Below are positions 1 through 64,000 of a DNA stretch of 64,000 nt, piece after piece. A model generated the notes under the pieces. It was given only the letters and a program-made list of their open reading frames with translations. It had not been told where the DNA came from and did not search any database. Where the stretch lies: contig NC_017542.1 of assembly GCF_000237325.1 (NCBI RefSeq), positions 48,501-112,500 on the forward strand, in the 5' to 3' direction. This DNA is from Paenibacillus polymyxa M1. Its GTDB lineage: Bacteria > Bacillota > Bacilli > Paenibacillales > Paenibacillaceae. The translations under genes were made by a program, and so were the position numbers. Every line of letters begins with the position of its first letter. Position 1 is the stretch's first letter.

Positions 1-213
1 GGCACCAGTGCTGTGCTGGGTGCCCTGGGCTGGGCGGCCGGAGGTCGTGCCACGGCAGCGGCGGAGAGCCTGCTGGGTGTAGCGGCAGGCGCCGTGGTGT
101 TCGTGATCGGCCTCGCACGCCTGAGGTTGATCACGGAAGCCGAGCTTGTGGCAGTGCCCAAGCTCGGACGCCCGCTGGCAGCTGTGCTGCGCAGACTGCG
201 TGTACTGGCTTAG
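1..213 (+). CDS. C-terminal end of a polysaccharide flippase-like membrane protein (yabM-like), partial
   Basis: The reading frame is open from the first base and stops at 211-213, so the gene begins left of the window. About 70 residues are visible: an Ala/Gly/Val-rich hydrophobic stretch that could form one or two membrane helices, then a short Arg/Leu-rich cytoplasmic-looking tail ending RRLRVLA. The fragment alone does not identify a family. The call rests on position: in B. subtilis the gene just before mazG/yabN is yabM, a multi-helix protein of the polysaccharide transporter/SpoVB-MurJ group. That part is inference from synteny. Confidence 0.5.
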   Translation, partial: GTSAVLGALGWAAGGRATAAAESLLGVAAGAVVFVIGLARLRLITEAELVAVPKLGRPLAAVLRRLRVLA

Positions 214-376
214 CCCGGGGTTATACGGCTTGCCGCGTGAAAGCTGCACAAGCCATTTTATGAGCCTATACCACTTTGTGGTATAGTAAATGCCAAAGCA
301 AAGGAAGCGGAAGCTGGGCTGTGCCGGGTGTTTTTTCGGAGCATGCATCCTGCTTTTGCGGAACGGAGGATTGGAT

Positions 377-1876
377 ATGAGCGTAACATTAACGATCGTA
401 GGTCTGGGCTCGGGAGATCCTGATCAGCTTACGATAGGGATATTGAACAAAATGCGGGGCGCTTCAGCGCTCTATCTGCGAACCAAGGAACATCCGGCGG
501 TTCGAGTGCTGGATGAGTTTGAGGTGGCTTTTGAGTCGTTTGATGCGGTATATGAGACAAAGGATTCTTTTCCAGAGGTATATGAGGAAATTACCAGTCA
601 ACTGATGGAAAAGGTTGCTAAGGCGGCAGACGGGAGTGAAATCGTCTATGCAGTTCCCGGTCACCCGATGGTGGCGGAAGCAGCGGTGCAGTTGCTCAAG
701 GAGCGTTGCCCTGCGCAAGGGATTGAACTAAACATTTTGGGTGGAGAAAGTTTTCTGGATGAGGCTTTTGTGCGTCTTGGTTTTGATCCGATTGAGGGTT
801 TTCAGCTGTTGGATGCAGGTACACTTGATGCCAGCTGGCTCCAGCCTCAGTTGCATACGCTGATCGGACAGGTATATGACACCTTTACGGCTTCCGATGT
901 GAAGCTATGTTTGATGGAGCGGTATCCTGACGATTATGAGGTGTATGTCGGCCACGCGCTTGGGGTAGAAGGTGAGGAAGCAGTCCACAAGGTGCCGCTG
1001 TACGAGCTGGATCGAGTAGAGGGCTATGGGAACCTATCCTTGGTATACATACCTCGTAGTGAAGATGAGGCCCTGAAACGGCGTTCTTTTGACCGTCTAC
1101 ATGAGATTGTCGATATTTTGCGCAGTCCGGAAGGCTGTCCATGGGATCGTGAACAGACACATCAATCGATCCGCAAAAATCTGATCGAGGAAACGTATGA
1201 GGTCATTGAAACCATAGATGAGGATGATCCTGAGCATATGAAGGAAGAGCTTGGCGATCTGTTGTTGCAAATTTTGCTGCATGCCCAAATGGAGGAGGAA
1301 GTCGGAACCTTCAATGTGTATGATGTGATCCAGGGACTGAACGATAAGCTTATTTTCCGTCATCCGCATGTATTCGGTGACAATCAAGCCAATGATGCGG
1401 AAGAGGCGCTGCAAAATTGGGAACAGATGAAGGCAGAGGAAAAACGGCTAAAAGGTACGGCGGCAGCCAATCCTTCCGTACTGGATGGGGTTCCCCGTGA
1501 TCTGCCTGCTCTTATGAAATCGTATAAGCTCCAGAAGAAGGCAGCTAAAGTAGGCTTTAACTGGGATAGCATTGAAGGCGTATTTGATAAATTGGACGAA
1601 GAAGTGGCTGAGTTGAAGGAAGCGGTTCGTGAAGGGCATTCCATGGAAGCTCAGTTGCTGGAGTTGGGGGATGTTCTATTTGTTGCCGTGAATGCGGCCC
1701 GGTTCATGGATGTAGATCCGGAGGAGGCGCTGTCAGCCACTAATCGCAAATTTGTGAGCCGCTTCCAGTATATTGAGCAGAAACTACGCGAGCAGGGGCG
1801 TCGTCCTGAGGACAGCAGTGTAGATGAAATGGAGACCTACTGGCAGGAAGCGAAAAAGCTTCTTGACAGAGATTGA
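377..1876 (+). CDS. mazG: MazG family nucleoside triphosphate pyrophosphohydrolase fused to a tetrapyrrole-methylase domain (YabN type)
   Basis: A two-domain protein of 499 residues. The N-terminal half resembles SAM-dependent tetrapyrrole (corrin/porphyrin) methylases, with GLGSGDPDQLT at the start and a YAVPGHPMVAE segment. The C-terminal half is a MazG NTP pyrophosphohydrolase: SPEGCPWDREQTHQSI, then the metal-binding EExxE and ExxD motifs in NLIEETYEVIE and ELGDLLLQILLHAQ, followed by a second diverged MazG repeat (EEVAELKEA, LELGDVLFVAVNAARF). MazG enzymes remove aberrant or excess (d)NTPs; what the methylase half does is not established. I chose ATG 377 because GGAGG lies at 365-369; the frame stays open upstream to an ATG at 290, but those 29 residues do not look like the family. 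Confidence 0.93.
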   Translation: MSVTLTIVGLGSGDPDQLTIGILNKMRGASALYLRTKEHPAVRVLDEFEVAFESFDAVYETKDSFPEVYEEITSQLMEKVAKAADGSEIVYAVPGHPMVAEAAVQLLKERCPAQGIELNILGGESFLDEAFVRLGFDPIEGFQLLDAGTLDASWLQPQLHTLIGQVYDTFTASDVKLCLMERYPDDYEVYVGHALGVEGEEAVHKVPLYELDRVEGYGNLSLVYIPRSEDEALKRRSFDRLHEIVDILRSPEGCPWDREQTHQSIRKNLIEETYEVIETIDEDDPEHMKEELGDLLLQILLHAQMEEEVGTFNVYDVIQGLNDKLIFRHPHVFGDNQANDAEEALQNWEQMKAEEKRLKGTAAANPSVLDGVPRDLPALMKSYKLQKKAAKVGFNWDSIEGVFDKLDEEVAELKEAVREGHSMEAQLLELGDVLFVAVNAARFMDVDPEEALSATNRKFVSRFQYIEQKLREQGRRPEDSSVDEMETYWQEAKKLLDRD

Positions 1877-2210
1877 TTCCATAGATTTGATCTTTGGCTG
1901 TATTGGACAGTAAAATGAGTCATATGCAGGGTTGAAAATACGCCCGGCTTGAGCAGACTTGCCAATGGGCAGAGTTTTGTAGTAGGATGTTGGCTTAACT
2001 GGGGTCGAATAAAAAACGCCTGTCATTGCAGGATTTTTAAGGACAAGCCAGAATAACTTGTAGTAATTCTGAAAATAACTGTAGCTAATAGTTGAACACG
2101 TTACAGTGGTATTCAGGAAGGGCTTCGGCCACAGTTGGACCTCACGTATGCTCCATTTAAGGACATGTAGCGTGATGATTATTTTTTGACATTTAGGAGG
2201 CTTTTATCTT
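1877..2210 (+). other. 334-nt intergenic region before hup
   Basis: No gene or clear promoter was found. A weak 4-bp hairpin (CCTG 2019-2022 with CAGG 2029-2032) followed by five T residues could be a poor terminator for mazG. The hup ribosome binding site AGGAGG ends about 10 nt before its ATG. The length suggests that hup has its own promoter, but I could not place one with good -35 and -10 boxes. Confidence 0.4.
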
Positions 2211-2483
2211 ATGAACAAGACAGATCTGATCAACAATATTTCCAGCAAAAGCGGTTTGAGCAAACGTGACGTTGAAGCTGTATTGAATGGCGTTCTTGGT
2301 GAAATTACAGATGCACTTGCTAGTGGTGACAAAGTACAACTGATCGGCTTTGGTACTTTCGAAACGCGCAAACGTTCCAGCCGTACAGGCCGCAATCCAC
2401 AAACCGGCAACACGATTGAAATTCCAGAATCGACCGTTCCTGCTTTTAAAGCTGGTAATAAGCTTAAAGAAGCCGTTAACTAA
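2211..2483 (+). CDS. hup: DNA-binding protein HU
   Basis: A 90-residue histone-like nucleoid protein that binds and bends DNA as a dimer. It starts MNKTDLINNISSKSGLS, carries the GFGTFE turn and the Arg-rich DNA-binding arm RSSRTGRNPQTG, and ends at the usual HU length. AGGAGG precedes the ATG at good distance. Its stop codon shares one base with the start of the S4-domain gene downstream (TAATG), so the two are probably translationally coupled. In B. subtilis hbs is not next to mazG, but hup-rqcP pairing is common in Paenibacillaceae as I recall. Confidence 0.97.
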   Translation: MNKTDLINNISSKSGLSKRDVEAVLNGVLGEITDALASGDKVQLIGFGTFETRKRSSRTGRNPQTGNTIEIPESTVPAFKAGNKLKEAVN

Positions 2484-2761
2484 TGCGTCTTGATAAATTC
2501 TTGAAAGTCTCGCGGCTGATTAAGCGTCGTACAGTAGCTAAGGACGTCTCTGAACAAGGGAGAGTCGTGGTGAATGGACGCGAAGCCAAGCCGAGCAGTG
2601 CGGTCAAAGTAGGCGATGAAATTACCGTCCAATTTGGCCAGAAGCTGGTGACCGTGCGAGTGGAACGGCTCGCCGACACTACACGCAAGGACGAGGCTGC
2701 AAGTATGTACACTTTGGTAAAGGAAGAGCCTATTGCCAGGGACAACGGTTTGAACTGGTAA
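2483..2761 (+). CDS. rqcP: S4-domain RNA-binding protein RqcP (YabO)
   Basis: A 92-residue S4 RNA-binding protein: MRLDKFLKVSRLIKRRTVAKD is the S4 core, followed by a short C-terminal strand region. RqcP/YabO works with RqcH on stalled 50S subunits, helping the addition of C-terminal alanine tails in ribosome quality control. The ATG overlaps the hup stop codon by one base. A strong rho-independent terminator follows at 2797-2836, closing the hup-rqcP unit. Confidence 0.93.
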   Translation: MRLDKFLKVSRLIKRRTVAKDVSEQGRVVVNGREAKPSSAVKVGDEITVQFGQKLVTVRVERLADTTRKDEAASMYTLVKEEPIARDNGLNW

Positions 2762-2796
2762 GCAGACATCTGATTTTCTCATAACGTTGTACATAG

Positions 2797-2836
2797 AAGC
2801 ATTCCTTCATATTGTACGAAGGAATGCTTTTTTTTT
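2797..2836 (+). terminator. Rho-independent terminator after rqcP
   Basis: A perfect 12-bp stem, AAGCATTCCTTC (2797-2808) with GAAGGAATGCTT (2818-2829), has a 9-nt loop and a run of T to 2836. Confidence 0.93.
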
Positions 2837-2946
2837 ATATGAGGAGCTTTTGTCTAATTGTCTAATATATGCTCGTGAATAGCCAAAGCGGTTCTAAATC
2901 ATGCCCATCCCTTCATAAGCTAAGAACAGAAGGAGGGGTACATGCC

Positions 2947-3231
2947 ATGATTGAACAAGGGAAGTCCAAGCACCATGATCTGCGCATGCAAAGCCGTAAG
3001 CAGCTCGACATTTCAGGCGTCAGCAATGTGGAGAGCTTTGACAGTGAAGAGTTTTTGCTTCAGACCGAGCTGGGCCATCTCACCATTCGCGGACAACATT
3101 TACATATCAAAAACCTCAGTCTGGAAGAGGGGCTACTGTCCATTGAAGGTCTGATTACTTCCCTCGTCTACCTGGAGCCTGGGGCCCCGGCCAAAAACGG
3201 AAAAAGCCTATTCGGCAAGCTCTTCAAATGA
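2947..3231 (+). CDS. yabP: Sporulation protein YabP
   Basis: A 94-residue protein of the YabP/YqfC family, needed in B. subtilis for spore formation and made in the mother cell. The family core is visible as the R-K-Q-L-D-I-S-G-V start, an ES-FDSEE-F-LQTELG segment and a GHLTIRGQHLHIKNLSLEEG-like beta region. ATG 2947 was chosen because AGGAGGGG lies at 2931-2938, 8 nt upstream; longer in-frame starts at 2869 lack a binding site. It overlaps yabQ by 4 nt (ATGA). Confidence 0.9.
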   Translation: MIEQGKSKHHDLRMQSRKQLDISGVSNVESFDSEEFLLQTELGHLTIRGQHLHIKNLSLEEGLLSIEGLITSLVYLEPGAPAKNGKSLFGKLFK

Positions 3232-3806
3232 ACCCTTACACACAATGGCTGACATTGACGTGGATGCTATTGTCGGGCATAACCATGGGAGTGGTATTTG
3301 ACAGCTACCGGGTGCTGTCAATCCGCTTTCATTTTGCCCGTTGGAGTGTTCATTTGTTGGACGTGCTGTATTGGGTGGCCTCGGCTTTGTTTATTTTCCG
3401 TGTGCTGTACGCGAGTAATCGCGGTGAGCTGCGGTTTTATGTCTTTTTAGGACTACTTTTGGGGGTTTGGCTCTATTTTTGGGCCTTTAGTGTTACAACC
3501 CAACGTTTTGTGGTAATGTTAATAGAGATCGTTCGCAGACTGACGTTGATCGTGAACAGCATACTGCGCATCCTGATTGTTCTTCCGGTGTTAGCGCTGT
3601 ATCGGCTGTTACGCAAGCTGGTCGGATGGACATGGGCACTTATTGTGCTCCTAGGAAGGATGCTGATATACATCCTGATGCCGGTTTGGAAGCCGATCCT
3701 TTGGTCGATCCGTCCGCTTATAGCGCGTTGGAAGACGCCAGATCCGCTCGTAAAGCTGGGTATCAGACTGAAAAATACAGCAAAAAGATGGTTTGGAAGG
3801 GGGTAG
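3228..3806 (+). CDS. yabQ: Spore cortex biosynthesis protein YabQ
   Basis: A 192-residue membrane protein. Hydrophobic helices lie near residues 7-25, 38-58, 66-88 and two more between 95 and 155, followed by a basic tail rich in Lys and Arg. In B. subtilis YabQ sits in the forespore outer membrane and is required for cortex formation. The identification rests on the hydropathy profile, the FDSYRVL segment near the start, and its place between yabP and divIC. The ATG overlaps the yabP stop, so the two are coupled. Confidence 0.88.
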   Translation: MNPYTQWLTLTWMLLSGITMGVVFDSYRVLSIRFHFARWSVHLLDVLYWVASALFIFRVLYASNRGELRFYVFLGLLLGVWLYFWAFSVTTQRFVVMLIEIVRRLTLIVNSILRILIVLPVLALYRLLRKLVGWTWALIVLLGRMLIYILMPVWKPILWSIRPLIARWKTPDPLVKLGIRLKNTAKRWFGRG

Positions 3807-3810
3807 TATC

Positions 3811-4140
3811 ATGCGTAATTCGTCTGTAGATCGCCATTCATCTCCTACGTCCAAGTCCAATGCGGGCGGGCGCAGGCGAATCATGATTTGGTTGCTATCG
3901 CTTGCCGCCTTTGGTAGTTGGGCCATATTCACCTTTTTTTCTCAAGGTATGATCATGGCCGATCGAAGTGAACAGCTCACCCAGAAGGAAAAACAGAAGC
4001 AAGCTGCTACACAAACGGAACAACAGCTTCAAACCGAAGTGAATCGTCTCAAGGACCCTGAGTACATTGGAGAGATTGCTAGAAGCAAGTACGGTCTTTA
4101 CAAACCGGAAGAGACACCAATCATCGGAGATCAAAAATAG
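3811..4140 (+). CDS. divIC: Septum formation initiator DivIC (FtsB-like)
   Basis: A 109-residue bitopic division protein. A short cytoplasmic tail rich in Ser, Gly and Arg precedes one membrane helix at about residues 24-46 (MIWLLSLAAFGSWAIFTFF), then an extracellular coiled coil of Gln, Glu and Lys heptads, and the family end motif LKDPEYIGEIARSKYGL. DivIC acts with FtsL and DivIB at the septum. ATG 3811 follows AAGGGGG with good spacing, 4 nt after yabQ stops; an upstream in-frame TTG at 3793 lies inside yabQ and is less likely. Confidence 0.93.
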   Translation: MRNSSVDRHSSPTSKSNAGGRRRIMIWLLSLAAFGSWAIFTFFSQGMIMADRSEQLTQKEKQKQAATQTEQQLQTEVNRLKDPEYIGEIARSKYGLYKPEETPIIGDQK

Positions 4141-4164
4141 AATCATTATCGGGCCAATGCTTAG

Positions 4165-4193
4165 TTGACCTTGGTTCCGCCATTTTGTATAAT
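4165..4193 (+). promoter_or_regulatory. Sigma-A promoter for the S1-domain gene
   Basis: TTGACC (4165-4170), a 17-nt spacer and a perfect TATAAT (4188-4193) lie about 70 nt before the ATG at 4264. The leader between them holds a 20-nt perfect palindrome, GATTTTTTT-GC-AAAAAAATC, at 4210-4229. Confidence 0.85.
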
Positions 4194-4263
4194 CAAATCA
4201 CCACAGCGGGATTTTTTTGCAAAAAAATCGGTTGTATATTTTAAGGGAGGATCATTTTATTCT

Positions 4264-4779
4264 ATGGCAATTGAAGTGGGCACCAAGTTAGAGGGCAAAG
4301 TGACAGGCATCACGCATTTTGGAGCATTTGTGGATTTGTCTGGAGGTGTCACGGGTCTCGTTCACATCTCGGAAATCGCCGATAATTATGTTAAGGATGT
4401 TAACGACCACCTGAAGATTAATGATGTTGTGACGGTGAAAGTCATTAATGTTGACAAAGATGGCAAAATCGGACTTTCCATTAAGCAAACGATTGATAAG
4501 CCGGCAAGTGAAGCCCGTCCCCCAAGAGCTCCAAGACCGGAGCGTACAGGAGGACCAGGCGGAGGAGACCGTTTTGGCGGCGGAGGTTCAGGTCCAAGTC
4601 AGGGACGCGGTGGTGGTTTCAACCGCGATCGTGGAGGCCGTTCTTTCAAGCCTGCACCGGGTAAACCTTCATTTGAGGATAAAATGTCACGCTTCCTGAA
4701 AGATAGTGAGGAACGCATTTCGTCGCTGAAAAAGAACACCGAAGGTAAACGCGGAGGACGCGGCGCGAAGCGTGTTTAA
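4264..4779 (+). CDS. yabR: S1-domain RNA-binding protein (YabR type)
   Basis: A 171-residue protein. Residues 1-75 form one S1 OB-fold: VGTKLEGKVTGITHFGAFVDL, GLVHISEIADNYV, and DGKIGLSIKQ. Residues 80-140 are a low-complexity Gly/Arg/Pro tract with several RGG- and GGG-like repeats, and the end is basic (KRGGRGAKRV). S1 proteins of this type bind RNA and may associate with ribosomes; the precise role of YabR is unknown. Start ATG 4264 follows GGGAGG at 4244-4249; the open frame back to 4165 runs through the promoter, so it is not coding. It has its own promoter and a strong terminator. Confidence 0.9.
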   Translation: MAIEVGTKLEGKVTGITHFGAFVDLSGGVTGLVHISEIADNYVKDVNDHLKINDVVTVKVINVDKDGKIGLSIKQTIDKPASEARPPRAPRPERTGGPGGGDRFGGGGSGPSQGRGGGFNRDRGGRSFKPAPGKPSFEDKMSRFLKDSEERISSLKKNTEGKRGGRGAKRV

Positions 4780-4811
4780 TTCACTTTGACAACCGTATCA
4801 ACCATACACGG

Positions 4812-4847
4812 AAAACCGTACAGTCGAAAGACTGCTACGGTTTTTTT
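4812..4847 (+). terminator. Rho-independent terminator after yabR
   Basis: AAAACCGTA-CAGTC pairs with GACTG-(C)-TACGGTTTT around a GAAA tetraloop (4826-4829), followed by a T run to 4847. One unpaired C (4835) is the only flaw. Confidence 0.92.
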
Positions 4848-4982
4848 GCGTTCTACCGACAAGAGATGCGACAAGCCGTGGCTACGGGCAATATGTTTGG
4901 GTGGAGTTGTACGGGCACATTTTTAAGACTAGTAGTTTTATGAAGAAGAGAAGAAGCATCTACTGAAATGTTGGATGTTTTT

Positions 4983-5249
4983 TTTGTCGTGTGGACATAA
5001 TCGTCCGACAAACTCCAACGGTTTTCCGTCTATCTTCTGTGCAAATCGCTAGATTTGGTATCAGGATGACTGACATAGAGAGGTCGCCCAAAGCGTAGAG
5101 AGAGACAACTTCCATCTGCTTCCATACGGGCGTAGCTTGAAGTACAGGGGAATGCTCTGTCCTTTCGCGCGGCACGTTTTTTTGTCGGAAATTTCTTGGA
5201 ATAAGACGTGAGGTTCTGACAAACTTTCTCAATCGTTCCGGTTTAAGAT
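4983..5249 (+). promoter_or_regulatory. spoIIE promoter region with long-spacer promoter and Spo0A-box-like sites
   Basis: This fills most of the 505-nt gene-free stretch before spoIIE. CTGACA (5216-5221) and TAAGAT (5244-5249) are separated by 22 nt, the abnormal spacing known for Spo0A-activated sigma-A promoters such as B. subtilis spoIIG and spoIIE. Four TTTGTC-type elements resemble the Spo0A box TGTCGAA: 4983-4991 (+), 5004-5012 (-), 5181-5189 (+) and 5215-5223 (-), the last overlapping the -35. The spacing and repeats are seen; binding by Spo0A is inferred. In B. subtilis tRNA genes lie here; none was found. Confidence 0.6.
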
Positions 5250-5284
5250 GGGAACATCAAATTGATGAATGGGGTGCCTGACGC

Positions 5285-7792
5285 ATGATGGAGAAATGGA
5301 ACGTGGTACATTTTCCGGGGTTAAAATCTAGAAAGTCCAAATCCAAAGAGCGTACGGAAGGTTGGCCTTCCAGACTCAAGAAACGGCTCAATTCACATAA
5401 AGTAGTGCAATGGGTAACCGCGCAAAGATGGATGCTGCTATTGTCAGCTATGGGAGTTTTATTGGGACGCGCCACTATTTTGGACGAGCTTTCTCCTTTT
5501 GCCCTCGCTTATTTTGCGGTCATTACGTTCCTTCGGCGTGATCTGATGCTGCCTGTAGCTGTATCCGTTGTGCTAGGCAGCCTGTTAGCTCCTTACCCAT
5601 CGTTATTCATGATTGGTGGTGAGTTAATCGTATTTTATCTCCTGTATCGCGGGCTACGCACCTTCGATCGTCTGGAATTATCCTATGCCCCGCTTATGGT
5701 CTTCTTGTCTGTGTTTATGGTCAATTTATTTAACGCCGTGATGGCTCCGGCTTTTACATGGTATGAGCTTGTCATTGTGGGAACGGATGCGGTACTCAGT
5801 TTTATGCTTACATTGGTGTTCACCCAGGCCATACCGCTGTTTACGTACCGCAAGAAGGCAAGCCAGCTCAAAAATGAAGAAATTTTGTGTCTTATTATTC
5901 TATTAGCCTCTGTGATGACGGGAGCAGTAGGATGGACCGTTCATTCACTGTCTGTCGATCATGTACTTTCACGATACTTGGTCTTGGTGTTTGCTTTGGT
6001 GGGAGGTGCTTCCCTGGGTGCTTCGGTCGGTGTGATTACCGGTTTAATTTTGAGCCTGGCCAATATGTCTGCAATTGTGCAGATGAGTCTACTTGCTTTT
6101 GCAGGTTTGCTGGCAGGGATGCTGCGTGAAGGGAGAAAAGGTGCAGTAGCCCTTGGTATGCTGCTAGGCTCTTCCATTTTGACGATCTATCTGGATGGGA
6201 CTGGAGACGTGCTGACATCAACCTGGGAGAGCTGCGCGGCAATCCTATTATTTTTAATGACTCCAAAAAGTTTCTTTAAAGCGGTTTCTACCTATGTCCC
6301 TGGTACGCAGGATCACGCCAAGTCACAGCATGAATATGCCAAAAGGGTTCGTGATCTCACCGCCGAGCGGGTGACGAAATTTTCCCGTGTATTCAGCCAG
6401 CTGTCCCGCAGTTTCCATCAGATATCTGCGAGTGAGGGAGCAAAATCGGACGGAGAAATCGAACACTTTATGAATGCGGTGGCGGAAGGAACATGTGCCT
6501 CTTGCTTTAAGTGCGAGCAGTGTTGGGACGGCAAGTTTATGCAAACCCATCAGTATATGACGGAAATGATGAGTGCCATTGAGGACAATCCTGATTTAGA
6601 GCCAGAGCAGATGCCGCCGCAATGGAGCAAGGCATGTGCCAAAACGGGCGCTGTCCTGCAGGTAATGAAACAGCAGTATAGTCTCTACCAGCATAATATG
6701 CAGTGGAAGCGCCAAGTATACGATAGTCGTCAGCTTGTTGCTGACCAGCTATCCGGTGTATCGCAAATTATGGAGGATTTAGCGCGGGAAATTCAGCGGG
6801 AAGGGCAGACCATGCATCGGCAGGAAGAGCAAATCCGAGAGGCTCTTGATAGACTGGGCTTGTCCATCCAATCCATCGAAATTATTAGCCTGGATGCAGG
6901 CCAGGTTGAAATTGAGATTGTCCACGCCTATACAAGGGGATTTGATGAATGTCGGAAAATTATTGCTCCACTGCTGTCGGACATACTAGACGAGCATATA
7001 GCTGTCATGCGCGAAACGGCGGCAGATCGCCGCCAAGGCTTGGCTACAGTCATGTTCGGCTCTGCTAAAACATATGAGATTGCTACAGGAGTAGCTAGTG
7101 CCGCCAAAGGAGGCGATTTCTTCTCAGGAGACAGCTACAGCATGATGGAGCTAGGGAATGGGACTTTCGCAGTCTCTTTAAGCGATGGTATGGGGAACGG
7201 AGAGCGTGCGCAGCAAGAGAGCAGTGCAGCACTTAACATTTTGGAAGAACTACTGCAATCGGGTATGGACGAAAAATTGGCGATCAAGTCGGTTAACTCT
7301 GTCCTGATGCTGCGATCACCTGAGGAAATGTATGCTACGGTGGATATGGCGCTGATTGATCAGTATACGGCCCGGACAACCTTTATGAAGATTGGATCTA
7401 CACCGAGCTTTATTAAAAGAGGGGAGGAGGTCATTCCCGTATCTGCCAGCAATTTACCGATTGGCATTATACAGGATATCGAAGTTGATTTGGTTTCGCT
7501 GCAACTCCAGCCGGGGGATATTCTCATTATGATTACAGACGGTATATACGATTCACCGGGTTATGCAGTCAATAAAGAGATATGGATGAAACGCATGATT
7601 CAGGAAATTGAAAGTGAAGATCCACAGCAATTGGCTGACTGTTTGCTAGAACGGGTTATTCGATACCAACAAAATCAAATCTATGATGATATGACTGTAG
7701 TTGTTAGTAAAATAGACCACTTTCACCCAGAGTGGGCAACTCTCCATGTACCCGGCATGAGGTGGTTAGAACGTCCACGGACGGTGAGCTAG
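5285..7792 (+). CDS. spoIIE: Stage II sporulation protein E, serine phosphatase
   Basis: An 835-residue protein. After a basic cytoplasmic start, residues about 45-340 contain around ten membrane helices. The central region has a Cys cluster (C-A-S-C-F-K-C-E-Q-C-W) and FtsZ-interacting coiled sequence. Residues about 590-800 are a PP2C-type phosphatase, with GDSYSMMEL, the metal-binding SDGMGNG (Asp634) and late DGIYD and YDDMTVVV motifs. SpoIIE dephosphorylates SpoIIAA in the forespore, which releases sigma-F, and it helps assemble the polar septum. Two ATGs (5285, 5288) adjoin; the first was kept. The upstream region carries a Spo0A-type promoter. Confidence 0.97.
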   Translation: MMEKWNVVHFPGLKSRKSKSKERTEGWPSRLKKRLNSHKVVQWVTAQRWMLLLSAMGVLLGRATILDELSPFALAYFAVITFLRRDLMLPVAVSVVLGSLLAPYPSLFMIGGELIVFYLLYRGLRTFDRLELSYAPLMVFLSVFMVNLFNAVMAPAFTWYELVIVGTDAVLSFMLTLVFTQAIPLFTYRKKASQLKNEEILCLIILLASVMTGAVGWTVHSLSVDHVLSRYLVLVFALVGGASLGASVGVITGLILSLANMSAIVQMSLLAFAGLLAGMLREGRKGAVALGMLLGSSILTIYLDGTGDVLTSTWESCAAILLFLMTPKSFFKAVSTYVPGTQDHAKSQHEYAKRVRDLTAERVTKFSRVFSQLSRSFHQISASEGAKSDGEIEHFMNAVAEGTCASCFKCEQCWDGKFMQTHQYMTEMMSAIEDNPDLEPEQMPPQWSKACAKTGAVLQVMKQQYSLYQHNMQWKRQVYDSRQLVADQLSGVSQIMEDLAREIQREGQTMHRQEEQIREALDRLGLSIQSIEIISLDAGQVEIEIVHAYTRGFDECRKIIAPLLSDILDEHIAVMRETAADRRQGLATVMFGSAKTYEIATGVASAAKGGDFFSGDSYSMMELGNGTFAVSLSDGMGNGERAQQESSAALNILEELLQSGMDEKLAIKSVNSVLMLRSPEEMYATVDMALIDQYTARTTFMKIGSTPSFIKRGEEVIPVSASNLPIGIIQDIEVDLVSLQLQPGDILIMITDGIYDSPGYAVNKEIWMKRMIQEIESEDPQQLADCLLERVIRYQQNQIYDDMTVVVSKIDHFHPEWATLHVPGMRWLERPRTVS

Positions 7793-7844
7793 ACTGACAT
7801 TGCCCGGGAAATTCCTTATACATTTTTAAAAATCCGCATCCTTC

Positions 7845-7873
7845 GTTTGAATCGTTCCGGATTAGGCAAAGAT
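7845..7873 (+). promoter_or_regulatory. Possible forespore (sigma-F/G-like) promoter before the VWA gene
   Basis: GTTTG (7845-7849) and GGCAAAGAT (7865-7873) are 15 nt apart, the spacing of sigma-F and sigma-G promoters, and the second box fits GGnnAnAnT with one mismatch. The first box is weak. Proposed only because the gene follows spoIIE and its B. subtilis neighbours are sporulation genes. Confidence 0.3.
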
Positions 7874-7918
7874 AGAATCTATCGGAATAGATTAAGAGGA
7901 AGCGGAGGTCAAAAAGCG

Positions 7919-8668
7919 ATGAAGCAAATTTTGATCATTACAGATGGATGCTCTAACGTAGGTGTTAGCCCAGTTATGGCGGCTGCCCAAGCTTTACGGG
8001 AGGGAATTACAGTGAACGTCGCTGGAGTCATAGACTACGGAACCATCGGCGAGCTTGGGAGCGCAGAGATTCAGGAAATTGCTAAAGCAGGGGGAGGGTT
8101 TAGCCAAATCGTCGGTACGAAGCAGTTAGCGCAAACCATGCAGATGATGACGCGCAAAACAGTGGTTCAAACGATTCAGCAGGCGGTTAATAGAGAGTTA
8201 ACGCACATTTTGGGTGAGGGCGGTGCCCGGCATATCGGTGAACTGCCTCCGGCCAAACGAGCCCAGGTAGTTGAGGTAATGGATGAATTGACAGAAACAA
8301 GCCCTCTGGAAATTGCTTTACTCATTGATGCAAGTGCAAGCATGAAGCCCAAGCTACCTGCTGTAGAGGACAGTATCCGCGATTTGCTGCTCAGCTTACA
8401 GTCCAGAAGCGGACTCAGCCGTATATCTGTATTTCATTTCCCGGGCGGACGAATGGGAGAAGACGCAGTCATGGATATCGGGTGGACCTCTGAGCTTGAC
8501 CAGATCAAATCGATATTCGGACGCTTGCGGATGAAAGGAGCGACACCGACAGGACCGGCCATTTTACAAGTGATTGATTATTACCGATATGTTACACTAG
8601 GGGAACAGAAAGATCTGGAAGAATCCTATAGCAAAGGAGAAGGGATGCTCGGTGACTACGTCGTCTGA
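7919..8668 (+). CDS. yabS: VWA-domain protein (YabS-like)
   Basis: A 249-residue protein with a von Willebrand A-type fold. The metal-ion-dependent adhesion motif appears as ALLIDASASMKPKL (D-x-S-x-S) in the second half, with a later GATPTGPAI loop supplying the conserved Thr; an earlier ILIITDGCSNVG segment also looks like a VWA start, so there may be two diverged halves. Function is unknown; in B. subtilis yabS lies between spoIIE and the kinase yabT. ATG 7919 follows GGAGG at 7904-7908. The last 17 nt overlap the kinase gene, suggesting the two products work together. Confidence 0.82.
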   Translation: MKQILIITDGCSNVGVSPVMAAAQALREGITVNVAGVIDYGTIGELGSAEIQEIAKAGGGFSQIVGTKQLAQTMQMMTRKTVVQTIQQAVNRELTHILGEGGARHIGELPPAKRAQVVEVMDELTETSPLEIALLIDASASMKPKLPAVEDSIRDLLLSLQSRSGLSRISVFHFPGGRMGEDAVMDIGWTSELDQIKSIFGRLRMKGATPTGPAILQVIDYYRYVTLGEQKDLEESYSKGEGMLGDYVV

Positions 8669-9590
8669 TCCCGTTCTTGCACCCGGAACGGTCATCAAGG
8701 GCAAGTGGAAGCGGAGTAGCTATGTCATCCAGCGCTTGCTGGGCCGGGGAGCGAACGGAACTGTATATTTGGTAAAAGAAGCACAGGCCGATCGGCAATT
8801 TGCTCTCAAAATGGGAAAGAACACGCTTGATCTGCAATCGGAGATTAATGTGCTGACCACATTACAGTCTCAAGGGACTCAGGCTGCCCTCCAGCGTAAT
8901 GGAAATCCTTCCTTCTTGTTTGAGGTGGATGATGTAGTGTTACGTAGTGGGGAGATCCCCTTTTATGTTATGCGATACGTCAAAGGAGATCCGCTTCATA
9001 AATTTGTGGCAGCCAAAGGGTCTGAGTGGTATGGTGTGGCTGGAACCGGCATACTGAATCGTTTGGCCGATCTCCATCAGGCAGGATGGGTGTTTGGCGA
9101 CCTGAAGCCTCAAAATATATTGGTCAATGCCTATGGAGAGGCTGAGTTGATTGATTATGGCGGGGTGTCCCTTGCAGGTCGGAGTGTTAAACAATTTACA
9201 GAATGGTACGACAGGGGATTCTGGAATGCTGGTAGCCGAAATGCTGATCCCCAGTATGACCTGTTTGCCTTTGCTCTTCTAACGATTCATATATTAGAGA
9301 GCGAATCGTTAAAGGCAGCTGCGAGCAGGCTACCACAGCTACGTAATACGGCAGAATTGACAGTCATTATTCGTCGCAGCCGTATATTGCGCCCCTACGC
9401 CGAATGGCTGCTGGGTGCAGTGCGTGGAGAATATTCCGATACTCGTGCAGCGGCCCGAGCTTGGTCGCGTCTGGCTTCCGCACATGTCAGGCAATCATCT
9501 GTCAAAAGGGGAAATCCACGCTGGCTGGGATATGCTTTTACGGTATCGCTTTTGCTGCTTGCCGGAGCGCTCTGGATTGCGTTAAGGTAG
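8652..9590 (+). CDS. yabT: Membrane-anchored Hanks-type serine/threonine kinase (YabT-like)
   Basis: A 312-residue eukaryotic-type kinase. The nucleotide-binding loop is LLGRGANGTVY, the ATP-anchoring lysine lies in FALKMGK, the catalytic loop is GDLKPQN, and the metal-binding DFG is replaced by the related DYG (ELIDYGG). One membrane helix lies at the C-terminus (about residues 291-311), with no external PASTA repeats. In B. subtilis YabT phosphorylates DNA-binding proteins, including RecA, during sporulation; the same role here is inferred. GTG 8652 was chosen because GGAGAAGGG precedes it; the start lies inside the VWA gene. Confidence 0.88.
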   Translation: MTTSSDPVLAPGTVIKGKWKRSSYVIQRLLGRGANGTVYLVKEAQADRQFALKMGKNTLDLQSEINVLTTLQSQGTQAALQRNGNPSFLFEVDDVVLRSGEIPFYVMRYVKGDPLHKFVAAKGSEWYGVAGTGILNRLADLHQAGWVFGDLKPQNILVNAYGEAELIDYGGVSLAGRSVKQFTEWYDRGFWNAGSRNADPQYDLFAFALLTIHILESESLKAAASRLPQLRNTAELTVIIRRSRILRPYAEWLLGAVRGEYSDTRAAARAWSRLASAHVRQSSVKRGNPRWLGYAFTVSLLLLAGALWIALR

Positions 9591-9656
9591 CAGCATGACT
9601 TACATAAGATAACAGAGGATCATCATTTTTACGGTCGGGAGAAAAGAGGGTCGTAA

Positions 9657-11105
9657 ATGGGAACAACAAAACCGACCGGTGTTGTACAGGAAGTACTCGC
9701 TTTGGCGCGAGAACATTCACTGTGGAGCCCCGGAGACCGCATTGTGGTTGCTGTATCCGGTGGACCGGATTCGGTGGCCCTTTTGCACATTTTACATGAA
9801 ATATCCGTTATACATATGCCATTACAACTCGTCTGCGCTCATGTTCATCATGGCTTCAGGCCAGAGGAATCGGATGCGGAGGCTGAAGAGGTACACAATA
9901 TTGCCCGAAAGCTCAAGCTTCCATTTGAAATGATTCGGGTGGATGCACCCGCTTATATGAAGGAGAGCGGTAAGGGTCCACAGGAAGCCGCCCGTGAGCT
10001 ACGGTACAGCTTTTTACATGATACGGCTACGAAGTGGAAGGCACAACATATTGCTATGGCTCACCATGGCGATGATCAAGCGGAAACAGTTCTCTTGCAC
10101 TTGCTGCGCGGTAGCGGACCGGCGGGTTTGGCGGGTATGCGTTTAGCACGAAATGAAAAAAATGTGCAACTCATTCGCCCGCTACTTCGTATGTACAAGG
10201 CTGACTTGATTGAGTACTGCAACTTTCATGGTTTTTCCTATGTGACAGACAGCACTAATTTATCGTCTAAATACCGTCGTAATGCTATCCGCATGGATGT
10301 GCTCCCTTTTTTGGGGCAATATAATGAGCAACTGACACCATCCCTGAATCGGCTGGCCGAAACGATGGCTGACGAAAATGATTTTATGGAGGCAGCTACA
10401 CTGTCAGCATATGAGAAAATGGTGCACTTCAATAATGGCAGGTACATGTTTTCCATCGCTTCATATCGTAAGCTATCCGTTGCTTTACAACGGAGGTTGA
10501 TTAAACTAATATTAAATTATCTGCCTTCGGGCAGTGAAAATTTTGATTTTCGTAAAATTGAGACCGTTCGACTAAGACTTCTCCAAGAGACATCTTCTAC
10601 GTGGAGCTTGGACTTGGGCGGCGGTGCGGTTGGAGTCCGCGAATATGACCAGGCGGTTTTGTTTGACCGTACGCAAGTCGTTATGGGTGAATGGAGCTAT
10701 GGACTGAGCGTATTGCCTATTTCCGGTGAGCTGGAGTTGCCTGAAGCGGGTGGTATACTTCGGTGGCGAAGAGCTTCCTATTGGGATGGACACCATCCGG
10801 CGAATGAGGAAGAAGCATGGTTCGACGCAGACGAATTGACTTTGCCGTTGACTGTACGTTCGCGATTACCTGGAGATACCATGTATGTAATGGGATTAAA
10901 CGGAAGAAAAAAGGTTAAAGATATTTTTATTGATGAAAAAATACCTCCTTTAATGCGTTCCGTTATTCCGATCGTCTGCGACCACTCTGGAGTTGTTCTC
11001 TGGATTCCGGGCGTACGACGTTCTGTACATGCTGCGGTGCAAAAGCACACGTCTTCGGTTATATATATGTCATGGCAAAGACGAGAGAGTCCGGGGCACC
11101 AGTAA
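9657..11105 (+). CDS. tilS: tRNA(Ile)-lysidine synthase
   Basis: A 482-residue enzyme that changes cytidine 34 of the tRNA-Ile CAU anticodon to lysidine, so that it reads AUA and is charged with isoleucine. It has the PP-loop pyrophosphatase motif SGGPDS at residues 34-39, the AHVHHGFR and AMAHHGDDQAETVLLHLLRGSG signatures of the N-terminal domain, and a C-terminal substrate-binding domain with FDADEL and SRLPGDTMYVMGLNGRKKVKDIFID-like sequence (split here by position, residues about 385-425). It lies directly before hpt, as in most Firmicutes. Confidence 0.97.
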   Translation: MGTTKPTGVVQEVLALAREHSLWSPGDRIVVAVSGGPDSVALLHILHEISVIHMPLQLVCAHVHHGFRPEESDAEAEEVHNIARKLKLPFEMIRVDAPAYMKESGKGPQEAARELRYSFLHDTATKWKAQHIAMAHHGDDQAETVLLHLLRGSGPAGLAGMRLARNEKNVQLIRPLLRMYKADLIEYCNFHGFSYVTDSTNLSSKYRRNAIRMDVLPFLGQYNEQLTPSLNRLAETMADENDFMEAATLSAYEKMVHFNNGRYMFSIASYRKLSVALQRRLIKLILNYLPSGSENFDFRKIETVRLRLLQETSSTWSLDLGGGAVGVREYDQAVLFDRTQVVMGEWSYGLSVLPISGELELPEAGGILRWRRASYWDGHHPANEEEAWFDADELTLPLTVRSRLPGDTMYVMGLNGRKKVKDIFIDEKIPPLMRSVIPIVCDHSGVVLWIPGVRRSVHAAVQKHTSSVIYMSWQRRESPGHQ

Positions 11106-11152
11106 TTGCGCAGGAACGGCTTTCATAGTATAAACTTAGGAGGTTTACACCG

Positions 11153-11692
11153 TTGCAAAATGATATTCAGGAAGTATTGATCAGTGAAGAAGAGATTCAG
11201 AGTAAAATCAAGGAATTGGGCGCACAGCTTAGCGTGAAATATGAAGGAAAAAATCCATTGGTGATTTGCGTGCTGAAGGGTGCGTTTATCTTTATGGCGG
11301 ATTTGGTTAAATCCATTACAGTGCCGTTGGAACTTGATTTCATGGCTGTATCTAGTTATGGAGTATCCACCAAATCATCAGGCGTTGTTAAAATCATCAA
11401 AGATTTGGACGCTTCAGTGGAAGGACGCGATGTTCTGATTGTCGAAGATATTATCGACAGTGGTCTGACGCTGACACATTTGATTGAATTGCTTAAGAAT
11501 CGTAATGCCAATTCGGTATGTGTCGTAACTTTGTTCGACAAGCCTGCACGCCGGACCGTTAATCTTGAAGCTGATTACACCGGATTTACACTTCCGGATG
11601 CGTTTGTTGTCGGCTATGGTCTGGACTATGCCGAGCATTACCGGAACCTCCCATACATAGGGATTTTGAAGCCGGAAATCTACACCAGCTAA
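11153..11692 (+). CDS. hpt: Hypoxanthine phosphoribosyltransferase
   Basis: A 179-residue purine-salvage enzyme converting hypoxanthine or guanine plus PRPP to IMP or GMP. The PRPP-binding motif is [14 protein letters not shown], and [10 protein letters not shown] and the metal loop region MAVSSYG are also present. The start is a TTG at 11153, supported by AGGAGG at 11138-11143 with a 9-nt gap; no in-frame ATG exists near it. Length fits the family. Confidence 0.96.
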
Positions 11693-11730
11693 TCTCAGCC
11701 TCCAGTCCTAGGACTAAATAGGGTCCTTTG

Positions 11731-11760
11731 TTGAGAAGGGCTTACAGGCTATGGTAAAAT
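11731..11760 (+). promoter_or_regulatory. Promoter for ftsH
   Basis: TTGAGA (11731-11736), an 18-nt spacer with an extended TGG, and TAAAAT (11755-11760) lie 29 nt before the ATG of ftsH. A 12-nt perfect palindrome AGTCCTAGGACT sits upstream at 11704-11715, of unknown role. Confidence 0.65.
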
Positions 11761-11789
11761 AACTTAAGTGTCTCGAGAGGAGGTAGGGG

Positions 11790-13829
11790 ATGAATCGGTT
11801 CATCCGGAATTCTGGTTTTTATTTGATTCTTTTTTTAGTTGTGGTGGGTATCGTTCAGTTTGTTAGCAACAGTAACGAAGCCTCCGATCTCCCTAGATAT
11901 GACCAATTACGGCAAGAGGTTAAAGCTAATAACATCTCTAAAGTAACGGTCCAATTTGACGGTTACGCCTATCTTGTAACCGGTGCATATAAGAAGCAGC
12001 CGGCTAATGCTAAATCAACCAATTTTTCCGTATACGTTCCGCCAACGGATCAAGCACTAAGTGAACTGGTGAATGCCAGCGAAACGAACGGGTTTGAATA
12101 CGTGCAGAAGAAAATGGAAGGCGAAAGCATTTGGCTGACATTTTTGACTTCTATCATTCCTTTGGTGATCATGTTCCTGTTGTTCTTCTTCCTGTTTAAT
12201 CAGGCACAGGGCGGTGGCGGCAAAGTAATGAACTTCGGCAAGAGCAAAGCCCGTCTGTATAACGAAGAGAAGAAGAAAGTTACCTTCGAAGACGTAGCAG
12301 GGGCTGACGAAGAGAAACAGGAGCTTGTCGAAGTCGTAGAATTCTTGAAGGACCCACGCAAGTTCGCAGCTGTGGGTGCTCGTATTCCAAAAGGGGTTTT
12401 GTTAGTAGGCCCTCCAGGTACGGGTAAAACACTCTTGGCGAGAGCTGTTGCAGGTGAGGCCGGAGTGCCGTTTTTCAGTATCTCGGGTTCTGATTTTGTA
12501 GAAATGTTCGTAGGGGTCGGTGCTTCCCGTGTTCGTGACTTGTTCGAGAATGCGAAGAAGAACGCACCTTGTATCATTTTCATTGATGAAATTGATGCCG
12601 TTGGACGTCAACGTGGCGCCGGATTGGGTGGCGGACATGATGAACGTGAGCAAACGCTCAACCAATTGCTCGTAGAGATGGATGGATTCGGCGCAAACGA
12701 AGGCATCATTATCGTTGCTGCTACTAACCGTCCGGATATTCTAGATCCGGCCTTGCTTCGTCCAGGGCGTTTTGACCGTCAAATTACGGTTGACCGTCCA
12801 GATGTTAAAGGTCGCGAAGCAGTATTGCATGTACATGCACGCAACAAACCATTAACGAAGGATGTTAAATTGGACGTTATCGCGAAGCGTACAACAGGCT
12901 TTACGGGCGCTGATCTGGAAAACCTGTTGAACGAGGCTGCCTTGCTGGCCGCTCGTCGCAACCGCAGAGATATTTCGATGCGAGAAGTAGATGAGGCGAT
13001 CGACCGCGTTATCGTAGGTACTGAAAAACGCAGCCGCGTAATCAGTGACCGCGAGAAACGAATTGTTGCTTATCATGAAGCAGGGCATACGATTATCGGT
13101 TACTTCCTAGAGAATGCCGATATGGTTCACAAGGTAACTATTATTCCACGTGGACGTGCAGGCGGATATGTCATCATGCTTCCGAAGGAAGACCGCATGC
13201 TGACAACCAAGCAGGAATTGCTGGACAAAATCACTGGATTGCTGGGTGGACGTGTTTCCGAGGAGCTGTTTATTGGTGAGATCGGAACAGGGGCTTATAG
13301 TGACTTCCAGCAAGCGACAAGCATTGCGCGTAGTATGATCGTGGAATACGGTATGAGTGAGAAGCTTGGCCCGATGCAGTTTGGAACTTCCCAAGGTCAA
13401 GTATTCCTTGGACGCGATATCGGTCATGAGCAGAACTACAGTGATCAGATCGCTTATCAGATTGACCAGGAGATGAATCGCTTCATCACTGACTCTTATG
13501 AGCGTGCTAGAGAACTCTTGACGAAGTATTCCAAAGAGGTTCATTTGATCGCTCAAACATTGCTGGAAGAAGAAACCCTGGAACTTGAACAAATCAAACG
13601 TTTGATCGAGACAGGTTCTTTGGACGGCAATACGAATGAGGGAGAAGGAACACCAGAAAACGGTGAACCTGTGATCGATAATATCGGAGATGTTCGTGTA
13701 CGTATTCAAGGTAAGGATGACGAACCTAAGAATACAACGGATCAACCAAACGATATCCCTAATCTGAAAAAGCCAGAGGATGATAACAATTCAGGCAATT
13801 CCGGTGGTACTCCACCGACAACAACCTGA
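11790..13829 (+). CDS. ftsH: ATP-dependent zinc metalloprotease FtsH
   Basis: A 679-residue membrane AAA+ protease. Membrane helices lie at about residues 7-26 and 113-135, flanking an external domain. The AAA module has Walker A GPPGTGKT (207-214), Walker [12 protein letters not shown] and the second region of homology ([20 protein letters not shown]). The zinc site is HEAGH (429-433). The C-terminal 60 residues are acidic and rich in Asn, Pro and Gly. FtsH degrades misfolded membrane proteins and regulatory proteins, including some that control sporulation. AGGAGG precedes the ATG. Confidence 0.98.
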
Positions 13830-13862
13830 TCATCTGATGGATAGTTGAATAAGCATATATGT

Positions 13863-13906
13863 AAGCTTCGGGGAACCAGATCCTATTGGTTTTCCGGAGC
13901 TTTTTT
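13863..13906 (+). terminator. Rho-independent terminator after ftsH
   Basis: A 16-bp stem with three G-T pairs, AAGCTTCGGGGAACCA (13863-13878) with TGGTTTTCCGGAGCTT (13887-13902), followed by T residues to 13906. A second, imperfect hairpin without a T tail lies at 13976-14016 in the nadB leader. Confidence 0.9.
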
Positions 13907-14109
13907 AAATATGGAAGATTATTGCTAACGTGATTTGACAGACAAAGGAACGTTGTGTACATTTATTGTTAAATAAACGGCTGTCGCCTTTTTAGCTTAA
14001 AAGGCCAACAGTCGTTGCAATCGACTTACTATCATTTTGAACATATTCCGTGAGCGCATACTGTACAATCTATGGTGTGCGCTATTCTTCTGTGAAATCA
14101 GGTGAAGGC

Positions 14110-15723
14110 ATGATTCCAAGATATCTAGTTGATTTTGATGTAGCGGAATTGACCCAATACGAAGCCGACGTCTTGATTATCGGCTCCGGCATTGCGGGCT
14201 TATATACGGCGATTAAGGCTGCGGAGAATCGGAAAGTGTTGCTGATTACCAAGAAAACTTTAATGGAAAGCAACACACGTTATGCTCAAGGCGGCATTGC
14301 TGCTGTCACATCGGACGAGGATACACCGGCTTATCACATGCAAGATACTCTGATTGCTGGTGCAGGTCTGTGTGAACCCGAGGCGGTCAGAACGCTTGTT
14401 CATGAAGGCCCAGATGGCATTAAAGAGTTAATACGATTGGGGACAGCCTTTGACCGTGTGGATGGTGAACTAGCGCTGACCCGAGAAGGGGCGCATAGTC
14501 ATCGTCGCATTTTGCATGCAAATGGAGATGCCACCGGTTATGAAATCGTGCGTGCCTTATCACAGCAGGTTGCTGCCCATCCCGGTATCGAGGTGTGGGA
14601 AGAGTGTATGGTCATTGACCTGCTGACTGAGCATGGTGAGTGTATTGGGGCCCTCGTCCAAATGCCAGATGGAGAAAGGTCGTATATCACTGCCAATGCA
14701 ACAATTGTGTGTTCAGGAGGTAGCGGGCAATTATACCGTTATACAACTAACCCGGATATCGCAACTGGGGACGGTATTGCTATGGCATATCGTGCTGGGG
14801 CGGTTGTACGGGATATGGAGTTCGTACAGTTTCATCCTACGGCATTGTGCCATCCGGGCGCTCCAAGGTTTCTAATTTCTGAAGCCGTGCGGGGAGAAGG
14901 TGCCGTGTTACGCAACATTCATGGAGAACGCTTCATGGACAAGTATGATTCCCGGCAGGAGCTTGCACCCAGAGATATCGTAGCTCGTGCGATCATCCAT
15001 GAGATGGAACGCACCCAGGCTACGTTTGTATACCTGGATATTACACACGAGCCGCCTGAGCGGGTAAAGCAACGCTTTCCAACGATTTATCGGACGTGTC
15101 TGTCATATGGTTTGGATATGACGACAGGCAGGATTCCCATTGCTCCTGCTGCCCATTATATGATGGGTGGTATCCAGACTAATCTATACGGGGAAAGCTC
15201 CATTAGGCGTTTGTTCGCCTGTGGTGAGACCTCTTCCACAGGTGTTCACGGCGCTAATCGTCTGGCGAGCAATTCGTTATCTGAAGCTATTGTGTTCGCC
15301 AGCAGGATTATCGAGCGGCTGCATTCATTGCCACCGCTGGTTGGCCATACTTTGATATCTTACAATGATAACCGTGCAGAGTTTCAGGCTTCATCCGTCG
15401 CGGAACAGCGGTATAAGCTGCAAGAAACGATGGTTCATTATGCTGGAGTTCGTCGGCATAGTGAAGGGCTACAAGCAGCTTTAGAAGAGCTGCGCGGGCT
15501 AGTGACTGCCTTTCAGGCTGTGATCACCAGTCGGGAAGAGATCGAATTCGCCAATTTGCTCACCTGTGCTTTATTAGTAGCAGATGGTGCGTTGCTGCGT
15601 GAGGAGAGTCGGGGGGCACACTATCGTGAGGACTTCCCTGAGACAGATGATTGCAAGTGGCGAAAGCATGTTCAGCAGCGACGTGAGCAAGGCATAACGG
15701 AGGAGAGCGTTCATGACATCTAA
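14110..15723 (+). CDS. nadB: L-aspartate oxidase
   Basis: A 537-residue flavoprotein that oxidises L-aspartate to iminoaspartate, the first step of NAD synthesis. The FAD-binding start is DVLIIGSGIAGLYTAIKAAE; the active-site region has NTRYAQGGIAAV, the REGAHSHRRILHA arginine/histidine loop and AAHYMMGGIQTN, and GVHGANRLASNSLSEA binds flavin. ATG 14110 gives the usual length and start; the frame stays open to a GTG at 14050 without a good binding site. It overlaps nadC by 11 nt. The partner quinolinate synthase, nadA, is not in the window. Confidence 0.94.
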   Translation: MIPRYLVDFDVAELTQYEADVLIIGSGIAGLYTAIKAAENRKVLLITKKTLMESNTRYAQGGIAAVTSDEDTPAYHMQDTLIAGAGLCEPEAVRTLVHEGPDGIKELIRLGTAFDRVDGELALTREGAHSHRRILHANGDATGYEIVRALSQQVAAHPGIEVWEECMVIDLLTEHGECIGALVQMPDGERSYITANATIVCSGGSGQLYRYTTNPDIATGDGIAMAYRAGAVVRDMEFVQFHPTALCHPGAPRFLISEAVRGEGAVLRNIHGERFMDKYDSRQELAPRDIVARAIIHEMERTQATFVYLDITHEPPERVKQRFPTIYRTCLSYGLDMTTGRIPIAPAAHYMMGGIQTNLYGESSIRRLFACGETSSTGVHGANRLASNSLSEAIVFASRIIERLHSLPPLVGHTLISYNDNRAEFQASSVAEQRYKLQETMVHYAGVRRHSEGLQAALEELRGLVTAFQAVITSREEIEFANLLTCALLVADGALLREESRGAHYREDFPETDDCKWRKHVQQRREQGITEESVHDI

Positions 15724-16603
15724 CAGCGAGCTTTATGGTGAGTTTAGCGGATATCAGGAGGAACTGACGGCACAAATTCGCAGCTGGCTGCGAGAAGATA
15801 CAGGTTCTGGCGATGTGACCACACGTTGGACGATTGAGCCGGGCCACCAATCCAAGGCTGTCATTCATGCCAAGGAGAGCGGCGTGATTGCGGGTTTACC
15901 TGTGGCGGAAATTGTATTTCGGGTAGTGGACCCTTCCTTGTCGTTCACTCCGTTGGTGACCGATGGTCAGTGGATTGAAAAGGGGAGCGTTTTGGCAGAA
16001 GTGAGTGGAAGTACTCATGCGATTTTGACCGGGGAGCGATTGGCGTTAAATTTACTCCAGCGGATGTCCGGTATTGCAACGCGGACGCGAACTTTTATAG
16101 ATCAATTGCACGGACTTTCCACGCGCTTGGTGGACACACGTAAAACAACACCAGGGCATCGACTGTTGGAGAAGTATGCTGTGCGTGTAGGTGGCGGCTC
16201 GAATCATCGCTTTGGTCTATACGATGCTGTTATGATTAAGGATAATCATATTAAGGGCGCGGGTGGGATTGCACAGGCGGTGAGCCGAGCGCGCGCGCAC
16301 ATACCGCATACAATGACGATTGAAGTAGAGACGGAAAACATGACGCAAGTCCGGGAAGCCCTGGAGGCTGGGGCGGATATTATTATGCTGGATAACATGT
16401 CCGTCCCAGATATGAAGGAAGCCGTTCGCTTCATTCGTGAACAGGCCCCACACGTCAAGACAGAAGCCTCAGGCAATGTATCGCTGGATACAGTGCGTGA
16501 GATGGCTGAGAGCGGCGTAGATGTGATTTCTGTAGGCAGGCTGACATACTCTTTTCATAATCTGGATATCAGCCTTGACCTTAACGCTAAGAAAGATAGG
16601 TGA
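15713..16603 (+). CDS. nadC: Nicotinate-nucleotide pyrophosphorylase (carboxylating)
   Basis: A 296-residue quinolinate phosphoribosyltransferase converting quinolinate and PRPP to nicotinate mononucleotide. It has DTGSGDVTT near the start, the arginine-rich LVDTRKTTPGHRLLEKYAVRVGGGSNHR motif region (residues about 138-165), MIKDNHI and the EVETEN and IMLDNMS metal/phosphate loops. The ATG lies inside the nadB end and GGAGGAG precedes it, so the two are translationally coupled. The stop lies 6 nt before coaX. Confidence 0.97.
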   Translation: MTSNSELYGEFSGYQEELTAQIRSWLREDTGSGDVTTRWTIEPGHQSKAVIHAKESGVIAGLPVAEIVFRVVDPSLSFTPLVTDGQWIEKGSVLAEVSGSTHAILTGERLALNLLQRMSGIATRTRTFIDQLHGLSTRLVDTRKTTPGHRLLEKYAVRVGGGSNHRFGLYDAVMIKDNHIKGAGGIAQAVSRARAHIPHTMTIEVETENMTQVREALEAGADIIMLDNMSVPDMKEAVRFIREQAPHVKTEASGNVSLDTVREMAESGVDVISVGRLTYSFHNLDISLDLNAKKDR

Positions 16604-16609
16604 CACCCA

Positions 16610-17377
16610 TTGATTCTTGTAGTGGATGTAGGTAATACCAATATTGTTCTGGGGATCTATGAAGGGCGCGAGCTGTTGCATCACTACCGGATCAGCACCT
16701 CCAGACAGGCAACCGCAGATGAATACGGCGTACTCATACATAATCTTTTTAGTATGGGCGGCGTGTTAAAGGATGACATTCAGGGAGTTATTATTTCCTC
16801 TGTCGTTCCGCCATTGGTCCGTGTATTAGAGGAAATGTGCGATAAATATATAGGCAAAACGCCGTTAATCGTCGGACCGGGAATCAAGACCGGTCTTAAT
16901 CTGCGTTATGAGAATCCGCGTGAAGTAGGCGCGGATCGGATCGTGAACGCTGTTGCGGCTGTAGAACGATTCGGTGGACCTCTCGTTGTGGTGGATTTTG
17001 GAACAGCGACCACGTTTGATTGTATTGATGATAAGGGAAACTACCTGGGTGGAGTCATTGTGCCCGGTATCGGCATTTCGACGGAGGCACTGTATCAACG
17101 GGCTTCCAAGCTCCCTCGTATTGAGTTGGAAAAACCCAAAAAGGTTATTGGTCGGAATACAGTCCACGCCATGCAAGCCGGGATTATTTTCGGTTATGCT
17201 GGACAAGTGGATGGCATTGTGAGGCGTATTAAGGAAGAAATGCAGGTGGAACCTACGGTTATTGCCACCGGAGGTCTTGCAGAGCTAATCGCATCAGAGA
17301 CAGAGAGCATTCAGAAAGTGTTGCCGATGTTGACGCTCGAAGGATTACGCATCATTTACCAACGTAACGCCGAATAA
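16610..17377 (+). CDS. coaX: Type III pantothenate kinase
   Basis: A 255-residue kinase for the first step of coenzyme A synthesis. The ASKHA-fold phosphate loop is [10 protein letters not shown] at the start; [11 protein letters not shown], the [11 protein letters not shown] loop with its catalytic Asp and [11 protein letters not shown] follow, and the C-terminal ATGGLA motif is present. The likely start is TTG 16610, preceded by GATAGGTG overlapping the end of nadC. Type III kinases are not feedback-inhibited by CoA. A terminator follows. Confidence 0.95.
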
Positions 17378-17393
17378 AAAGTAGATATAAGTT

Positions 17394-17443
17394 GCCGCTG
17401 AGTCAAGCCGACGATCTTATCGGTTTGGATTAGCGGCGTTTTT
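17394..17443 (+). terminator. Rho-independent terminator after coaX
   Basis: An outer stem GCCGCT (17394-17399) with AGCGGC (17432-17437), and an inner stem CCGA (17408-17411) with TCGG (17420-17423), are followed by GTTTTT. Confidence 0.75.
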
Positions 17444-17595
17444 CGTCTATACTGAAATATGTTACGTTTTTGAACAATTCGCGTGATCTGTCGATGCAGG
17501 TTGTTTATATAGTAGGAAATGATGCTTCAAGGATGAGGGAATACTAACGAAAATAAGCAGCATGGCTGCCTTGGATAATAGGGGAGGATATCAAT

Positions 17596-18480
17596 ATGGA
17601 AAATAAACAGGATCGACTTATTCGCGGCACAGCCATGGATGGAAGGGTCAGAGCTTTTGCAGTTCGGACAACTCAATTGGTAGAGGAGTTGCGGAGAAGA
17701 CATGATACTTATCCTACGGCAACCGCTGCTTTGGGACGAACCCTCACAGCGGGTGCAATTATGGGTTCTATGCTAAAAGGCAAAGAACGATTGACCATTC
17801 AAGTCAAAGGCGAAGGACCGATTGGGCAAATTGTCGTTGATGCCAATGCTGTAGGAGAAGTGCGGGGTTATGTTACTGAACCACACGTGCATTTGCCGAG
17901 CAATAGTATGGGCAAACTGGATGTAGCGGGTGCCGTAGGTACAGAGGGATTCATTCATATTATCAAGGATTTGGGGTTAAAAGAACCGTACCGCGGTAGT
18001 ATCCCGATTATTTCCGGTGAGCTCGGTGAGGACTTTACCTATTATTTTGCCAAATCCGAACAGACTCCGTCAGCGGTGGGTTTGGGTGTGCTGGTAGATA
18101 CGGATAACTCCGTTATTGTGGCCGGCGGATTTATTATTCAATTGCTTCCAGGTCTGAATGATGATGAGATTACTGCTATCGAAAATGCAGTTGGCTCAAT
18201 TCCACCCGTTACCGCTCTGCTGGATCAAGGGCTAGAGCTTGATGAAATGCTGCGTTGGATGCTGCCGGACGTTAGAGTTCTGGATGAAATGGATATCCAT
18301 TTTCAATGTGAGTGCTCACGCGAGCGCGTGGAAAAAACATTGATCAGTCTGGGAGAAAGTGAATTAAAGCAATTAATTGAGGAAGAAGGACAGGCTGAGG
18401 TCGTGTGTCACTTTTGTAATGAGGCTTATCAGTTTAATAAGGATGAATTGCAAAATCTGTTAGATCAAGCCAAGGCCTAA
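17596..18480 (+). CDS. hslO: Redox-regulated chaperone Hsp33
   Basis: A 294-residue cytosolic holdase activated by oxidation. The zinc-binding switch is complete: Cys238-X-Cys240 (CEC) and Cys271-X-X-Cys274 (CHFC). The N-terminal substrate-binding domain shows RGTAMDGRVRAFAVRTT, and GEGPIGQIVVDANA and LLPGLNDDEI are family landmarks. GGGGAGG precedes the ATG. It opens the hslO-PpiC pair, whose genes are 20 nt apart. Confidence 0.96.
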   Translation: MENKQDRLIRGTAMDGRVRAFAVRTTQLVEELRRRHDTYPTATAALGRTLTAGAIMGSMLKGKERLTIQVKGEGPIGQIVVDANAVGEVRGYVTEPHVHLPSNSMGKLDVAGAVGTEGFIHIIKDLGLKEPYRGSIPIISGELGEDFTYYFAKSEQTPSAVGLGVLVDTDNSVIVAGGFIIQLLPGLNDDEITAIENAVGSIPPVTALLDQGLELDEMLRWMLPDVRVLDEMDIHFQCECSRERVEKTLISLGESELKQLIEEEGQAEVVCHFCNEAYQFNKDELQNLLDQAKA

Positions 18481-18500
18481 CCGGATAGGCGGTGCAAGCG

Positions 18501-19451
18501 ATGACTACACGGGAAAAGGGATTATGGACAGCAGTCATTATTCTGACCGTTAGCGTCGCCGCTTTAGGTGGTCTTATCATGCTTCGGGGGCTGTTAAAGC
18601 CGGGTGATGTAAGCAAGGATGACGGCGATCATACTGTGGCGGAGATGGGTCAGGAAGGCATATCGGAGGAACAGTGGGTAGCGGAACTGAAAAAGCGATA
18701 TGGAACTAATACGCTGTTGCAAATGTTGAATCGTAAAGCCGTGCAGGCTGAAGCCAAGCGTCTCGGTATTAAGATCACCCAAGAGGATTTACAGCAAGTG
18801 CTGGAGCAGGATAGTAAAGGGTACGACTCAGAACATGCCTACTTTGAGGAAATGCAGCGACAGTTTGGCTTAAATCCGGTTGACTTGCGGAATGAAGCGG
18901 AGTACCGGATTGGCTTGGAGAAAATAGCCACCCAAGGTATTCAGGTTGAAGAAACGGAGATTGACGAGTATTGGGAACAGCACCCCGAAGAGTTTGCCGT
19001 TGGTAAGCAGATCAAACTGGCAGCTATTTATGTGGCTAAAGCAGAGGAAGCAGAGACGTTGCTCGATCGGGTCAAGCAAGGAGAAAGCTTCGACATGCTG
19101 CTTCGGGAGCATTCAGTCTCAGGTAACCCTCTTGGCGAGGATCACAGCGGACAGTTGGGATGGTTGGATGAATATGATCCATTTCAACCAGAGGCAGTCA
19201 TGAAGGCGGCGAGAGAACTAAGCTCCGGGGATGTTGCAGGTCCCATCTCTGTTAATGATGGCTATGCGGTCATTTATGTACAGGATGTCAGACTAAAGAA
19301 TTCTCCCGATAAGCAGCAAATTCGTCAGCAAATCCGCCGCTCTCTTGCGCTTGCACAAGCCGCTCCTTTGGACGAGGTCGAAAAGAGTCTGCGTGATAAA
19401 TATGGAGCTCGTATTTTATCTGGGAAAGAGGCGCCCTCTGCTTCTCTTTAG
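18501..19451 (+). CDS. Membrane-anchored PpiC-type peptidyl-prolyl isomerase (YacD/PrsA-like)
   Basis: A 316-residue extracytoplasmic foldase. One uncleaved-looking signal anchor lies at residues 8-29 (GLWTAVIILTVSVAALGGLIML); no lipobox Cys follows, unlike PrsA. A SurA-N-type helical region (about 45-150) precedes a parvulin domain (about 165-265) with AIYVAKAEEAETLLDRVKQG, FDMLLREHSVSG, QLGWLDEYD and GPISVNDGYAVIYV. It likely helps fold secreted proteins. ATG 18501 was chosen over GTG 18492 because the GTG overlaps the AGGCGG binding site. The order hslO-yacD-cysK matches B. subtilis. Confidence 0.88.
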   Translation: MTTREKGLWTAVIILTVSVAALGGLIMLRGLLKPGDVSKDDGDHTVAEMGQEGISEEQWVAELKKRYGTNTLLQMLNRKAVQAEAKRLGIKITQEDLQQVLEQDSKGYDSEHAYFEEMQRQFGLNPVDLRNEAEYRIGLEKIATQGIQVEETEIDEYWEQHPEEFAVGKQIKLAAIYVAKAEEAETLLDRVKQGESFDMLLREHSVSGNPLGEDHSGQLGWLDEYDPFQPEAVMKAARELSSGDVAGPISVNDGYAVIYVQDVRLKNSPDKQQIRQQIRRSLALAQAAPLDEVEKSLRDKYGARILSGKEAPSASL

Positions 19452-19531
19452 CATAGTGAGAGGATCTTGCTTTTGATGAAGATACGGTGCCGATAACGCG
19501 GGAGAACAGCCTATTGGCTTATTTACTTGTA

Positions 19532-19560
19532 TTGACATTGGAATTGAAGATTGTTATGAT
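19532..19560 (+). promoter_or_regulatory. Sigma-A promoter for cysK
   Basis: A perfect TTGACA (19532-19537), 17-nt spacer and TATGAT (19555-19560). The transcript would have a leader of about 125 nt before the ATG at 19692. No T-box or SAM riboswitch was recognised in it; control by the repressor CymR, as in B. subtilis, is possible but no site could be identified. Confidence 0.88.
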
Positions 19561-19691
19561 TAGCGTATAAAACCAACTATTTTTATCGGAAATTAAATGA
19601 ACGGCATAAAACTAAAATAGATTTACCTAGAATCATCTACAATATGTTTTCGCAATTTTTAATATATCATCACAGTCAGGGAGGAATTATC

Positions 19692-20630
19692 ATGGCTAAA
19701 GTTGTTAATAACATCACCGACCTTATCGGGGAGACTCCCCTCGTTCGCCTCAACCGGATCGTACCGGAAGATAGCGCCGAAATTTATTTGAAACTGGAAT
19801 ATCAGAACCCGGGCTCCAGTGTAAAAGACCGTATTGCGATTAGTATGGTGGAAGAAGCTGAGCGTGAAGGTCTGCTTAAGCCGGGGGGTACCATTATTGA
19901 AGCAACTAGCGGTAACACAGGAATCGGCCTGGCTATGGTTGCTGCTGCGAAGGGATATAAAGCAGTAATTGTTATGCCAGAAACGATGAGTATAGAGCGT
20001 CGTAATTTGTTGCGTGCTTATGGAGCCGAGCTTGTGTTAACACCTGGCTCAGAGGGTATGAACGGATCTGTTAAAAAAATGGAAGAGCTATTGAGCGAAA
20101 ACCCGGATTATTTCGCTGCCGAGCAGTTCAAGAACAAAGCCAATATCAAAATTCACCGTGAAACGACGGGTCCTGAGATCGTAGAAGCGATTCGCTCCAT
20201 TGGTGGCACGCTGGATGCTTTTATAGCAGGTATAGGGACTGGTGGAACCATTTCCGGTGCTGGAGAAGTGCTTAAAAAAGAATTCCCTGATATTAAAATC
20301 GTGGCTGTAGAGCCCGCTTCTTCCCCATTGCTAGCAGGCGGCAAGCCAGGACCTCACAAAATTCAAGGGCTGGGTGCAAACTTTATTCCTGAAATTCTAA
20401 ATCGTGATATCTATGATGAAATTATTCATGTAGAAAACGATGAAGCTTTCGAGGTAGCGCGTAGAGTGGCCAAGGAAGAGGGCATTTTGTCCGGTATTTC
20501 TTCTGGTGCGGCTGTTCATGCGGCCTTGAAGCTTGCTAAGCAATTGGGCAAGGGTAAGCGGATTGTTGTCATTATTCCAAGTAATGGCGAACGTTACCTG
20601 AGTACACCACTATACAATTTCGAGCTGTAA
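19692..20630 (+). CDS. cysK: Cysteine synthase A (O-acetylserine sulfhydrylase)
   Basis: A 312-residue PLP enzyme making cysteine from O-acetylserine and sulfide. PLP is held by Lys45 in [31 protein letters not shown] binds the substrate, and [12 protein letters not shown] the cofactor phosphate. ATG 19692 follows GGGAGG. Monocistronic: its own promoter at 19532 and terminator at 20662. Confidence 0.98.
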
Positions 20631-20661
20631 TTATGTCGTAATTGTGTATACTATACGTAAG

Positions 20662-20706
20662 GAAACCCTCATTTCCCTGTAACCGGGGGGGATGAGGGTT
20701 TCTTTG
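20662..20706 (+). terminator. Rho-independent terminator after cysK
   Basis: A perfect 11-bp stem GAAACCCTCAT (20662-20672) with ATGAGGGTTTC (20692-20702), then TTT. The loop contains CCC and GGGGGG tracts that may extend the stem. Confidence 0.85.
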
Positions 20707-20759
20707 TAGGGAGAAAATGCAGACTTTTGGCATAGTAAGGGAAGGGGTAGCACACACAG

Positions 20760-22382
20760 ATGAAATGGACAGCTAGAGTGACGGAGGCGCAGTGGCAAAC
20801 CTGGCAAAAGGAAGGCTGGAATGTACTTCCCTATATTGCTGAGTACCCTTTGCCCGTAGGCGGTTTACCTTCATCGTGGCGGAGGGCCTGGGAGGATTCG
20901 TCGCCATATGCCTTCTTGCTGGAGAGCGCTAAAGGTGGAAGGTATACCTATCTGGCCTTGAATCCGGTTGCTATATTAGAAGGCAAGGGAGAACAAGCAG
21001 TTTGGACTGATTTGCAAAGCGGGGAGCATGGTGATATACATGGACAACCTTTGACAATCATGAACGATTGGATCGCTTCTTACCGTGCGCCGCGTGTGCC
21101 TGGCATGCCTTTTTTCTCTGGGGGATTTGCGGGTTATCTGGGCTACGATGTAGCTCGCTCGCTGGAGCGTTTGCCAACTCAAGCTGCAGACGACACGGAT
21201 ATACCTGATTATGTGTGGATGCGGGTGAATGAGCTATGGATTTATGATCACGAAACATCATGCCTATATTGTGCTGTTCATATCCCCAATCCTGCCCGCT
21301 CCGGTGAATTCAGTGGCCAGACTGATTTGGCAAATGAGCTTATGGTGGATGAGACCACATCGATACTTGGCAAGCTTTATGCGGAAGCGGTCCAACGTGC
21401 AGAACGCATGCTGACTCAGTGGAAGGACATCATACATGCGGGAGAGACTGATCCAGCTCATCCTCGTCGTTGTGCTCGGTTGTCTGAAAAAGGATTAGAG
21501 GCTGCTCATCAAGAATCTGAAGGCTGGAAAATGGCATTCAGTCAACAAGATTTTGAACATGCCGTGAAACGTGTGCAGGAATATATTGCCCAAGGAGATG
21601 TATTTCAGGTTAACTTGTCGATTCGCCAGCAACGTACGCTTGCAGCCCTTCCTGAGAATATATATGAATGGCTTCGTCTGCTAAATCCATCTCCTTATAT
21701 GGGGATGCTGCGTATGCCAGATTTACGGATCGTCAGTGGCTCACCGGAATTGCTGGTGAAGCTGGAGGATGGACGTGTGAGCGCTCGACCTATTGCAGGT
21801 ACGAGAAGAAGGGGGCTAACACCTGATGAAGACGCCGCTATGGCTGCAGAGCTTCTATCAAGTGAAAAAGAACGCGCAGAGCATATTATGCTCGTTGATC
21901 TGGAGCGTAACGATATCGGACGAATTGCTGAATACGGATCGGTGCATGTTCCTGAATTGCTGACTGTCGAATACTATTCGCACGTTATGCATTTGGTTTC
22001 TCAGGTTGAGGGGAAGTTAGCCTCGGGTCGTACAGCTATAGACGTAATTGCTGCTACCTTCCCGGGCGGGACTATTACCGGAGCGCCCAAGGTGCGCACC
22101 ATGGAAATCATTGAAGAATTGGAGCCTGTCCGGCGGGGTCCTTATACGGGGTCCCTTGGATGGATTGACTATAATGGTAATATGGAATTAAATATTATAA
22201 TAAGAACACTAGCTGTTCAGGGCAATACTGCCTATTTACAGACAGGTGCGGGTATCGTCATTGATTCAGACCCGTACAGGGAATATCGGGAGTGTCGGAA
22301 CAAGGCCAGAGCTGTCATGAAGGCGGTACAATGTGGCGAAGAAGAAGCCGCTTTGAACAGGAGCGGTATCACAGGAGGGTGA
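20760..22382 (+). CDS. pabB: Aminodeoxychorismate synthase component I
   Basis: A 540-residue chorismate-using enzyme of the TrpE/PabB family; with PabA it makes 4-amino-4-deoxychorismate for folate. The C-terminal catalytic half has [53 protein letters not shown] (as positions 365-386) and [37 protein letters not shown] is the PabB/TrpE chorismate loop. It opens a close-packed folate operon: pabB, pabA (5 nt gap), pabC (3 nt), folP (4 nt overlap). The product is p-aminobenzoate rather than anthranilate, judged from the neighbours. Confidence 0.94.
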
Positions 22383-22387
22383 GTCAA

Positions 22388-22963
22388 ATGATTTTGGTGA
22401 TTGATAATTATGATTCATTTACGTACAATCTTGTTCAATATCTGGGTGAACTTGGCGAAGAAGTAACCGTAAAACGGAATGATGAGATTGATGTGAAAGG
22501 CATAGAAGAGCTGGCACCAGAGCATATTTTGATCTCGCCAGGTCCATGCACACCGAATGAGGCGGGAATATCGCTGGATGTAATCAGCCATTTTAAAGGC
22601 CGGATTCCGATTTTTGGCGTGTGTCTCGGTCACCAGGCCATCGGACAGGCTTTTGGCGGTAAGGTTATCCGCGCTGATCGGCTCATGCATGGCAAAACAT
22701 CACCGATTCTCCATCACAATACCTCAGTATTCGAAGGCCTGCCTTCTCCATTTACAGCCACCCGGTATCATTCATTGTTGGTAGAGCGTGAGAGCCTGCC
22801 TGAATGTCTAGAGATTACAGCTGAAACCGCAGAGGGTGAAATTATGGGTTTGCGGCATAAAGAGTTTGCCGTAGAAGGAGTTCAGTTCCATCCCGAATCC
22901 ATTATTACGGACTACGGGCATCAACTGTTGCGCAATTTCCTAAAACGCAAGGTAGGCGTCTGA
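22388..22963 (+). CDS. pabA: Aminodeoxychorismate/anthranilate synthase glutaminase subunit
   Basis: A 191-residue class I glutamine amidotransferase that supplies ammonia to PabB; in B. subtilis the same protein also serves TrpE. The oxyanion loop [12 protein letters not shown], nucleophile [10 protein letters not shown] and the His/Glu pair in [10 protein letters not shown] are all present. ATG 22388 follows GGAGGG. I looked for the run of (G/T)AG triplets through which TRAP controls this gene in B. subtilis; only two or three occur, so TRAP control is unlikely. Confidence 0.95.
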
Positions 22964-22966
22964 TTT

Positions 22967-23854
22967 ATGAGATATATTGGAGTCAATGGCGTCCTCACGG
23001 AAGCCGCAAAAGCCGTGATTCACGTAAGTGATCACGGCTTTTTATACGGTATGGGCTTGTTTGAAACATTCCGAACTTATAAGGGTGTTCCATTTTTGCT
23101 GGATCGGCATCTACATCGACTGGAGGAAGGCTGCCGAATGCTCGGCATTCCTTTTCAACCGGATGAAGAGCAGCTTACAAAACACATCCAGCATCTGATG
23201 GCGGCAAATGGATTGAATGAAGCCTATATTCGCTACACTGTATCCGCAGGTGAAGAGGCTCTGGGCTTGCCATCTGGTGACTACACGCGGCCCAACCATA
23301 TTTTGTTCGCCAAGCCGTTGCCCTCTATAAATACACAACCCGGGCAATCATCGGCGCTTCAGTTGCTGCGAACCCCCAGAAACACTCCGGAGGGTGAGGT
23401 TCGATTAAAATCGCTCCATTATATGAATAATGTTCTTGCGAAGCGGGAACTTCAGCAATATGCTGAGGCTGTTCGTTATAAGGCTGAAGGAATAATGCTT
23501 ACAGCCAACGGTTTTCTAGCAGAGGGAATAGTTAGCAATCTGTTTTTTGTGCGGAATAATACGCTGTATACCCCTGACTTGTCTACAGGAATTCTGCCAG
23601 GCATTACACGTGAGTTCATTTTGGAGTTGGCGGACTTGCGGGGCATTCCATGGGAGCAAGGGCTATACCACTGGTACGAGCTGAAACAGGCTGATGAAAT
23701 TTTTATGACCAACTCTATACAAGAAATACGACCTGTGGATTTATTGTTGGAGCCGGGAGAAGTGGCAAGCCATTTATCGGTTCCTTTGGCGCAGACCGAG
23801 TCCATAACAGCTTTGCTGTTGCACGATTATAGGCAGAAAGCAGGGATGAAGTGA
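22967..23854 (+). CDS. pabC: 4-amino-4-deoxychorismate lyase
   Basis: A 295-residue fold-type IV PLP enzyme that releases pyruvate from aminodeoxychorismate to give p-aminobenzoate. HVSDHGFLYGMGLFETFRTY opens the family signature; the cofactor lysine lies in VRLKSLHYMNN, and EGIVSNLFFV and LPGITREFILELA bind PLP and the substrate. Related branched-chain or D-amino acid transaminases share the fold, but the place between pabA and folP decides. The last codons overlap folP by 4 nt. Confidence 0.93.
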   Translation: MRYIGVNGVLTEAAKAVIHVSDHGFLYGMGLFETFRTYKGVPFLLDRHLHRLEEGCRMLGIPFQPDEEQLTKHIQHLMAANGLNEAYIRYTVSAGEEALGLPSGDYTRPNHILFAKPLPSINTQPGQSSALQLLRTPRNTPEGEVRLKSLHYMNNVLAKRELQQYAEAVRYKAEGIMLTANGFLAEGIVSNLFFVRNNTLYTPDLSTGILPGITREFILELADLRGIPWEQGLYHWYELKQADEIFMTNSIQEIRPVDLLLEPGEVASHLSVPLAQTESITALLLHDYRQKAGMK

Positions 23855-24717
23855 ATATACCAACTCTTTATCAACGTAGCTACCAAATGGGGGATGCCAA
23901 GCTTACACTCGGACACTCCACCCAGATTATGGGCATCCTCAATGTGACCCCGGATTCTTTTTCTGATGGAGGATTACATTATAATCCAGAGATAGCTGTT
24001 TTACATGCATTGAAACTAGTGGAAGATGGAGCGAATATCATTGACATTGGCGGGGAGTCTACTCGTCCGGGCCATGAACCAGTAGGTGTGGAAGAGGAAC
24101 TGGCTCGGGTCATTCCGGTCGTCCAGGCGATCCATCGTATTGCACCGGACATCCCATTATCTGTGGATACTTACAAAGCAGAAGTAGCCAGGCAGGCGCT
24201 TGAAGCAGGCGCACACATCATTAATGATGTGTGGGGCTTTAAGGCAGATCCCGATATGGCACGTGTAGCTGCGGAATTCGATTGTCCGGTCATTTTGATG
24301 CATAATCGTCACGACCGTAACTATAGCGATTTGGTTTCTGATATGCTGTCCGATTTAAAAGAAAGTATCCAATTGGCGCTGGATGCAGGGGTTCGTAAGG
24401 AGCAGATTATTTTAGACCCAGGCATCGGTTTTGCCAAGGATTACGATGAAAATATCCATGCTATGACTTCTCTCGATACATTGAGTCAGCTGGGGTTTCC
24501 GCTGTTATTGGCTACATCGCGCAAAAGATTTATCCGTACAGCACTGGATTTGCCTGTGGATGATGTGGTGGAGGGAACTGCGGCTACCGTGGCCTTTGGC
24601 ATTGCTCAAGGGTGCCAAATTGTACGTGTGCACGATGTGGCACAGATCAAGCGCACTGTACGTATGTGTGATGCGATGGTGTACGGGGCTAAAAATCCAC
24701 TGAGTTATGGTGGGTGA
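23851..24717 (+). CDS. folP: Dihydropteroate synthase
   Basis: A 288-residue TIM-barrel enzyme joining p-aminobenzoate to dihydropterin pyrophosphate; it is the sulfonamide target. Signatures: IMGILNVTPDSFSDGG, DIGGESTRPGHEPV, IINDVWG, LDPGIGFAKD and ATSRKRFI. The start is a GTG inside the pabC stop (GTGA). The stop codon lies within the left arm of the large inverted repeat at 24709-24860. Confidence 0.97.
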   Translation: MNIPTLYQRSYQMGDAKLTLGHSTQIMGILNVTPDSFSDGGLHYNPEIAVLHALKLVEDGANIIDIGGESTRPGHEPVGVEEELARVIPVVQAIHRIAPDIPLSVDTYKAEVARQALEAGAHIINDVWGFKADPDMARVAAEFDCPVILMHNRHDRNYSDLVSDMLSDLKESIQLALDAGVRKEQIILDPGIGFAKDYDENIHAMTSLDTLSQLGFPLLLATSRKRFIRTALDLPVDDVVEGTAATVAFGIAQGCQIVRVHDVAQIKRTVRMCDAMVYGAKNPLSYGG

Positions 24718-24860
24718 AGCCCGCTTCACGAATCCTTTGATTCTACGATCGCTGTTGCAACGGGATTCTTTGAATTGATAAATTATATATCTGTAAGAAT
24801 CTCGTTGCAAAGGCGAGCGCTACGCTTCTTCGAATTCAAATGATTCGCTCCGCTACCACC
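24709..24860. repeat. Roughly 150-nt imperfect inverted repeat between folP and folB
   Basis: The ends are GGTGG (24709-24713) and CCACC (24856-24860). The clearest inner arms are TTGCAACGGGATTCTT (24755-24770) and AAGAATCTCGTTGCAA (24795-24810), 15 of 16 complementary, around a 24-nt AT-rich centre. Outer arms (about 24728-24752 and 24815-24848) match less well, with small gaps. It could be a folded RNA element or a small non-autonomous repeat. It fills half of the only large gap in the folate operon, and its left end covers the last codons of folP. Confidence 0.65.
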
Positions 24861-24998
24861 AGCATAAAGTCACTGTATTTTTAGGGAGAAGTATATGTAG
24901 GATGAAGGAAAAAACCATCTGACTGCGCAGTGGCACGATATTGAATTTTTAAGTGGAGCTTATATAGATAAAATCAAAAAAAAGGGGACTTACCTACA

Positions 24999-25361
24999 AT
25001 GGATAAAATGAAATTGCATCGCATGGAGTATTACGGATATCACGGTGTTTTTCCAGAGGAGCGTAAGCTGGGACAGCGTTACTATATTGATTTGGAACTG
25101 GAGCTTGATCTGCGTGAAGCAGGGGAGCAGGATGCTTTGGACAAAACGGTTAATTATGCTGAGGTGCATTACACCGTGAAAGATATCGTAGAAAAGGAAT
25201 CTTACCAATTGATTGAAGCTTTGGGCGAACGTATTGCATCTTCCCTACTGGACACTTATACTAGTGTCAATGCACTGACTGTCAAAGTGACGAAGCCACA
25301 TCCGCCGTTTGATATTCATTTTCAGGGTGTGACGGTTGAGCTTTATCGCGCAAGAAAGTAG
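24999..25361 (+). CDS. folB: Dihydroneopterin aldolase
   Basis: A 120-residue enzyme of the tunnelling fold that splits 7,8-dihydroneopterin to 6-hydroxymethyl-dihydropterin and glycolaldehyde. It has MEYYGYHGVFPEERKLGQRY at the start, DKTVNYAEVHYTV, YQLIEALGERIA with the substrate Glu, and VKVTKPHPPFDIHFQGV with the catalytic Lys. Separated from folP by 281 nt, unlike the tight spacing elsewhere in the operon; folK follows after 9 nt. Confidence 0.96.
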   Translation: MDKMKLHRMEYYGYHGVFPEERKLGQRYYIDLELELDLREAGEQDALDKTVNYAEVHYTVKDIVEKESYQLIEALGERIASSLLDTYTSVNALTVKVTKPHPPFDIHFQGVTVELYRARK

Positions 25362-25370
25362 GAACGATAC

Positions 25371-25919
25371 ATGAATGCACATTCGACCTCTGAGGCATCA
25401 GAGGCTTATATTGCTTTAGGGGCTAATTTGGGGGAGCGTGAGCATACCCTGTATGAAGCCATTACCGCACTGGACGAACATCCGGCGATACGAGTGGTGC
25501 GCTGCTCCAGTCTGTACGAAACCGAGCCTGTTGGATATCTGGATCAGCCTTCTTTTTTGAATATGACAGTAGCCGTCTCTACAACACTTGCTCCAGAGGA
25601 GCTTTTGTTTTATATGCTGGAGGTGGAGAGTCGTCTGGGGAGGGTAAGACATATTCCTAACGGTCCACGAACCATTGATCTGGACTTGTTGTGGATGGAA
25701 GCGGCACAACTGGCTACGCCAGATTTGGAACTTCCTCATCCTCGTATGCTGGAGCGTGCTTTTGTGCTGGTTCCTTTGGCTGACATTGTTCCGAGCCAAG
25801 ATTCGTCCGGTCTGTACAGTATCGTGCATACAGCATTGAATTCTGTGGATGGAAAGGACGGCATACAGCTTTGGAAAACTTGCAGCTGGCGCAACGACTC
25901 CGCGCCTTTCGGAAGCTAA
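25371..25919 (+). CDS. folK: 2-amino-4-hydroxy-6-hydroxymethyldihydropteridine pyrophosphokinase
   Basis: A 182-residue kinase moving pyrophosphate from ATP to hydroxymethyl-dihydropterin. ALGANLGERE, SSLYETEPVGYLDQPSFLN, the ESRLGRVRHIPNGPRTIDLDLL metal/ATP motif (about residues 83-104) and LPHPRMLERAFVLVPL are all canonical. The last 49 nt overlap the small regulator gene that follows in another frame. Confidence 0.97.
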   Translation: MNAHSTSEASEAYIALGANLGEREHTLYEAITALDEHPAIRVVRCSSLYETEPVGYLDQPSFLNMTVAVSTTLAPEELLFYMLEVESRLGRVRHIPNGPRTIDLDLLWMEAAQLATPDLELPHPRMLERAFVLVPLADIVPSQDSSGLYSIVHTALNSVDGKDGIQLWKTCSWRNDSAPFGS

Positions 25920-26071
25920 AAGGGTTCACCCAGCAGGAGTTGGCAAACCGAACCGGCATATCTTTGACTGTATTAGGTGCTGTGGAGCGAGGTAATCGTA
26001 CAGTAGAAGCAGACATGCTGAACATCATCGCCCAAACGCTAGAGATTGAAGTCCGGGAATTGACGGATTGA
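25871..26071 (+). CDS. yazB: Small Xre-family helix-turn-helix protein (YazB-like)
   Basis: A 66-residue protein that is one HTH domain: RLRAFRKLKGFTQQELA, then the recognition helix region GISLTVLGAVERGNRT and the closing IIAQTLEIEVRELT. The likely start is TTG 25871, inside folK, so its translation is probably coupled to folK. B. subtilis has a similar gene, yazB, between folK and dusB; its targets are unknown. Confidence 0.85.
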   Translation: MENLQLAQRLRAFRKLKGFTQQELANRTGISLTVLGAVERGNRTVEADMLNIIAQTLEIEVRELTD

Positions 26072-26116
26072 CGATAAGTATACGATATAAAAGAAGGAAT
26101 AAAGGGGTGAACAGAT

Positions 26117-27145
26117 ATGTTGAAAATCGGCGATATTGAAATGAAAAACCAAGTCGTCTTGGCACCCATGGCAGGCGTGTGCAATCCTGCTTTTCGCTTG
26201 ATCGCCAAGGAATTTGGTACAGGCTTGGTATGTGCAGAGATGGTTAGTGATAAAGCCATCATTCACGGCAACAAGCGTACACGTGAGATGCTGTTTGTAG
26301 ATGAGCGCGAGAAGCCGCTTAGCTTGCAAATTTTCGGAGGCGATCGTGAATCTTTGGTGAAAGCGGCGAAGGTCGTAGACCAAGAAACGAATGCAGATAT
26401 TATTGACATTAATATGGGCTGCCCGGTTCCCAAAGTGACCAAATGTGATGCAGGTGCTCGGTGGTTGCTTGATCCAAATAAGATTTATGAGATGGTATCG
26501 GCAGTAGTAGAATCGGTGAGCAAGCCAGTTACCGTGAAAATGCGTATCGGTTGGGATAGCGAGCATATTTACGCTGTAGAGAACGCTCGCGCTGTTGAAC
26601 GTGCCGGAGGTCAGGCCGTCAGCGTACATGGCCGTACACGGGAGCAACTGTATACGGGGCATGCGAATTGGGATATTATAAAAGAAGTTAAAGAAGCAGT
26701 ATCCATTCCTGTCATTGGAAATGGTGATGTTGTAACACCGGAAGATGCTCGGCGGATGTTGGATTTGACCCATTGTGATGGCGTTATGATTGGACGCGGC
26801 GCGCTGGGGAATCCATGGATGCTGTACCGTACGATTGAGTATTTGCAGACGGGTAAGCTGTTGCCTGATCCATCACCGGAGGAAAAAATCCGTATTGCCA
26901 TTCTGCATATGGATCGGCTGGTGGCGCTGAAGGGCGAAGCAGTAGCTGTTCGTGAAATGCGCAAGCATCTGGCTTGGTACCTCAAGGGCCTTAAAGATTC
27001 TGCACGTATTAAGGATGTAATTATGGAAGAAACAAAGCGCGACGATATGGTACGTATTTTGGATCAATTTGTATCTCAATTGCACATGGTAGAAAACGAA
27101 GGGCCTTCTACAAATGCTGCTTCTCTTGCTACTGTTGCGCAATAA
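26117..27145 (+). CDS. dusB: tRNA-dihydrouridine synthase
   Basis: A 342-residue FMN-dependent TIM-barrel enzyme reducing uridines in tRNA. VLAPMAGVCNPAFR starts the barrel; the catalytic cysteine lies in INMGCPVPKV; KPVTVKMRIGWD, VSVHGRTREQLYTG and IGNGDVVTPEDA bind FMN and RNA; MIGRGALGNPW is near the end. AAGGGGTGA precedes the ATG. It closes the folate operon as in B. subtilis (yacF); greA downstream has its own promoter. Confidence 0.96.
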   Translation: MLKIGDIEMKNQVVLAPMAGVCNPAFRLIAKEFGTGLVCAEMVSDKAIIHGNKRTREMLFVDEREKPLSLQIFGGDRESLVKAAKVVDQETNADIIDINMGCPVPKVTKCDAGARWLLDPNKIYEMVSAVVESVSKPVTVKMRIGWDSEHIYAVENARAVERAGGQAVSVHGRTREQLYTGHANWDIIKEVKEAVSIPVIGNGDVVTPEDARRMLDLTHCDGVMIGRGALGNPWMLYRTIEYLQTGKLLPDPSPEEKIRIAILHMDRLVALKGEAVAVREMRKHLAWYLKGLKDSARIKDVIMEETKRDDMVRILDQFVSQLHMVENEGPSTNAASLATVAQ

Positions 27146-27172
27146 GGAAGCTGTTCCGGCCTGCGCACGCGA

Positions 27173-27201
27173 TTGACTTTTCCAATTGCTTGCCCTATAA
27201 T
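27173..27201 (+). promoter_or_regulatory. Sigma-A promoter for greA
   Basis: TTGACT (27173-27178), 17-nt spacer and a perfect TATAAT (27196-27201). It would give a leader of about 150 nt before the ATG at 27360, in which no known riboswitch was recognised. Confidence 0.88.
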
Positions 27202-27359
27202 CGTTCAGTATAAAATCTTGATGTATACTACAAATTGTATGCAGCTCTCAAGACAACAGCAGGAAATGTTCTCATTCCCTCAGAGTGGCATATTATGTTT
27301 TGAAAGCGTGCATTCCGATGCACTTTTAAACTTTTCCCATGACAGGAGAATCGGTTGAG

Positions 27360-27836
27360 ATGAGCGATAAAGAAGTCATTCTGACACAGGAAGGCCTTAG
27401 AAAGCTCGAAGATGAGCTTGAAAACTTAAAGTCTGTCAAACGCCGCGAAGTGGCTGAACGGATTAAAGTAGCCATCGGATACGGAGATATTAGTGAAAAC
27501 TCCGAATACGAGGATGCGAAGAATGAGCAGGCCTTTATTGAAGGCCGTGTAATTACGCTGGAAAAGATGCTACGCAATGCCCGTATTATCAATAGTGATG
27601 AAATTGACACCGATGTTGTGGGAGTAGGGGCAACTGTAACCGTTGAAGACTTGGAATTCGGGGATATTACAGAGTATGCTATCGTAGGTTCTGCCGAATC
27701 CGACCCGCTCCAAAACAAGATCTCCAATGAAAGCCCGGTTGGCAAGGCCATTCTCGGTAAGAAAAAAGGAACTGTTGTAGATGTAACCGTTCCAGCAGGA
27801 GTTATTCAATATAAAATCGTGGATATCAAGAAATAA
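27360..27836 (+). CDS. greA: Transcription elongation factor GreA
   Basis: A 158-residue factor that rescues backtracked RNA polymerase by stimulating transcript cleavage. The N-terminal coiled coil has [18 protein letters not shown] and the acidic tip [18 protein letters not shown] (D and E residues that reach the active site); the C-terminal FKBP-like domain includes [20 protein letters not shown] 27360 follows AGGAGAA at 27343-27349 and gives the standard length; an in-frame ATG at 27339 would add seven residues upstream of the binding site. Confidence 0.97.
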
Positions 27837-27861
27837 AAACACGGACTTTGGAATTTAATGT

Positions 27862-27888
27862 AAAAGCTTCCTTGTGGAAGCTTTTTTT
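27862..27888 (+). terminator. Rho-independent terminator after greA
   Basis: A 10-bp stem AAAAGCTTCC (27862-27871) with GGAAGCTTTT (27876-27885), TTGT loop, and a T run to 27888. Confidence 0.93.
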
Positions 27889-27939
27889 CTCTACACCCGA
27901 GACGGACCCCGGCCCGTCTATTCATATTGAAGGAGCTGA

Positions 27940-29475
<1,536 letters not shown>

Positions 29476-29492
29476 CATATCATTATGAATAT

Positions 29493-29532
29493 AGAGGATC
29501 AGCCGGGGTTCCCGTGTCTTGTTCCTCTTTTT
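29493..29532 (+). terminator. Possible weak terminator after lysS
   Basis: AGAGGA (29493-29498) pairs with TCCTCT (29523-29528), enclosing a small CGGG/CCCG hairpin, and is followed by TTTTT. The open interior makes it weak. Confidence 0.4.
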
Positions 29533-29562
29533 CATAAGAACGGATGGAGAGGAATAGTTCTG

Positions 29563-30900
29563 ATGAAACGCAGCGTCAAGCTTAGTCGGTTCGCATCGCC
29601 TCCTTTTATATTGGTCATCGGATATGTATTGATTATTGCATTGGGTACTTTACTGCTGATGCTTCCTATTGCCAATCATGGTGGACATGCTCCGCATTGG
29701 ATTGATTCGCTTTTTACGTCCGTCTCTGCTGCTTGTGTCACAGGATTGGTCGTTGTTGACGTCGATTCGACCTATACGGTATTTGGAGAAACCGTCATTT
29801 TGGTGCTGATGCAGCTAGGCGGGTTGGGGTTTATGACCTTAGCGACCTTGTTTGCGCTGTTATTGGGACGACGACTATCGTTGAAGGATCGGCTGCTGCT
29901 TAAGGAGGCGATCAACGCCGATAGCATGGAAGGGATCGTGCGCATTATTCGCAAGGTGCTGATCTTTTCTTTTACCATTGAAGCGATTGCGGCTGTCGTC
30001 TTAGCTTTGCGGTGGATGCGAGAGATGCCGGTCGGACAGGCGATATATTATGGGATTTTTCATTCCGTATCCCTCTTTAATAACGGGGGATTCGATCTGT
30101 TTGGGACCAGCTTTCAACAATACGCTGGAGATTTTGTTTTCAATATGATTGCATCTGTGCTTGTGCTTTCAGGAGGATTGGGTTTCCTTGTACTAAGCGA
30201 CTTGTTCGATTTTCGTCGTACCCGGAGACTGACTTTACACTCTAAAATGGTGCTAAGCGTGTCGGGAGCGCTCATTGTCATTGGTGCGCTGGTTATATTT
30301 ATTTTTGAGTTTACCAATGCACGAACCTTGGGTGGACTGAACTGGGAAGGCAAAGTATATGCCGCTGTCTTCCAATCCGTCTCCACGAGATCATCGGGTA
30401 CAAGCACAGTCGACATCAGCGGGTTAAGGCAGGCCAGTCAATTTTTTATTATGCTGCTGATGATTATCGGTGCTTCTCCAGGCTCTACTGGAGGAGGAAT
30501 TAAAACAACTACGTTTCTGCTTATGGTAGGTGCGTTAATCGCCGTCATGCGAGGACAGAAGGAGATTGTGTTTTTCCGTCATAGGGTTCCTCAAGATATC
30601 ATGATGCGGGCGTTGACCATCATTGTAATGGCGCTATTTATATTCTCGATTGTGGTTATACTGCTCTTAATGACAGAGGATGCTCCATTTCTCTCTCTTG
30701 CCTTTGAGGCGGCTTCTGCAATCGGAACGGTAGGGTTGTCTGTCGGAGTGACGCCAGGATTGTCTGACGCAGGCAAGCTGATTATTTGTGTGACCATGTT
30801 TATTGGTCGAATCGGTCCTCTTACGATCGCCTATGCCATTCGCCCACGTTCGACCAAGACGTTGTACCGTCGTCCTGAAGGACATATTGTAATTGGATAG
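29563..30900 (+). CDS. ktrB: KtrB-type potassium uptake transporter subunit
   Basis: A 445-residue membrane protein of the TrkH/KtrB superfamily, with four repeated membrane-pore-membrane units. Pore loops with the selectivity-filter glycines are visible: SAACVTGLVVVD, FNNGGFDLFG, STRSSGTSTVD and ASAIGTVGLSVG. Residues SPGSTGGGIKTTT form the gate region typical of the family. It needs a cytoplasmic KtrA/KtrC RCK subunit for regulation; none is nearby, so it may be a KtrD-like orphan. ATG 29563 follows GGAGAGGA. The C-terminus is basic and short. Confidence 0.92.
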   Translation: MKRSVKLSRFASPPFILVIGYVLIIALGTLLLMLPIANHGGHAPHWIDSLFTSVSAACVTGLVVVDVDSTYTVFGETVILVLMQLGGLGFMTLATLFALLLGRRLSLKDRLLLKEAINADSMEGIVRIIRKVLIFSFTIEAIAAVVLALRWMREMPVGQAIYYGIFHSVSLFNNGGFDLFGTSFQQYAGDFVFNMIASVLVLSGGLGFLVLSDLFDFRRTRRLTLHSKMVLSVSGALIVIGALVIFIFEFTNARTLGGLNWEGKVYAAVFQSVSTRSSGTSTVDISGLRQASQFFIMLLMIIGASPGSTGGGIKTTTFLLMVGALIAVMRGQKEIVFFRHRVPQDIMMRALTIIVMALFIFSIVVILLLMTEDAPFLSLAFEAASAIGTVGLSVGVTPGLSDAGKLIICVTMFIGRIGPLTIAYAIRPRSTKTLYRRPEGHIVIG

Positions 30901-30911
30901 CTTATCTATAT

Positions 30912-30953
30912 AAAAGATACACCCGTGCTGATGACAGGGGTGCATCTTTTTTT
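30912..30953 (+). terminator. Rho-independent terminator after ktrB
   Basis: AAAAGATACACCC (30912-30924) pairs with GGGTGCATCTTTT (30938-30950) with a single A-C mismatch, followed by TTT. Confidence 0.9.
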
Positions 30954-31084
30954 ATTACACATATCATAATCCTTTATTTGCAGCATATTATGAAAAATGC
31001 CCAATTTGAGAATAAGAGGAAATGGACTAAATAACCAAAATTCTTTTGTAAAAAAACGGCTATTTGTTTCCTTTTATGTAATTA

Positions 31085-31115
31085 TAGACAAAATACTAGG
31101 AATATTATGTATAAT
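31085..31115 (+). promoter_or_regulatory. Possible promoter for the membrane protein at 31189
   Basis: TAGACA (31085-31090) and a perfect TATAAT (31110-31115) are 19 nt apart, longer than ideal. A second -10-like TATGAT lies at 31120-31125. The surrounding 230 nt are AT-rich and contain no gene. Confidence 0.5.
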
Positions 31116-31188
31116 ATTGTATGATAGTGGGCATGAAGGGGGGGACTTAGGGGAATACCAATTTCAAATTTGAAAGGAATCGTCCATT

Positions 31189-31722
31189 ATGTATTTATTT
31201 ATTATTAGTGCTGAGGTTTTGTTTTGGGTTTTTGTTGTTGCAGGGTTAGTCGCAAGGTATATGTTTGGGTTGAAGAAATTAGGGGGCCTTCTTTTACTCT
31301 TTACCCCAATTATTGATATCCTGTTACTGATTGCGGTGTTCATCACGGTGAGAAGTGGCATGGAGATTACGACTGCTACTGGCCTGGCAGCCTGTTATTT
31401 TGGTATTACCGTAGCGTTTGGTCATAGGTTAATTAAGTGGGCGGATGTACGGTTCTCTCATTGGTTTGGTAAAGGACCTAAGCCTGAACGCAAGTATGGT
31501 GCTGCGCATGCAAAAGAGGAACGGATAGGTTGGCTGCTTCACCTCTTGGGCTGGGCTATAGGCAACGCTTTGTTGCTCGCCATCATTGTATATGTAGGTG
31601 ATCCGCAGCGTACGGCGGCATTGGAGGGCATTATGCAAACATGGGCGATCGTTCTGGCAATCGACTTTGTTGTCTCCTTTAGCTATACGGTAGCTCCTAA
31701 AAAACATAAACATAAGGCTTAG
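31189..31722 (+). CDS. Unrecognised integral membrane protein
   Basis: I do not recognise the family with confidence. The 177-residue protein has about five membrane helices: residues 3-24, 31-55, 60-78, 113-136 and 146-166. A polar, basic loop with WADVRFSHWFGKGPKPERKYG lies between the third and fourth, and the end is basic with alternating Lys and His (KKHKHKA). AAAGGA precedes the ATG weakly. It sits between the K+ transporter and the fus operon, on the same strand, with its own likely promoter and 423 nt before fusG. A part in fusaricidin export or self-protection cannot be excluded, but nothing in the sequence shows it. Confidence 0.75.
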   Translation: MYLFIISAEVLFWVFVVAGLVARYMFGLKKLGGLLLLFTPIIDILLLIAVFITVRSGMEITTATGLAACYFGITVAFGHRLIKWADVRFSHWFGKGPKPERKYGAAHAKEERIGWLLHLLGWAIGNALLLAIIVYVGDPQRTAALEGIMQTWAIVLAIDFVVSFSYTVAPKKHKHKA

Positions 31723-32000
31723 CGAAGAAGAATAGAGCCTCAAGCTTGAACCGAATCAGGCTGGTCACTCAGAATGTTCAAATCGGGAGAGTCATTGCTG
31801 GTGAAAATGAAGTGGTTACTTTCGATAATGGGATGAGTCTATCGCTGGAATGGAAATATTTATAATAGTATGATATTTTTATGTTACAATCACTTTGACA
31901 GTCACCTTATTGTTGCCTCTCTACTTTTTTCACACGCATGGACTCCTTTCGATTTGGACACAGACCAATAAAAACAGCATTCACAATTTTTAAAATATTC

Positions 32001-32030
32001 TTGGCATCTGCCTAAAACGGCGCCTATATA
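32001..32030 (+). promoter_or_regulatory. Probable promoter of the fus operon
   Basis: TTGGCA (32001-32006), an 18-nt spacer and TATATA (32025-32030). The transcript would have a leader of about 110 nt before the GTG of fusG. The fus genes are described in P. polymyxa as one transcript repressed by AbrB (from memory); the AT-rich surroundings would suit AbrB, which has no strict motif. Confidence 0.5.
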
Positions 32031-32073
32031 AGTTTGGCAACTGACGAGATAATATTCCAGGAAAGATTATATA

Positions 32074-32091
32074 TGTCTATATATGTAGACA
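32074..32091. promoter_or_regulatory. Inverted repeat in the fus leader, possible operator
   Basis: TGTCTA (32074-32079) and TAGACA (32086-32091) are perfect reverse complements separated by 6 nt (TATATG). It lies 43 nt downstream of the proposed -10 and 54 nt before fusG, a position where a repressor could block elongation. Confidence 0.45.
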
Positions 32092-32145
32092 AACGCAATT
32101 AAGTTGTTATTATGTTTAAAAATGTAAAAAAGAAAGGTGGTTTCT

Positions 32146-32916
32146 GTGGCAGTACTACTGAGTGGAAAAAACATTTTGATTATGGGTGTAGCTAATAACA
32201 GGAGTATTGCCTGGGGGACAGCCCAATCTTTAGCTGCGGAAGGAGCAAATCTCATTTTTACTTACGAAAATGAGAGGGTTGCAGAACGGGTGCTAAAGCT
32301 CGCTGAAACCATTCCGGGTTCAATTGTCTGTCCTTGCAATGTACAGAGCGATGAAGAATTGGACGCGCTGACGGATTTTCTTAAGGAGAAGGTAGGCGTC
32401 TTACACGGATATTTCCACAGTGTTGCTTTTGCTAAGGCTGAGGATTTGGAGGGCTTGTTCGTCGACACTTCTCGCGAGGGATTCGCAATTGCTCAAGAAA
32501 TCAGTGCCTATTCTCTGGCTGCCGTATCCCGTCGCGTATATCCGCTGATGACTGAGGGTGGGAGTATCGTCACCATGACGTATATCGGTGCAGAACGAGC
32601 CATCAAGAATTACAACATTATGGGTGTAGCAAAGGCTTCACTAGAAGCCAGCATGCGCTATCTGTCGAATGATCTGGGTACTTATGGCATTCGTGTAAAT
32701 GCAATTTCGGCTGGTCCTATACGTACTTTGGCCGCCTATGGCATTAAAGATTTTAACACAATGCTAAAGCATATTGAAGAAACTACGCCCCTACGCAAGA
32801 CGGTCGATACGTCCGAAGTCGGAGATACGGCGTTATTCCTATTTTCCCATTTATCGAGAGGCATTACGGGTGAAGTGATCCATGTAGATGCTGGATACCA
32901 TATTACGGGGATGTAA
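32146..32916 (+). CDS. fusG: Enoyl-ACP reductase of the FabI type, fus operon
   Basis: A 256-residue NAD(P)H-dependent short-chain reductase. The dinucleotide loop is IMGVANNRSIAWG; the FabI catalytic set is Tyr146, Tyr156 and Lys163 (YIGAERAIKNYNIMGVAKAS). With the GTG at 32146 these residues carry exactly the E. coli FabI numbers, which supports this start over the GTG at 32137; AAAGG precedes it. In the cell it would reduce trans-2-enoyl-ACP during chain extension. A second FabI in this operon suggests a dedicated role in making the guanidino fatty acid. The symbol follows the published order fusGFEDCBA as I remember it. Confidence 0.9.
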   Translation: MAVLLSGKNILIMGVANNRSIAWGTAQSLAAEGANLIFTYENERVAERVLKLAETIPGSIVCPCNVQSDEELDALTDFLKEKVGVLHGYFHSVAFAKAEDLEGLFVDTSREGFAIAQEISAYSLAAVSRRVYPLMTEGGSIVTMTYIGAERAIKNYNIMGVAKASLEASMRYLSNDLGTYGIRVNAISAGPIRTLAAYGIKDFNTMLKHIEETTPLRKTVDTSEVGDTALFLFSHLSRGITGEVIHVDAGYHITGM

Positions 32917-32928
32917 GGAGGGAACGTT

Positions 32929-34389
32929 GTGCTTATTACGCATACGGATTGCCGTATTATCTCACCTGAAGGAATTATGAGCAGGGAGCGCCTGGAACGG
33001 GACGTGGCGATCTTCTCACGGATGTTGACTCTCAGAGGAATTCCTGAAGACGGTAGAGTGATTCTAAAAGCGGCCAATTCCTATTGGTTTGTTGTATCTC
33101 TGTTCTCCCTGTGTCATCTCGCAGTCTCGGTAACTGTGGTGGACGAGCAGACTGTAATTGATGAGGTGGCCCAAATCTATGATGAAGCGGGTGCCTGTTG
33201 CATCCTGACGGATTCCGATTTAGAACTTCCTCATGCTCTCGTTATTCTGATTCAAGATCTCATTCAAGAAGAAGCAGTACACCCGTATTGGGTGGGAGAG
33301 CCAAAGTCCGAAGCCCTCGACTTTAACAAGTGGTGCGAGAGATCTGATGCGCTCATTCTGTATTCTTCAGGTACGACGGGAAAACCCAAGGGAATCGTGA
33401 AAGCTGGTTCAGCTTTTATGGAGAATATCAGGCATTCTATACACGCTATGAACTACATACCGTCTGACCATATGCTCCCCGTGGTGCCTTTCTCTCATTT
33501 TTATGGAGTTTCACTTATCTTCTCCTGGTGGTTAACCTCATGTTCTCTCATCATCTGCAATCCAAAAAACCTCTGGAGCGTCATTGCAAGTATTACGAAA
33601 GACCGGGCGACGGTCGTAGACGCTAACCCCTCTGCTTTTTACACCTTGTTGCGTATGCTAAGCCGAAAACCCGAACAGCTGGAATTGATCAAGCAATCTC
33701 CAGTCCGCATGTGGTGCGTAGGCGGTTCTCCACTTACCCAAGACCTCGAAGAGAAATTTAACAACATATTTGGACAGCCCCTGCTGAATGGTTATGGCCT
33801 TTCTGAACTGGGCAACGTTACGCTGGGGACGCTGGATTGTCCGAAGGGTTGTGGCAAACCATTACCCGGTGTGGATTTGAAAATACTTGATTCTACAGGC
33901 AACCAGCAGGCAGACGGTATCGTAGGCGAAGTGTGGATACGAAGTGCCGGATGTATGGAAGGTTATCTGAATCGTCCAGACCTGACACAATCTGTTCTAC
34001 AGGATGGCTGGTTCAAGACGGGAGATCTAGGCTATCTGGATGACGGAATGCTGTATGTTATTGGTCGCAGCGGTAAGACGGTCAATCGGATGGGCTACAT
34101 GGTTTCTCCAGTCTATATCGAAGACCGAATTGGTTCGCTAGGTTACCGATCCTGCGTGATTACTTTGGAGGATGAGGCAAAAGGGACTTTGCTTGTTGCA
34201 TTCATCGAAAGTGAATCCCCACAGGTCTTACCTGTGCTCCGCAAAGAGATGAATCGGGTGCTCCCTTCTTACATGTTTCCCGATCTTTTGCTTCCACTCG
34301 ATCATTTTCCTTTAAATCGCAATGGAAAAGTAGATCGTCTGGAGATGGAGCGGACTGCTCTAGAGAAAGCTGCTTCTCGCAAAGCATAA
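32929..34389 (+). CDS. fusF: AMP-forming acyl ligase, fus operon
   Basis: A 486-residue adenylate-forming enzyme. The P-loop is [11 protein letters not shown] (from residue 145); NGYGLSELG is the A5 region, KTGDLGYLDDG the ribose-binding Asp motif, GRSGKTVNRMGYMVSP the hinge, and NRNGKVDR holds the catalytic Lys near the end. It would activate a carboxylic acid as acyl-AMP and pass it to CoA, an ACP or directly to the first condensation domain of FusA. The substrate may be the finished guanidino fatty acid or its starter acid. GTG 32929 follows AAGGAGG at 32915-32921, 12 nt after fusG. Confidence 0.9.
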   Translation: MLITHTDCRIISPEGIMSRERLERDVAIFSRMLTLRGIPEDGRVILKAANSYWFVVSLFSLCHLAVSVTVVDEQTVIDEVAQIYDEAGACCILTDSDLELPHALVILIQDLIQEEAVHPYWVGEPKSEALDFNKWCERSDALILYSSGTTGKPKGIVKAGSAFMENIRHSIHAMNYIPSDHMLPVVPFSHFYGVSLIFSWWLTSCSLIICNPKNLWSVIASITKDRATVVDANPSAFYTLLRMLSRKPEQLELIKQSPVRMWCVGGSPLTQDLEEKFNNIFGQPLLNGYGLSELGNVTLGTLDCPKGCGKPLPGVDLKILDSTGNQQADGIVGEVWIRSAGCMEGYLNRPDLTQSVLQDGWFKTGDLGYLDDGMLYVIGRSGKTVNRMGYMVSPVYIEDRIGSLGYRSCVITLEDEAKGTLLVAFIESESPQVLPVLRKEMNRVLPSYMFPDLLLPLDHFPLNRNGKVDRLEMERTALEKAASRKA

Positions 34390-34433
34390 CAAGATATTTA
34401 TCAAAATCGCATATAGGAAAGGGAGAATGTGCC

Positions 34434-35657
34434 ATGAGTATAAATCCAGAACTGGCAGAAAACACGCTGTTTTTGAAAAGGCATGAATCTATTCTGAAAT
34501 GCCTCAATTATTTGATTGAAAATCGGCAAGAAGTGATGGATATTCTCACGCAGTTTTCATCCTATCGGGCCGCCAATGCAGAAATTGACTCCACGATCCT
34601 CACACTTCAAGGTGCATTGCAAGAAGTGCAGACCCATCAGCCAAGCTGGCAACGATCTATGGCTGTATTCATGCCCTCCAACGTCATTTTGTACTCCTAT
34701 GCATTATACCTCTTGATTCCATCCCTGTACGTTGAAAATATAGACTTTCGCCCTTCTTCTCACGTAAACGAGTACGTCAATATGCTGCATGAAAAGCTTC
34801 AGGCTGTACATGAATTACCCATCTATATTCGTAAAGTTAGCCAGAAGGTGTTCATGGAAAACTCCGTGATGCCGGCTGATATTGTGGTGTTTACCGGAAG
34901 CTACACCAATGCGGAGAAGATCAAAAAGCAGATCCGCAAAGATCAGCTCTACATTTTTTATGGGCAAGGGATCAATCCTTTCATCATTGGGCCAGATGCC
35001 GATCTGGAGCTGGCGGTTACTGATGTGATCCGCATGAGATTGTTCAACTCCGGACAGGACTGCCTGGGACCTGACATCATCCTGGTACATCAAGAGGTGA
35101 GCGAGCCATTCAAAAACTTGCTGATTCAACGGCTTGACGAACTCGTATTTGGAGCCAACAATGACCCGAATGCGAACTACTCCCCTATATTCTATAAAGA
35201 CACGCTATATTCGGTTTCTGAATATTTTAATACAAACGATAAGTTTATTATTTATGGCGGCGGCATTGATTTCCGTACGAAAAAGATGGAGCCAACGGTT
35301 GTATATAGCGAATTGGATCAGAACTTGGAGATTATTGAGTATTTTTCACCAGTGTTCAATGTAGTTAGCTACCAAGACGACGAGCAATTGATCAAACGCA
35401 TTTCCTCCAGTTATTTCAGCGAACGGGCAATGGGTTGCAGCTTATACGGGTCGGAGCATCTGACTGATGTTCTACGAAAGAAGCACACATTGACCATTAA
35501 TCAAACACTTGAGGATGTGGATCAGGGCAATAAGCCTTTTGGTGGCTATGGCACGATGTCGAACTATATTTTTTATGATTATAAGCTCGTTTCGAAGCCG
35601 ATCTTGATCTCGGAAATTGTCGCAGAATATTTGTCAGAAAAGAGGAGTTTGGTATGA
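34434..35657 (+). CDS. fusE: Aldehyde-dehydrogenase-fold protein, fus operon
   Basis: A 407-residue protein of the aldehyde dehydrogenase superfamily, shorter than the usual 480-500 residues at its N-terminus. Recognisable parts are the cofactor loop VVFTGSYTNAEKIKK, INPFIIGPDADLELAV, the catalytic-cysteine motif NSGQDCLGPD (Cys210), and NKPFGGYG near the end. The general-base glutamate of the ELGG motif is not conserved: the aligned stretch is FYGQGINP. That pattern could mean a CoA- or ACP-linked acyl reductase, or loss of hydrolytic activity. It overlaps fusD by 4 nt (ATGA), so the two are coupled and may act in sequence. Confidence 0.82.
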   Translation: MSINPELAENTLFLKRHESILKCLNYLIENRQEVMDILTQFSSYRAANAEIDSTILTLQGALQEVQTHQPSWQRSMAVFMPSNVILYSYALYLLIPSLYVENIDFRPSSHVNEYVNMLHEKLQAVHELPIYIRKVSQKVFMENSVMPADIVVFTGSYTNAEKIKKQIRKDQLYIFYGQGINPFIIGPDADLELAVTDVIRMRLFNSGQDCLGPDIILVHQEVSEPFKNLLIQRLDELVFGANNDPNANYSPIFYKDTLYSVSEYFNTNDKFIIYGGGIDFRTKKMEPTVVYSELDQNLEIIEYFSPVFNVVSYQDDEQLIKRISSSYFSERAMGCSLYGSEHLTDVLRKKHTLTINQTLEDVDQGNKPFGGYGTMSNYIFYDYKLVSKPILISEIVAEYLSEKRSLV

Positions 35658-37354
35658 CCGCAAGTATATCCCCCTGGGATGCCATCATTGGCTACTTACA
35701 GTCGGCTGGGGTTCAGCACCTCTTTGGATTACCAAGTGACGATCTCAATATCGTAGCGTCACTCCCCTCATCCGGTATGGATTTTATTCTCTGCAAAGAT
35801 CAGCGTAATGCTGTATTTATGTCCGCAGGCTATGCGCTCACAACTAACCAGATGTCCGTGTGTGTTGTGGGGAAAGGCCCTGCGCTTAGCAATACACTTA
35901 CGGGGCTGCTGGAAGCCAAGAACCTGGGTGCCCCGCTACTGCTTTTGGCGCTTGGCACCGGAGGAGACAAGCTGGGTACCCGATCCTTTCAAGAAGCCGA
36001 TCAAATCTCACTCGTGAAGCCACTCGTAAAATGGGCTTACCGTGTCGAGCATGTGGATCGGCTTGTATGGGCAATGGAGCGGGCTGCCTTTTTGACTATC
36101 AATGGAGCACCGGGACCTGTCTATATCGAACTACCCGAAAACCTGATGGACCAGCCTGTGCCCACAGAGCTTCAGTTTGCCCCGCCAGAAAAGCTGTCGT
36201 GCTCTCCATCACTTCGGGAGTTGGATGCGGCATGGAGCATTATTGAGACAGCCCGCAAGCCACTTATTCTAGTGGGAGGCGGAATGAAGTCAGGAACAGG
36301 TGATGCCATTGAGCGGTTCGCCAGCCAACATGGAGCAGCCTTGTTCGCGACTGCCTCGGGAAGAAGCGTAATTAATGAAGATCATGCACTTTTCTGTGGT
36401 GTTGCCGGGCTTTATACCGATCTGAGTCTGAGGCAAATCTGGAATGAATCTGATGTAGTTATTACCCTGGGCAGCCGATTGGAAGAAACGGCTACATTCG
36501 AGTGGGATATTTTGCTGCAGGATACGCCTTTGATTCAAGTCAATGTAGAGCTGGAGGATTTCGCTCACGAATTCAGGGGCATTAAGTTGCTTGGTGACGG
36601 ATATGCGGCAGTGGAGCAATGGCTTGAACGACGCGGGCAAGAGCCTGATGAGGCATGGCTTGAAACGATCGGGAGATGCAAACAGAAGGCTTTTTCTCAG
36701 AGGGCTAATTATCTGGAAGAGCTGAAAAGGGCCCCCGGCATCCACGTTCCAGAGCTGTTGGACATGATTCAGGCAGAGTTCCCTGAAGACCTGGTGCTTT
36801 TACAAGAGAACGGATTGCAGGATATGTGGTCTTACTTTTATCCATATTTCCGTTTTGCCTCAGGCTCACTTTCGATTGTTCCCAGTGATCAAACGAGTCT
36901 CGGCTTCGGTGCGGCCGCTGCTCTGGGGGCAAGTGTGGCGACAGAACGCCCGGTAGTAGCGCTTGTAGGTGACGGTGCATTCAATCTATTTTGTTCAGAT
37001 TTTATGACGGCGGTACAGTATCAAATACCAGTAATTTATCTTGTACTTAATAATGGCGGCTACGGTTGGCTGCAAAATCAGATGAATTATAAGCATATCT
37101 CAGGACAGGACTTCCCATTTGTTTCGGAGGCGGTCAAAACAGGTATCCAAATTCCCCAGTATGAGTTTGTCGAAAGTCTGGCGATCCGGAGCAAGGGGGA
37201 GGCTCGGGAACAGCTTCAGCTTGCTTGGCAAAAGTACAAGGAGAACAAGCTTGTGGTCGTCGAGGTATTTGCTGATCTTGCAGATGTGCATGAGAAAATT
37301 AGTCATGTATATGGCGACTTTCCTCTCTACGAGCAACAGGCTTCCAAGAATTAA
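35654..37354 (+). CDS. fusD: Thiamine-diphosphate enzyme of the acetolactate synthase family, fus operon
   Basis: A 566-residue ThDP enzyme with three domains in family order. The ThDP-Mg motif is GDG...NN (Gly439-Asp440-Gly441 to Asn466-Asn467). The N-terminal Pyr domain has FGLP, TGLLEA, FQEADQ and GAPGPVYIELPE. The usual activating glutamate of the RHEQ motif aligns with Gln50 (CKDQRNA), with Asp49 beside it. Likely chemistry is decarboxylation of a 2-oxo acid, possibly one carrying a basic side chain, or carboligation. AGAGGAG precedes the ATG. The substrate is unknown. Confidence 0.86.
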   Translation: MTASISPWDAIIGYLQSAGVQHLFGLPSDDLNIVASLPSSGMDFILCKDQRNAVFMSAGYALTTNQMSVCVVGKGPALSNTLTGLLEAKNLGAPLLLLALGTGGDKLGTRSFQEADQISLVKPLVKWAYRVEHVDRLVWAMERAAFLTINGAPGPVYIELPENLMDQPVPTELQFAPPEKLSCSPSLRELDAAWSIIETARKPLILVGGGMKSGTGDAIERFASQHGAALFATASGRSVINEDHALFCGVAGLYTDLSLRQIWNESDVVITLGSRLEETATFEWDILLQDTPLIQVNVELEDFAHEFRGIKLLGDGYAAVEQWLERRGQEPDEAWLETIGRCKQKAFSQRANYLEELKRAPGIHVPELLDMIQAEFPEDLVLLQENGLQDMWSYFYPYFRFASGSLSIVPSDQTSLGFGAAAALGASVATERPVVALVGDGAFNLFCSDFMTAVQYQIPVIYLVLNNGGYGWLQNQMNYKHISGQDFPFVSEAVKTGIQIPQYEFVESLAIRSKGEAREQLQLAWQKYKENKLVVVEVFADLADVHEKISHVYGDFPLYEQQASKN

Positions 37355-37374
37355 TTTCAGCGAAGGACGTGGGT

Positions 37375-38619
37375 ATGGTGAGAAGACGTGTTGTAGTGAC
37401 AGGACAGGGAGTCGTAACGCCGGTCGGGCTTCATCTTACAGATTTCTGGAATTCATTGCTGGAAGGAAAAAGTGGAATCGGACCTGTCACTGTTTTCGAT
37501 ACAGCAAATATACCAACAAAAATTGGTGCGCAGGTTACGGGCTTTGACCCGTTGGAGTATATGAGCAAAAAGGAAGCGCAAAAGGTTGCGCAGTTCACTC
37601 AATTTGCCTTGGCGGCTGCCCGCCAGGCAGTCGAGCAATCGAAGTTAGTCATTGATGAACGGAATGCAGGTCGTGTGGGTGTTATCGTCGGTTCTGGGGC
37701 AGGCGGTCTTGATGTCATAGAGGAGAACTACCGGAAACTAACAGAGCTGGGTCCTAAAAGGGTTTCGCCTTATTTTGTTTCCTCAATGATGATTAATTCT
37801 GCGCCTGGCGAAATCTCTATTGCTATTGGAGCAAAGGGACCCTCGTTTGCCGTAGTTACAGCTTGTGCTACAGGAAGCAATGCCATCGGCGAAGCATTAC
37901 GTACGATCCAGTATGGCACGGCTGATGTCGTAGTAGCTGGAGGAGCAGAGGCCAACTTTAGTCAGCTTGATTTGGCATCTTTTGCGAATATTCACGCTCT
38001 CTCCAGACGTAATGAAGAGCCACAGAAGGCCAGTCGCCCGTTTGATACGGATCGCGATGGCTTTGTCATCGGTGGAGGAGCAGGGGTTCTAGTGTTGGAG
38101 GAGTTGGAACATGCCTTGAACCGGGGGGCCACCATTTTGGCTGAAGTGGCGGGTTACGGATGCACAACAGATGCATATCATATCACGGCTCCAGATCCCT
38201 CAGGCTCCGGCCCGGCAGAAGCGATTAATATAGCACTGCAAGATGGCGGCTTGACACCGCAGGAGATTGACTATGTCAATGCCCACGGTACGAGTACGCC
38301 GTTTAATGACCGAATGGAGATTAACGCTATTCAAAAAGTATTTGGAGAGCATGCTCCCCGTTTGGCGATATCGTCTATTAAATCCATGACAGGCCATTTA
38401 ATGGGCGGTGCAGGGGCAGTCGAATTAATTGCAACGGTACAGAGTATGATCCACAGCAAAGTACCACCGACACTCAATTGCGACAATCCCGAAGCCCCTG
38501 AACTGAATTTTGTACCGCATGTATATCAGGAACGTGAAGTCCGTGCGGCGATTAGTAACTCTTTTGGCTTTGGAGGGCACAACGTTTGTCTTGCCGTTCG
38601 TAAGTGGGAGGGGGTATAA
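37375..38619 (+). CDS. fusC: 3-oxoacyl-ACP synthase of the FabF (KAS II) type, fus operon
   Basis: A 414-residue condensing enzyme with a complete active site: Cys164 (TACATGSNA), His304 (NAHGTSTP), Lys336 and His341 (SSIKSMTGHLMGGAG). The oxyanion loop SFGFGGHN is near the C-terminus. It would perform malonyl-ACP condensation in extending the fatty chain. ATG 37375 was chosen because AAGGA lies 7 nt upstream; the GTG at 37369 is only 1-2 nt from that site. Spacing to fusD is 20 nt and to fusB 4 nt. Confidence 0.93.
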   Translation: MVRRRVVVTGQGVVTPVGLHLTDFWNSLLEGKSGIGPVTVFDTANIPTKIGAQVTGFDPLEYMSKKEAQKVAQFTQFALAAARQAVEQSKLVIDERNAGRVGVIVGSGAGGLDVIEENYRKLTELGPKRVSPYFVSSMMINSAPGEISIAIGAKGPSFAVVTACATGSNAIGEALRTIQYGTADVVVAGGAEANFSQLDLASFANIHALSRRNEEPQKASRPFDTDRDGFVIGGGAGVLVLEELEHALNRGATILAEVAGYGCTTDAYHITAPDPSGSGPAEAINIALQDGGLTPQEIDYVNAHGTSTPFNDRMEINAIQKVFGEHAPRLAISSIKSMTGHLMGGAGAVELIATVQSMIHSKVPPTLNCDNPEAPELNFVPHVYQEREVRAAISNSFGFGGHNVCLAVRKWEGV

Positions 38620-38623
38620 GCCT

Positions 38624-39031
38624 GTGAGCGAAGAGCTAATCCGTATTGAGGATGTGCTTCCGCACAGGTACCCATTTCTTCTGCTCGATGGCGTGACCGG
38701 GTACGAAACGTCGCAATGGGCGAAGGGGTACAAGCTTGTTACCCGGAGTGAGTGGTTTATTACAGAGGCTAATCCATACATGCCTCCTATGCTGATCGTG
38801 GAGTCGCTTGCACAATTAGCGGCATTCGCTGCGATTGACAAAAGGGGTATTTCATATCTGACCAACCTCAATGGCGTTCGTTTCCATAGCTTCGCGAAGC
38901 CTGGGGACCGAATTGACCTCTATTTTGAAGTGGTCAAGCGTCGGCGTGGTTATATTCTCGGAAGTGGTCGGGCTACCGTAGGCGATCGACTGGTGGCTGA
39001 GGCGGAGGAAATTGTTTCACTTGATCAATGA
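38624..39031 (+). CDS. fusB: FabZ-like hotdog-fold protein, fus operon
   Basis: A 135-residue hotdog protein resembling 3-hydroxyacyl-ACP dehydratase FabZ. It has the N-terminal HRYPFLLLD (His14) and the central PPMLIVESLAQ helix with the catalytic Glu equivalent (Glu60). The GHFPG motif, which carries the catalytic histidine of FabZ, is missing and two residues are deleted (the aligned stretch is WFITEANPYMPP). It may bind acyl chains or act as a thioesterase or altered dehydratase instead. GTG 38624 follows GGGAGGGGG with a 9-nt gap. The reading frame is also open upstream inside fusC, but that sequence is antisense to no family feature. Confidence 0.85.
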   Translation: MSEELIRIEDVLPHRYPFLLLDGVTGYETSQWAKGYKLVTRSEWFITEANPYMPPMLIVESLAQLAAFAAIDKRGISYLTNLNGVRFHSFAKPGDRIDLYFEVVKRRRGYILGSGRATVGDRLVAEAEEIVSLDQ

Positions 39032-39064
39032 CGGAGTGGAAGCGCGCGTTAAACTGTCTTTTTG

Positions 39065-39095
39065 TCCTCCTGACTGCCAAGGTGCAGCGGGAGGA
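39065..39095 (+). promoter_or_regulatory. Hairpin in the fusB-fusA spacer
   Basis: TCCTCC (39065-39070) and CTGC (39074-39077) pair with GCAG (39084-39087) and GGAGGA (39090-39095) around CAAGGT. It lies 31 nt before the fusA start. It is not followed by a T run, so it is more likely an RNA stability or translation element than a terminator; the true fusA binding site AGGAG (39113-39117) is outside it. Confidence 0.5.
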
Positions 39096-39126
39096 TTTCA
39101 CATCACGGATATAGGAGTGAAATGAG

Positions 39127-42100
39127 ATGAATAACATGCAGTTATTTGATTTAACGAATGCGCAAAAGCGTATATGGTATACCGAATTACTCTACCCGGA
39201 TACGTCCGTGTCACAGCTATCTGGTACAGCCAAGATGAAGGGTCATATTCATATCGCTGCCTTCATGCAGTCTATCAATTTGATTATCAAACAGTATGAT
39301 GCGTTCCGCATTCGTATTACCTCAGTGGATGGAGTACCTAAGCAGTATGTCGTTCCTTATGAAGAGAGACAGTTGGAGTGTCTGGATCTTACCCACATCG
39401 AAAGCATTTCCGAGGTCGAAGCCTTGCTTGAGCAGCACAAAAGCAAACCTTTGCCATTATTGGACTCTGAACTCTTCCAGTTTTTAATTGTAAAGATTAG
39501 TGAGGAAGAATATTGGATTAATATCAAAATGCACCATATCATTTCTGACGGGATTTCTATGGTGGTCTATGGCAATCAACTGATAGCCTTTTATATGGAT
39601 TTAATTCAAGGAAATGAACCTAAGCTGAGCGATGATTGCTCTTATATTGAATATATTGCAGATGAGAACGCCTATGAGCTTTCTGATAGATACCAGAAGG
39701 ATAAAGCGTACTGGCTGGACAAATTTTCTGATTTGCCTGAACTGACAGGTTGGAAATCATATAATCCGTTATCGCTAAGTACCCAAGCTGTTCGGGAGCA
39801 TTTTACTGTGCCAGAGGCGCTATATCGTGAGCTACAGGCATTTTGCCAGCAAAACAGGATTTCTCTCTTCCAATTCTTCATGGGTGCGATGTATATCTAC
39901 ATACACAAAGTGACGAATCAGCCGGATGTGGTGATCGGCACCTCGTTCGCTAACCGGGGGAACAAGAAAGAGAAGCAAAAGATCGGTATGTTTGTCAGCA
40001 CGGCCGCAGCCAGAACATATGTTGACAAGGATGTAGAGGTGTTGAGCTTCCTGCAGGACGTAGCTAGGGATCAAATGTCAGTCTTGCGGCATCAGAAATA
40101 TCCGTACAATCAGTTAATTCAGGATCTTAGAGAAATGCACGGCAACAAGGATATTCAGCGGCTTTTTGGTGTTTCCATGGAATACCGCCTTATCAACTGG
40201 GTCGATTTGGATGACGTGCGCATTTTGACGGATTATGATTTTTGCGGCGATGAAGTGAATGATTTTGTGCTTCATATCGTGGAGATCTTGGATGAAGGCG
40301 AGCTGGTACTGGATGTCGATTATCGGACGAAGCTGTTTGAGCGCAGTGAAGTAACGGACATGGTGTCCCAGCTGCTTACGATCGCCGAGCAGATCATTCA
40401 TACACCGCAGCTTTCCATCGCAGAGGTAAACCTATTGGGAGAAGCAGAAGAGCAATCCATTCTGGCTCTTTCAGAAGGTGATGTAGTGGATTACCCGCGT
40501 GAGAAAACGATTCATGGCTTATTCGAGGAACAAGCCGCGCGCACGCCGGACCACGTAGCTGTGCAGATGGGCGAGCAGAGTATTACATACCTAGCTCTAA
40601 ATGAGCAGGCTAACCAGCTTGCGAGATATTTACGCACCGAAGGTGTGGGTGCAGATGTACTCGTGGGGATTATGGCTGATCGTTCCCTAGAGATGGTCAT
40701 CGGCATGTTGGCGGTTTTGAAGGCAGGAGGGGCCTATGTGCCAATTGATCCTGACTATCCTGAAGAACGTATTCGTTACATGCTAGAGGATTCAGGAGTC
40801 CGCTTATTGCTCACCCAAAGCCATCTATGGGAGAGTACCACGTTTGACGGGAAGCTTGTGAGTCTGGACGAAGCCGCAACGTATACAGGAGATGCTTCCA
40901 ATCTGGAGAGCATTTCGGGACCAAACCATTTGGCCTATGTTATTTACACATCGGGTACAACTGGCAAACCAAAGGGAACGCTGATCGAGCATAAAAATGT
41001 AGTTCGTCTGCTCTTTAACGATAGCAATTTATTTGATTTCAGTTCCCAGGATACATGGACGCTGTTCCATTCGTTCTGCTTCGATTTCTCTGTATGGGAG
41101 ATGTATGGAGCGCTTCTTTACGGAGGGAAACTGGTAATTGTCCCAGCCCTTACAGCCAAGAGCCCGGCAGCTTTCCTGGAGCTGTTGAAAGACAATCAAG
41201 TTACTATTTTGAATCAAACGCCGACCTATTTTTATCAGGTGATACAAGAAGAGTTAGCACACTCATCCACAGAGCTCAGTCTTAGAAAAATTATTTTTGG
41301 CGGAGAGGCCTTGAGCCCATCTCTTCTGAAAAACTGGCGGGCAAAGTATCCTGGTGTGCAATTGATTAACATGTACGGAATTACAGAAACGACGGTCCAT
41401 GTCACCTACAAGGAAATCACAGAACATGAGATTGAAGCAGGCAAAAGCAATATTGGTAGAACCATTCCAACGCTTAGCGCTTATATTTTTGATGAACACA
41501 GACGCCTGCAGCCTGTCGGGGTTCCGGGGGAGCTATACATTGCGGGGGACGGTCTGGCCCGTGGGTATTTGAACCGACCAGATTTGACGGCTGAAAAATT
41601 TGTAGAACATCCGTATCGGGCGGGTGAACGCTTGTATCGAACCGGGGACCTGGCTCGCTGGTTGCCTGACGGCAATATTGAATATTTGGGCCGGATCGAC
41701 CATCAGGTCAAAATTCGCGGCTACCGAATTGAGCTGGGCGAGGTCGAAGCCCAAATTCTCAAGGCTCCGAACGTACGGGAAACAATTGTCCTTGCGCGAG
41801 ACGACGAACAGGGACAAAAATTGCTGTGCGCCTACTATGTAGCCTCCAGCGATCTTTCGCCAGGGGAATTGCGGTCTCAGCTGGCAACGGAATTACCAGC
41901 GTACATGATTCCCACTTATTTTGTCCGGCTGGAGCAAATGCCGCTTACACCTAACGGCAAGCTGGATCGCCGTGCGTTGCCGGCTCCTGAGGGCAGCGTG
42001 CAATCTGGTGAGGATTATCTGGCTCCAAGAACTGCAGTGGAAGCACAGCTGGTGCTCATCTGGCAGGATATCCTGGGAGCTGCCCGCGTGGGCGTCCGCG

Positions 42101-45100
42101 ATAATTTCTTTGAGATCGGTGGTCACTCTTTGCGGGCGACATTGCTCGTTACGCGGATTCGCAAAGAGCTGGGATGCAGCATTTCGCTGCGTGAAGTATT
42201 CCAGTCGCCTACGGTTGAATCCTTGGCACGATTGGTGAAAGAACGCATTCCAACCGTGTACGAGTCTATTCCACAGGCTGAGAAAAGCGAAGCATACCCA
42301 GTGTCCTCAGCGCAAAAGCGGTTATACGTGCTGAGACAGATGGACGGGGGAGAGCTCAGCTACAATATGCCGGGGGCCTTCACCGTGGACGGACCGTTGG
42401 ATCGCGTGCGGCTGGAGTCTGCGTTCAAAGCACTGATCCAGCGTCATGAATCGCTGAGAACCGGCTTTTATATGCAGGATGGAGAGCTTGTTCAACGTGT
42501 GCATAAGAATGTTCCGTTTGCGTTGGACTACACCGAGGCGTCGGTGGAGGAAACGGATACGCTCATTCACAGCTTTACCCGTGCCTTTGATCTGAGTCAG
42601 GCTCCATTATTGCGTGTTGGCTTAGTGAAGCTGCAGGAGGAGCGTCATCTGTTGCTGTTTGATATGCATCATATCATTTCAGATGGTGTTTCCATTCAAA
42701 TACTGGTGGAGGAACTCACGCAATTGTATCAAGGAGAACACCTACCAGAACTGCATATTCAATATAAGGATTATGCAGTATGGCAACGGGAACAGTCTGA
42801 GAGAGAGTGGCAAGACCTTGAAGCGTATTGGCTGCAAGCCTTTGAAGGAGAGTTGCCGGTATTGGAGTTGCCTACCGACTTCCAGCGCCCTTCTGTTCGG
42901 AGTTTCGAGGGAAGCCGAATTGATTTTACATTGGACGAGTCTGGCAATAAGGCGATACAAGAGCTTGCATCCCGTACTGGCACTACACTGTATATGGTAT
43001 TGCTGGCGGCTTATTCGGTGCTGCTGCACAAATATACGGGGCAGAAGGACATCGTCGTAGGATCTCCAGTAGCCGGCAGACCACGGGCGGAGCTTGAGGG
43101 CATCATTGGGATGTTTGTCAATACACTGGCCTTGCGCAGTTACCCGGCAGGAGAGAAAACCTTTCAGGATTATCTTCTGGAAGTCAAGGAAACAGCACTC
43201 AAGGCGTTCGAGCATCAGGATTACCCTTTTGAAAAATTGGTCGAAAAACTGGGCGTAGGACGTGATGTGAGCCGCAACCCGCTCTTTGACACCCTGTTGG
43301 TATTACAAAATACGGAGCAAGAAGAGCAGGACATGGATGGAGTGCACTTTACTCCTTACCCAATGGACACCGTCACAGCCAAGTTTGATTTGTCTCTTAA
43401 TGTAGAGGAGAAGGGTGCTGAACTAGCCTTTGGCCTTGAGTATAGTACGGCTTTGTATCGGCGGGAAACTGTAGAGCGATTGGCAACGCACTTGCTTCGG
43501 GTTCTGCATGCAGTCGCGACTAATCCTCAGTTGCAACTGGCCGAGATTGAGATGATCACACCAGAGGAGAAAGTACAAATCATTGAAGTATTCAACGCGA
43601 CAGCTACTCCTTATCCAAGGGATAAGGCTATTCATGAGTTGTTCGCTGAACAAGTCAAGCGTACGCCGGAGCAGACGGCACTGGTATTCGGCGATGTCCG
43701 ATTAACGTACCTTGAATTGGAAGATAAAGCACGCCGATTGGCTCAAACACTGCGTCGTTTGGGGACACTAAGGGAGCAACCAGTGGCTATTATGGGCGGA
43801 CGGAGTATCGAGATGGTGGTTGGTATGCTCGCAGTGCTTCAGGCTGGTGGAGCCTATGTGCCGATCGATCCTGATTACCCGGAAGATCGGGTTCGTTATA
43901 TGCTCGAAGATTCCAATGCCAAGCTACTACTGGTACAAAAGGGCGAGCTTATAAATGTAGACTACGGTCTACCGATTGTTGACCTCAGCAGTGCAGAGGC
44001 TTATGCGTCTGAGCCTGTCCAAGCTGAGGAGGTAGTTCAGGGACCAGAGGGACTCGCTTATGTTATCTATACATCGGGTACGACAGGTAGACCGAAGGGC
44101 GTTATGGTTGAACACCGGAACGTGGTCCGTCTGGTCAAAGAAACCAATTATGTGGAACTAAACGAATCCACGCGAATTTTGCAGACAGGAGCCGTGGCCT
44201 TCGATGCATCGACCTTTGAGATATGGGGGGCATTGCTTAACGGCGGACAGCTTTATTTTGTGGAGAACGATGACATCCTGATTGCCGATCGGCTCAAAGC
44301 AGCTATTGCCAAGTACGGGATTACAACCATGTGGCTTACTTCACCGCTTTTTAATCAGCTTTCACTGCAGGATGAGTACCTGTTCAGAGGACTGAAAGCA
44401 TTGCTGGTAGGTGGTGACGTACTGTCCATATCTCATATAAACCGTGTCATCGAGGCTAATCCTGATCTTGTCCCTATCAATGGCTATGGTCCGACAGAGA
44501 ATACGACCTTCTCCACCACCTACAAGATTCCGGGTCGTGTTGAAGGGGGCGTGCCGATTGGTCGCCCGATTAGTAACTCGACCGCTTATGTAGTCAATGA
44601 ATCGCTGCAATTACAGCCCATTGGTGCTTGGGGCGAGTTGATTGTCGGCGGTGAAGGTGTAGCGCGCGGATATCTCAATCGTCCTGACCTCACAGCAGAA
44701 AAATTTGTCCCTAGTCCTGTTAAGGAAGGGGAACGCTGCTACCGAACTGGTGATTTGGTTCGCTGGCTTCCAGATGGGAACCTGGAGTTTAAGGGAAGAA
44801 TTGATGAGCAGGTCAAAATACGCGGTTACCGTATCGAACTCCCCGAAATCGAGGCTCAATTAGCCAAGGTGGAGTCAGTAGTTGAAGCCGTAGTCGTCGT
44901 TCGTGCAGATGAGCTTGGAGAGAAGCAGCTTTGCGCTTATTATGTGGCGGACCGTGCGCTCACGGCAGGCGAAGTACGCCTTGCCCTATCGCAGGTACTT
45001 CCGGGCTATATGATGCCATCCTACTTTATCCAGATGGATCGTATGCCATTAACATCAAACGGAAAAGTAGACCGCAGGTCTCTGCCAGCTCCGCAAGTAG

Positions 45101-48100
45101 GTGCGCATACAGGACGGAAGTATACAGCTCCTCGTACACCGGCTGAAGAAGCTTTGGCGTCTGTCTGGCAAGGGGTGCTGGGTGCTGAACAGGTGGGTAT
45201 CCATGACAATTTCTTTGAATTGGGCGGAGATTCCATCAAGGCCATTCAGGTGTCGTCACGGTTACTGCAGGCTGGCTATCGGTTAGAGATGAAGCAACTG
45301 TTCAAATCCCCAACCATTGCCGAGCTAGGTGCAGAAATACAAACGGCTGTGCATATGGCTGAACAGGGAGTTGTGCGTGGAGCGACTCGCTTGACTCCAG
45401 TCCAGCAGTGGTTCTTTGGGCGGAATCAGGCAGAGCCTCATCACTTTAATCAAGCGGTCATGCTGTATCGTGAACAGGGATTTGAGGAAAAGGCTTTGCA
45501 TCATGTGCTGAGAAAATTGGCCGAGCACCATGACGCCCTTCGTATGGTTTTCCGTCAGACCGAGCATGGCTACGAGGCTTGGAACCGTGATCTTGAAGAA
45601 GGAGAGCTGTATAGTCTGTTCACTGCTGATTTACGGAACGAATCCAATCCAGTTGCAGCCATTACAACGCTGTCGGACGACATCCAGCGCAGCATCAATC
45701 TGGCAGAAGGTCCGCTGATGAAGTTAGGGCTTTTCCATTGTCAGGATGGAGACCACCTGCTGATTGTGATCCATCATTTAGTGGTGGACGGAGTATCTTG
45801 GCGGATTTTGTTCGAGGATATCGCAGCAGGCTATGAGCAGGTGATTCAAGGACAAGCACTGACATTCCCGCAGAAGACGGATTCCTTCCGTGACTGGGGA
45901 GATGCCCTTGCCCGTTATTCGGAAAGCCCAGAAATCGAGATTCATCGGGCATATTGGAGAGAACTAGGGGATCAGCCGCTCGAGCAGTTGCCGAAGGATG
46001 AGGCTGTGGAAAGCCTTTTACTGAAGGATAGCGAAATGGTGACAGCAGAGTGGACTGTGGAAGAAACCGATCAACTGTTGAGAAAAGCCCATCGTGCTTA
46101 CCAAACGGAAACGAACGATCTGCTATTGGCCGCTCTGGGCATGGCGGTATCTAAGTGGTCTGGCATTGGCAAGATTGCTGTGAATCTTGAAGGGCATGGT
46201 CGTGAACCGATTGTGCCGAATATCGATATTACCCGTACTGTCGGCTGGTTTACAAGTCAGTACCCAGTCATTTTAGACATGGGAAATAATACTGAATTGT
46301 CAGCCTTGATCAAGTCTGTGAAAGAGGGGCTACGCCGTATTCCGAATAAAGGTATCGGGTATGGGTTGCTCAAAACGATGGCCAGTCAGGAGGACGCAGA
46401 CAGTTTCAACTTGCAGCCTGAGATTTCTTTTAACTATCTGGGGCAGTTTGATCAGGATTTGCAAGGAAGCTCGTTGCAGGTTTCTCCTTATCCAACCGGA
46501 AGCGCGCAAAGCTTGCTGGGAGAGTCAGCCTATACGCTAGATATCAATGGTATGGTGACAGACGGAGCCTTGACTCTGACGATGAGTTATAACGGAAAAC
46601 AGTATAAGTCATCCACAATGAAACAGCTCGCTGGATATATCGAAGAAAGCCTACGGCTGCTGCTTCAGCATTGTGTAACCCAGGAAAGAACTGTATTGAC
46701 GCCAAGTGACGTGCTTGCCAAGGGACTGAGTATTGCTGATCTGGAGGAGCTTTCTAAGCAGACCAATCACATAGGCGATATTGAGAATGTATACAGTCTG
46801 ACGCCGATGCAGAAGGGCATGCTGTTTCATGATATGTTCGAGCCGCATACAGGGGCTTATTTTGAACAGGCCGCCTTTGACTTTAAGGGTAGCTTTGATC
46901 CGACCGCTTTCGGACACAGTCTGGATGCAGTGGTGGAGCGCCATGCTATCCTGCGTACGAACTTCTACAGCGGATGGGGCGGTGAGCCTTTACAGGTTGT
47001 ATTCCGGCATAGAGGCGCCAAATTGGTGTATGAAGACCTGCGTGAGATGAATGCATCGCAGCGTGAAGCTTACCTGAAGACATTTGCGGCTAAGGATAAA
47101 GCGCAGGGCTTCAACCTGGCTGAAGATGAGCTTCTGCGTGTATCGATTCTGCACACAGATGAAGAGAGCTTCCGTCTCTTGTGGAGCTTTCACCACATCG
47201 TCATGGATGGGTGGTGTGTTCCATTAATTACACAGGAGGTGTTTGAACACTATTTTGCCCTCCTGGAAGGAAGAGAGCCTCAGCTGGCAGAGGTTCAGCC
47301 GTATAGCCGGTATATTGAATGGCTGGAACAGCAGGATGAGGCAGCTGCGGCCGACTATTGGAGCCGATATCTGGCCGGTTACGAACAACAGACGCTTTTA
47401 CCTCAAGTCGATGGAGCAGCTAAAAGAGAAGGTTATGTAGCAGAGAAGCTGAATTATCCTGTCAGCAGGGAATTGACTGAACGCCTGGAAAAGGTGGCCA
47501 GAGATGCTCATGTTACGATGAATATATTGCTGCAGTCTATCTGGGGCGTTGCGCTTCAACGCTATAACGGTAGTCGGGATGTTGTATACGGAAGTGTGGT
47601 ATCAGGCAGACCAGCTGAAATCCCAGGTATTGACCGGATGATCGGTCTGTTCATTAATACCATTCCAGTTCGTGTGAAGACGGAAGAAAATCTCCCCTTC
47701 ACAGTTCTGATGAAGCGACAGCAGGAGCAGTATATGGCTTCTCATATGTACGATACCTACCCGTTGTTTGAAATCCAGGCTCAGACGGACCAAAAGCAGG
47801 ATCTCATCTCTCATATTATGGTATTTGAGAACTATCCTGTGGAAGAGGAAGTAGAACGTCTGGGAGGTGGCGAGGCTGCCTTTGAGATTGAGGAAGCGGA
47901 GCTTCTTGAACAAACGAATTACGATTTTAACTTAATTGTTCTACCGGGCAAAGAGATGAGATTGTTGTTCCAATACAATGCGCTCGTCTATGATCCAGCC
48001 ACGATCGAACAAATCAAGGGCCACTTGTTCCACCTGATGGAACAAATTGTGGAGAATCCTGCAATTTCCGTGGATGCTCTGGAATTGGTTACACCACAGG

Positions 48101-51100
48101 AGAGAGAGCAGATTCTGAACGTATGGGGAGACACGGGGGCCAGTTCCAAACACCGTACTACGTTTCACGGGCTGTTGGAGGAGCAGGCAGGTCGAACGCC
48201 GGACGCCACGGCCATTGTATTTGAGAACGAGGTACTGACCTACGCCGAGCTGAACGCAAAAGCCAATGGATTGGCGAGAAGACTGCGCGCTGAAGGAATC
48301 AAAACGGGAGACCTGGTGGGGCTGATTGTTGAACGGTCAACCGATATGATCGTTGGGATGTACGGCATTATGAAAGCCGGAGGCGCCTACGTTCCTATTG
48401 ATCCAGAGTATCCGAAAGAGCGGATCAACTACATGCTTGAGGATTCGGGGACGAAGATGATCCTTGCTCAAGCTCATCTGCTGGAGCATAGAGGCTGGAC
48501 GGGGAATGTCCTGTTGCTGGATGAACCGTCGACCTATGATGCCGACACTTCGAATTTGAAGGATACGGCCGACCCTGATGATTTGGCTTACGTGATCTAT
48601 ACCTCAGGCACGACAGGTCGGCCTAAGGGCGTATTAGTGGAACACCGGGGACTACAAAATCTGTCGGACGTATACCGCGGACTCTTCGAAGTTACACCGC
48701 AGGATCGGATTGTTCAGTTTGCAAGCCTGTCGTTCGATGCATCGGTTTCGGAAATTTTAACGACATTGAGCCACGGAGCTACTCTGTGTATTCCTTCTAC
48801 ACAAGAGATTTTGGATCATGCTTTGTTCGAGCAGTTCATGAACGATAAGGGGATTACGGTAGCGACTTTGCCACCAGCCTACGCTATCCATCTCGAGCCA
48901 GAGCGTCTGCCGACACTGCGATGCCTGCTAACAGCTGGGTCAGCCACATCGGTCGAATTGATCGAAAAGTGGAGAAAGCATGTACAATACTTCAATGCAT
49001 ATGGTCCAACTGAGGACTCCGTATGCACTACCATATGGAATGCCCAGAACAGTGAAGAAACCGTAGGAATCGTATCCATTGGACAACCAATTGCCAACCA
49101 TCGTGTGTATATCTTGGATGAGCATTTCAGATTGCTGCCTGTCGGCGTAGCTGGAGAACTGTGCATTTCGGGTATCGGGTTAGCACGGGGGTACCATAAC
49201 CGCCCTGAGTTAATGGATGAGAAATTTGTGGACAATCCGTATGCTCCAGGAGAGCGTATGTATCGGACAGGCGACCTAGTTCGCTGGTTATCGAATGGAA
49301 CCATCGAGTACCTAGGTCGAATAGATCACCAAGTCAAAATCCGTGGCTATCGGATCGAGCTGGGCGAGGTCGAAGCACACATGCTCAGAGTGCCGTCCGT
49401 TCAGGAAGTCGTGGTTTTGGCTGTGGAGAGTGATGACGGCTACAAGGATCTAGTCGCTTACTTCGTAGCTGCTCAGAAACTTGAGGTATCCGAGCTCCGA
49501 GCAGATCTGTCGGAGATGCTGCCTGGATATATGATCCCTTCTCGCTTCATACAACTGGAGGACATGCCTTTAACGTCGAACGGAAAAATAGATCGAAAAG
49601 CGCTGCAAGGCGAGCGTGGATGGGCAGTGACTTCATCTGAGGCTCCAAAGACACCTATAGAAATCCAATTAGCCGAAATCTGGCAAGAGGTGCTCGGTGT
49701 AGAGAGCGCGGGAGTAAAGGATAATTTCTTCCATTTTGGAGGCCATTCACTGCGTGCAGCTCTGCTAGTCTCACGAATTCGTAAGGAGATGAATCGCGAG
49801 ATTAGTCTAAGAGAAGTGTTCGAGTCGCCTACCATTGAAGGATTGGCTCGGGCCATTGAAGGCTATACACCGCTGAATTTCGAAGAAATTCCTACAGCCG
49901 AAGCACGCGAGCACTATCCATTGTCCTCAGCCCAAAAACGGCTGTTTATCCTTAGTCAGCTGGAAGGTGGAGAGCTGAGCTACAATATGCCAGGTATCCT
50001 TACGGTTGAGGGAGACCTGAATCGGGAACGGCTGGAGCAGGCATTCCGTCGTCTGATTCGTCGTCATGGTTCACTGCGCACCCGTTTTGTGACCGTTAAC
50101 GGTGAACCTGTACAGCAAATCCTACCGGATGTTCCGTTTACGGTGGAATATGCGGAGTTGAGCGAGTCAGAGGCAGAAGCTACCCTTCAGCAATTTGTCC
50201 GTCCTTTCGATCTTGGTGAAGCTCCATTGCTGCGGGTGGGTCTGATTCGTATTGCACATGAGCGCCATTTACTATTGTTTGACATGCATCATATTGTCTC
50301 AGATGGGGTTTCTATGAATATTCTCATAGAGGAGTTTCTCCGTTTCTACCAAGAAGAGGACGTATTGCCTGCGCTACAAATCCAGTACGCGGATTATGCG
50401 GTATGGCAGCAAGAGCAGCTCGGAAGAGAGCGTCTCAAAGCCCAGGAAGCTTACTGGCTGGATGCATTCCGCGGGAGCTTGCCGGTGCTGGATTTGCCAG
50501 TGGACGAAGTTCGTCCTGCGGTACGAAGCTTTGCGGGAGATCGGATTGACTTCCAGATTGATGCTTCTCTGAGCGCTTCACTTCAGGAGCTGGCTACCCG
50601 AACAGGTTCTACGCTGTTTATGGTGCTGCTGGCAGCCTATACGACGCTCTTGCATAAGTACACGGGTCAGGAAGATGTCATTGTCGGTTCACCAGTGGCG
50701 GGAAGATCCCATGCCACACTCGAAGGTCTCATCGGTATGTTCGTAGGCACAGTGGCAATGCGTACTTATCCAGAGGGCGAAAAGTCCTTCGAGGCTTACT
50801 TGCAGGAAGTGAAGGAAACAGCCCTGCGGGCCTATGAAAACCAGGACTATCCGTTCGAGGAGCTGGTAGAGAAGCTGCAGCTTCAGCGTGACCTGAGTCG
50901 TAACCCACTATTTGATACTATGTTTGTTCTGCAAAATATCGAGCAGGGAGAACAAGAAATCGAGGGATTGCGTTTCACTCCTTACGATCATGTACATCCT
51001 GCTGCCAAGTTCGACCTCACACTGACGGTGAGCGAAGCGGATGGGACATTGAACTGCACGCTGGAATACGCGACTGCAATCTACAAGCGGGAGACCGCTG

Positions 51101-54100
51101 AGCGGATGGCAGGCCACTTTGTACAGCTTATTCAGGAAGCTATCGCCAATCCGGGAATGTCGTTGTCATCCCTGGATATCGTGACACCGCAGGAAAAATC
51201 GATGTTGATGAAGGATGCGGACGAAGCCAAAGCAGATTATCCTCGTGACAAAACGATTCATGCACTGTTCGAGGAACAGGCTGTTCGTAATCCGGATGCA
51301 GTAGCAGTCGTATGTGAAGAGGCAACCCTGTCTTATAGCGAGCTGAATGAGCGGGCCAACGGACTTGCCAGAACACTGCGCGAGCGTGGTCTGCAACCAG
51401 ATGGTCTGGTTGGAATCATGGCAGATCGTTCCCTTGAAATGGTCGTTGGGATTTTAGCCATTTTGAAGGCGGGCGGAGCTTATGTCCCTGTGGACCCTGA
51501 ATATCCAGAGGATCGCATTCGTTTTATGCTTGAGGATTCGGGAGCCAAGCTTCTGCTGACACAAGCACATCTGGAGACACGTGTCTCCTTTACCGGGGAC
51601 GTCATCAATCTGGATGAGCCGGCTTCCTACAAGGAAGATATCTCAAATCTGGAGCCTGCAGCTGGACCGAATCATCTTGCCTACGTCATCTACACATCGG
51701 GTACGACAGGCAAGCCTAAGGGAACACTGATCGAGCATAAAAATGTAGTCCGCTTGCTCTTTAATGATAAAAATATGTTTGACTTCGGTTCTCAGGATAC
51801 GTGGACGCTGTTCCATTCGTTCTGTTTCGACTTCTCTGTATGGGAAATGTACGGGGCATTGCTGAACGGAGGTCGTCTGGTCATCGTTCCGTCGTTGACC
51901 GCGAAGGGCCCTGAGCGTTTCCTGCAATTGCTTAAGGATCAGAAGGTTACCGTGTTGAACCAGACGCCAACATACTTCTACCAGTTGCTACAGGAAGAAC
52001 TTAGTCATCGCGCGGCAGAGTTGAGCCTCCGCATGATTATCTTTGGTGGAGAGGCATTAAGCCCGGCCTTGCTCAAGGACTGGAGAGCGAAATATCCGCA
52101 AGTGCAGCTCATCAACATGTATGGCATCACGGAAACGACCGTGCATGTGACCTATAAGGAAATTACAGAACTGGAAATTGAGCAGGGCCGCAGTAATATC
52201 GGTATCCCGATTCCGACACTACGTGCGTACATTCTGGATGAACAACGCCGTCCACAACCGATTGGCATTCCGGGTGAACTCTACGTTGCGGGCGAAGGGC
52301 TGGCGCGTGGCTACCTAAATAGACCGGAATTGACGGAAGAGAAGTTTGTAGCTCATCCGTTTGAAGCGGGCGAGCGTATGTACCGCTCAGGTGACTTGGC
52401 ACGCTGGCTGCCGGATGGCAGCATGGAGTATCTCGGACGGATTGACCATCAGGTTAAAATTCGGGGTTACCGCATTGAGCTGGGCGAAGTGGAGGCGAAG
52501 CTGCTCCATGCTCCGTCTGTAAGGGAGGCCGTTGTGCTTGCCCGAGAGGATGGAAGTGGACAAAAAGTGCTGGTCGGCTATTTCACTGCGGATCAGATGC
52601 TGACGGTAGGCGAATTGAGAAAAGCCTTGGCTGCTGAACTGCCGGCTTATATGATTCCGTCTTACTTTATGCAATTAGAACAGATGCCGTTGACGCCAAA
52701 TGGCAAGCTGGATCGCAAAGCGCTTCCGGCTCCAGAGGCCAATGTGCAGACTGGAGCGGTGTATGAAGCGCCGAGGAACGCAGCTGAGGAAGCTTTGGCT
52801 TCCGTATGGCAAGGTGTGCTGGGAGCACAGCAGATCGGTATCCATGATCATTTCTTCGATCTGGGCGGTGACTCTATTAAGGCGATTCAGGTATCCTCCA
52901 GATTGTTCCAGTCCGGATATAAATTAGAGATGAAGGATCTCTTCAAATATCCGACCATTGCCGAGCTAAGCCCGTATCTTCAGGTAGCCGGACGCACAGC
53001 AGAGCAAGGTGAGATCAAGGGTGCAGCGGAGTTAATGCCAATTCAGCGTTGGTTCTTTGAACGCCACACAGCAGAGCCGCATCATTACAATCATGCTGTC
53101 ATGCTCCATCGGAAAGACGGCTTTGATGAGGCTGCACTCCGGTTGACAATGGACCAAATTGCGATCCATCATGACGTGCTTCGTATGGTTTTCCGACCTA
53201 CAGAAGCGGGATACACGGCTTGGAATCGGGGAGTTGACGAAGGTGAACTCTACACATTGGACATCGCCGATATGCGGCAGGCAGATGACGAGGTAGCTGC
53301 TGTTCAAGCCCAGGCCGATGCCATTCAGGCAAGCTTCCACTTGGAAGACGGCCCGCTGTTCAAGCTAGGCTTGTTCCATTGTAAGGATGGCGATCATTTG
53401 TTGATTGTCATTCATCACCTCTTGGTTGACGGCGTGTCCTGGCGCATCCTGTTTGAGGACATTGCAACAGGATACGAGCAGGCGTTGAACGGACAAGCGA
53501 TTGTTCTTCCGCAAAAGACTGATTCGTATCTTGTATGGTCCGAGCAAGCGGCGAAGTATGCAGCAGGCCCTGCTCTGGACAAGGAACGTTCATACTGGCA
53601 GCAGATTGAGGAGACGGTTCTGACTCCACTGCCAAAGGATCAGGATCAGGAGCCGGGCACCATTCGGGATACCGAGTCGGTTACGGTAACTTGGTCTACT
53701 GAAGAAACCGACCTGCTGTTGCGACAAGCAAACCGGGCTTATCATACGGAGACGAATGATTTGCTCTTGACTGCTCTGGGAGCAGCTATTCAGCGCTGGA
53801 CAGGCATGGAGCAGGTTCTGGTTAACCTTGAAGGGCATGGCCGGGAAATGATCATACCAGATCTGGATATTACCCGTACCGTGGGCTGGTTCACAACTCA
53901 GTACCCTGTTCTGCTGAACCTGCAAGATGGGCAGGAAGTATCTATCCGGATCAAGCGCATCAAGGAGAATTTGCGTGAGGTTCCGCACAAAGGTATCGGC
54001 TACGGTCTGCTGAAATATATGGCACCGGAAAAAGACACTCGATTCAGCGTAGAACCAGAAGTTTCCTTCAACTACCTTGGACAGTTTGACCAGGATTTGG

Positions 54101-57100
54101 AGGGGAATGCTCTTAGCTTGTCTACACATTCAGTCGGTAAGGCGCTCAGCGATTACACACCACAGCAATATGCTCTGGATGTGAATGGCATGGTTGCCGA
54201 AGGCCAGCTATCACTGACGATTACGTATAGCAATAGGCAGTACCGTAAGGAGACGGTAAGCCATTTTGCTGAATTATTACAGTCAAGCCTTAGCGAGGTT
54301 ATCCGGCATTGTGTGGCTCAGGAGCGTGTACAGCTTACTCCAAGTGATGTTCTGTTCCAAGGTCTGACCCTGGAGCAGCTTGATCGACTCACAGCCCAGA
54401 CGGCCCATATTGGAGAGATTGAGGATGTGTACAAGCTAACGGCAATGCAGAAGGGCATGCTCTTCCACAGCTTGCTGGAGCCGGACTCCTCTTCCTACTT
54501 TGAGCAGGCAAGTTTTGAGCTACGTGGCAGCTTCGATGTAGATACCTTCTTCGAGAGCTTCCAGGCTTTGGCGCAACGACATGCCATACTGCGTACCGGT
54601 TTTTACAACAATATTACTGATGTACCGCTGCAAGTTGTCTTTAAGCAACGGCCTATCCCTCTGAACTACGTAGATTTGCGTGCCGCTACGTTGGAGGAGC
54701 AAGAAGCCCAGATTCAGGCTTACACTACTGAAGATATGGCTAAGGGATTCAGCTTGTCAGAAGATCCGCTGATGCGAGTGACTGTCTTGCAAAAAGAACA
54801 AAGCCACCTTGTATTGTGGAGCTTCCATCATATTGTCATGGACGGCTGGTGCATCCCGATTATTACACAGGAGCTGTTCGATTATTATTCTGCCCTGCGT
54901 CAGCAAGTACAGCCTGTACTGCCGCCGGCTCAGCCCTACAGCCGTTATATTGAATGGCTTGATGCACAGGACGATCAAGAGGCTTCAACATATTGGAGTC
55001 AATATCTCGAAGACTATGACGGCAATACGGTATTGCCAGAAGCTAAAACGAAATCTCAAGCTAAAGAAGAGGGCTACGTTCTGAATGAGCATGTTCTCCA
55101 TTTGGGTACAGCCTTGACCCGCAAAATGGACGTTGTCGCGAAGCGCAATCATGTGACGGTCAACACACTCATGCAGACAGCCTGGGGACTGATTCTCCAG
55201 CGTTACAATGCCAGCTCGGATGTAGTTTTCGGCGGTGTTGTATCGGGTAGACCTGCTGAGATTGCAGGGATCGAGAATATGGTGGGTCTGTTTATTAATA
55301 CAGTACCTATCCGTGTACAGTCATCCAAAGACGAGGCCTTCGTCGAGGTGATGAAACGTACACAGGCACATTCGTTGGCTGGTCGTGCCTACGACACTTA
55401 TCCGCTGTATGAGATTCAGGGGAAAACAACTCAAAAGCAAGACCTGATTTCTCATATTATGATCTTTGAAAATTATCCGCTCGACGAACAGGTAGAACAG
55501 TCGGGTAACCACACAGAGGACAATCTCGAAGTCGCCAACTTCGCCATGTTTGAGCAAACCAACTATGACTTTAACCTGGTTGTCATTCCAGGCGAGGACA
55601 TTAAGGTCTGCATTCGCTACAATGCTTCGGTCTACGAGCAAGAAAGTATTGCGCGAATCGGAGGACATTTGTTGCAAATGCTCGATCAGGTAGCTACTCG
55701 TCCGCAAGCAACGATACAGGAGCTGGAGATTGTAACAACAGAGGAACGGACGAACCTGCTAGACTGGGGTGGCAAGGCTCATGTCTATCCAAGTGATCAG
55801 GGTCTGCACACCTTGTTTGAAGAACAGGTTGCCCGTACGCCGGATAAGATCGCGGCAATAAGCGGTGACATCCAGATCACGTATCGGGAGCTGAACGAGT
55901 GGGCAAACAGACTGGCTTCGACCTTGATAGCCCAAGGACTGCGGAGCGAACAAGTAGTGGGTCTATTGGCGGATCGATCAGTGGAACTGCTGGTTGCCAT
56001 TATGGGCGTGCTCAAAGCGGGCGGAGCCTATGTACCGATTGATCCTGAATATCCGCAGGAGCGGATACAGTATATTCTGAAGGACTCTGGCGCTGAGATT
56101 CTGCTCACACAGAGCCACCTGACGAAGCTAGCGTCCTTTGAGGGAATGGTTATGGAATTGGATTCTCCGCACATCTACGGAACTGGAGTGAATAATCCTA
56201 ATATTCCTGTGAGAGGAAACGATTTGGTGTATTTAATCTATACTTCGGGTACAACAGGAAATCCGAAGGGAACCATGATTAACCATAAAGGAATCGTGAA
56301 CTACATCTGGTGGGCCAATAAAGTCTATTGTGCAGGGCAACCAACGGACTTCCCGCTGTATTCATCCATTTCGTTTGACTTGACGATGACATCAATGTTT
56401 ACTCCGTTAATAAACGGAGGAATAGTACGGATTTATGATGGTATAGATAAAGCGGAGGTTGTTCAGCATATTTTGCGCGAAAATGCGGTCGATATTCTCA
56501 AGCTGACGCCGACACATCTCAGTCTCATAAAAGACATGACCATTCCAGCGGAAAGTCGCATTCAGCAGCTCATTGTGGGTGGAGAGAATCTGACCACGCA
56601 TTTGTCAAAAACGATTACCGACCTCTTTGGTGGCAACATCAAGATTTACAATGAATACGGTCCAACCGAAACCGTCGTCGGCTGCATGATTCACCTGTAC
56701 GATCCTGCGAAGGATACACGGGAATCCGTACCGATTGGATTGCCGTCCGATAACATATACATTCATATCTTGGATGAACAGCTTCGTCTCGTACCGTTAG
56801 GTGTGGAGGGCGAAATGTACATCGCCGGGGACGGAGTAGCCCGTGGATACCTGAACCGTCCGGATCTTACCGCCGAAAAATTCATTAGGAATCCGTTCGC
56901 CGCGGAAGGAAATATGTATCGGACCGGAGATTTAGCTCGTCGCCTTCCTAATGGAGACATTGAGTACATTGGGCGTATTGACCATCAAGTCAAAATCCGG
57001 GGCTATCGTATTGAGCTTGGTGAGATTGAGGCCAAGTTGCTGGATATGCCACTTGTTGAGGAAGCTCTCGTTGTTGCGTGGGCAGATGCCAATGGACAGA

Positions 57101-60100
57101 AGTCTCTATGTGCTTACTTTGTAGCGGATCGGGAAATGTCTGTCAGCGAGCTGAGAAATGAACTGTCTGCTGAACTGCCTGCATATATGATTCCGTCTTA
57201 CTTTGTCCAAATGGACGTAATGCCTTTGACACCGAATGGCAAGCTGGATCGCAAGGCACTGCCTGAACCAAACGTGGGTGTGAAGGCAGGAGCCGCCTTT
57301 GCTGCTCCTCGGACGGATGTGGAGAACATTTTGGCTTCGATTTGGCAAGGTGTGCTCGGCGTGCCGCTTGTTGGTATACATGATAATTTCTTCGAACTTG
57401 GAGGCGACTCGATCAAATCGATTCAGGTTTCATCAAGACTTCTCCATGCAGGCTACAAGCTGGAAATGAAGGACTTGTTCAGCTATCCAACAATTGCTGA
57501 ACTGGCTCAGCGCGTTAGCGCAGTCAGCCGAATTGCGGATCAGAGCGAGGTACACGGAACAGTAAAACTGGGACCTGCCCAGCGCAGATTTCTCGAAGAG
57601 CAGTCAACGGATCTTCATCACTTTAATCAGTCGGTTATGCTGTACCGACGTGAAGGCTTTAATACCGATGCGCTCGCCAAGGTTATTCAAAAAATTGCAG
57701 AGCACCATGATGCGCTGCGACTGGTGTTCCGCCAAGGAGAGCACGGAGTAGAAGCCTGGAACCGTAGCTTGGGAGAAGGTGAACTGTACAGCCTCCAAAT
57801 CCACGATTTGCGGGATGAAAAGGATCCGGCTTTGGCAATAGAAGCAGGTGCAGAAGCCATTCAGCGCAGCATCTCTCTGGAGGATGGACCTCTCTTTAGA
57901 CTAGGTCTGTTCCGCTGTACGGAAGGCGAACATTTGTTGATCATTATTCATCACTTGGCTGTGGATGGCGTATCCTGGCGTATTCTCTTTGAGGACCTAC
58001 AGGAAGGCTACGAGCAGGCAGCACGTGGAGAAGCGGTCAAACTTCCACAGAAGACGGATTCGTACCGTGCATGGGTTGATGGAATCACGCAATACGCCAA
58101 CAGCCCGGCGGCTGAACAAGAACGCAGCTTTTGGGCAGAGGTGGAAGGAGAGGGATTTGCCCTTCTTCCAAAAGACAAGGTGGACGGCGCTCTTCTTATA
58201 AAAGACAGCGAGGCTGTTACGGTAACATGGTCGGCAGAAGAGACAGAGCAGTTCTTGAAAGAGGCGAATCGCACTTACAATACGGAAGTTAACGATCTGC
58301 TCTTGACGGCCCTCGGTATGGCAGTTCAAGAGTGGACAGGGATCGAACGTGTAGGCATCCTGCTGGAAGGACATGGACGGGAGCCTGTAGTACCAGAATT
58401 GGATATCACTCGCACGATAGGCTGGTTTACAAGTCAGTATCCTGTCGCCCTTGAGATGGGAGGCGAAATGGAGATCGGCGCCAGAATCAAGCGTATTAAG
58501 GAAGATCTGCGTCGTATCCCGAACAAAGGTGTAGGATATGGTATTTTGAAATATTTGAGCGACGTATCGGATGGCTCCTCCTTCTCGGCAGAACCGGAGA
58601 TTACCTTCAACTACCTGGGGCAGTTTGATCAGGATCTTGCAGAGGGAACGATGGAGGTATCACCTTACTCGGCAGGATCTGAGGTCAGTGAGCAGATGGT
58701 GCAGCATCAGGCATTGAACATCAATGGGCTGATTACCGAAGGACAGCTTCAGCTTTCGGTCAGCTATAACCATCAGCAGTTCCATGCAGATTCGGTAGAG
58801 AATTTTGTCGGTATCCTGAAGGAGCGTCTCAGTGAAGTTATTGGGCACTGTGTGCGCAAGGAAAGAACCGAACTTACACCAAGCGATGTACTCCTCAAAG
58901 ATATCAGCTTGGAGGAAATCGAGGAGCTGGAAGAGCAGACACGGCACATCGGTAGCATTGAAAATATGTATAAACTGACACCAATGCAAAAGGGAATGTT
59001 GTTCCACAGCTTGCTGGAGCCTCATTCAGAGGTCTACTTTGAGCAGGCCACATTTGAAATTCAGGGAGTGTTCTATCCTGAGGATTTCAAACGCAGCTTA
59101 CAGCATCTGATGAAACGGCATGCCATATTGAGAACGAATTTCCATGCCGGATGGGGCGATTTCCCCATACAGATTGTGTTCAAAGAAAGAGCATGCGATT
59201 TCGTATACGAGGATTTGCATGAGCTGGAATCCAGTGAAATAGAAGCGCGTCTTGTAGCTTACATTGCCCAAGACAAAGCAAGAGGCTTTGATCTTGCGAA
59301 CGAAGCCTTGCTGCGTGTTGCTATTCTACGTACTGCAAAAGAGCATTACCATCTGTTGTGGAGCTCTCATCACATCATTTTGGATGGCTGGTGTATGCCG
59401 CTTGTACTTCAGGAAGTGTTTGAAACATACGGAGCTCTACGTGAGCAAAAGGAACCTGAGCTTCCTGCAGCAGCATCGTACAGCCAGTACATTCAATGGT
59501 TGGAGAAACAAGGCGAGGAAGAGGCATCCTCTTACTGGAGAGGATATCTGGAAGGCTACGAGCAGCAGACGAAGCTGCCACAGGCTTTTACACAGCCATC
59601 GGCCAAAGCAGAAGCCTACTTGTCAGAGAAGCTGGTATTCACGTTGGATGCGGAATTGACCGAGCGCCTGGAACAAGTGGCCAAGCAGCACCAGGTGACG
59701 ATGAACACACTGATGCAAGCAGCCTGGGGAATCGTGTTGCAACGCTATAATAGAAGCCAGGATGTCGTCTTCGGAAGTGTGGTATCGGGCAGACCTGCCG
59801 AGATTCCGGGTATCGAAAGCATGATCGGTCTCTTCATTAATACAGTTCCAGTTCGAGTTCAAGCCGAAGGAAGCGAATCGTTCTCGCATGTAATGAAGAG
59901 ACAGCAGGAATTATATTTGGCAGGACATGCTTATGATTCCTATCCGCTCTATGAGATTCAGGCACAGAGTGAGCAAAAGCAAGATTTAATTTCTCATATT
60001 ATGGTATTTGAAAATTACCCGGTAGAAGAGCACCTGGAAGAGAAAATTGCCAATGATGAGGCTGAATACAAAATTACGGATGTTCAGATGTTTGAACAGA

Positions 60101-62856
60101 CGAATTATGATTTTAACCTCATTGTGCTGCCGGGACGTAGTCTAGAGTTCTTGTATCGTTATAATGCTCGTGTCTATGACCGGGAGAGCGTGGAACGGAT
60201 TCAAGGACACTTGACGAAAATTCTGACAAGCGTATCTGTACAACCTGCTATCCGTATTGATGAGCTGGAGCTGATTACGCCAGAAGAGAAATCACAAATT
60301 ATAGAGGTATGGGGAGACACAGCAGCTCCTTATCCGCGTGAGAAGACCCTTCACGGTATATTTGAGGAAAAAGCTGCGCTCACACCGGATCATACAGCAC
60401 TTATTTTCGGCGAAACGGAGCTTACCTACGGAGAACTTCATCAGCAGGCCAACCGCCTTGCACGTACGCTGCGTGCGCAAGGGGTCAGACCGGATCAGCC
60501 AGTCGGCATCATGGTCGAGCGTTCGCTTGAGATGATCATTGGCATCCATGCCATTCTAAAAGCGGGCGGCGCCTATGTACCGATTGATCCGGAGTTTCCG
60601 GAAGACCGTATCCGCCACATGCTGGAGGATTCGGGAGCGAAGCTTCTGCTGACGAAGAGTCATCTCATAGATCGTTTCCCATTCACTGGCACGATCCTGG
60701 CACTGGATGATCCGCAGGCGTATCATGCGGATGACTCCAATCTGGAGCCAATTGCAGGGCCAGAGCATCTGGCGTATATCATTTACACGTCGGGTTCAAC
60801 CGGCAAGCCGAAAGGTGTAATGATTGAGCATCGCTCCGCCGTCCATACACTGAGCCAGTTGGAAGCTGAATATCCGATGTTGGCAGGTGATCGATTCCTG
60901 CTCAAAACGACATTCACCTTTGACTTCTCCGTGCCAGAGCTGTTCTGCTGGTTCTTTGGACAGGGGACGCTTGTGATCCTGCCGCAGGGCGTGGACAAAG
61001 ACCCGGTGGCACTGCTGGAAGCTGTGGATACAAACCGAATCACGCATCTTAATTTGGTACCTTCGATGCTCAGCGTGCTCGTTCAATATTTGAAAGAAAG
61101 CAGTACCCAAGGATTCCCTACTCTGAAATATCTGTTTGCCTGCGGCGAGACGCTGCCTGCCAAACTTGTGGAAGAGTACTATAAAGTATCTCCTTATGCA
61201 GTACTGGAGAACATCTACGGTCCTACGGAAGCGGCTGTATATGCGACTCGATATACAACGAGTCCTGAGACCGCAGCTCTAACGCATGTGCCTATCGGCA
61301 AACCGTACGCTAACGTCCAAGTATGGATGATGGATAGCGCTGCTCAGTTATCACCAGTAGGTGTGCCGGGGGAACTCTGCATTGCAGGTGAAGGGGTAGC
61401 GAGAGGGTACTTCAACCAGCCGGACCTGACGGCAGAGAAGTTCATTCCTCATCCATACAAGCCAGGAGAACGGATTTACCGAACAGGCGATTTGGCCCGG
61501 TGGTTGCCAGACGGGAATATTGAGTATTTAGGGCGGATCGATCACCAGGTAAAAATCCGCGGTTACCGCATTGAGCTGGGAGAAGTGGAAGCACAAATCC
61601 TGAAGGTGCCGTCGGTGCAGGAAGCGGTTGTTCTAGCACTGGCTGACTCCAGCGGAAGTACTCAGCTTTGCGCATACTTTGTGGCCGAGGAAGGGCTCGC
61701 AGCGGGCGTCCTACGCGAGGCACTGGCCAGCGAGCTGCCAAGCTACATGATTCCATCTGCTTTCATACAGCTGGGACAAATGCCACTGAATCCGAATGGC
61801 AAATTGGATCGCAAAGCGCTACCAGCACCGGAAACCCTTCTGCGGAGTACGGCGGAGTATATCGCGCCGCGTACGCAGACAGAAGTAGAGCTCGCTCAGA
61901 TTTGGTCCGAGGTGCTCGGTGTACAGGAAATCGGAATCAGGGATCATTTCTTCGAGCTTGGGGGCCATTCCCTGAAAGTATTGGGCTTGATTCAAAGGAT
62001 CTCGTCCAGTATGGGCGTCCATCTCCCGCTCCAGGCCGTGTTTAATCTGCCGACAGTGGAAGAAATGGCACATGAAATTTTCAAGCTGCAGGCAACAGCT
62101 GCTGCGGATGAACAAGAAATGGAGATTATCCGCTTCCCAGGGAAAGGAACACTTAAAGTATTTTGCTTCCCTCCACGGGTAGGCCACTCTTTGGGGTACT
62201 ATGAGATGGCCAAGGAGCTGGAAGGGCTTTGCGAGGTGTACGGGATGGAATTTATCGGCGATCGGTACCAGGGTCAGGATATGCTGGATCGATACATCGA
62301 TGCCATCGTGGATATTCAAGCAGAGGGTCCATATGTATTCCTGGGATACTCACTTGGAGGAAATCTGGCCTTCGAGGTAGCTAAAGCCATGGAAATGCGA
62401 GGGTACCATGTTGGCGACATTATTATGGTAGATGCTATGAGAAAGATGTCCAAGGATGAATCGACACCAGAGGAGCTTGAAGAGATTGTCGAGACAGTGT
62501 TGGACAGCATTAGAGAGCAGTACAAAGCATTCCTCGCAGATCCAGCGGACAGGGAGCGAGTCATGGAAAAAATGCTAGTTTACTCCACCTACCGCGATGA
62601 ACTTATTAACGCAGGTGAAGTTCATGCAAATATCCATGCTCTGATTGCAGAGGATGATAGTATTGGGCCGGATACATCATTAGATAAATTGTTATGGCAA
62701 CAGGCAACACTTGGCCAATACAAAGAATACGAAGTCATCGGAACGCATGATGTGCTGCTTGATTCCGGTTTTGTCGGGGAAAATGCTAAAGTACTGAGAC
62801 AAATACTTGGTAAAATTGCAGAAGCCTCATCTAAAAACAAGCCTATTTTGTCCTAA
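39127..62856 (+). CDS. fusA: Fusaricidin synthetase, six-module nonribosomal peptide synthetase
   Basis: A 7,909-residue NRPS. Order with key residues: C1 (starter; HHIISDG 136), A1 (from 462), T1 (Ser1001); C2 (1057), A2 (1502), T2 (Ser2036), E2 (2085; His2216); C3 (2556), A3 (3012), T3 (Ser3541); C4 (3597), A4 (4044), T4 (Ser4583), E4 (4634; His4763); C5 (5102), A5 (5560), T5 (Ser6095), E5 (6146; His6275); C6 (6615), A6 (7075), T6 (Ser7615); TE (Ser7742, Asp7769, His7874). Specificity codes read by eye: DFWNIGMVHK (Thr), DAFWLGGTFK (Val), DASTLAAVCK (Tyr/Phe-like), DFWNIGMVHK (Thr), DLTKIGEVGK (Asn), DFPNFCIVYK (no common match). C3, C5 and C6 carry the [10 protein letters not shown] start of D-accepting condensation domains and follow E domains; C2 and C4 are the L type. 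This fits fusaricidin: Thr, D-Val, variable, D-allo-Thr, D-Asn, D-Ala. The TE would close the lactone onto Thr1. The 23,730-bp length agrees with published fusA as I remember it. Confidence 0.95.
40510..41960 (+). repeat. Thr-activating adenylation domain of module 1, duplicated in module 4
   Basis: This segment and 51256-52720 encode the two threonine adenylation domains. They share long identical runs, for example CTGATCGAGCATAAAAATGT (20 nt) near 40981 and 51727, and a 23-nt run near 41056 and 51801. Their specificity codes are identical. One was probably copied from the other within the gene. Confidence 0.7.
51256..52720 (+). repeat. Thr-activating adenylation domain of module 4, copy of the module 1 domain
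   Basis: See the module 1 domain at 40510-41960: same specificity code DFWNIGMVHK and long shared runs of bases. Here the module continues with an epimerisation domain, giving D-allo-Thr. Confidence 0.7.
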
Positions 62857-62887
62857 GATCAAACAACGAGAGTAGTAGTGAGCAGCA

Positions 62888-62934
62888 AAGACGCCCGGGT
62901 TCCTTTATGTAGGAGGGACCCGGGCGTCTTTTTT
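62888..62934 (+). terminator. Strong rho-independent terminator after fusA
   Basis: A perfect 13-bp stem AAGACGCCCGGGT (62888-62900) with ACCCGGGCGTCTT (62918-62930), extended by a T-G and two C-G pairs, then TTTTTT. It ends the fus operon; the convergent hydrolase gene lies just beyond. Confidence 0.94.
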
Positions 62935-62971
62935 ATTTTATGAAATCCTCAATATGCAGAGAGTAGTGCCT

Positions 62972-64000
62972 CTAATGATCAGTGTTTGTTTTAGCAACGG
63001 TTGACCGAGAATAATGGATATTGGAGATGAGCTCACGGATGACTTGAATGACAAGCTCTGGTTGATCATGAATAATCATATGCTCGCTCTTCTTGGCAAC
63101 AATAAATTTACTATTGGTAGAGATATTGAGCATCTCGCGTTGCCCAATTTGCCAGCTTTGTTCGATCTGATCATTTCCACGCTTGCTAATACCAAACTGA
63201 GTCAAATCTTGCTGAATGCCTCGGGCTATCACACGCACAGGGAGGTTACCCAAATGCTGGCCGCGTATGGCATCTTCGGTAGTGCTCGCCAGATCACCCT
63301 CCTCGGCAACAGAGCGGAAGTACTTAGGGGAAGCAACAATATTCACAAAAGATTTTCTATCTCGATACTCCACCCGTCCGTTTAGCATAAAATTGGGAAA
63401 CAGACGGAAAGCCCCTGCTTTTTCTAGGAGAATGGATATGAGTGGCGAGGGATTGCCCTTAGGTCGTTCTTTGGCATAGATCTTATTGGTCCGGCGAGCA
63501 TCATTCTCAGGCCTAGCATCCACTAGAACCAGTCCTGCTACTTCGTTTCTGTATGTTTGTGCATAAAGCCTTGAGTACATCCCCCCGAGAGAATGACCTA
63601 CAAAGATATAAGGAGGTTGGATGTCTGCATTCTTTAGAGCAGTATGAAGCTCCCGAACGATGTTTTCACCGGTGCGTGGTGTATTTGCCTCCTCGCTCCA
63701 TGCATAGCCTGCCCGATCATAAGATACAACGGTGGCGAAGGATGACAGCTTCTCGGGAATATCCCTCCAGGACAGGCTACTTTCCCCGCTTCCTGATTCA
63801 AGCACGATCGTCGGAGAGCCAGCACCTATTTTATGAATATGGAGACGATAGCCTCCGGCGTCGACCATTCTCCCCAGAGGAGGATATTGCGACTTATCGT
63901 GTTTGGATGCAATCGACTCATACACAAATCCAGAGATAACGACAAGCAGTAAGCAAGAGATAACTCCAAATACGACTCTCGTCCAGGTTCGCCTTCGTTG
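62972..64000 (-). CDS. Membrane-anchored alpha/beta hydrolase, partial (start beyond the right edge)
   Basis: The minus-strand frame is open to the last base of the window, so the true start lies outside; the GTG at 63925 is internal. The first visible residues, QRRRTWTRVVFGVISCLLLVV then ISGFVYES by position, form a basic stretch and a membrane helix, so the protein is anchored or secreted. The hydrolase domain has the oxyanion VLESGSGESS, YDRAGYAWS, the nucleophile GHSLGG, the acid in LVLVDARPEND and a late His (KSEHMIIHDQPE). Substrate is unknown; hydrolysis of a lactone or amide outside the cell is possible. It converges on fusA and is not part of that operon. Confidence 0.85.
   Translation of the reverse strand, partial: QRRRTWTRVVFGVISCLLLVVISGFVYESIASKHDKSQYPPLGRMVDAGGYRLHIHKIGAGSPTIVLESGSGESSLSWRDIPEKLSSFATVVSYDRAGYAWSEEANTPRTGENIVRELHTALKNADIQPPYIFVGHSLGGMYSRLYAQTYRNEVAGLVLVDARPENDARRTNKIYAKERPKGNPSPLISILLEKAGAFRLFPNFMLNGRVEYRDRKSFVNIVASPKYFRSVAEEGDLASTTEDAIRGQHLGNLPVRVIARGIQQDLTQFGISKRGNDQIEQSWQIGQREMLNISTNSKFIVAKKSEHMIIHDQPELVIQVIRELISNIHYSRSTVAKTNTDH

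Follow-up and report, generated by a model that had tools for sequence, protein, structure and literature searches.

Gene Content of the Locus

The window analyzed here, a stretch of 64,000 nucleotides from Paenibacillus polymyxa M1, carries the genes fusG-F-E-D-C-B, in this order, ahead of the fusaricidin NRPS gene fusA. Their annotation, based on the list of open reading frames and on Pfam and NCBIfam models, is provided in Table 1. On the same basis, the six-gene block that an earlier note had placed at 32146-39031 was confirmed to extend from the start of fusG to the end of fusB. The lengths of fusG and fusB coincide with those in Table 1 of PMC6829208 and, in the accessible text of that work, each of fusB to fusG is reported as required, both for activity and for the HPLC peaks of fusaricidin. 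FusC contains the Cys-His-His motifs of an active enzyme and is assigned to the elongating synthases of the FabF type. FusB matched the FabA-like domain PF07977 and remained under both FabZ cut-offs (NF000582, 92.8 bits with a cut-off of 113; TIGR01750, 80.4 bits with a cut-off of 155).

Table 1. Genes of the fusaricidin locus (positions refer to the window).
Gene	Position	Strand	Length	Assignment and features
fusG	32146..32916	+	771 bp	FabI-type enoyl-ACP reductase; NF006369 388.5 bits (cut-off 370); YxxMGxAK motif present
fusF	32929..34389	+		AMP-forming acid-activating enzyme (Pfam and alignment); Asp231 codon 33619-33621
fusE	34434..35657	+		ALDH-superfamily/LuxC-like; catalytic Cys210 (35061-35063); hydrolytic Glu absent
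fusD	35654..37354	+		ThDP-dependent; Gln50 (35801-35803) for canonical Glu; Asp29 (35738-35740); Asp390 (36821-36823)
fusC	37369..38619	+		FabF-type beta-ketoacyl-ACP synthase; TIGR03150 590 bits (cut-off 493.75)
fusB	38624..39031	+	408 bp	FabZ-like dehydratase, under FabZ equivalog cut-offs
fusA	39127..62856	+		NRPS accepting the acyl chain; six A-domain motifs detected

Tail Length and Parity of the Starter

The number of carbons in the fusaricidin tail is odd (C15), as the earlier note had assumed. Allylation and ozonolysis of a C13 fragment, which by our count add a net two carbons, gave the synthetic tail of fusaricidin E, and this matched the natural product (PMC5530608). In addition, the side-chain ion of m/z 256.2 given in the accessible text of the same source fits a computed C15 chain (256.238) and neither C14 (242.223) nor C16 (270.254). 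By simple arithmetic, two-carbon rounds from the C4 starter that decarboxylation of 2-oxo-arginine would provide never give C15, and the exclusion of that starter by the note stands; a C5 or a C3 starter reaches C15, as it had also proposed. The starter therefore has an odd carbon count, provided that C2 units are added successively starting at the omega end, and such growth is supported by the 3-hydroxyl group being in register with the carboxyl end. A 17-carbon homologue of the tail also exists and plays no part in this argument. No account of the odd-chain origin was found in the accessible text of the literature searched.

The FusF-FusE-FusD Cassette in Other Genomes

A survey of 80 FusE loci, of 21 kb each, revealed FusD in 74 of them, directly 3' of FusE in 71. 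FusF lay immediately ahead of FusE in 61 loci, 34 of which had both in one open frame. A long FusF match was missing from 11 loci; in six of these FusF lay on the same contig, 1.3-3.8 kb beyond the end of the locus (a check that left out L045) and in two it was present inside the locus as a partial or split match. For the Bradyrhizobium locus L041, the search gave no FusF relative above 31%; a glycine-oxidase reading of a neighboring gene in Bradyrhizobium was dropped, given its 59 bits against a cut-off of 750. The FusF-FusE-FusD set is thus a portable cassette kept far outside fusaricidin clusters, an observation added by the present analysis. Since the F-E-D order is kept and FusF adjoins FusE, FusF appears to work with FusE whatever the offloading enzyme. 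For the same reason, a FusF that merely loads the finished chain onto the NRPS was set aside: it stays with FusE, often fused to it, where other offloading genes occur. Genes of the AONS-like and condensation-domain types occurred together in 15 loci, and among the 17 loci with condensation matches two (L009 and L010) had NRPS domains. The best plasmid relatives were about 30-32% identical, and the two that were read indicated no product.

A class III lanthipeptide synthetase (LanKC) was encoded in 22 of the 80 loci, which corresponds to the lipolanthine layout. A GNAT gene accompanied it in 18 of these, and LDLQ...SxxSxxC precursors were found in eight, many loci ending near LanKC. The one LanKC that was scored, from L025, reached 1027 bits with NF038151 (cut-off 575). 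As a group, these loci hold the class III LanKC, the SxxSxxC precursor and the GNAT acyltransferase of lipolanthine clusters. The tail of the lipolanthine nocaviogua is described in the accessible text of PMC10435860 as a C13 omega-guanidino chain with double bonds at positions 2, 4, and 8, which arithmetically are in register with an odd starter. The cassette may be tied to a C13 tail at class level only, through the LanKC loci rather than through nocaviogua's own cluster. Removal of a single carbon from the carboxyl end of a completed chain, through alpha-oxidation in which FusD would act as 2-hydroxyacyl-CoA lyase, was set aside because both these double bonds and the 3-hydroxyl group of fusaricidin keep register with that end.

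Sequence Features of FusF, FusE, and FusD

Asp231 of FusF was invariant in the 70 aligned FusF rows, at a pocket position that we take to be equivalent to PheA 278. The position equivalent to Asp235 (PheA numbering) was occupied by Phe or Gln in 68 of the 70 rows (Phe191 in FusF itself), so that the Asp which serves the alpha-amine in NRPS-type amino-acid adenylation is missing; the A domains of FusA aligned beside FusF have Asp there, as in alpha-amino-acid A domains. Because of the invariant Asp231 and the replacement of Asp235, we infer that the substrate of FusF is a cationic acid lacking an alpha-amine. Against this, Asp231 was also present in two sister-cassette ligases of unassigned product. 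With respect to the pocket position, K278 of a CDA A domain is listed as altered in a Glu-to-Gln swap in a table of PMC7242659.

In FusE, Cys210 was present in 121 of 121 rows, and Glu was missing from the general-base region (positions 172-181) in all of them. Hence, of the Cys and the general-base Glu of ELGGK that characterize a hydrolytic aldehyde dehydrogenase, FusE has the former only. It scored 23.4 bits with the LuxC model PF05893 (cut-off 21), and higher (93) with the Aldedh model; the ALDH fold was plain in the fold search, although the fold does not tell the direction of the reaction. CoA-acylating aldehyde dehydrogenases also lack the ALDH Glu, and since they lost the same residue FusE may still act in the oxidative direction. 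FusE and FusF bear more resemblance to a carboxylate-reducing pair than to an aldehyde oxidation followed by a ligase. The latter order, which the route of the earlier note would imply, is less supported in view of the missing hydrolytic Glu and of the constant pairing of FusF with FusE.

The three TPP_enzyme domains (N, M, and C) of FusD exceeded their Pfam cut-offs (88.5, 81.8, and 72.1 bits), and the GDG...N cofactor motif (G439-D440-G441 and N467) was invariant in 37 rows. The canonical ThDP Glu faces N1' of the aminopyrimidine. At its place (RHEQ/NELNA position), FusD has Gln50 in 121 of 121 rows, comprising FusD and the best 120 of 435 matches, while Glu was kept in the 11 comparison ThDP enzymes. 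Because glyoxylate carboligase likewise lacks this Glu (Val51), FusD keeps its membership of the ThDP fold. Matches and models placed FusD in the ALS/decarboxylase superfamily, well below the cut-offs for acetolactate synthase (TIGR00118, 218.5 bits, cut-off 538) and for the 5-guanidino-2-oxopentanoate decarboxylase AruI (NF005712, 189 bits, cut-off 500); the producer genome had no NF005712 match at E ≤ 1e-100. Asp29 belongs to the PGD/PSD motif common to decarboxylase-like enzymes in the alignment. The neighbors of FusD in sequence and fold were largely carboligases and lyases (HKA synthase, AHAS, benzaldehyde lyase, glyoxylate carboligase), with 2-hydroxyacyl-CoA lyase/synthase among them. 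The rows of the fold search covered HKA synthase and AHAS as well as oxidase, lyase and carboligase entries, many of them with equal Z; none of the 50 fold matches listed was a phosphoketolase, a CEAS or a pyruvate decarboxylase, which proves nothing.

Proposed Origin of the Starter

As the product of the cassette we propose a cationic starter with an odd carbon count, 5-guanidinopentanoyl (C5) being the likeliest. Tentatively, and with odds that we place below even, we propose that FusF, FusE, and FusD make this C5 starter in a way that keeps the five carbons of arginine, and that FusC elongates it. Arginine would supply both the guanidine and all five starter carbons. The acid adenylated by FusF would have the arginine skeleton but no free alpha-amine; 2-hydroxy-5-guanidinopentanoate is an example, and arginine is a less likely substrate. 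In the LuxE/LuxC pair, the acyl group is placed on a Cys and reduced to the aldehyde, and FusE would likewise take it onto Cys210 before reduction. FusD would then bind the aldehyde on ThDP and expel the alpha-substituent, giving an acyl-ThDP to be handed on as a thioester; comparable ThDP chemistry is found in phosphoketolase and carboxyethylarginine synthase. The net result would be an alpha-deoxygenation or deamination with no decarboxylation, so the starter would stay C5, and five C2 rounds by FusC with FusB, FusG and housekeeping FabD, FabG and ACP would lead to 15-guanidino-3-hydroxypentadecanoate. The odd chains in two unrelated scaffolds (fusaricidin C15 and nocaviogua C13) speak for this route, as do the LanKC loci, the conserved F-E-D order, the missing Glu and the LuxC match of FusE, the pocket residues of FusF, the Gln50 and the low AruI score of FusD, the requirement for fusB to fusG, and an amidinotransferase query that detected no AGAT-type gene in the producer genome. 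Against it, a direct precedent for the FusD step on an alpha-hydroxy or alpha-amino guanidino aldehyde is lacking, the change of Glu to Gln is not explained by the proposed chemistry, Asp29 is shared with decarboxylase-like enzymes, the neighbors of FusD are largely carboligases and lyases, and no enzyme is assigned to making the 2-hydroxy acid. That the same route is common to NRPS lipopeptides, lipolanthines, PKS-AONS hybrids and a type II FAS/PKS-like group, across Firmicutes and actinobacteria, is a more doubtful proposal.

The earlier note had seen in FusD-FusE-FusF a possible guanidino-acyl starter pathway, fed for instance by homoarginine or lysine; as one conserved unit it holds, and the specific source is less supported. 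According to that route, which we consider possible but rather doubtful, homoarginine (or lysine, with later guanidination) would give a C6 2-oxo acid, FusD the C5 aldehyde and FusE the thioester or the acid, which FusF would activate. Parity fits, FusE has the ALDH fold and its matches include KauB, and an AGAT/SxtG-like amidinotransferase was encoded in two of the 80 cassette loci (L028 and L065) and in none of the 22 LanKC loci, within the 21-kb loci. As probe for it a protein query was used, PF02274 being useless in this regard (the L028 enzyme had no Pfam match at 1e-5). However, the closest solved relative of this enzyme is SxtG, and an AONS-like gene also lies near the cassette in both loci, whose product may be what the amidinotransferase acts on; both points weaken it as proof of a homoarginine route. 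In the producer genome, the protein query gave no AGAT-type amidinotransferase, although among 200 Bacilli it picked up proteins of 24-26% identity in four; only one argH of the producer genome was over the cut-off, and the missing Glu of FusE with the constant FusF-FusE pairing is unexpected for an ordinary acid-making ALDH. The homoarginine, lysine and C3 routes all need amidino transfer or promiscuous enzymes of arginine biosynthesis. The failure to detect an AGAT-type gene and a FusD that is not of the AruI type and has Gln for Glu thus leave decarboxylation by FusD less supported; these findings do not disprove it, as FusD carries the PGD/PSD Asp shared with decarboxylase-like enzymes.

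Other origins seem to us improbable in different degrees. Lengthening of 2-oxo-arginine by one carbon with LeuA/B/C/D-type enzymes, followed by decarboxylation of 2-oxo-6-guanidinohexanoate to the C5 aldehyde, would keep arginine as guanidine source, FusD as a plain decarboxylase and the right parity; it is unlikely, given that Pfam and NCBIfam recognized no such gene among fusG to fusB, and we know of no LeuA-type enzyme acting on a guanidino substrate. A starter of three carbons (3-guanidinopropionyl), extended in six rounds, receives a little less credit from us: parity permits C15 and C13, but nocaviogua would need an extra fully reduced first round and beta-alanine an amidino transfer for which the genome showed no AGAT-type gene. 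Less credit still goes to a reduction of 4-guanidinobutyrate to the aldehyde by FusF and FusE with addition of C1 by FusD, from glyoxylate or formyl-CoA; glyoxylate carboligase, another enzyme without the ThDP Glu, and 2-hydroxyacyl-CoA lyase/synthase are neighbors of FusD, yet an alpha-oxygen would be left for removal and no dedicated enzyme was recognized among fusG to fusB. Very improbable, finally, is an ordinary odd-chain fatty acid with late omega-functionalization and guanidinylation. Although 3-hydroxy-pentadecanoyl chains are reported in other Paenibacillus lipopeptides (accessible text of PMC13036774), fusB to fusG are all required (PMC6829208), none of their products was recognized as belonging to an oxygenase, aminotransferase or amidinotransferase family, and a conserved Asp sits in the FusF pocket.

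Returning to the retention of arginine's five carbons, a C5 guanidine starter would explain the odd carbon number of the fusaricidin tail, and the route, if true, would be a new way from an amino-acid skeleton to a chain starter, by a chemistry unmatched by the families tested here. That the cassette marks clusters making omega-cationic odd-chain acyl groups is a claim testable across the family; should the route through decarboxylation prove correct, tails are still predicted from the cassette for many clusters that lack an assignment.

Comparison with Known Systems

FusE and FusF resemble the LuxC-LuxE pair, in which an ALDH-fold Cys enzyme without the hydrolytic Glu also adjoins an AMP-forming enzyme; they differ in that FusF belongs to AMP-binding PF00501, the resemblance is distant, FusE has only a proposed direction and a ThDP enzyme is added. 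AruI, like the proposed FusD, is a ThDP enzyme acting on a guanidino substrate, but it has PGIHNL and Glu where FusD has PSD and Gln, and FusD scores 189 bits against a cut-off of 500. The HKA synthases BbmA and CsmA (8x3x, 8xod, 8x3z) are also ThDP-dependent; in the alignment BbmA keeps the Glu, whereas FusD has Gln, and we know of no FusE or FusF partner for them. In marginolactones and clethramycin-type polyketides, as described in the accessible text of PMC4737276 and PMC5704753, a guanidino acid primes a C2-built chain as in fusaricidin, but the starter is the even C4 4-guanidinobutanoyl, whereas that of fusaricidin is odd. Also related in tail are the lipolanthines with a bis-methylguanidino fatty acid (nocaviogua in PMC10435860; nocavionin and microvionin there and in PMC10373908, as far as the accessible text goes). 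The tail of nocaviogua is odd and omega-guanidino like that of fusaricidin, and relatives of FusE, mostly together with those of FusD and FusF, occur in the LanKC loci; unlike fusaricidin, lipolanthines have a ribosomal peptide scaffold, an unsaturated chain, an N-methylated guanidine and a GNAT gene instead of an NRPS.

The carbon count of the tail and the fus genes

The structure of fusaricidin E was confirmed by total synthesis, in which the tail came from a C13 fragment with a net gain of two carbons, and the available part of that report gives the side-chain ion as m/z 256.2 (PMC5530608). This ion equals the computed mass of the C3-to-C15 guanidino aldehyde (256.238), while a C14 tail would be expected at 242.22 and a C16 tail at 270.25, and the tail is therefore C15. 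By the arithmetic of two-carbon rounds, C15 is impossible to reach from C4 (4-guanidinobutyryl) and is reached in five rounds from C5 or six from C3. The parity argument of the earlier note, with its exclusion of a C4 starter, is thus solidly borne out. We consider it probable that the starter has an odd number of carbons, most likely five, and is made by FusF (acid-activating, AMP-forming), FusE (ALDH superfamily, LuxC-like) and FusD (ThDP-dependent).

Domain and family profiles matched the enzyme families that the same note had assigned to the fus genes, and its cluster limits agree with the gene lengths in Table 1 of PMC6829208, a source available in part. There, each single deletion from fusB to fusG led to loss of the antifungal activity and of the fusaricidin HPLC peaks (PMC6829208). 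The host genome (6.23 Mb, two contigs) has one FusE gene. FusC, the FabF-type synthase, is predicted from its score and motifs to be an active elongating synthase. Immediately 5' of fusG, a 177-aa membrane protein is encoded, which has matches in 16 of the 80 cassette loci described below (including Hazenella L020, Paludifilum L021 and Crossiella L037 and L076, at 22-32% identity) and is a candidate for self-protection or an export partner for cationic lipids.

Occurrence and gene order of the cassette

A FusE profile scan of the genome contigs of 84,980 species, one genome per species, gave 131 relatives, and the best 80 of them, in loci of at most 21 kb, formed our locus set. FusD was matched in 74 of the 80 and lay directly 3' of FusE in 71. 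FusF, in matches of at least 300 residues, was directly 5' of FusE in 61 loci (sharing one open frame with it in 34, as a separate gene in 27) and elsewhere within the locus in 8, among them L030, just beyond the 300-base limit; 11 loci had no such match. For 10 of these 11 (L045 was left out; L044 was the positive) FusF was searched for in the whole genome. In L025, L047, L049, L054, L059 and L067 a FusF 65-74% identical was found 1.3-3.8 kb beyond the locus end on the same contig, as shown by overlap for L025 and by the length of the contig for the other five. FusF is inside L063 in two pieces, L038 has a partial match inside the locus and L048 a 69% match somewhere in its genome, and the search of the L041 genome gave no FusF relative above 31%. 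In L041, FusE-FusD adjoins a LodA-like gene, with PF17990 on its first part. A single protein (P0010) joins FusE and FusD. Within the class Bacilli, FusE was present in 12 of 398 sampled genomes, including that of the window, and its spread is patchy. As judged from these sequence matches, the cassette reaches beyond fusaricidin clusters.

Gene contexts of the cassette loci

The 19 Paenibacillus loci L001-L019 have all six fus genes, in 17 cases followed by a match to an NRPS A domain. Two fus-like loci per genome were seen in P. brasilensis KACC 13842 (L006, L008) and Paenibacillus sp. A3 (L012, L017).

LanKC, the class III lanthipeptide synthetase, is encoded in 22 of the 80 loci, 18 of which also have a GNAT; that of L025, the only one of the 22 scored, reached 1027 bits to NF038151 (cut-off 575). 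Precursor peptides of the form LDLQ...SxxSxxC were found in 8 of the 22, in a search spanning 6 kb from LanKC, near which many loci end. This is the layout of lipolanthine clusters. Of these 22 loci, 13 encode an R2-like diiron protein.

An AONS-like gene or domain was found in 23 loci, 15 of which also have a condensation-domain protein, and this actinobacterial layout (L053, L032, L050 and 12 more; 15/80) may represent an unassigned natural product family. Near the cassettes of L027, L031, L033, L034, L042 and L056 there is a large PKS whose C-terminal part matches an AONS-like enzyme (28-30%), and these are probably PKS-AONS hybrids. Six Firmicutes loci have a KASIII close to FabD-like and ACP genes, and some of them also have KAS and FabZ. 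An AGAT/SxtG-like amidinotransferase was found in 2 of the 80 loci (L028 and L065); for that of L028, SxtG is the closest solved structure (6u1r, E 6e-164). Around the L028 gene are FusF-FusE, FusC, a divergent FusD and an AONS-like gene; one of the last kind is near in L065 too. The sister cassettes of the plasmid relatives L093 and L094 belong to a larger biosynthetic cluster that also has ATP-grasp and NikS-like genes.

Coordinates of features in the window and in cassette loci
Locus	Source	Feature	Positions	Strand
Window	P. polymyxa M1	177-aa membrane protein	31189-31722	+
L025		R2-like diiron protein	14296-15243	-
L028	Streptosporangium	Amidinotransferase near cassette	12525-13592	
L028	Streptosporangium	Divergent FusD	5172-6920	
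L041	Bradyrhizobium	LodA-like gene in two overlapping frames	12833-16472	
L065	Nonomuraea	Amidinotransferase near cassette	12438-13523	
L093	Streptomyces plasmid	Sister cassette: ALDH, ThDP enzyme, AMP-ligase; also a KAS	14902-21116	
L094	Streptomyces plasmid	Sister cassette: ALDH, ThDP enzyme, AMP-ligase	14896-19675	

Active sites and possible routes to the starter

Asp231 of FusF, which we take to be position 278 in PheA numbering, is present in 70 of 70 rows; in 68 of these the alpha-amine position is occupied by Phe or Gln, and there is a PxSHxYG-type motif. The available part of one publication describes a specificity swap in which a charged residue at this position, K278 in an A domain of CDA, was altered (PMC7242659). 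Because the ligases of the two sister cassettes on Streptomyces plasmids have the same Asp, it suggests rather than proves that the FusF substrate is cationic. In FusE and the best 120 of its 171 matches, GQDC is invariant and no Glu was found in the general-base region; the model (pLDDT 92.7) has a predicted ALDH fold, and the LuxC match is weak yet above the cut-off.

The earlier note had suggested a C5 starter from a 2-oxo acid of homoarginine or lysine origin, decarboxylated by FusD, or else a C3 guanidinopropionyl starter. FusD shares the Asp of its PGD/PSD motif with four decarboxylase-like proteins and one ThDP enzyme of its own genome (L102), and lacks the HH of those four. Both its D49-Q50-R51 and its Asp29 are conserved in all 121 rows (those of FusD and its best 120 of 435 matches), and Glu stands at the position of this Gln in 11 of 11 comparison enzymes, namely the four decarboxylase-like proteins (which score under the cut-off of TIGR03393), a further three ThDP enzymes from the host, two of AruI type over the cut-off and two near the AruI model. 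None of the routes weighed accounts for this Glu-to-Gln change. The folds nearest to the FusD model (pLDDT 88.6) are predicted to be those of HKA synthase, AHAS, pyruvate oxidase, lyases and carboligases.

Amidino transfer, or promiscuous enzymes of arginine biosynthesis, is required for homoarginine, for guanidinylated lysine and for guanidinopropionate. An AGAT-type query, which covers that type alone, had no match in the host genome, and in 4 of 200 Bacilli it reached proteins of 24-26% identity; one argH of the host was over the cut-off. If the guanidine comes from arginine and the starter is C5, all arginine carbons must be kept, or one added. They would all be kept if FusF activated an acid that FusE reduced, with FusD acting on the resulting aldehyde. 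We propose this route without carbon loss tentatively, as possible rather than probable. Decarboxylation of a 2-oxo acid from homoarginine or lysine is rated somewhat less likely, and the remaining routes lower still. No published account of an odd-starter route was found in the literature searched, whose reach stopped short of key subscription papers.

Comparison with other guanidino chains

The lipolanthine nocaviogua is likened here to fusaricidin by its odd guanidino chain, known from the structure of the acid and not from its cluster. In the available part of the source, its bis-methylguanidino acid is C13, with nitrogen on C13 and double bonds at 2, 4 and 8 (PMC10435860). Arithmetically, all three fall where extension of an odd starter would place them: from C5, round 1 leaves C8=C9, round 2 is fully reduced and rounds 3 and 4 leave C4=C5 and C2=C3, and from C3 one more reduced round is needed. 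Loss of one carbon at the carboxyl end would shift them out of register. By protein match, one named Microbacterium testaceum is among the relatives of a Rathayibacter FusE. For spergualin, compared by its acyl part alone, the 7-guanidino-3-hydroxyacyl group, presumably a heptanoyl (C7), fits C5 plus one round. This acyl part is named in a title cited in the available part of PMC10204066, where spergualin is ascribed to Bacillus laterosporus.
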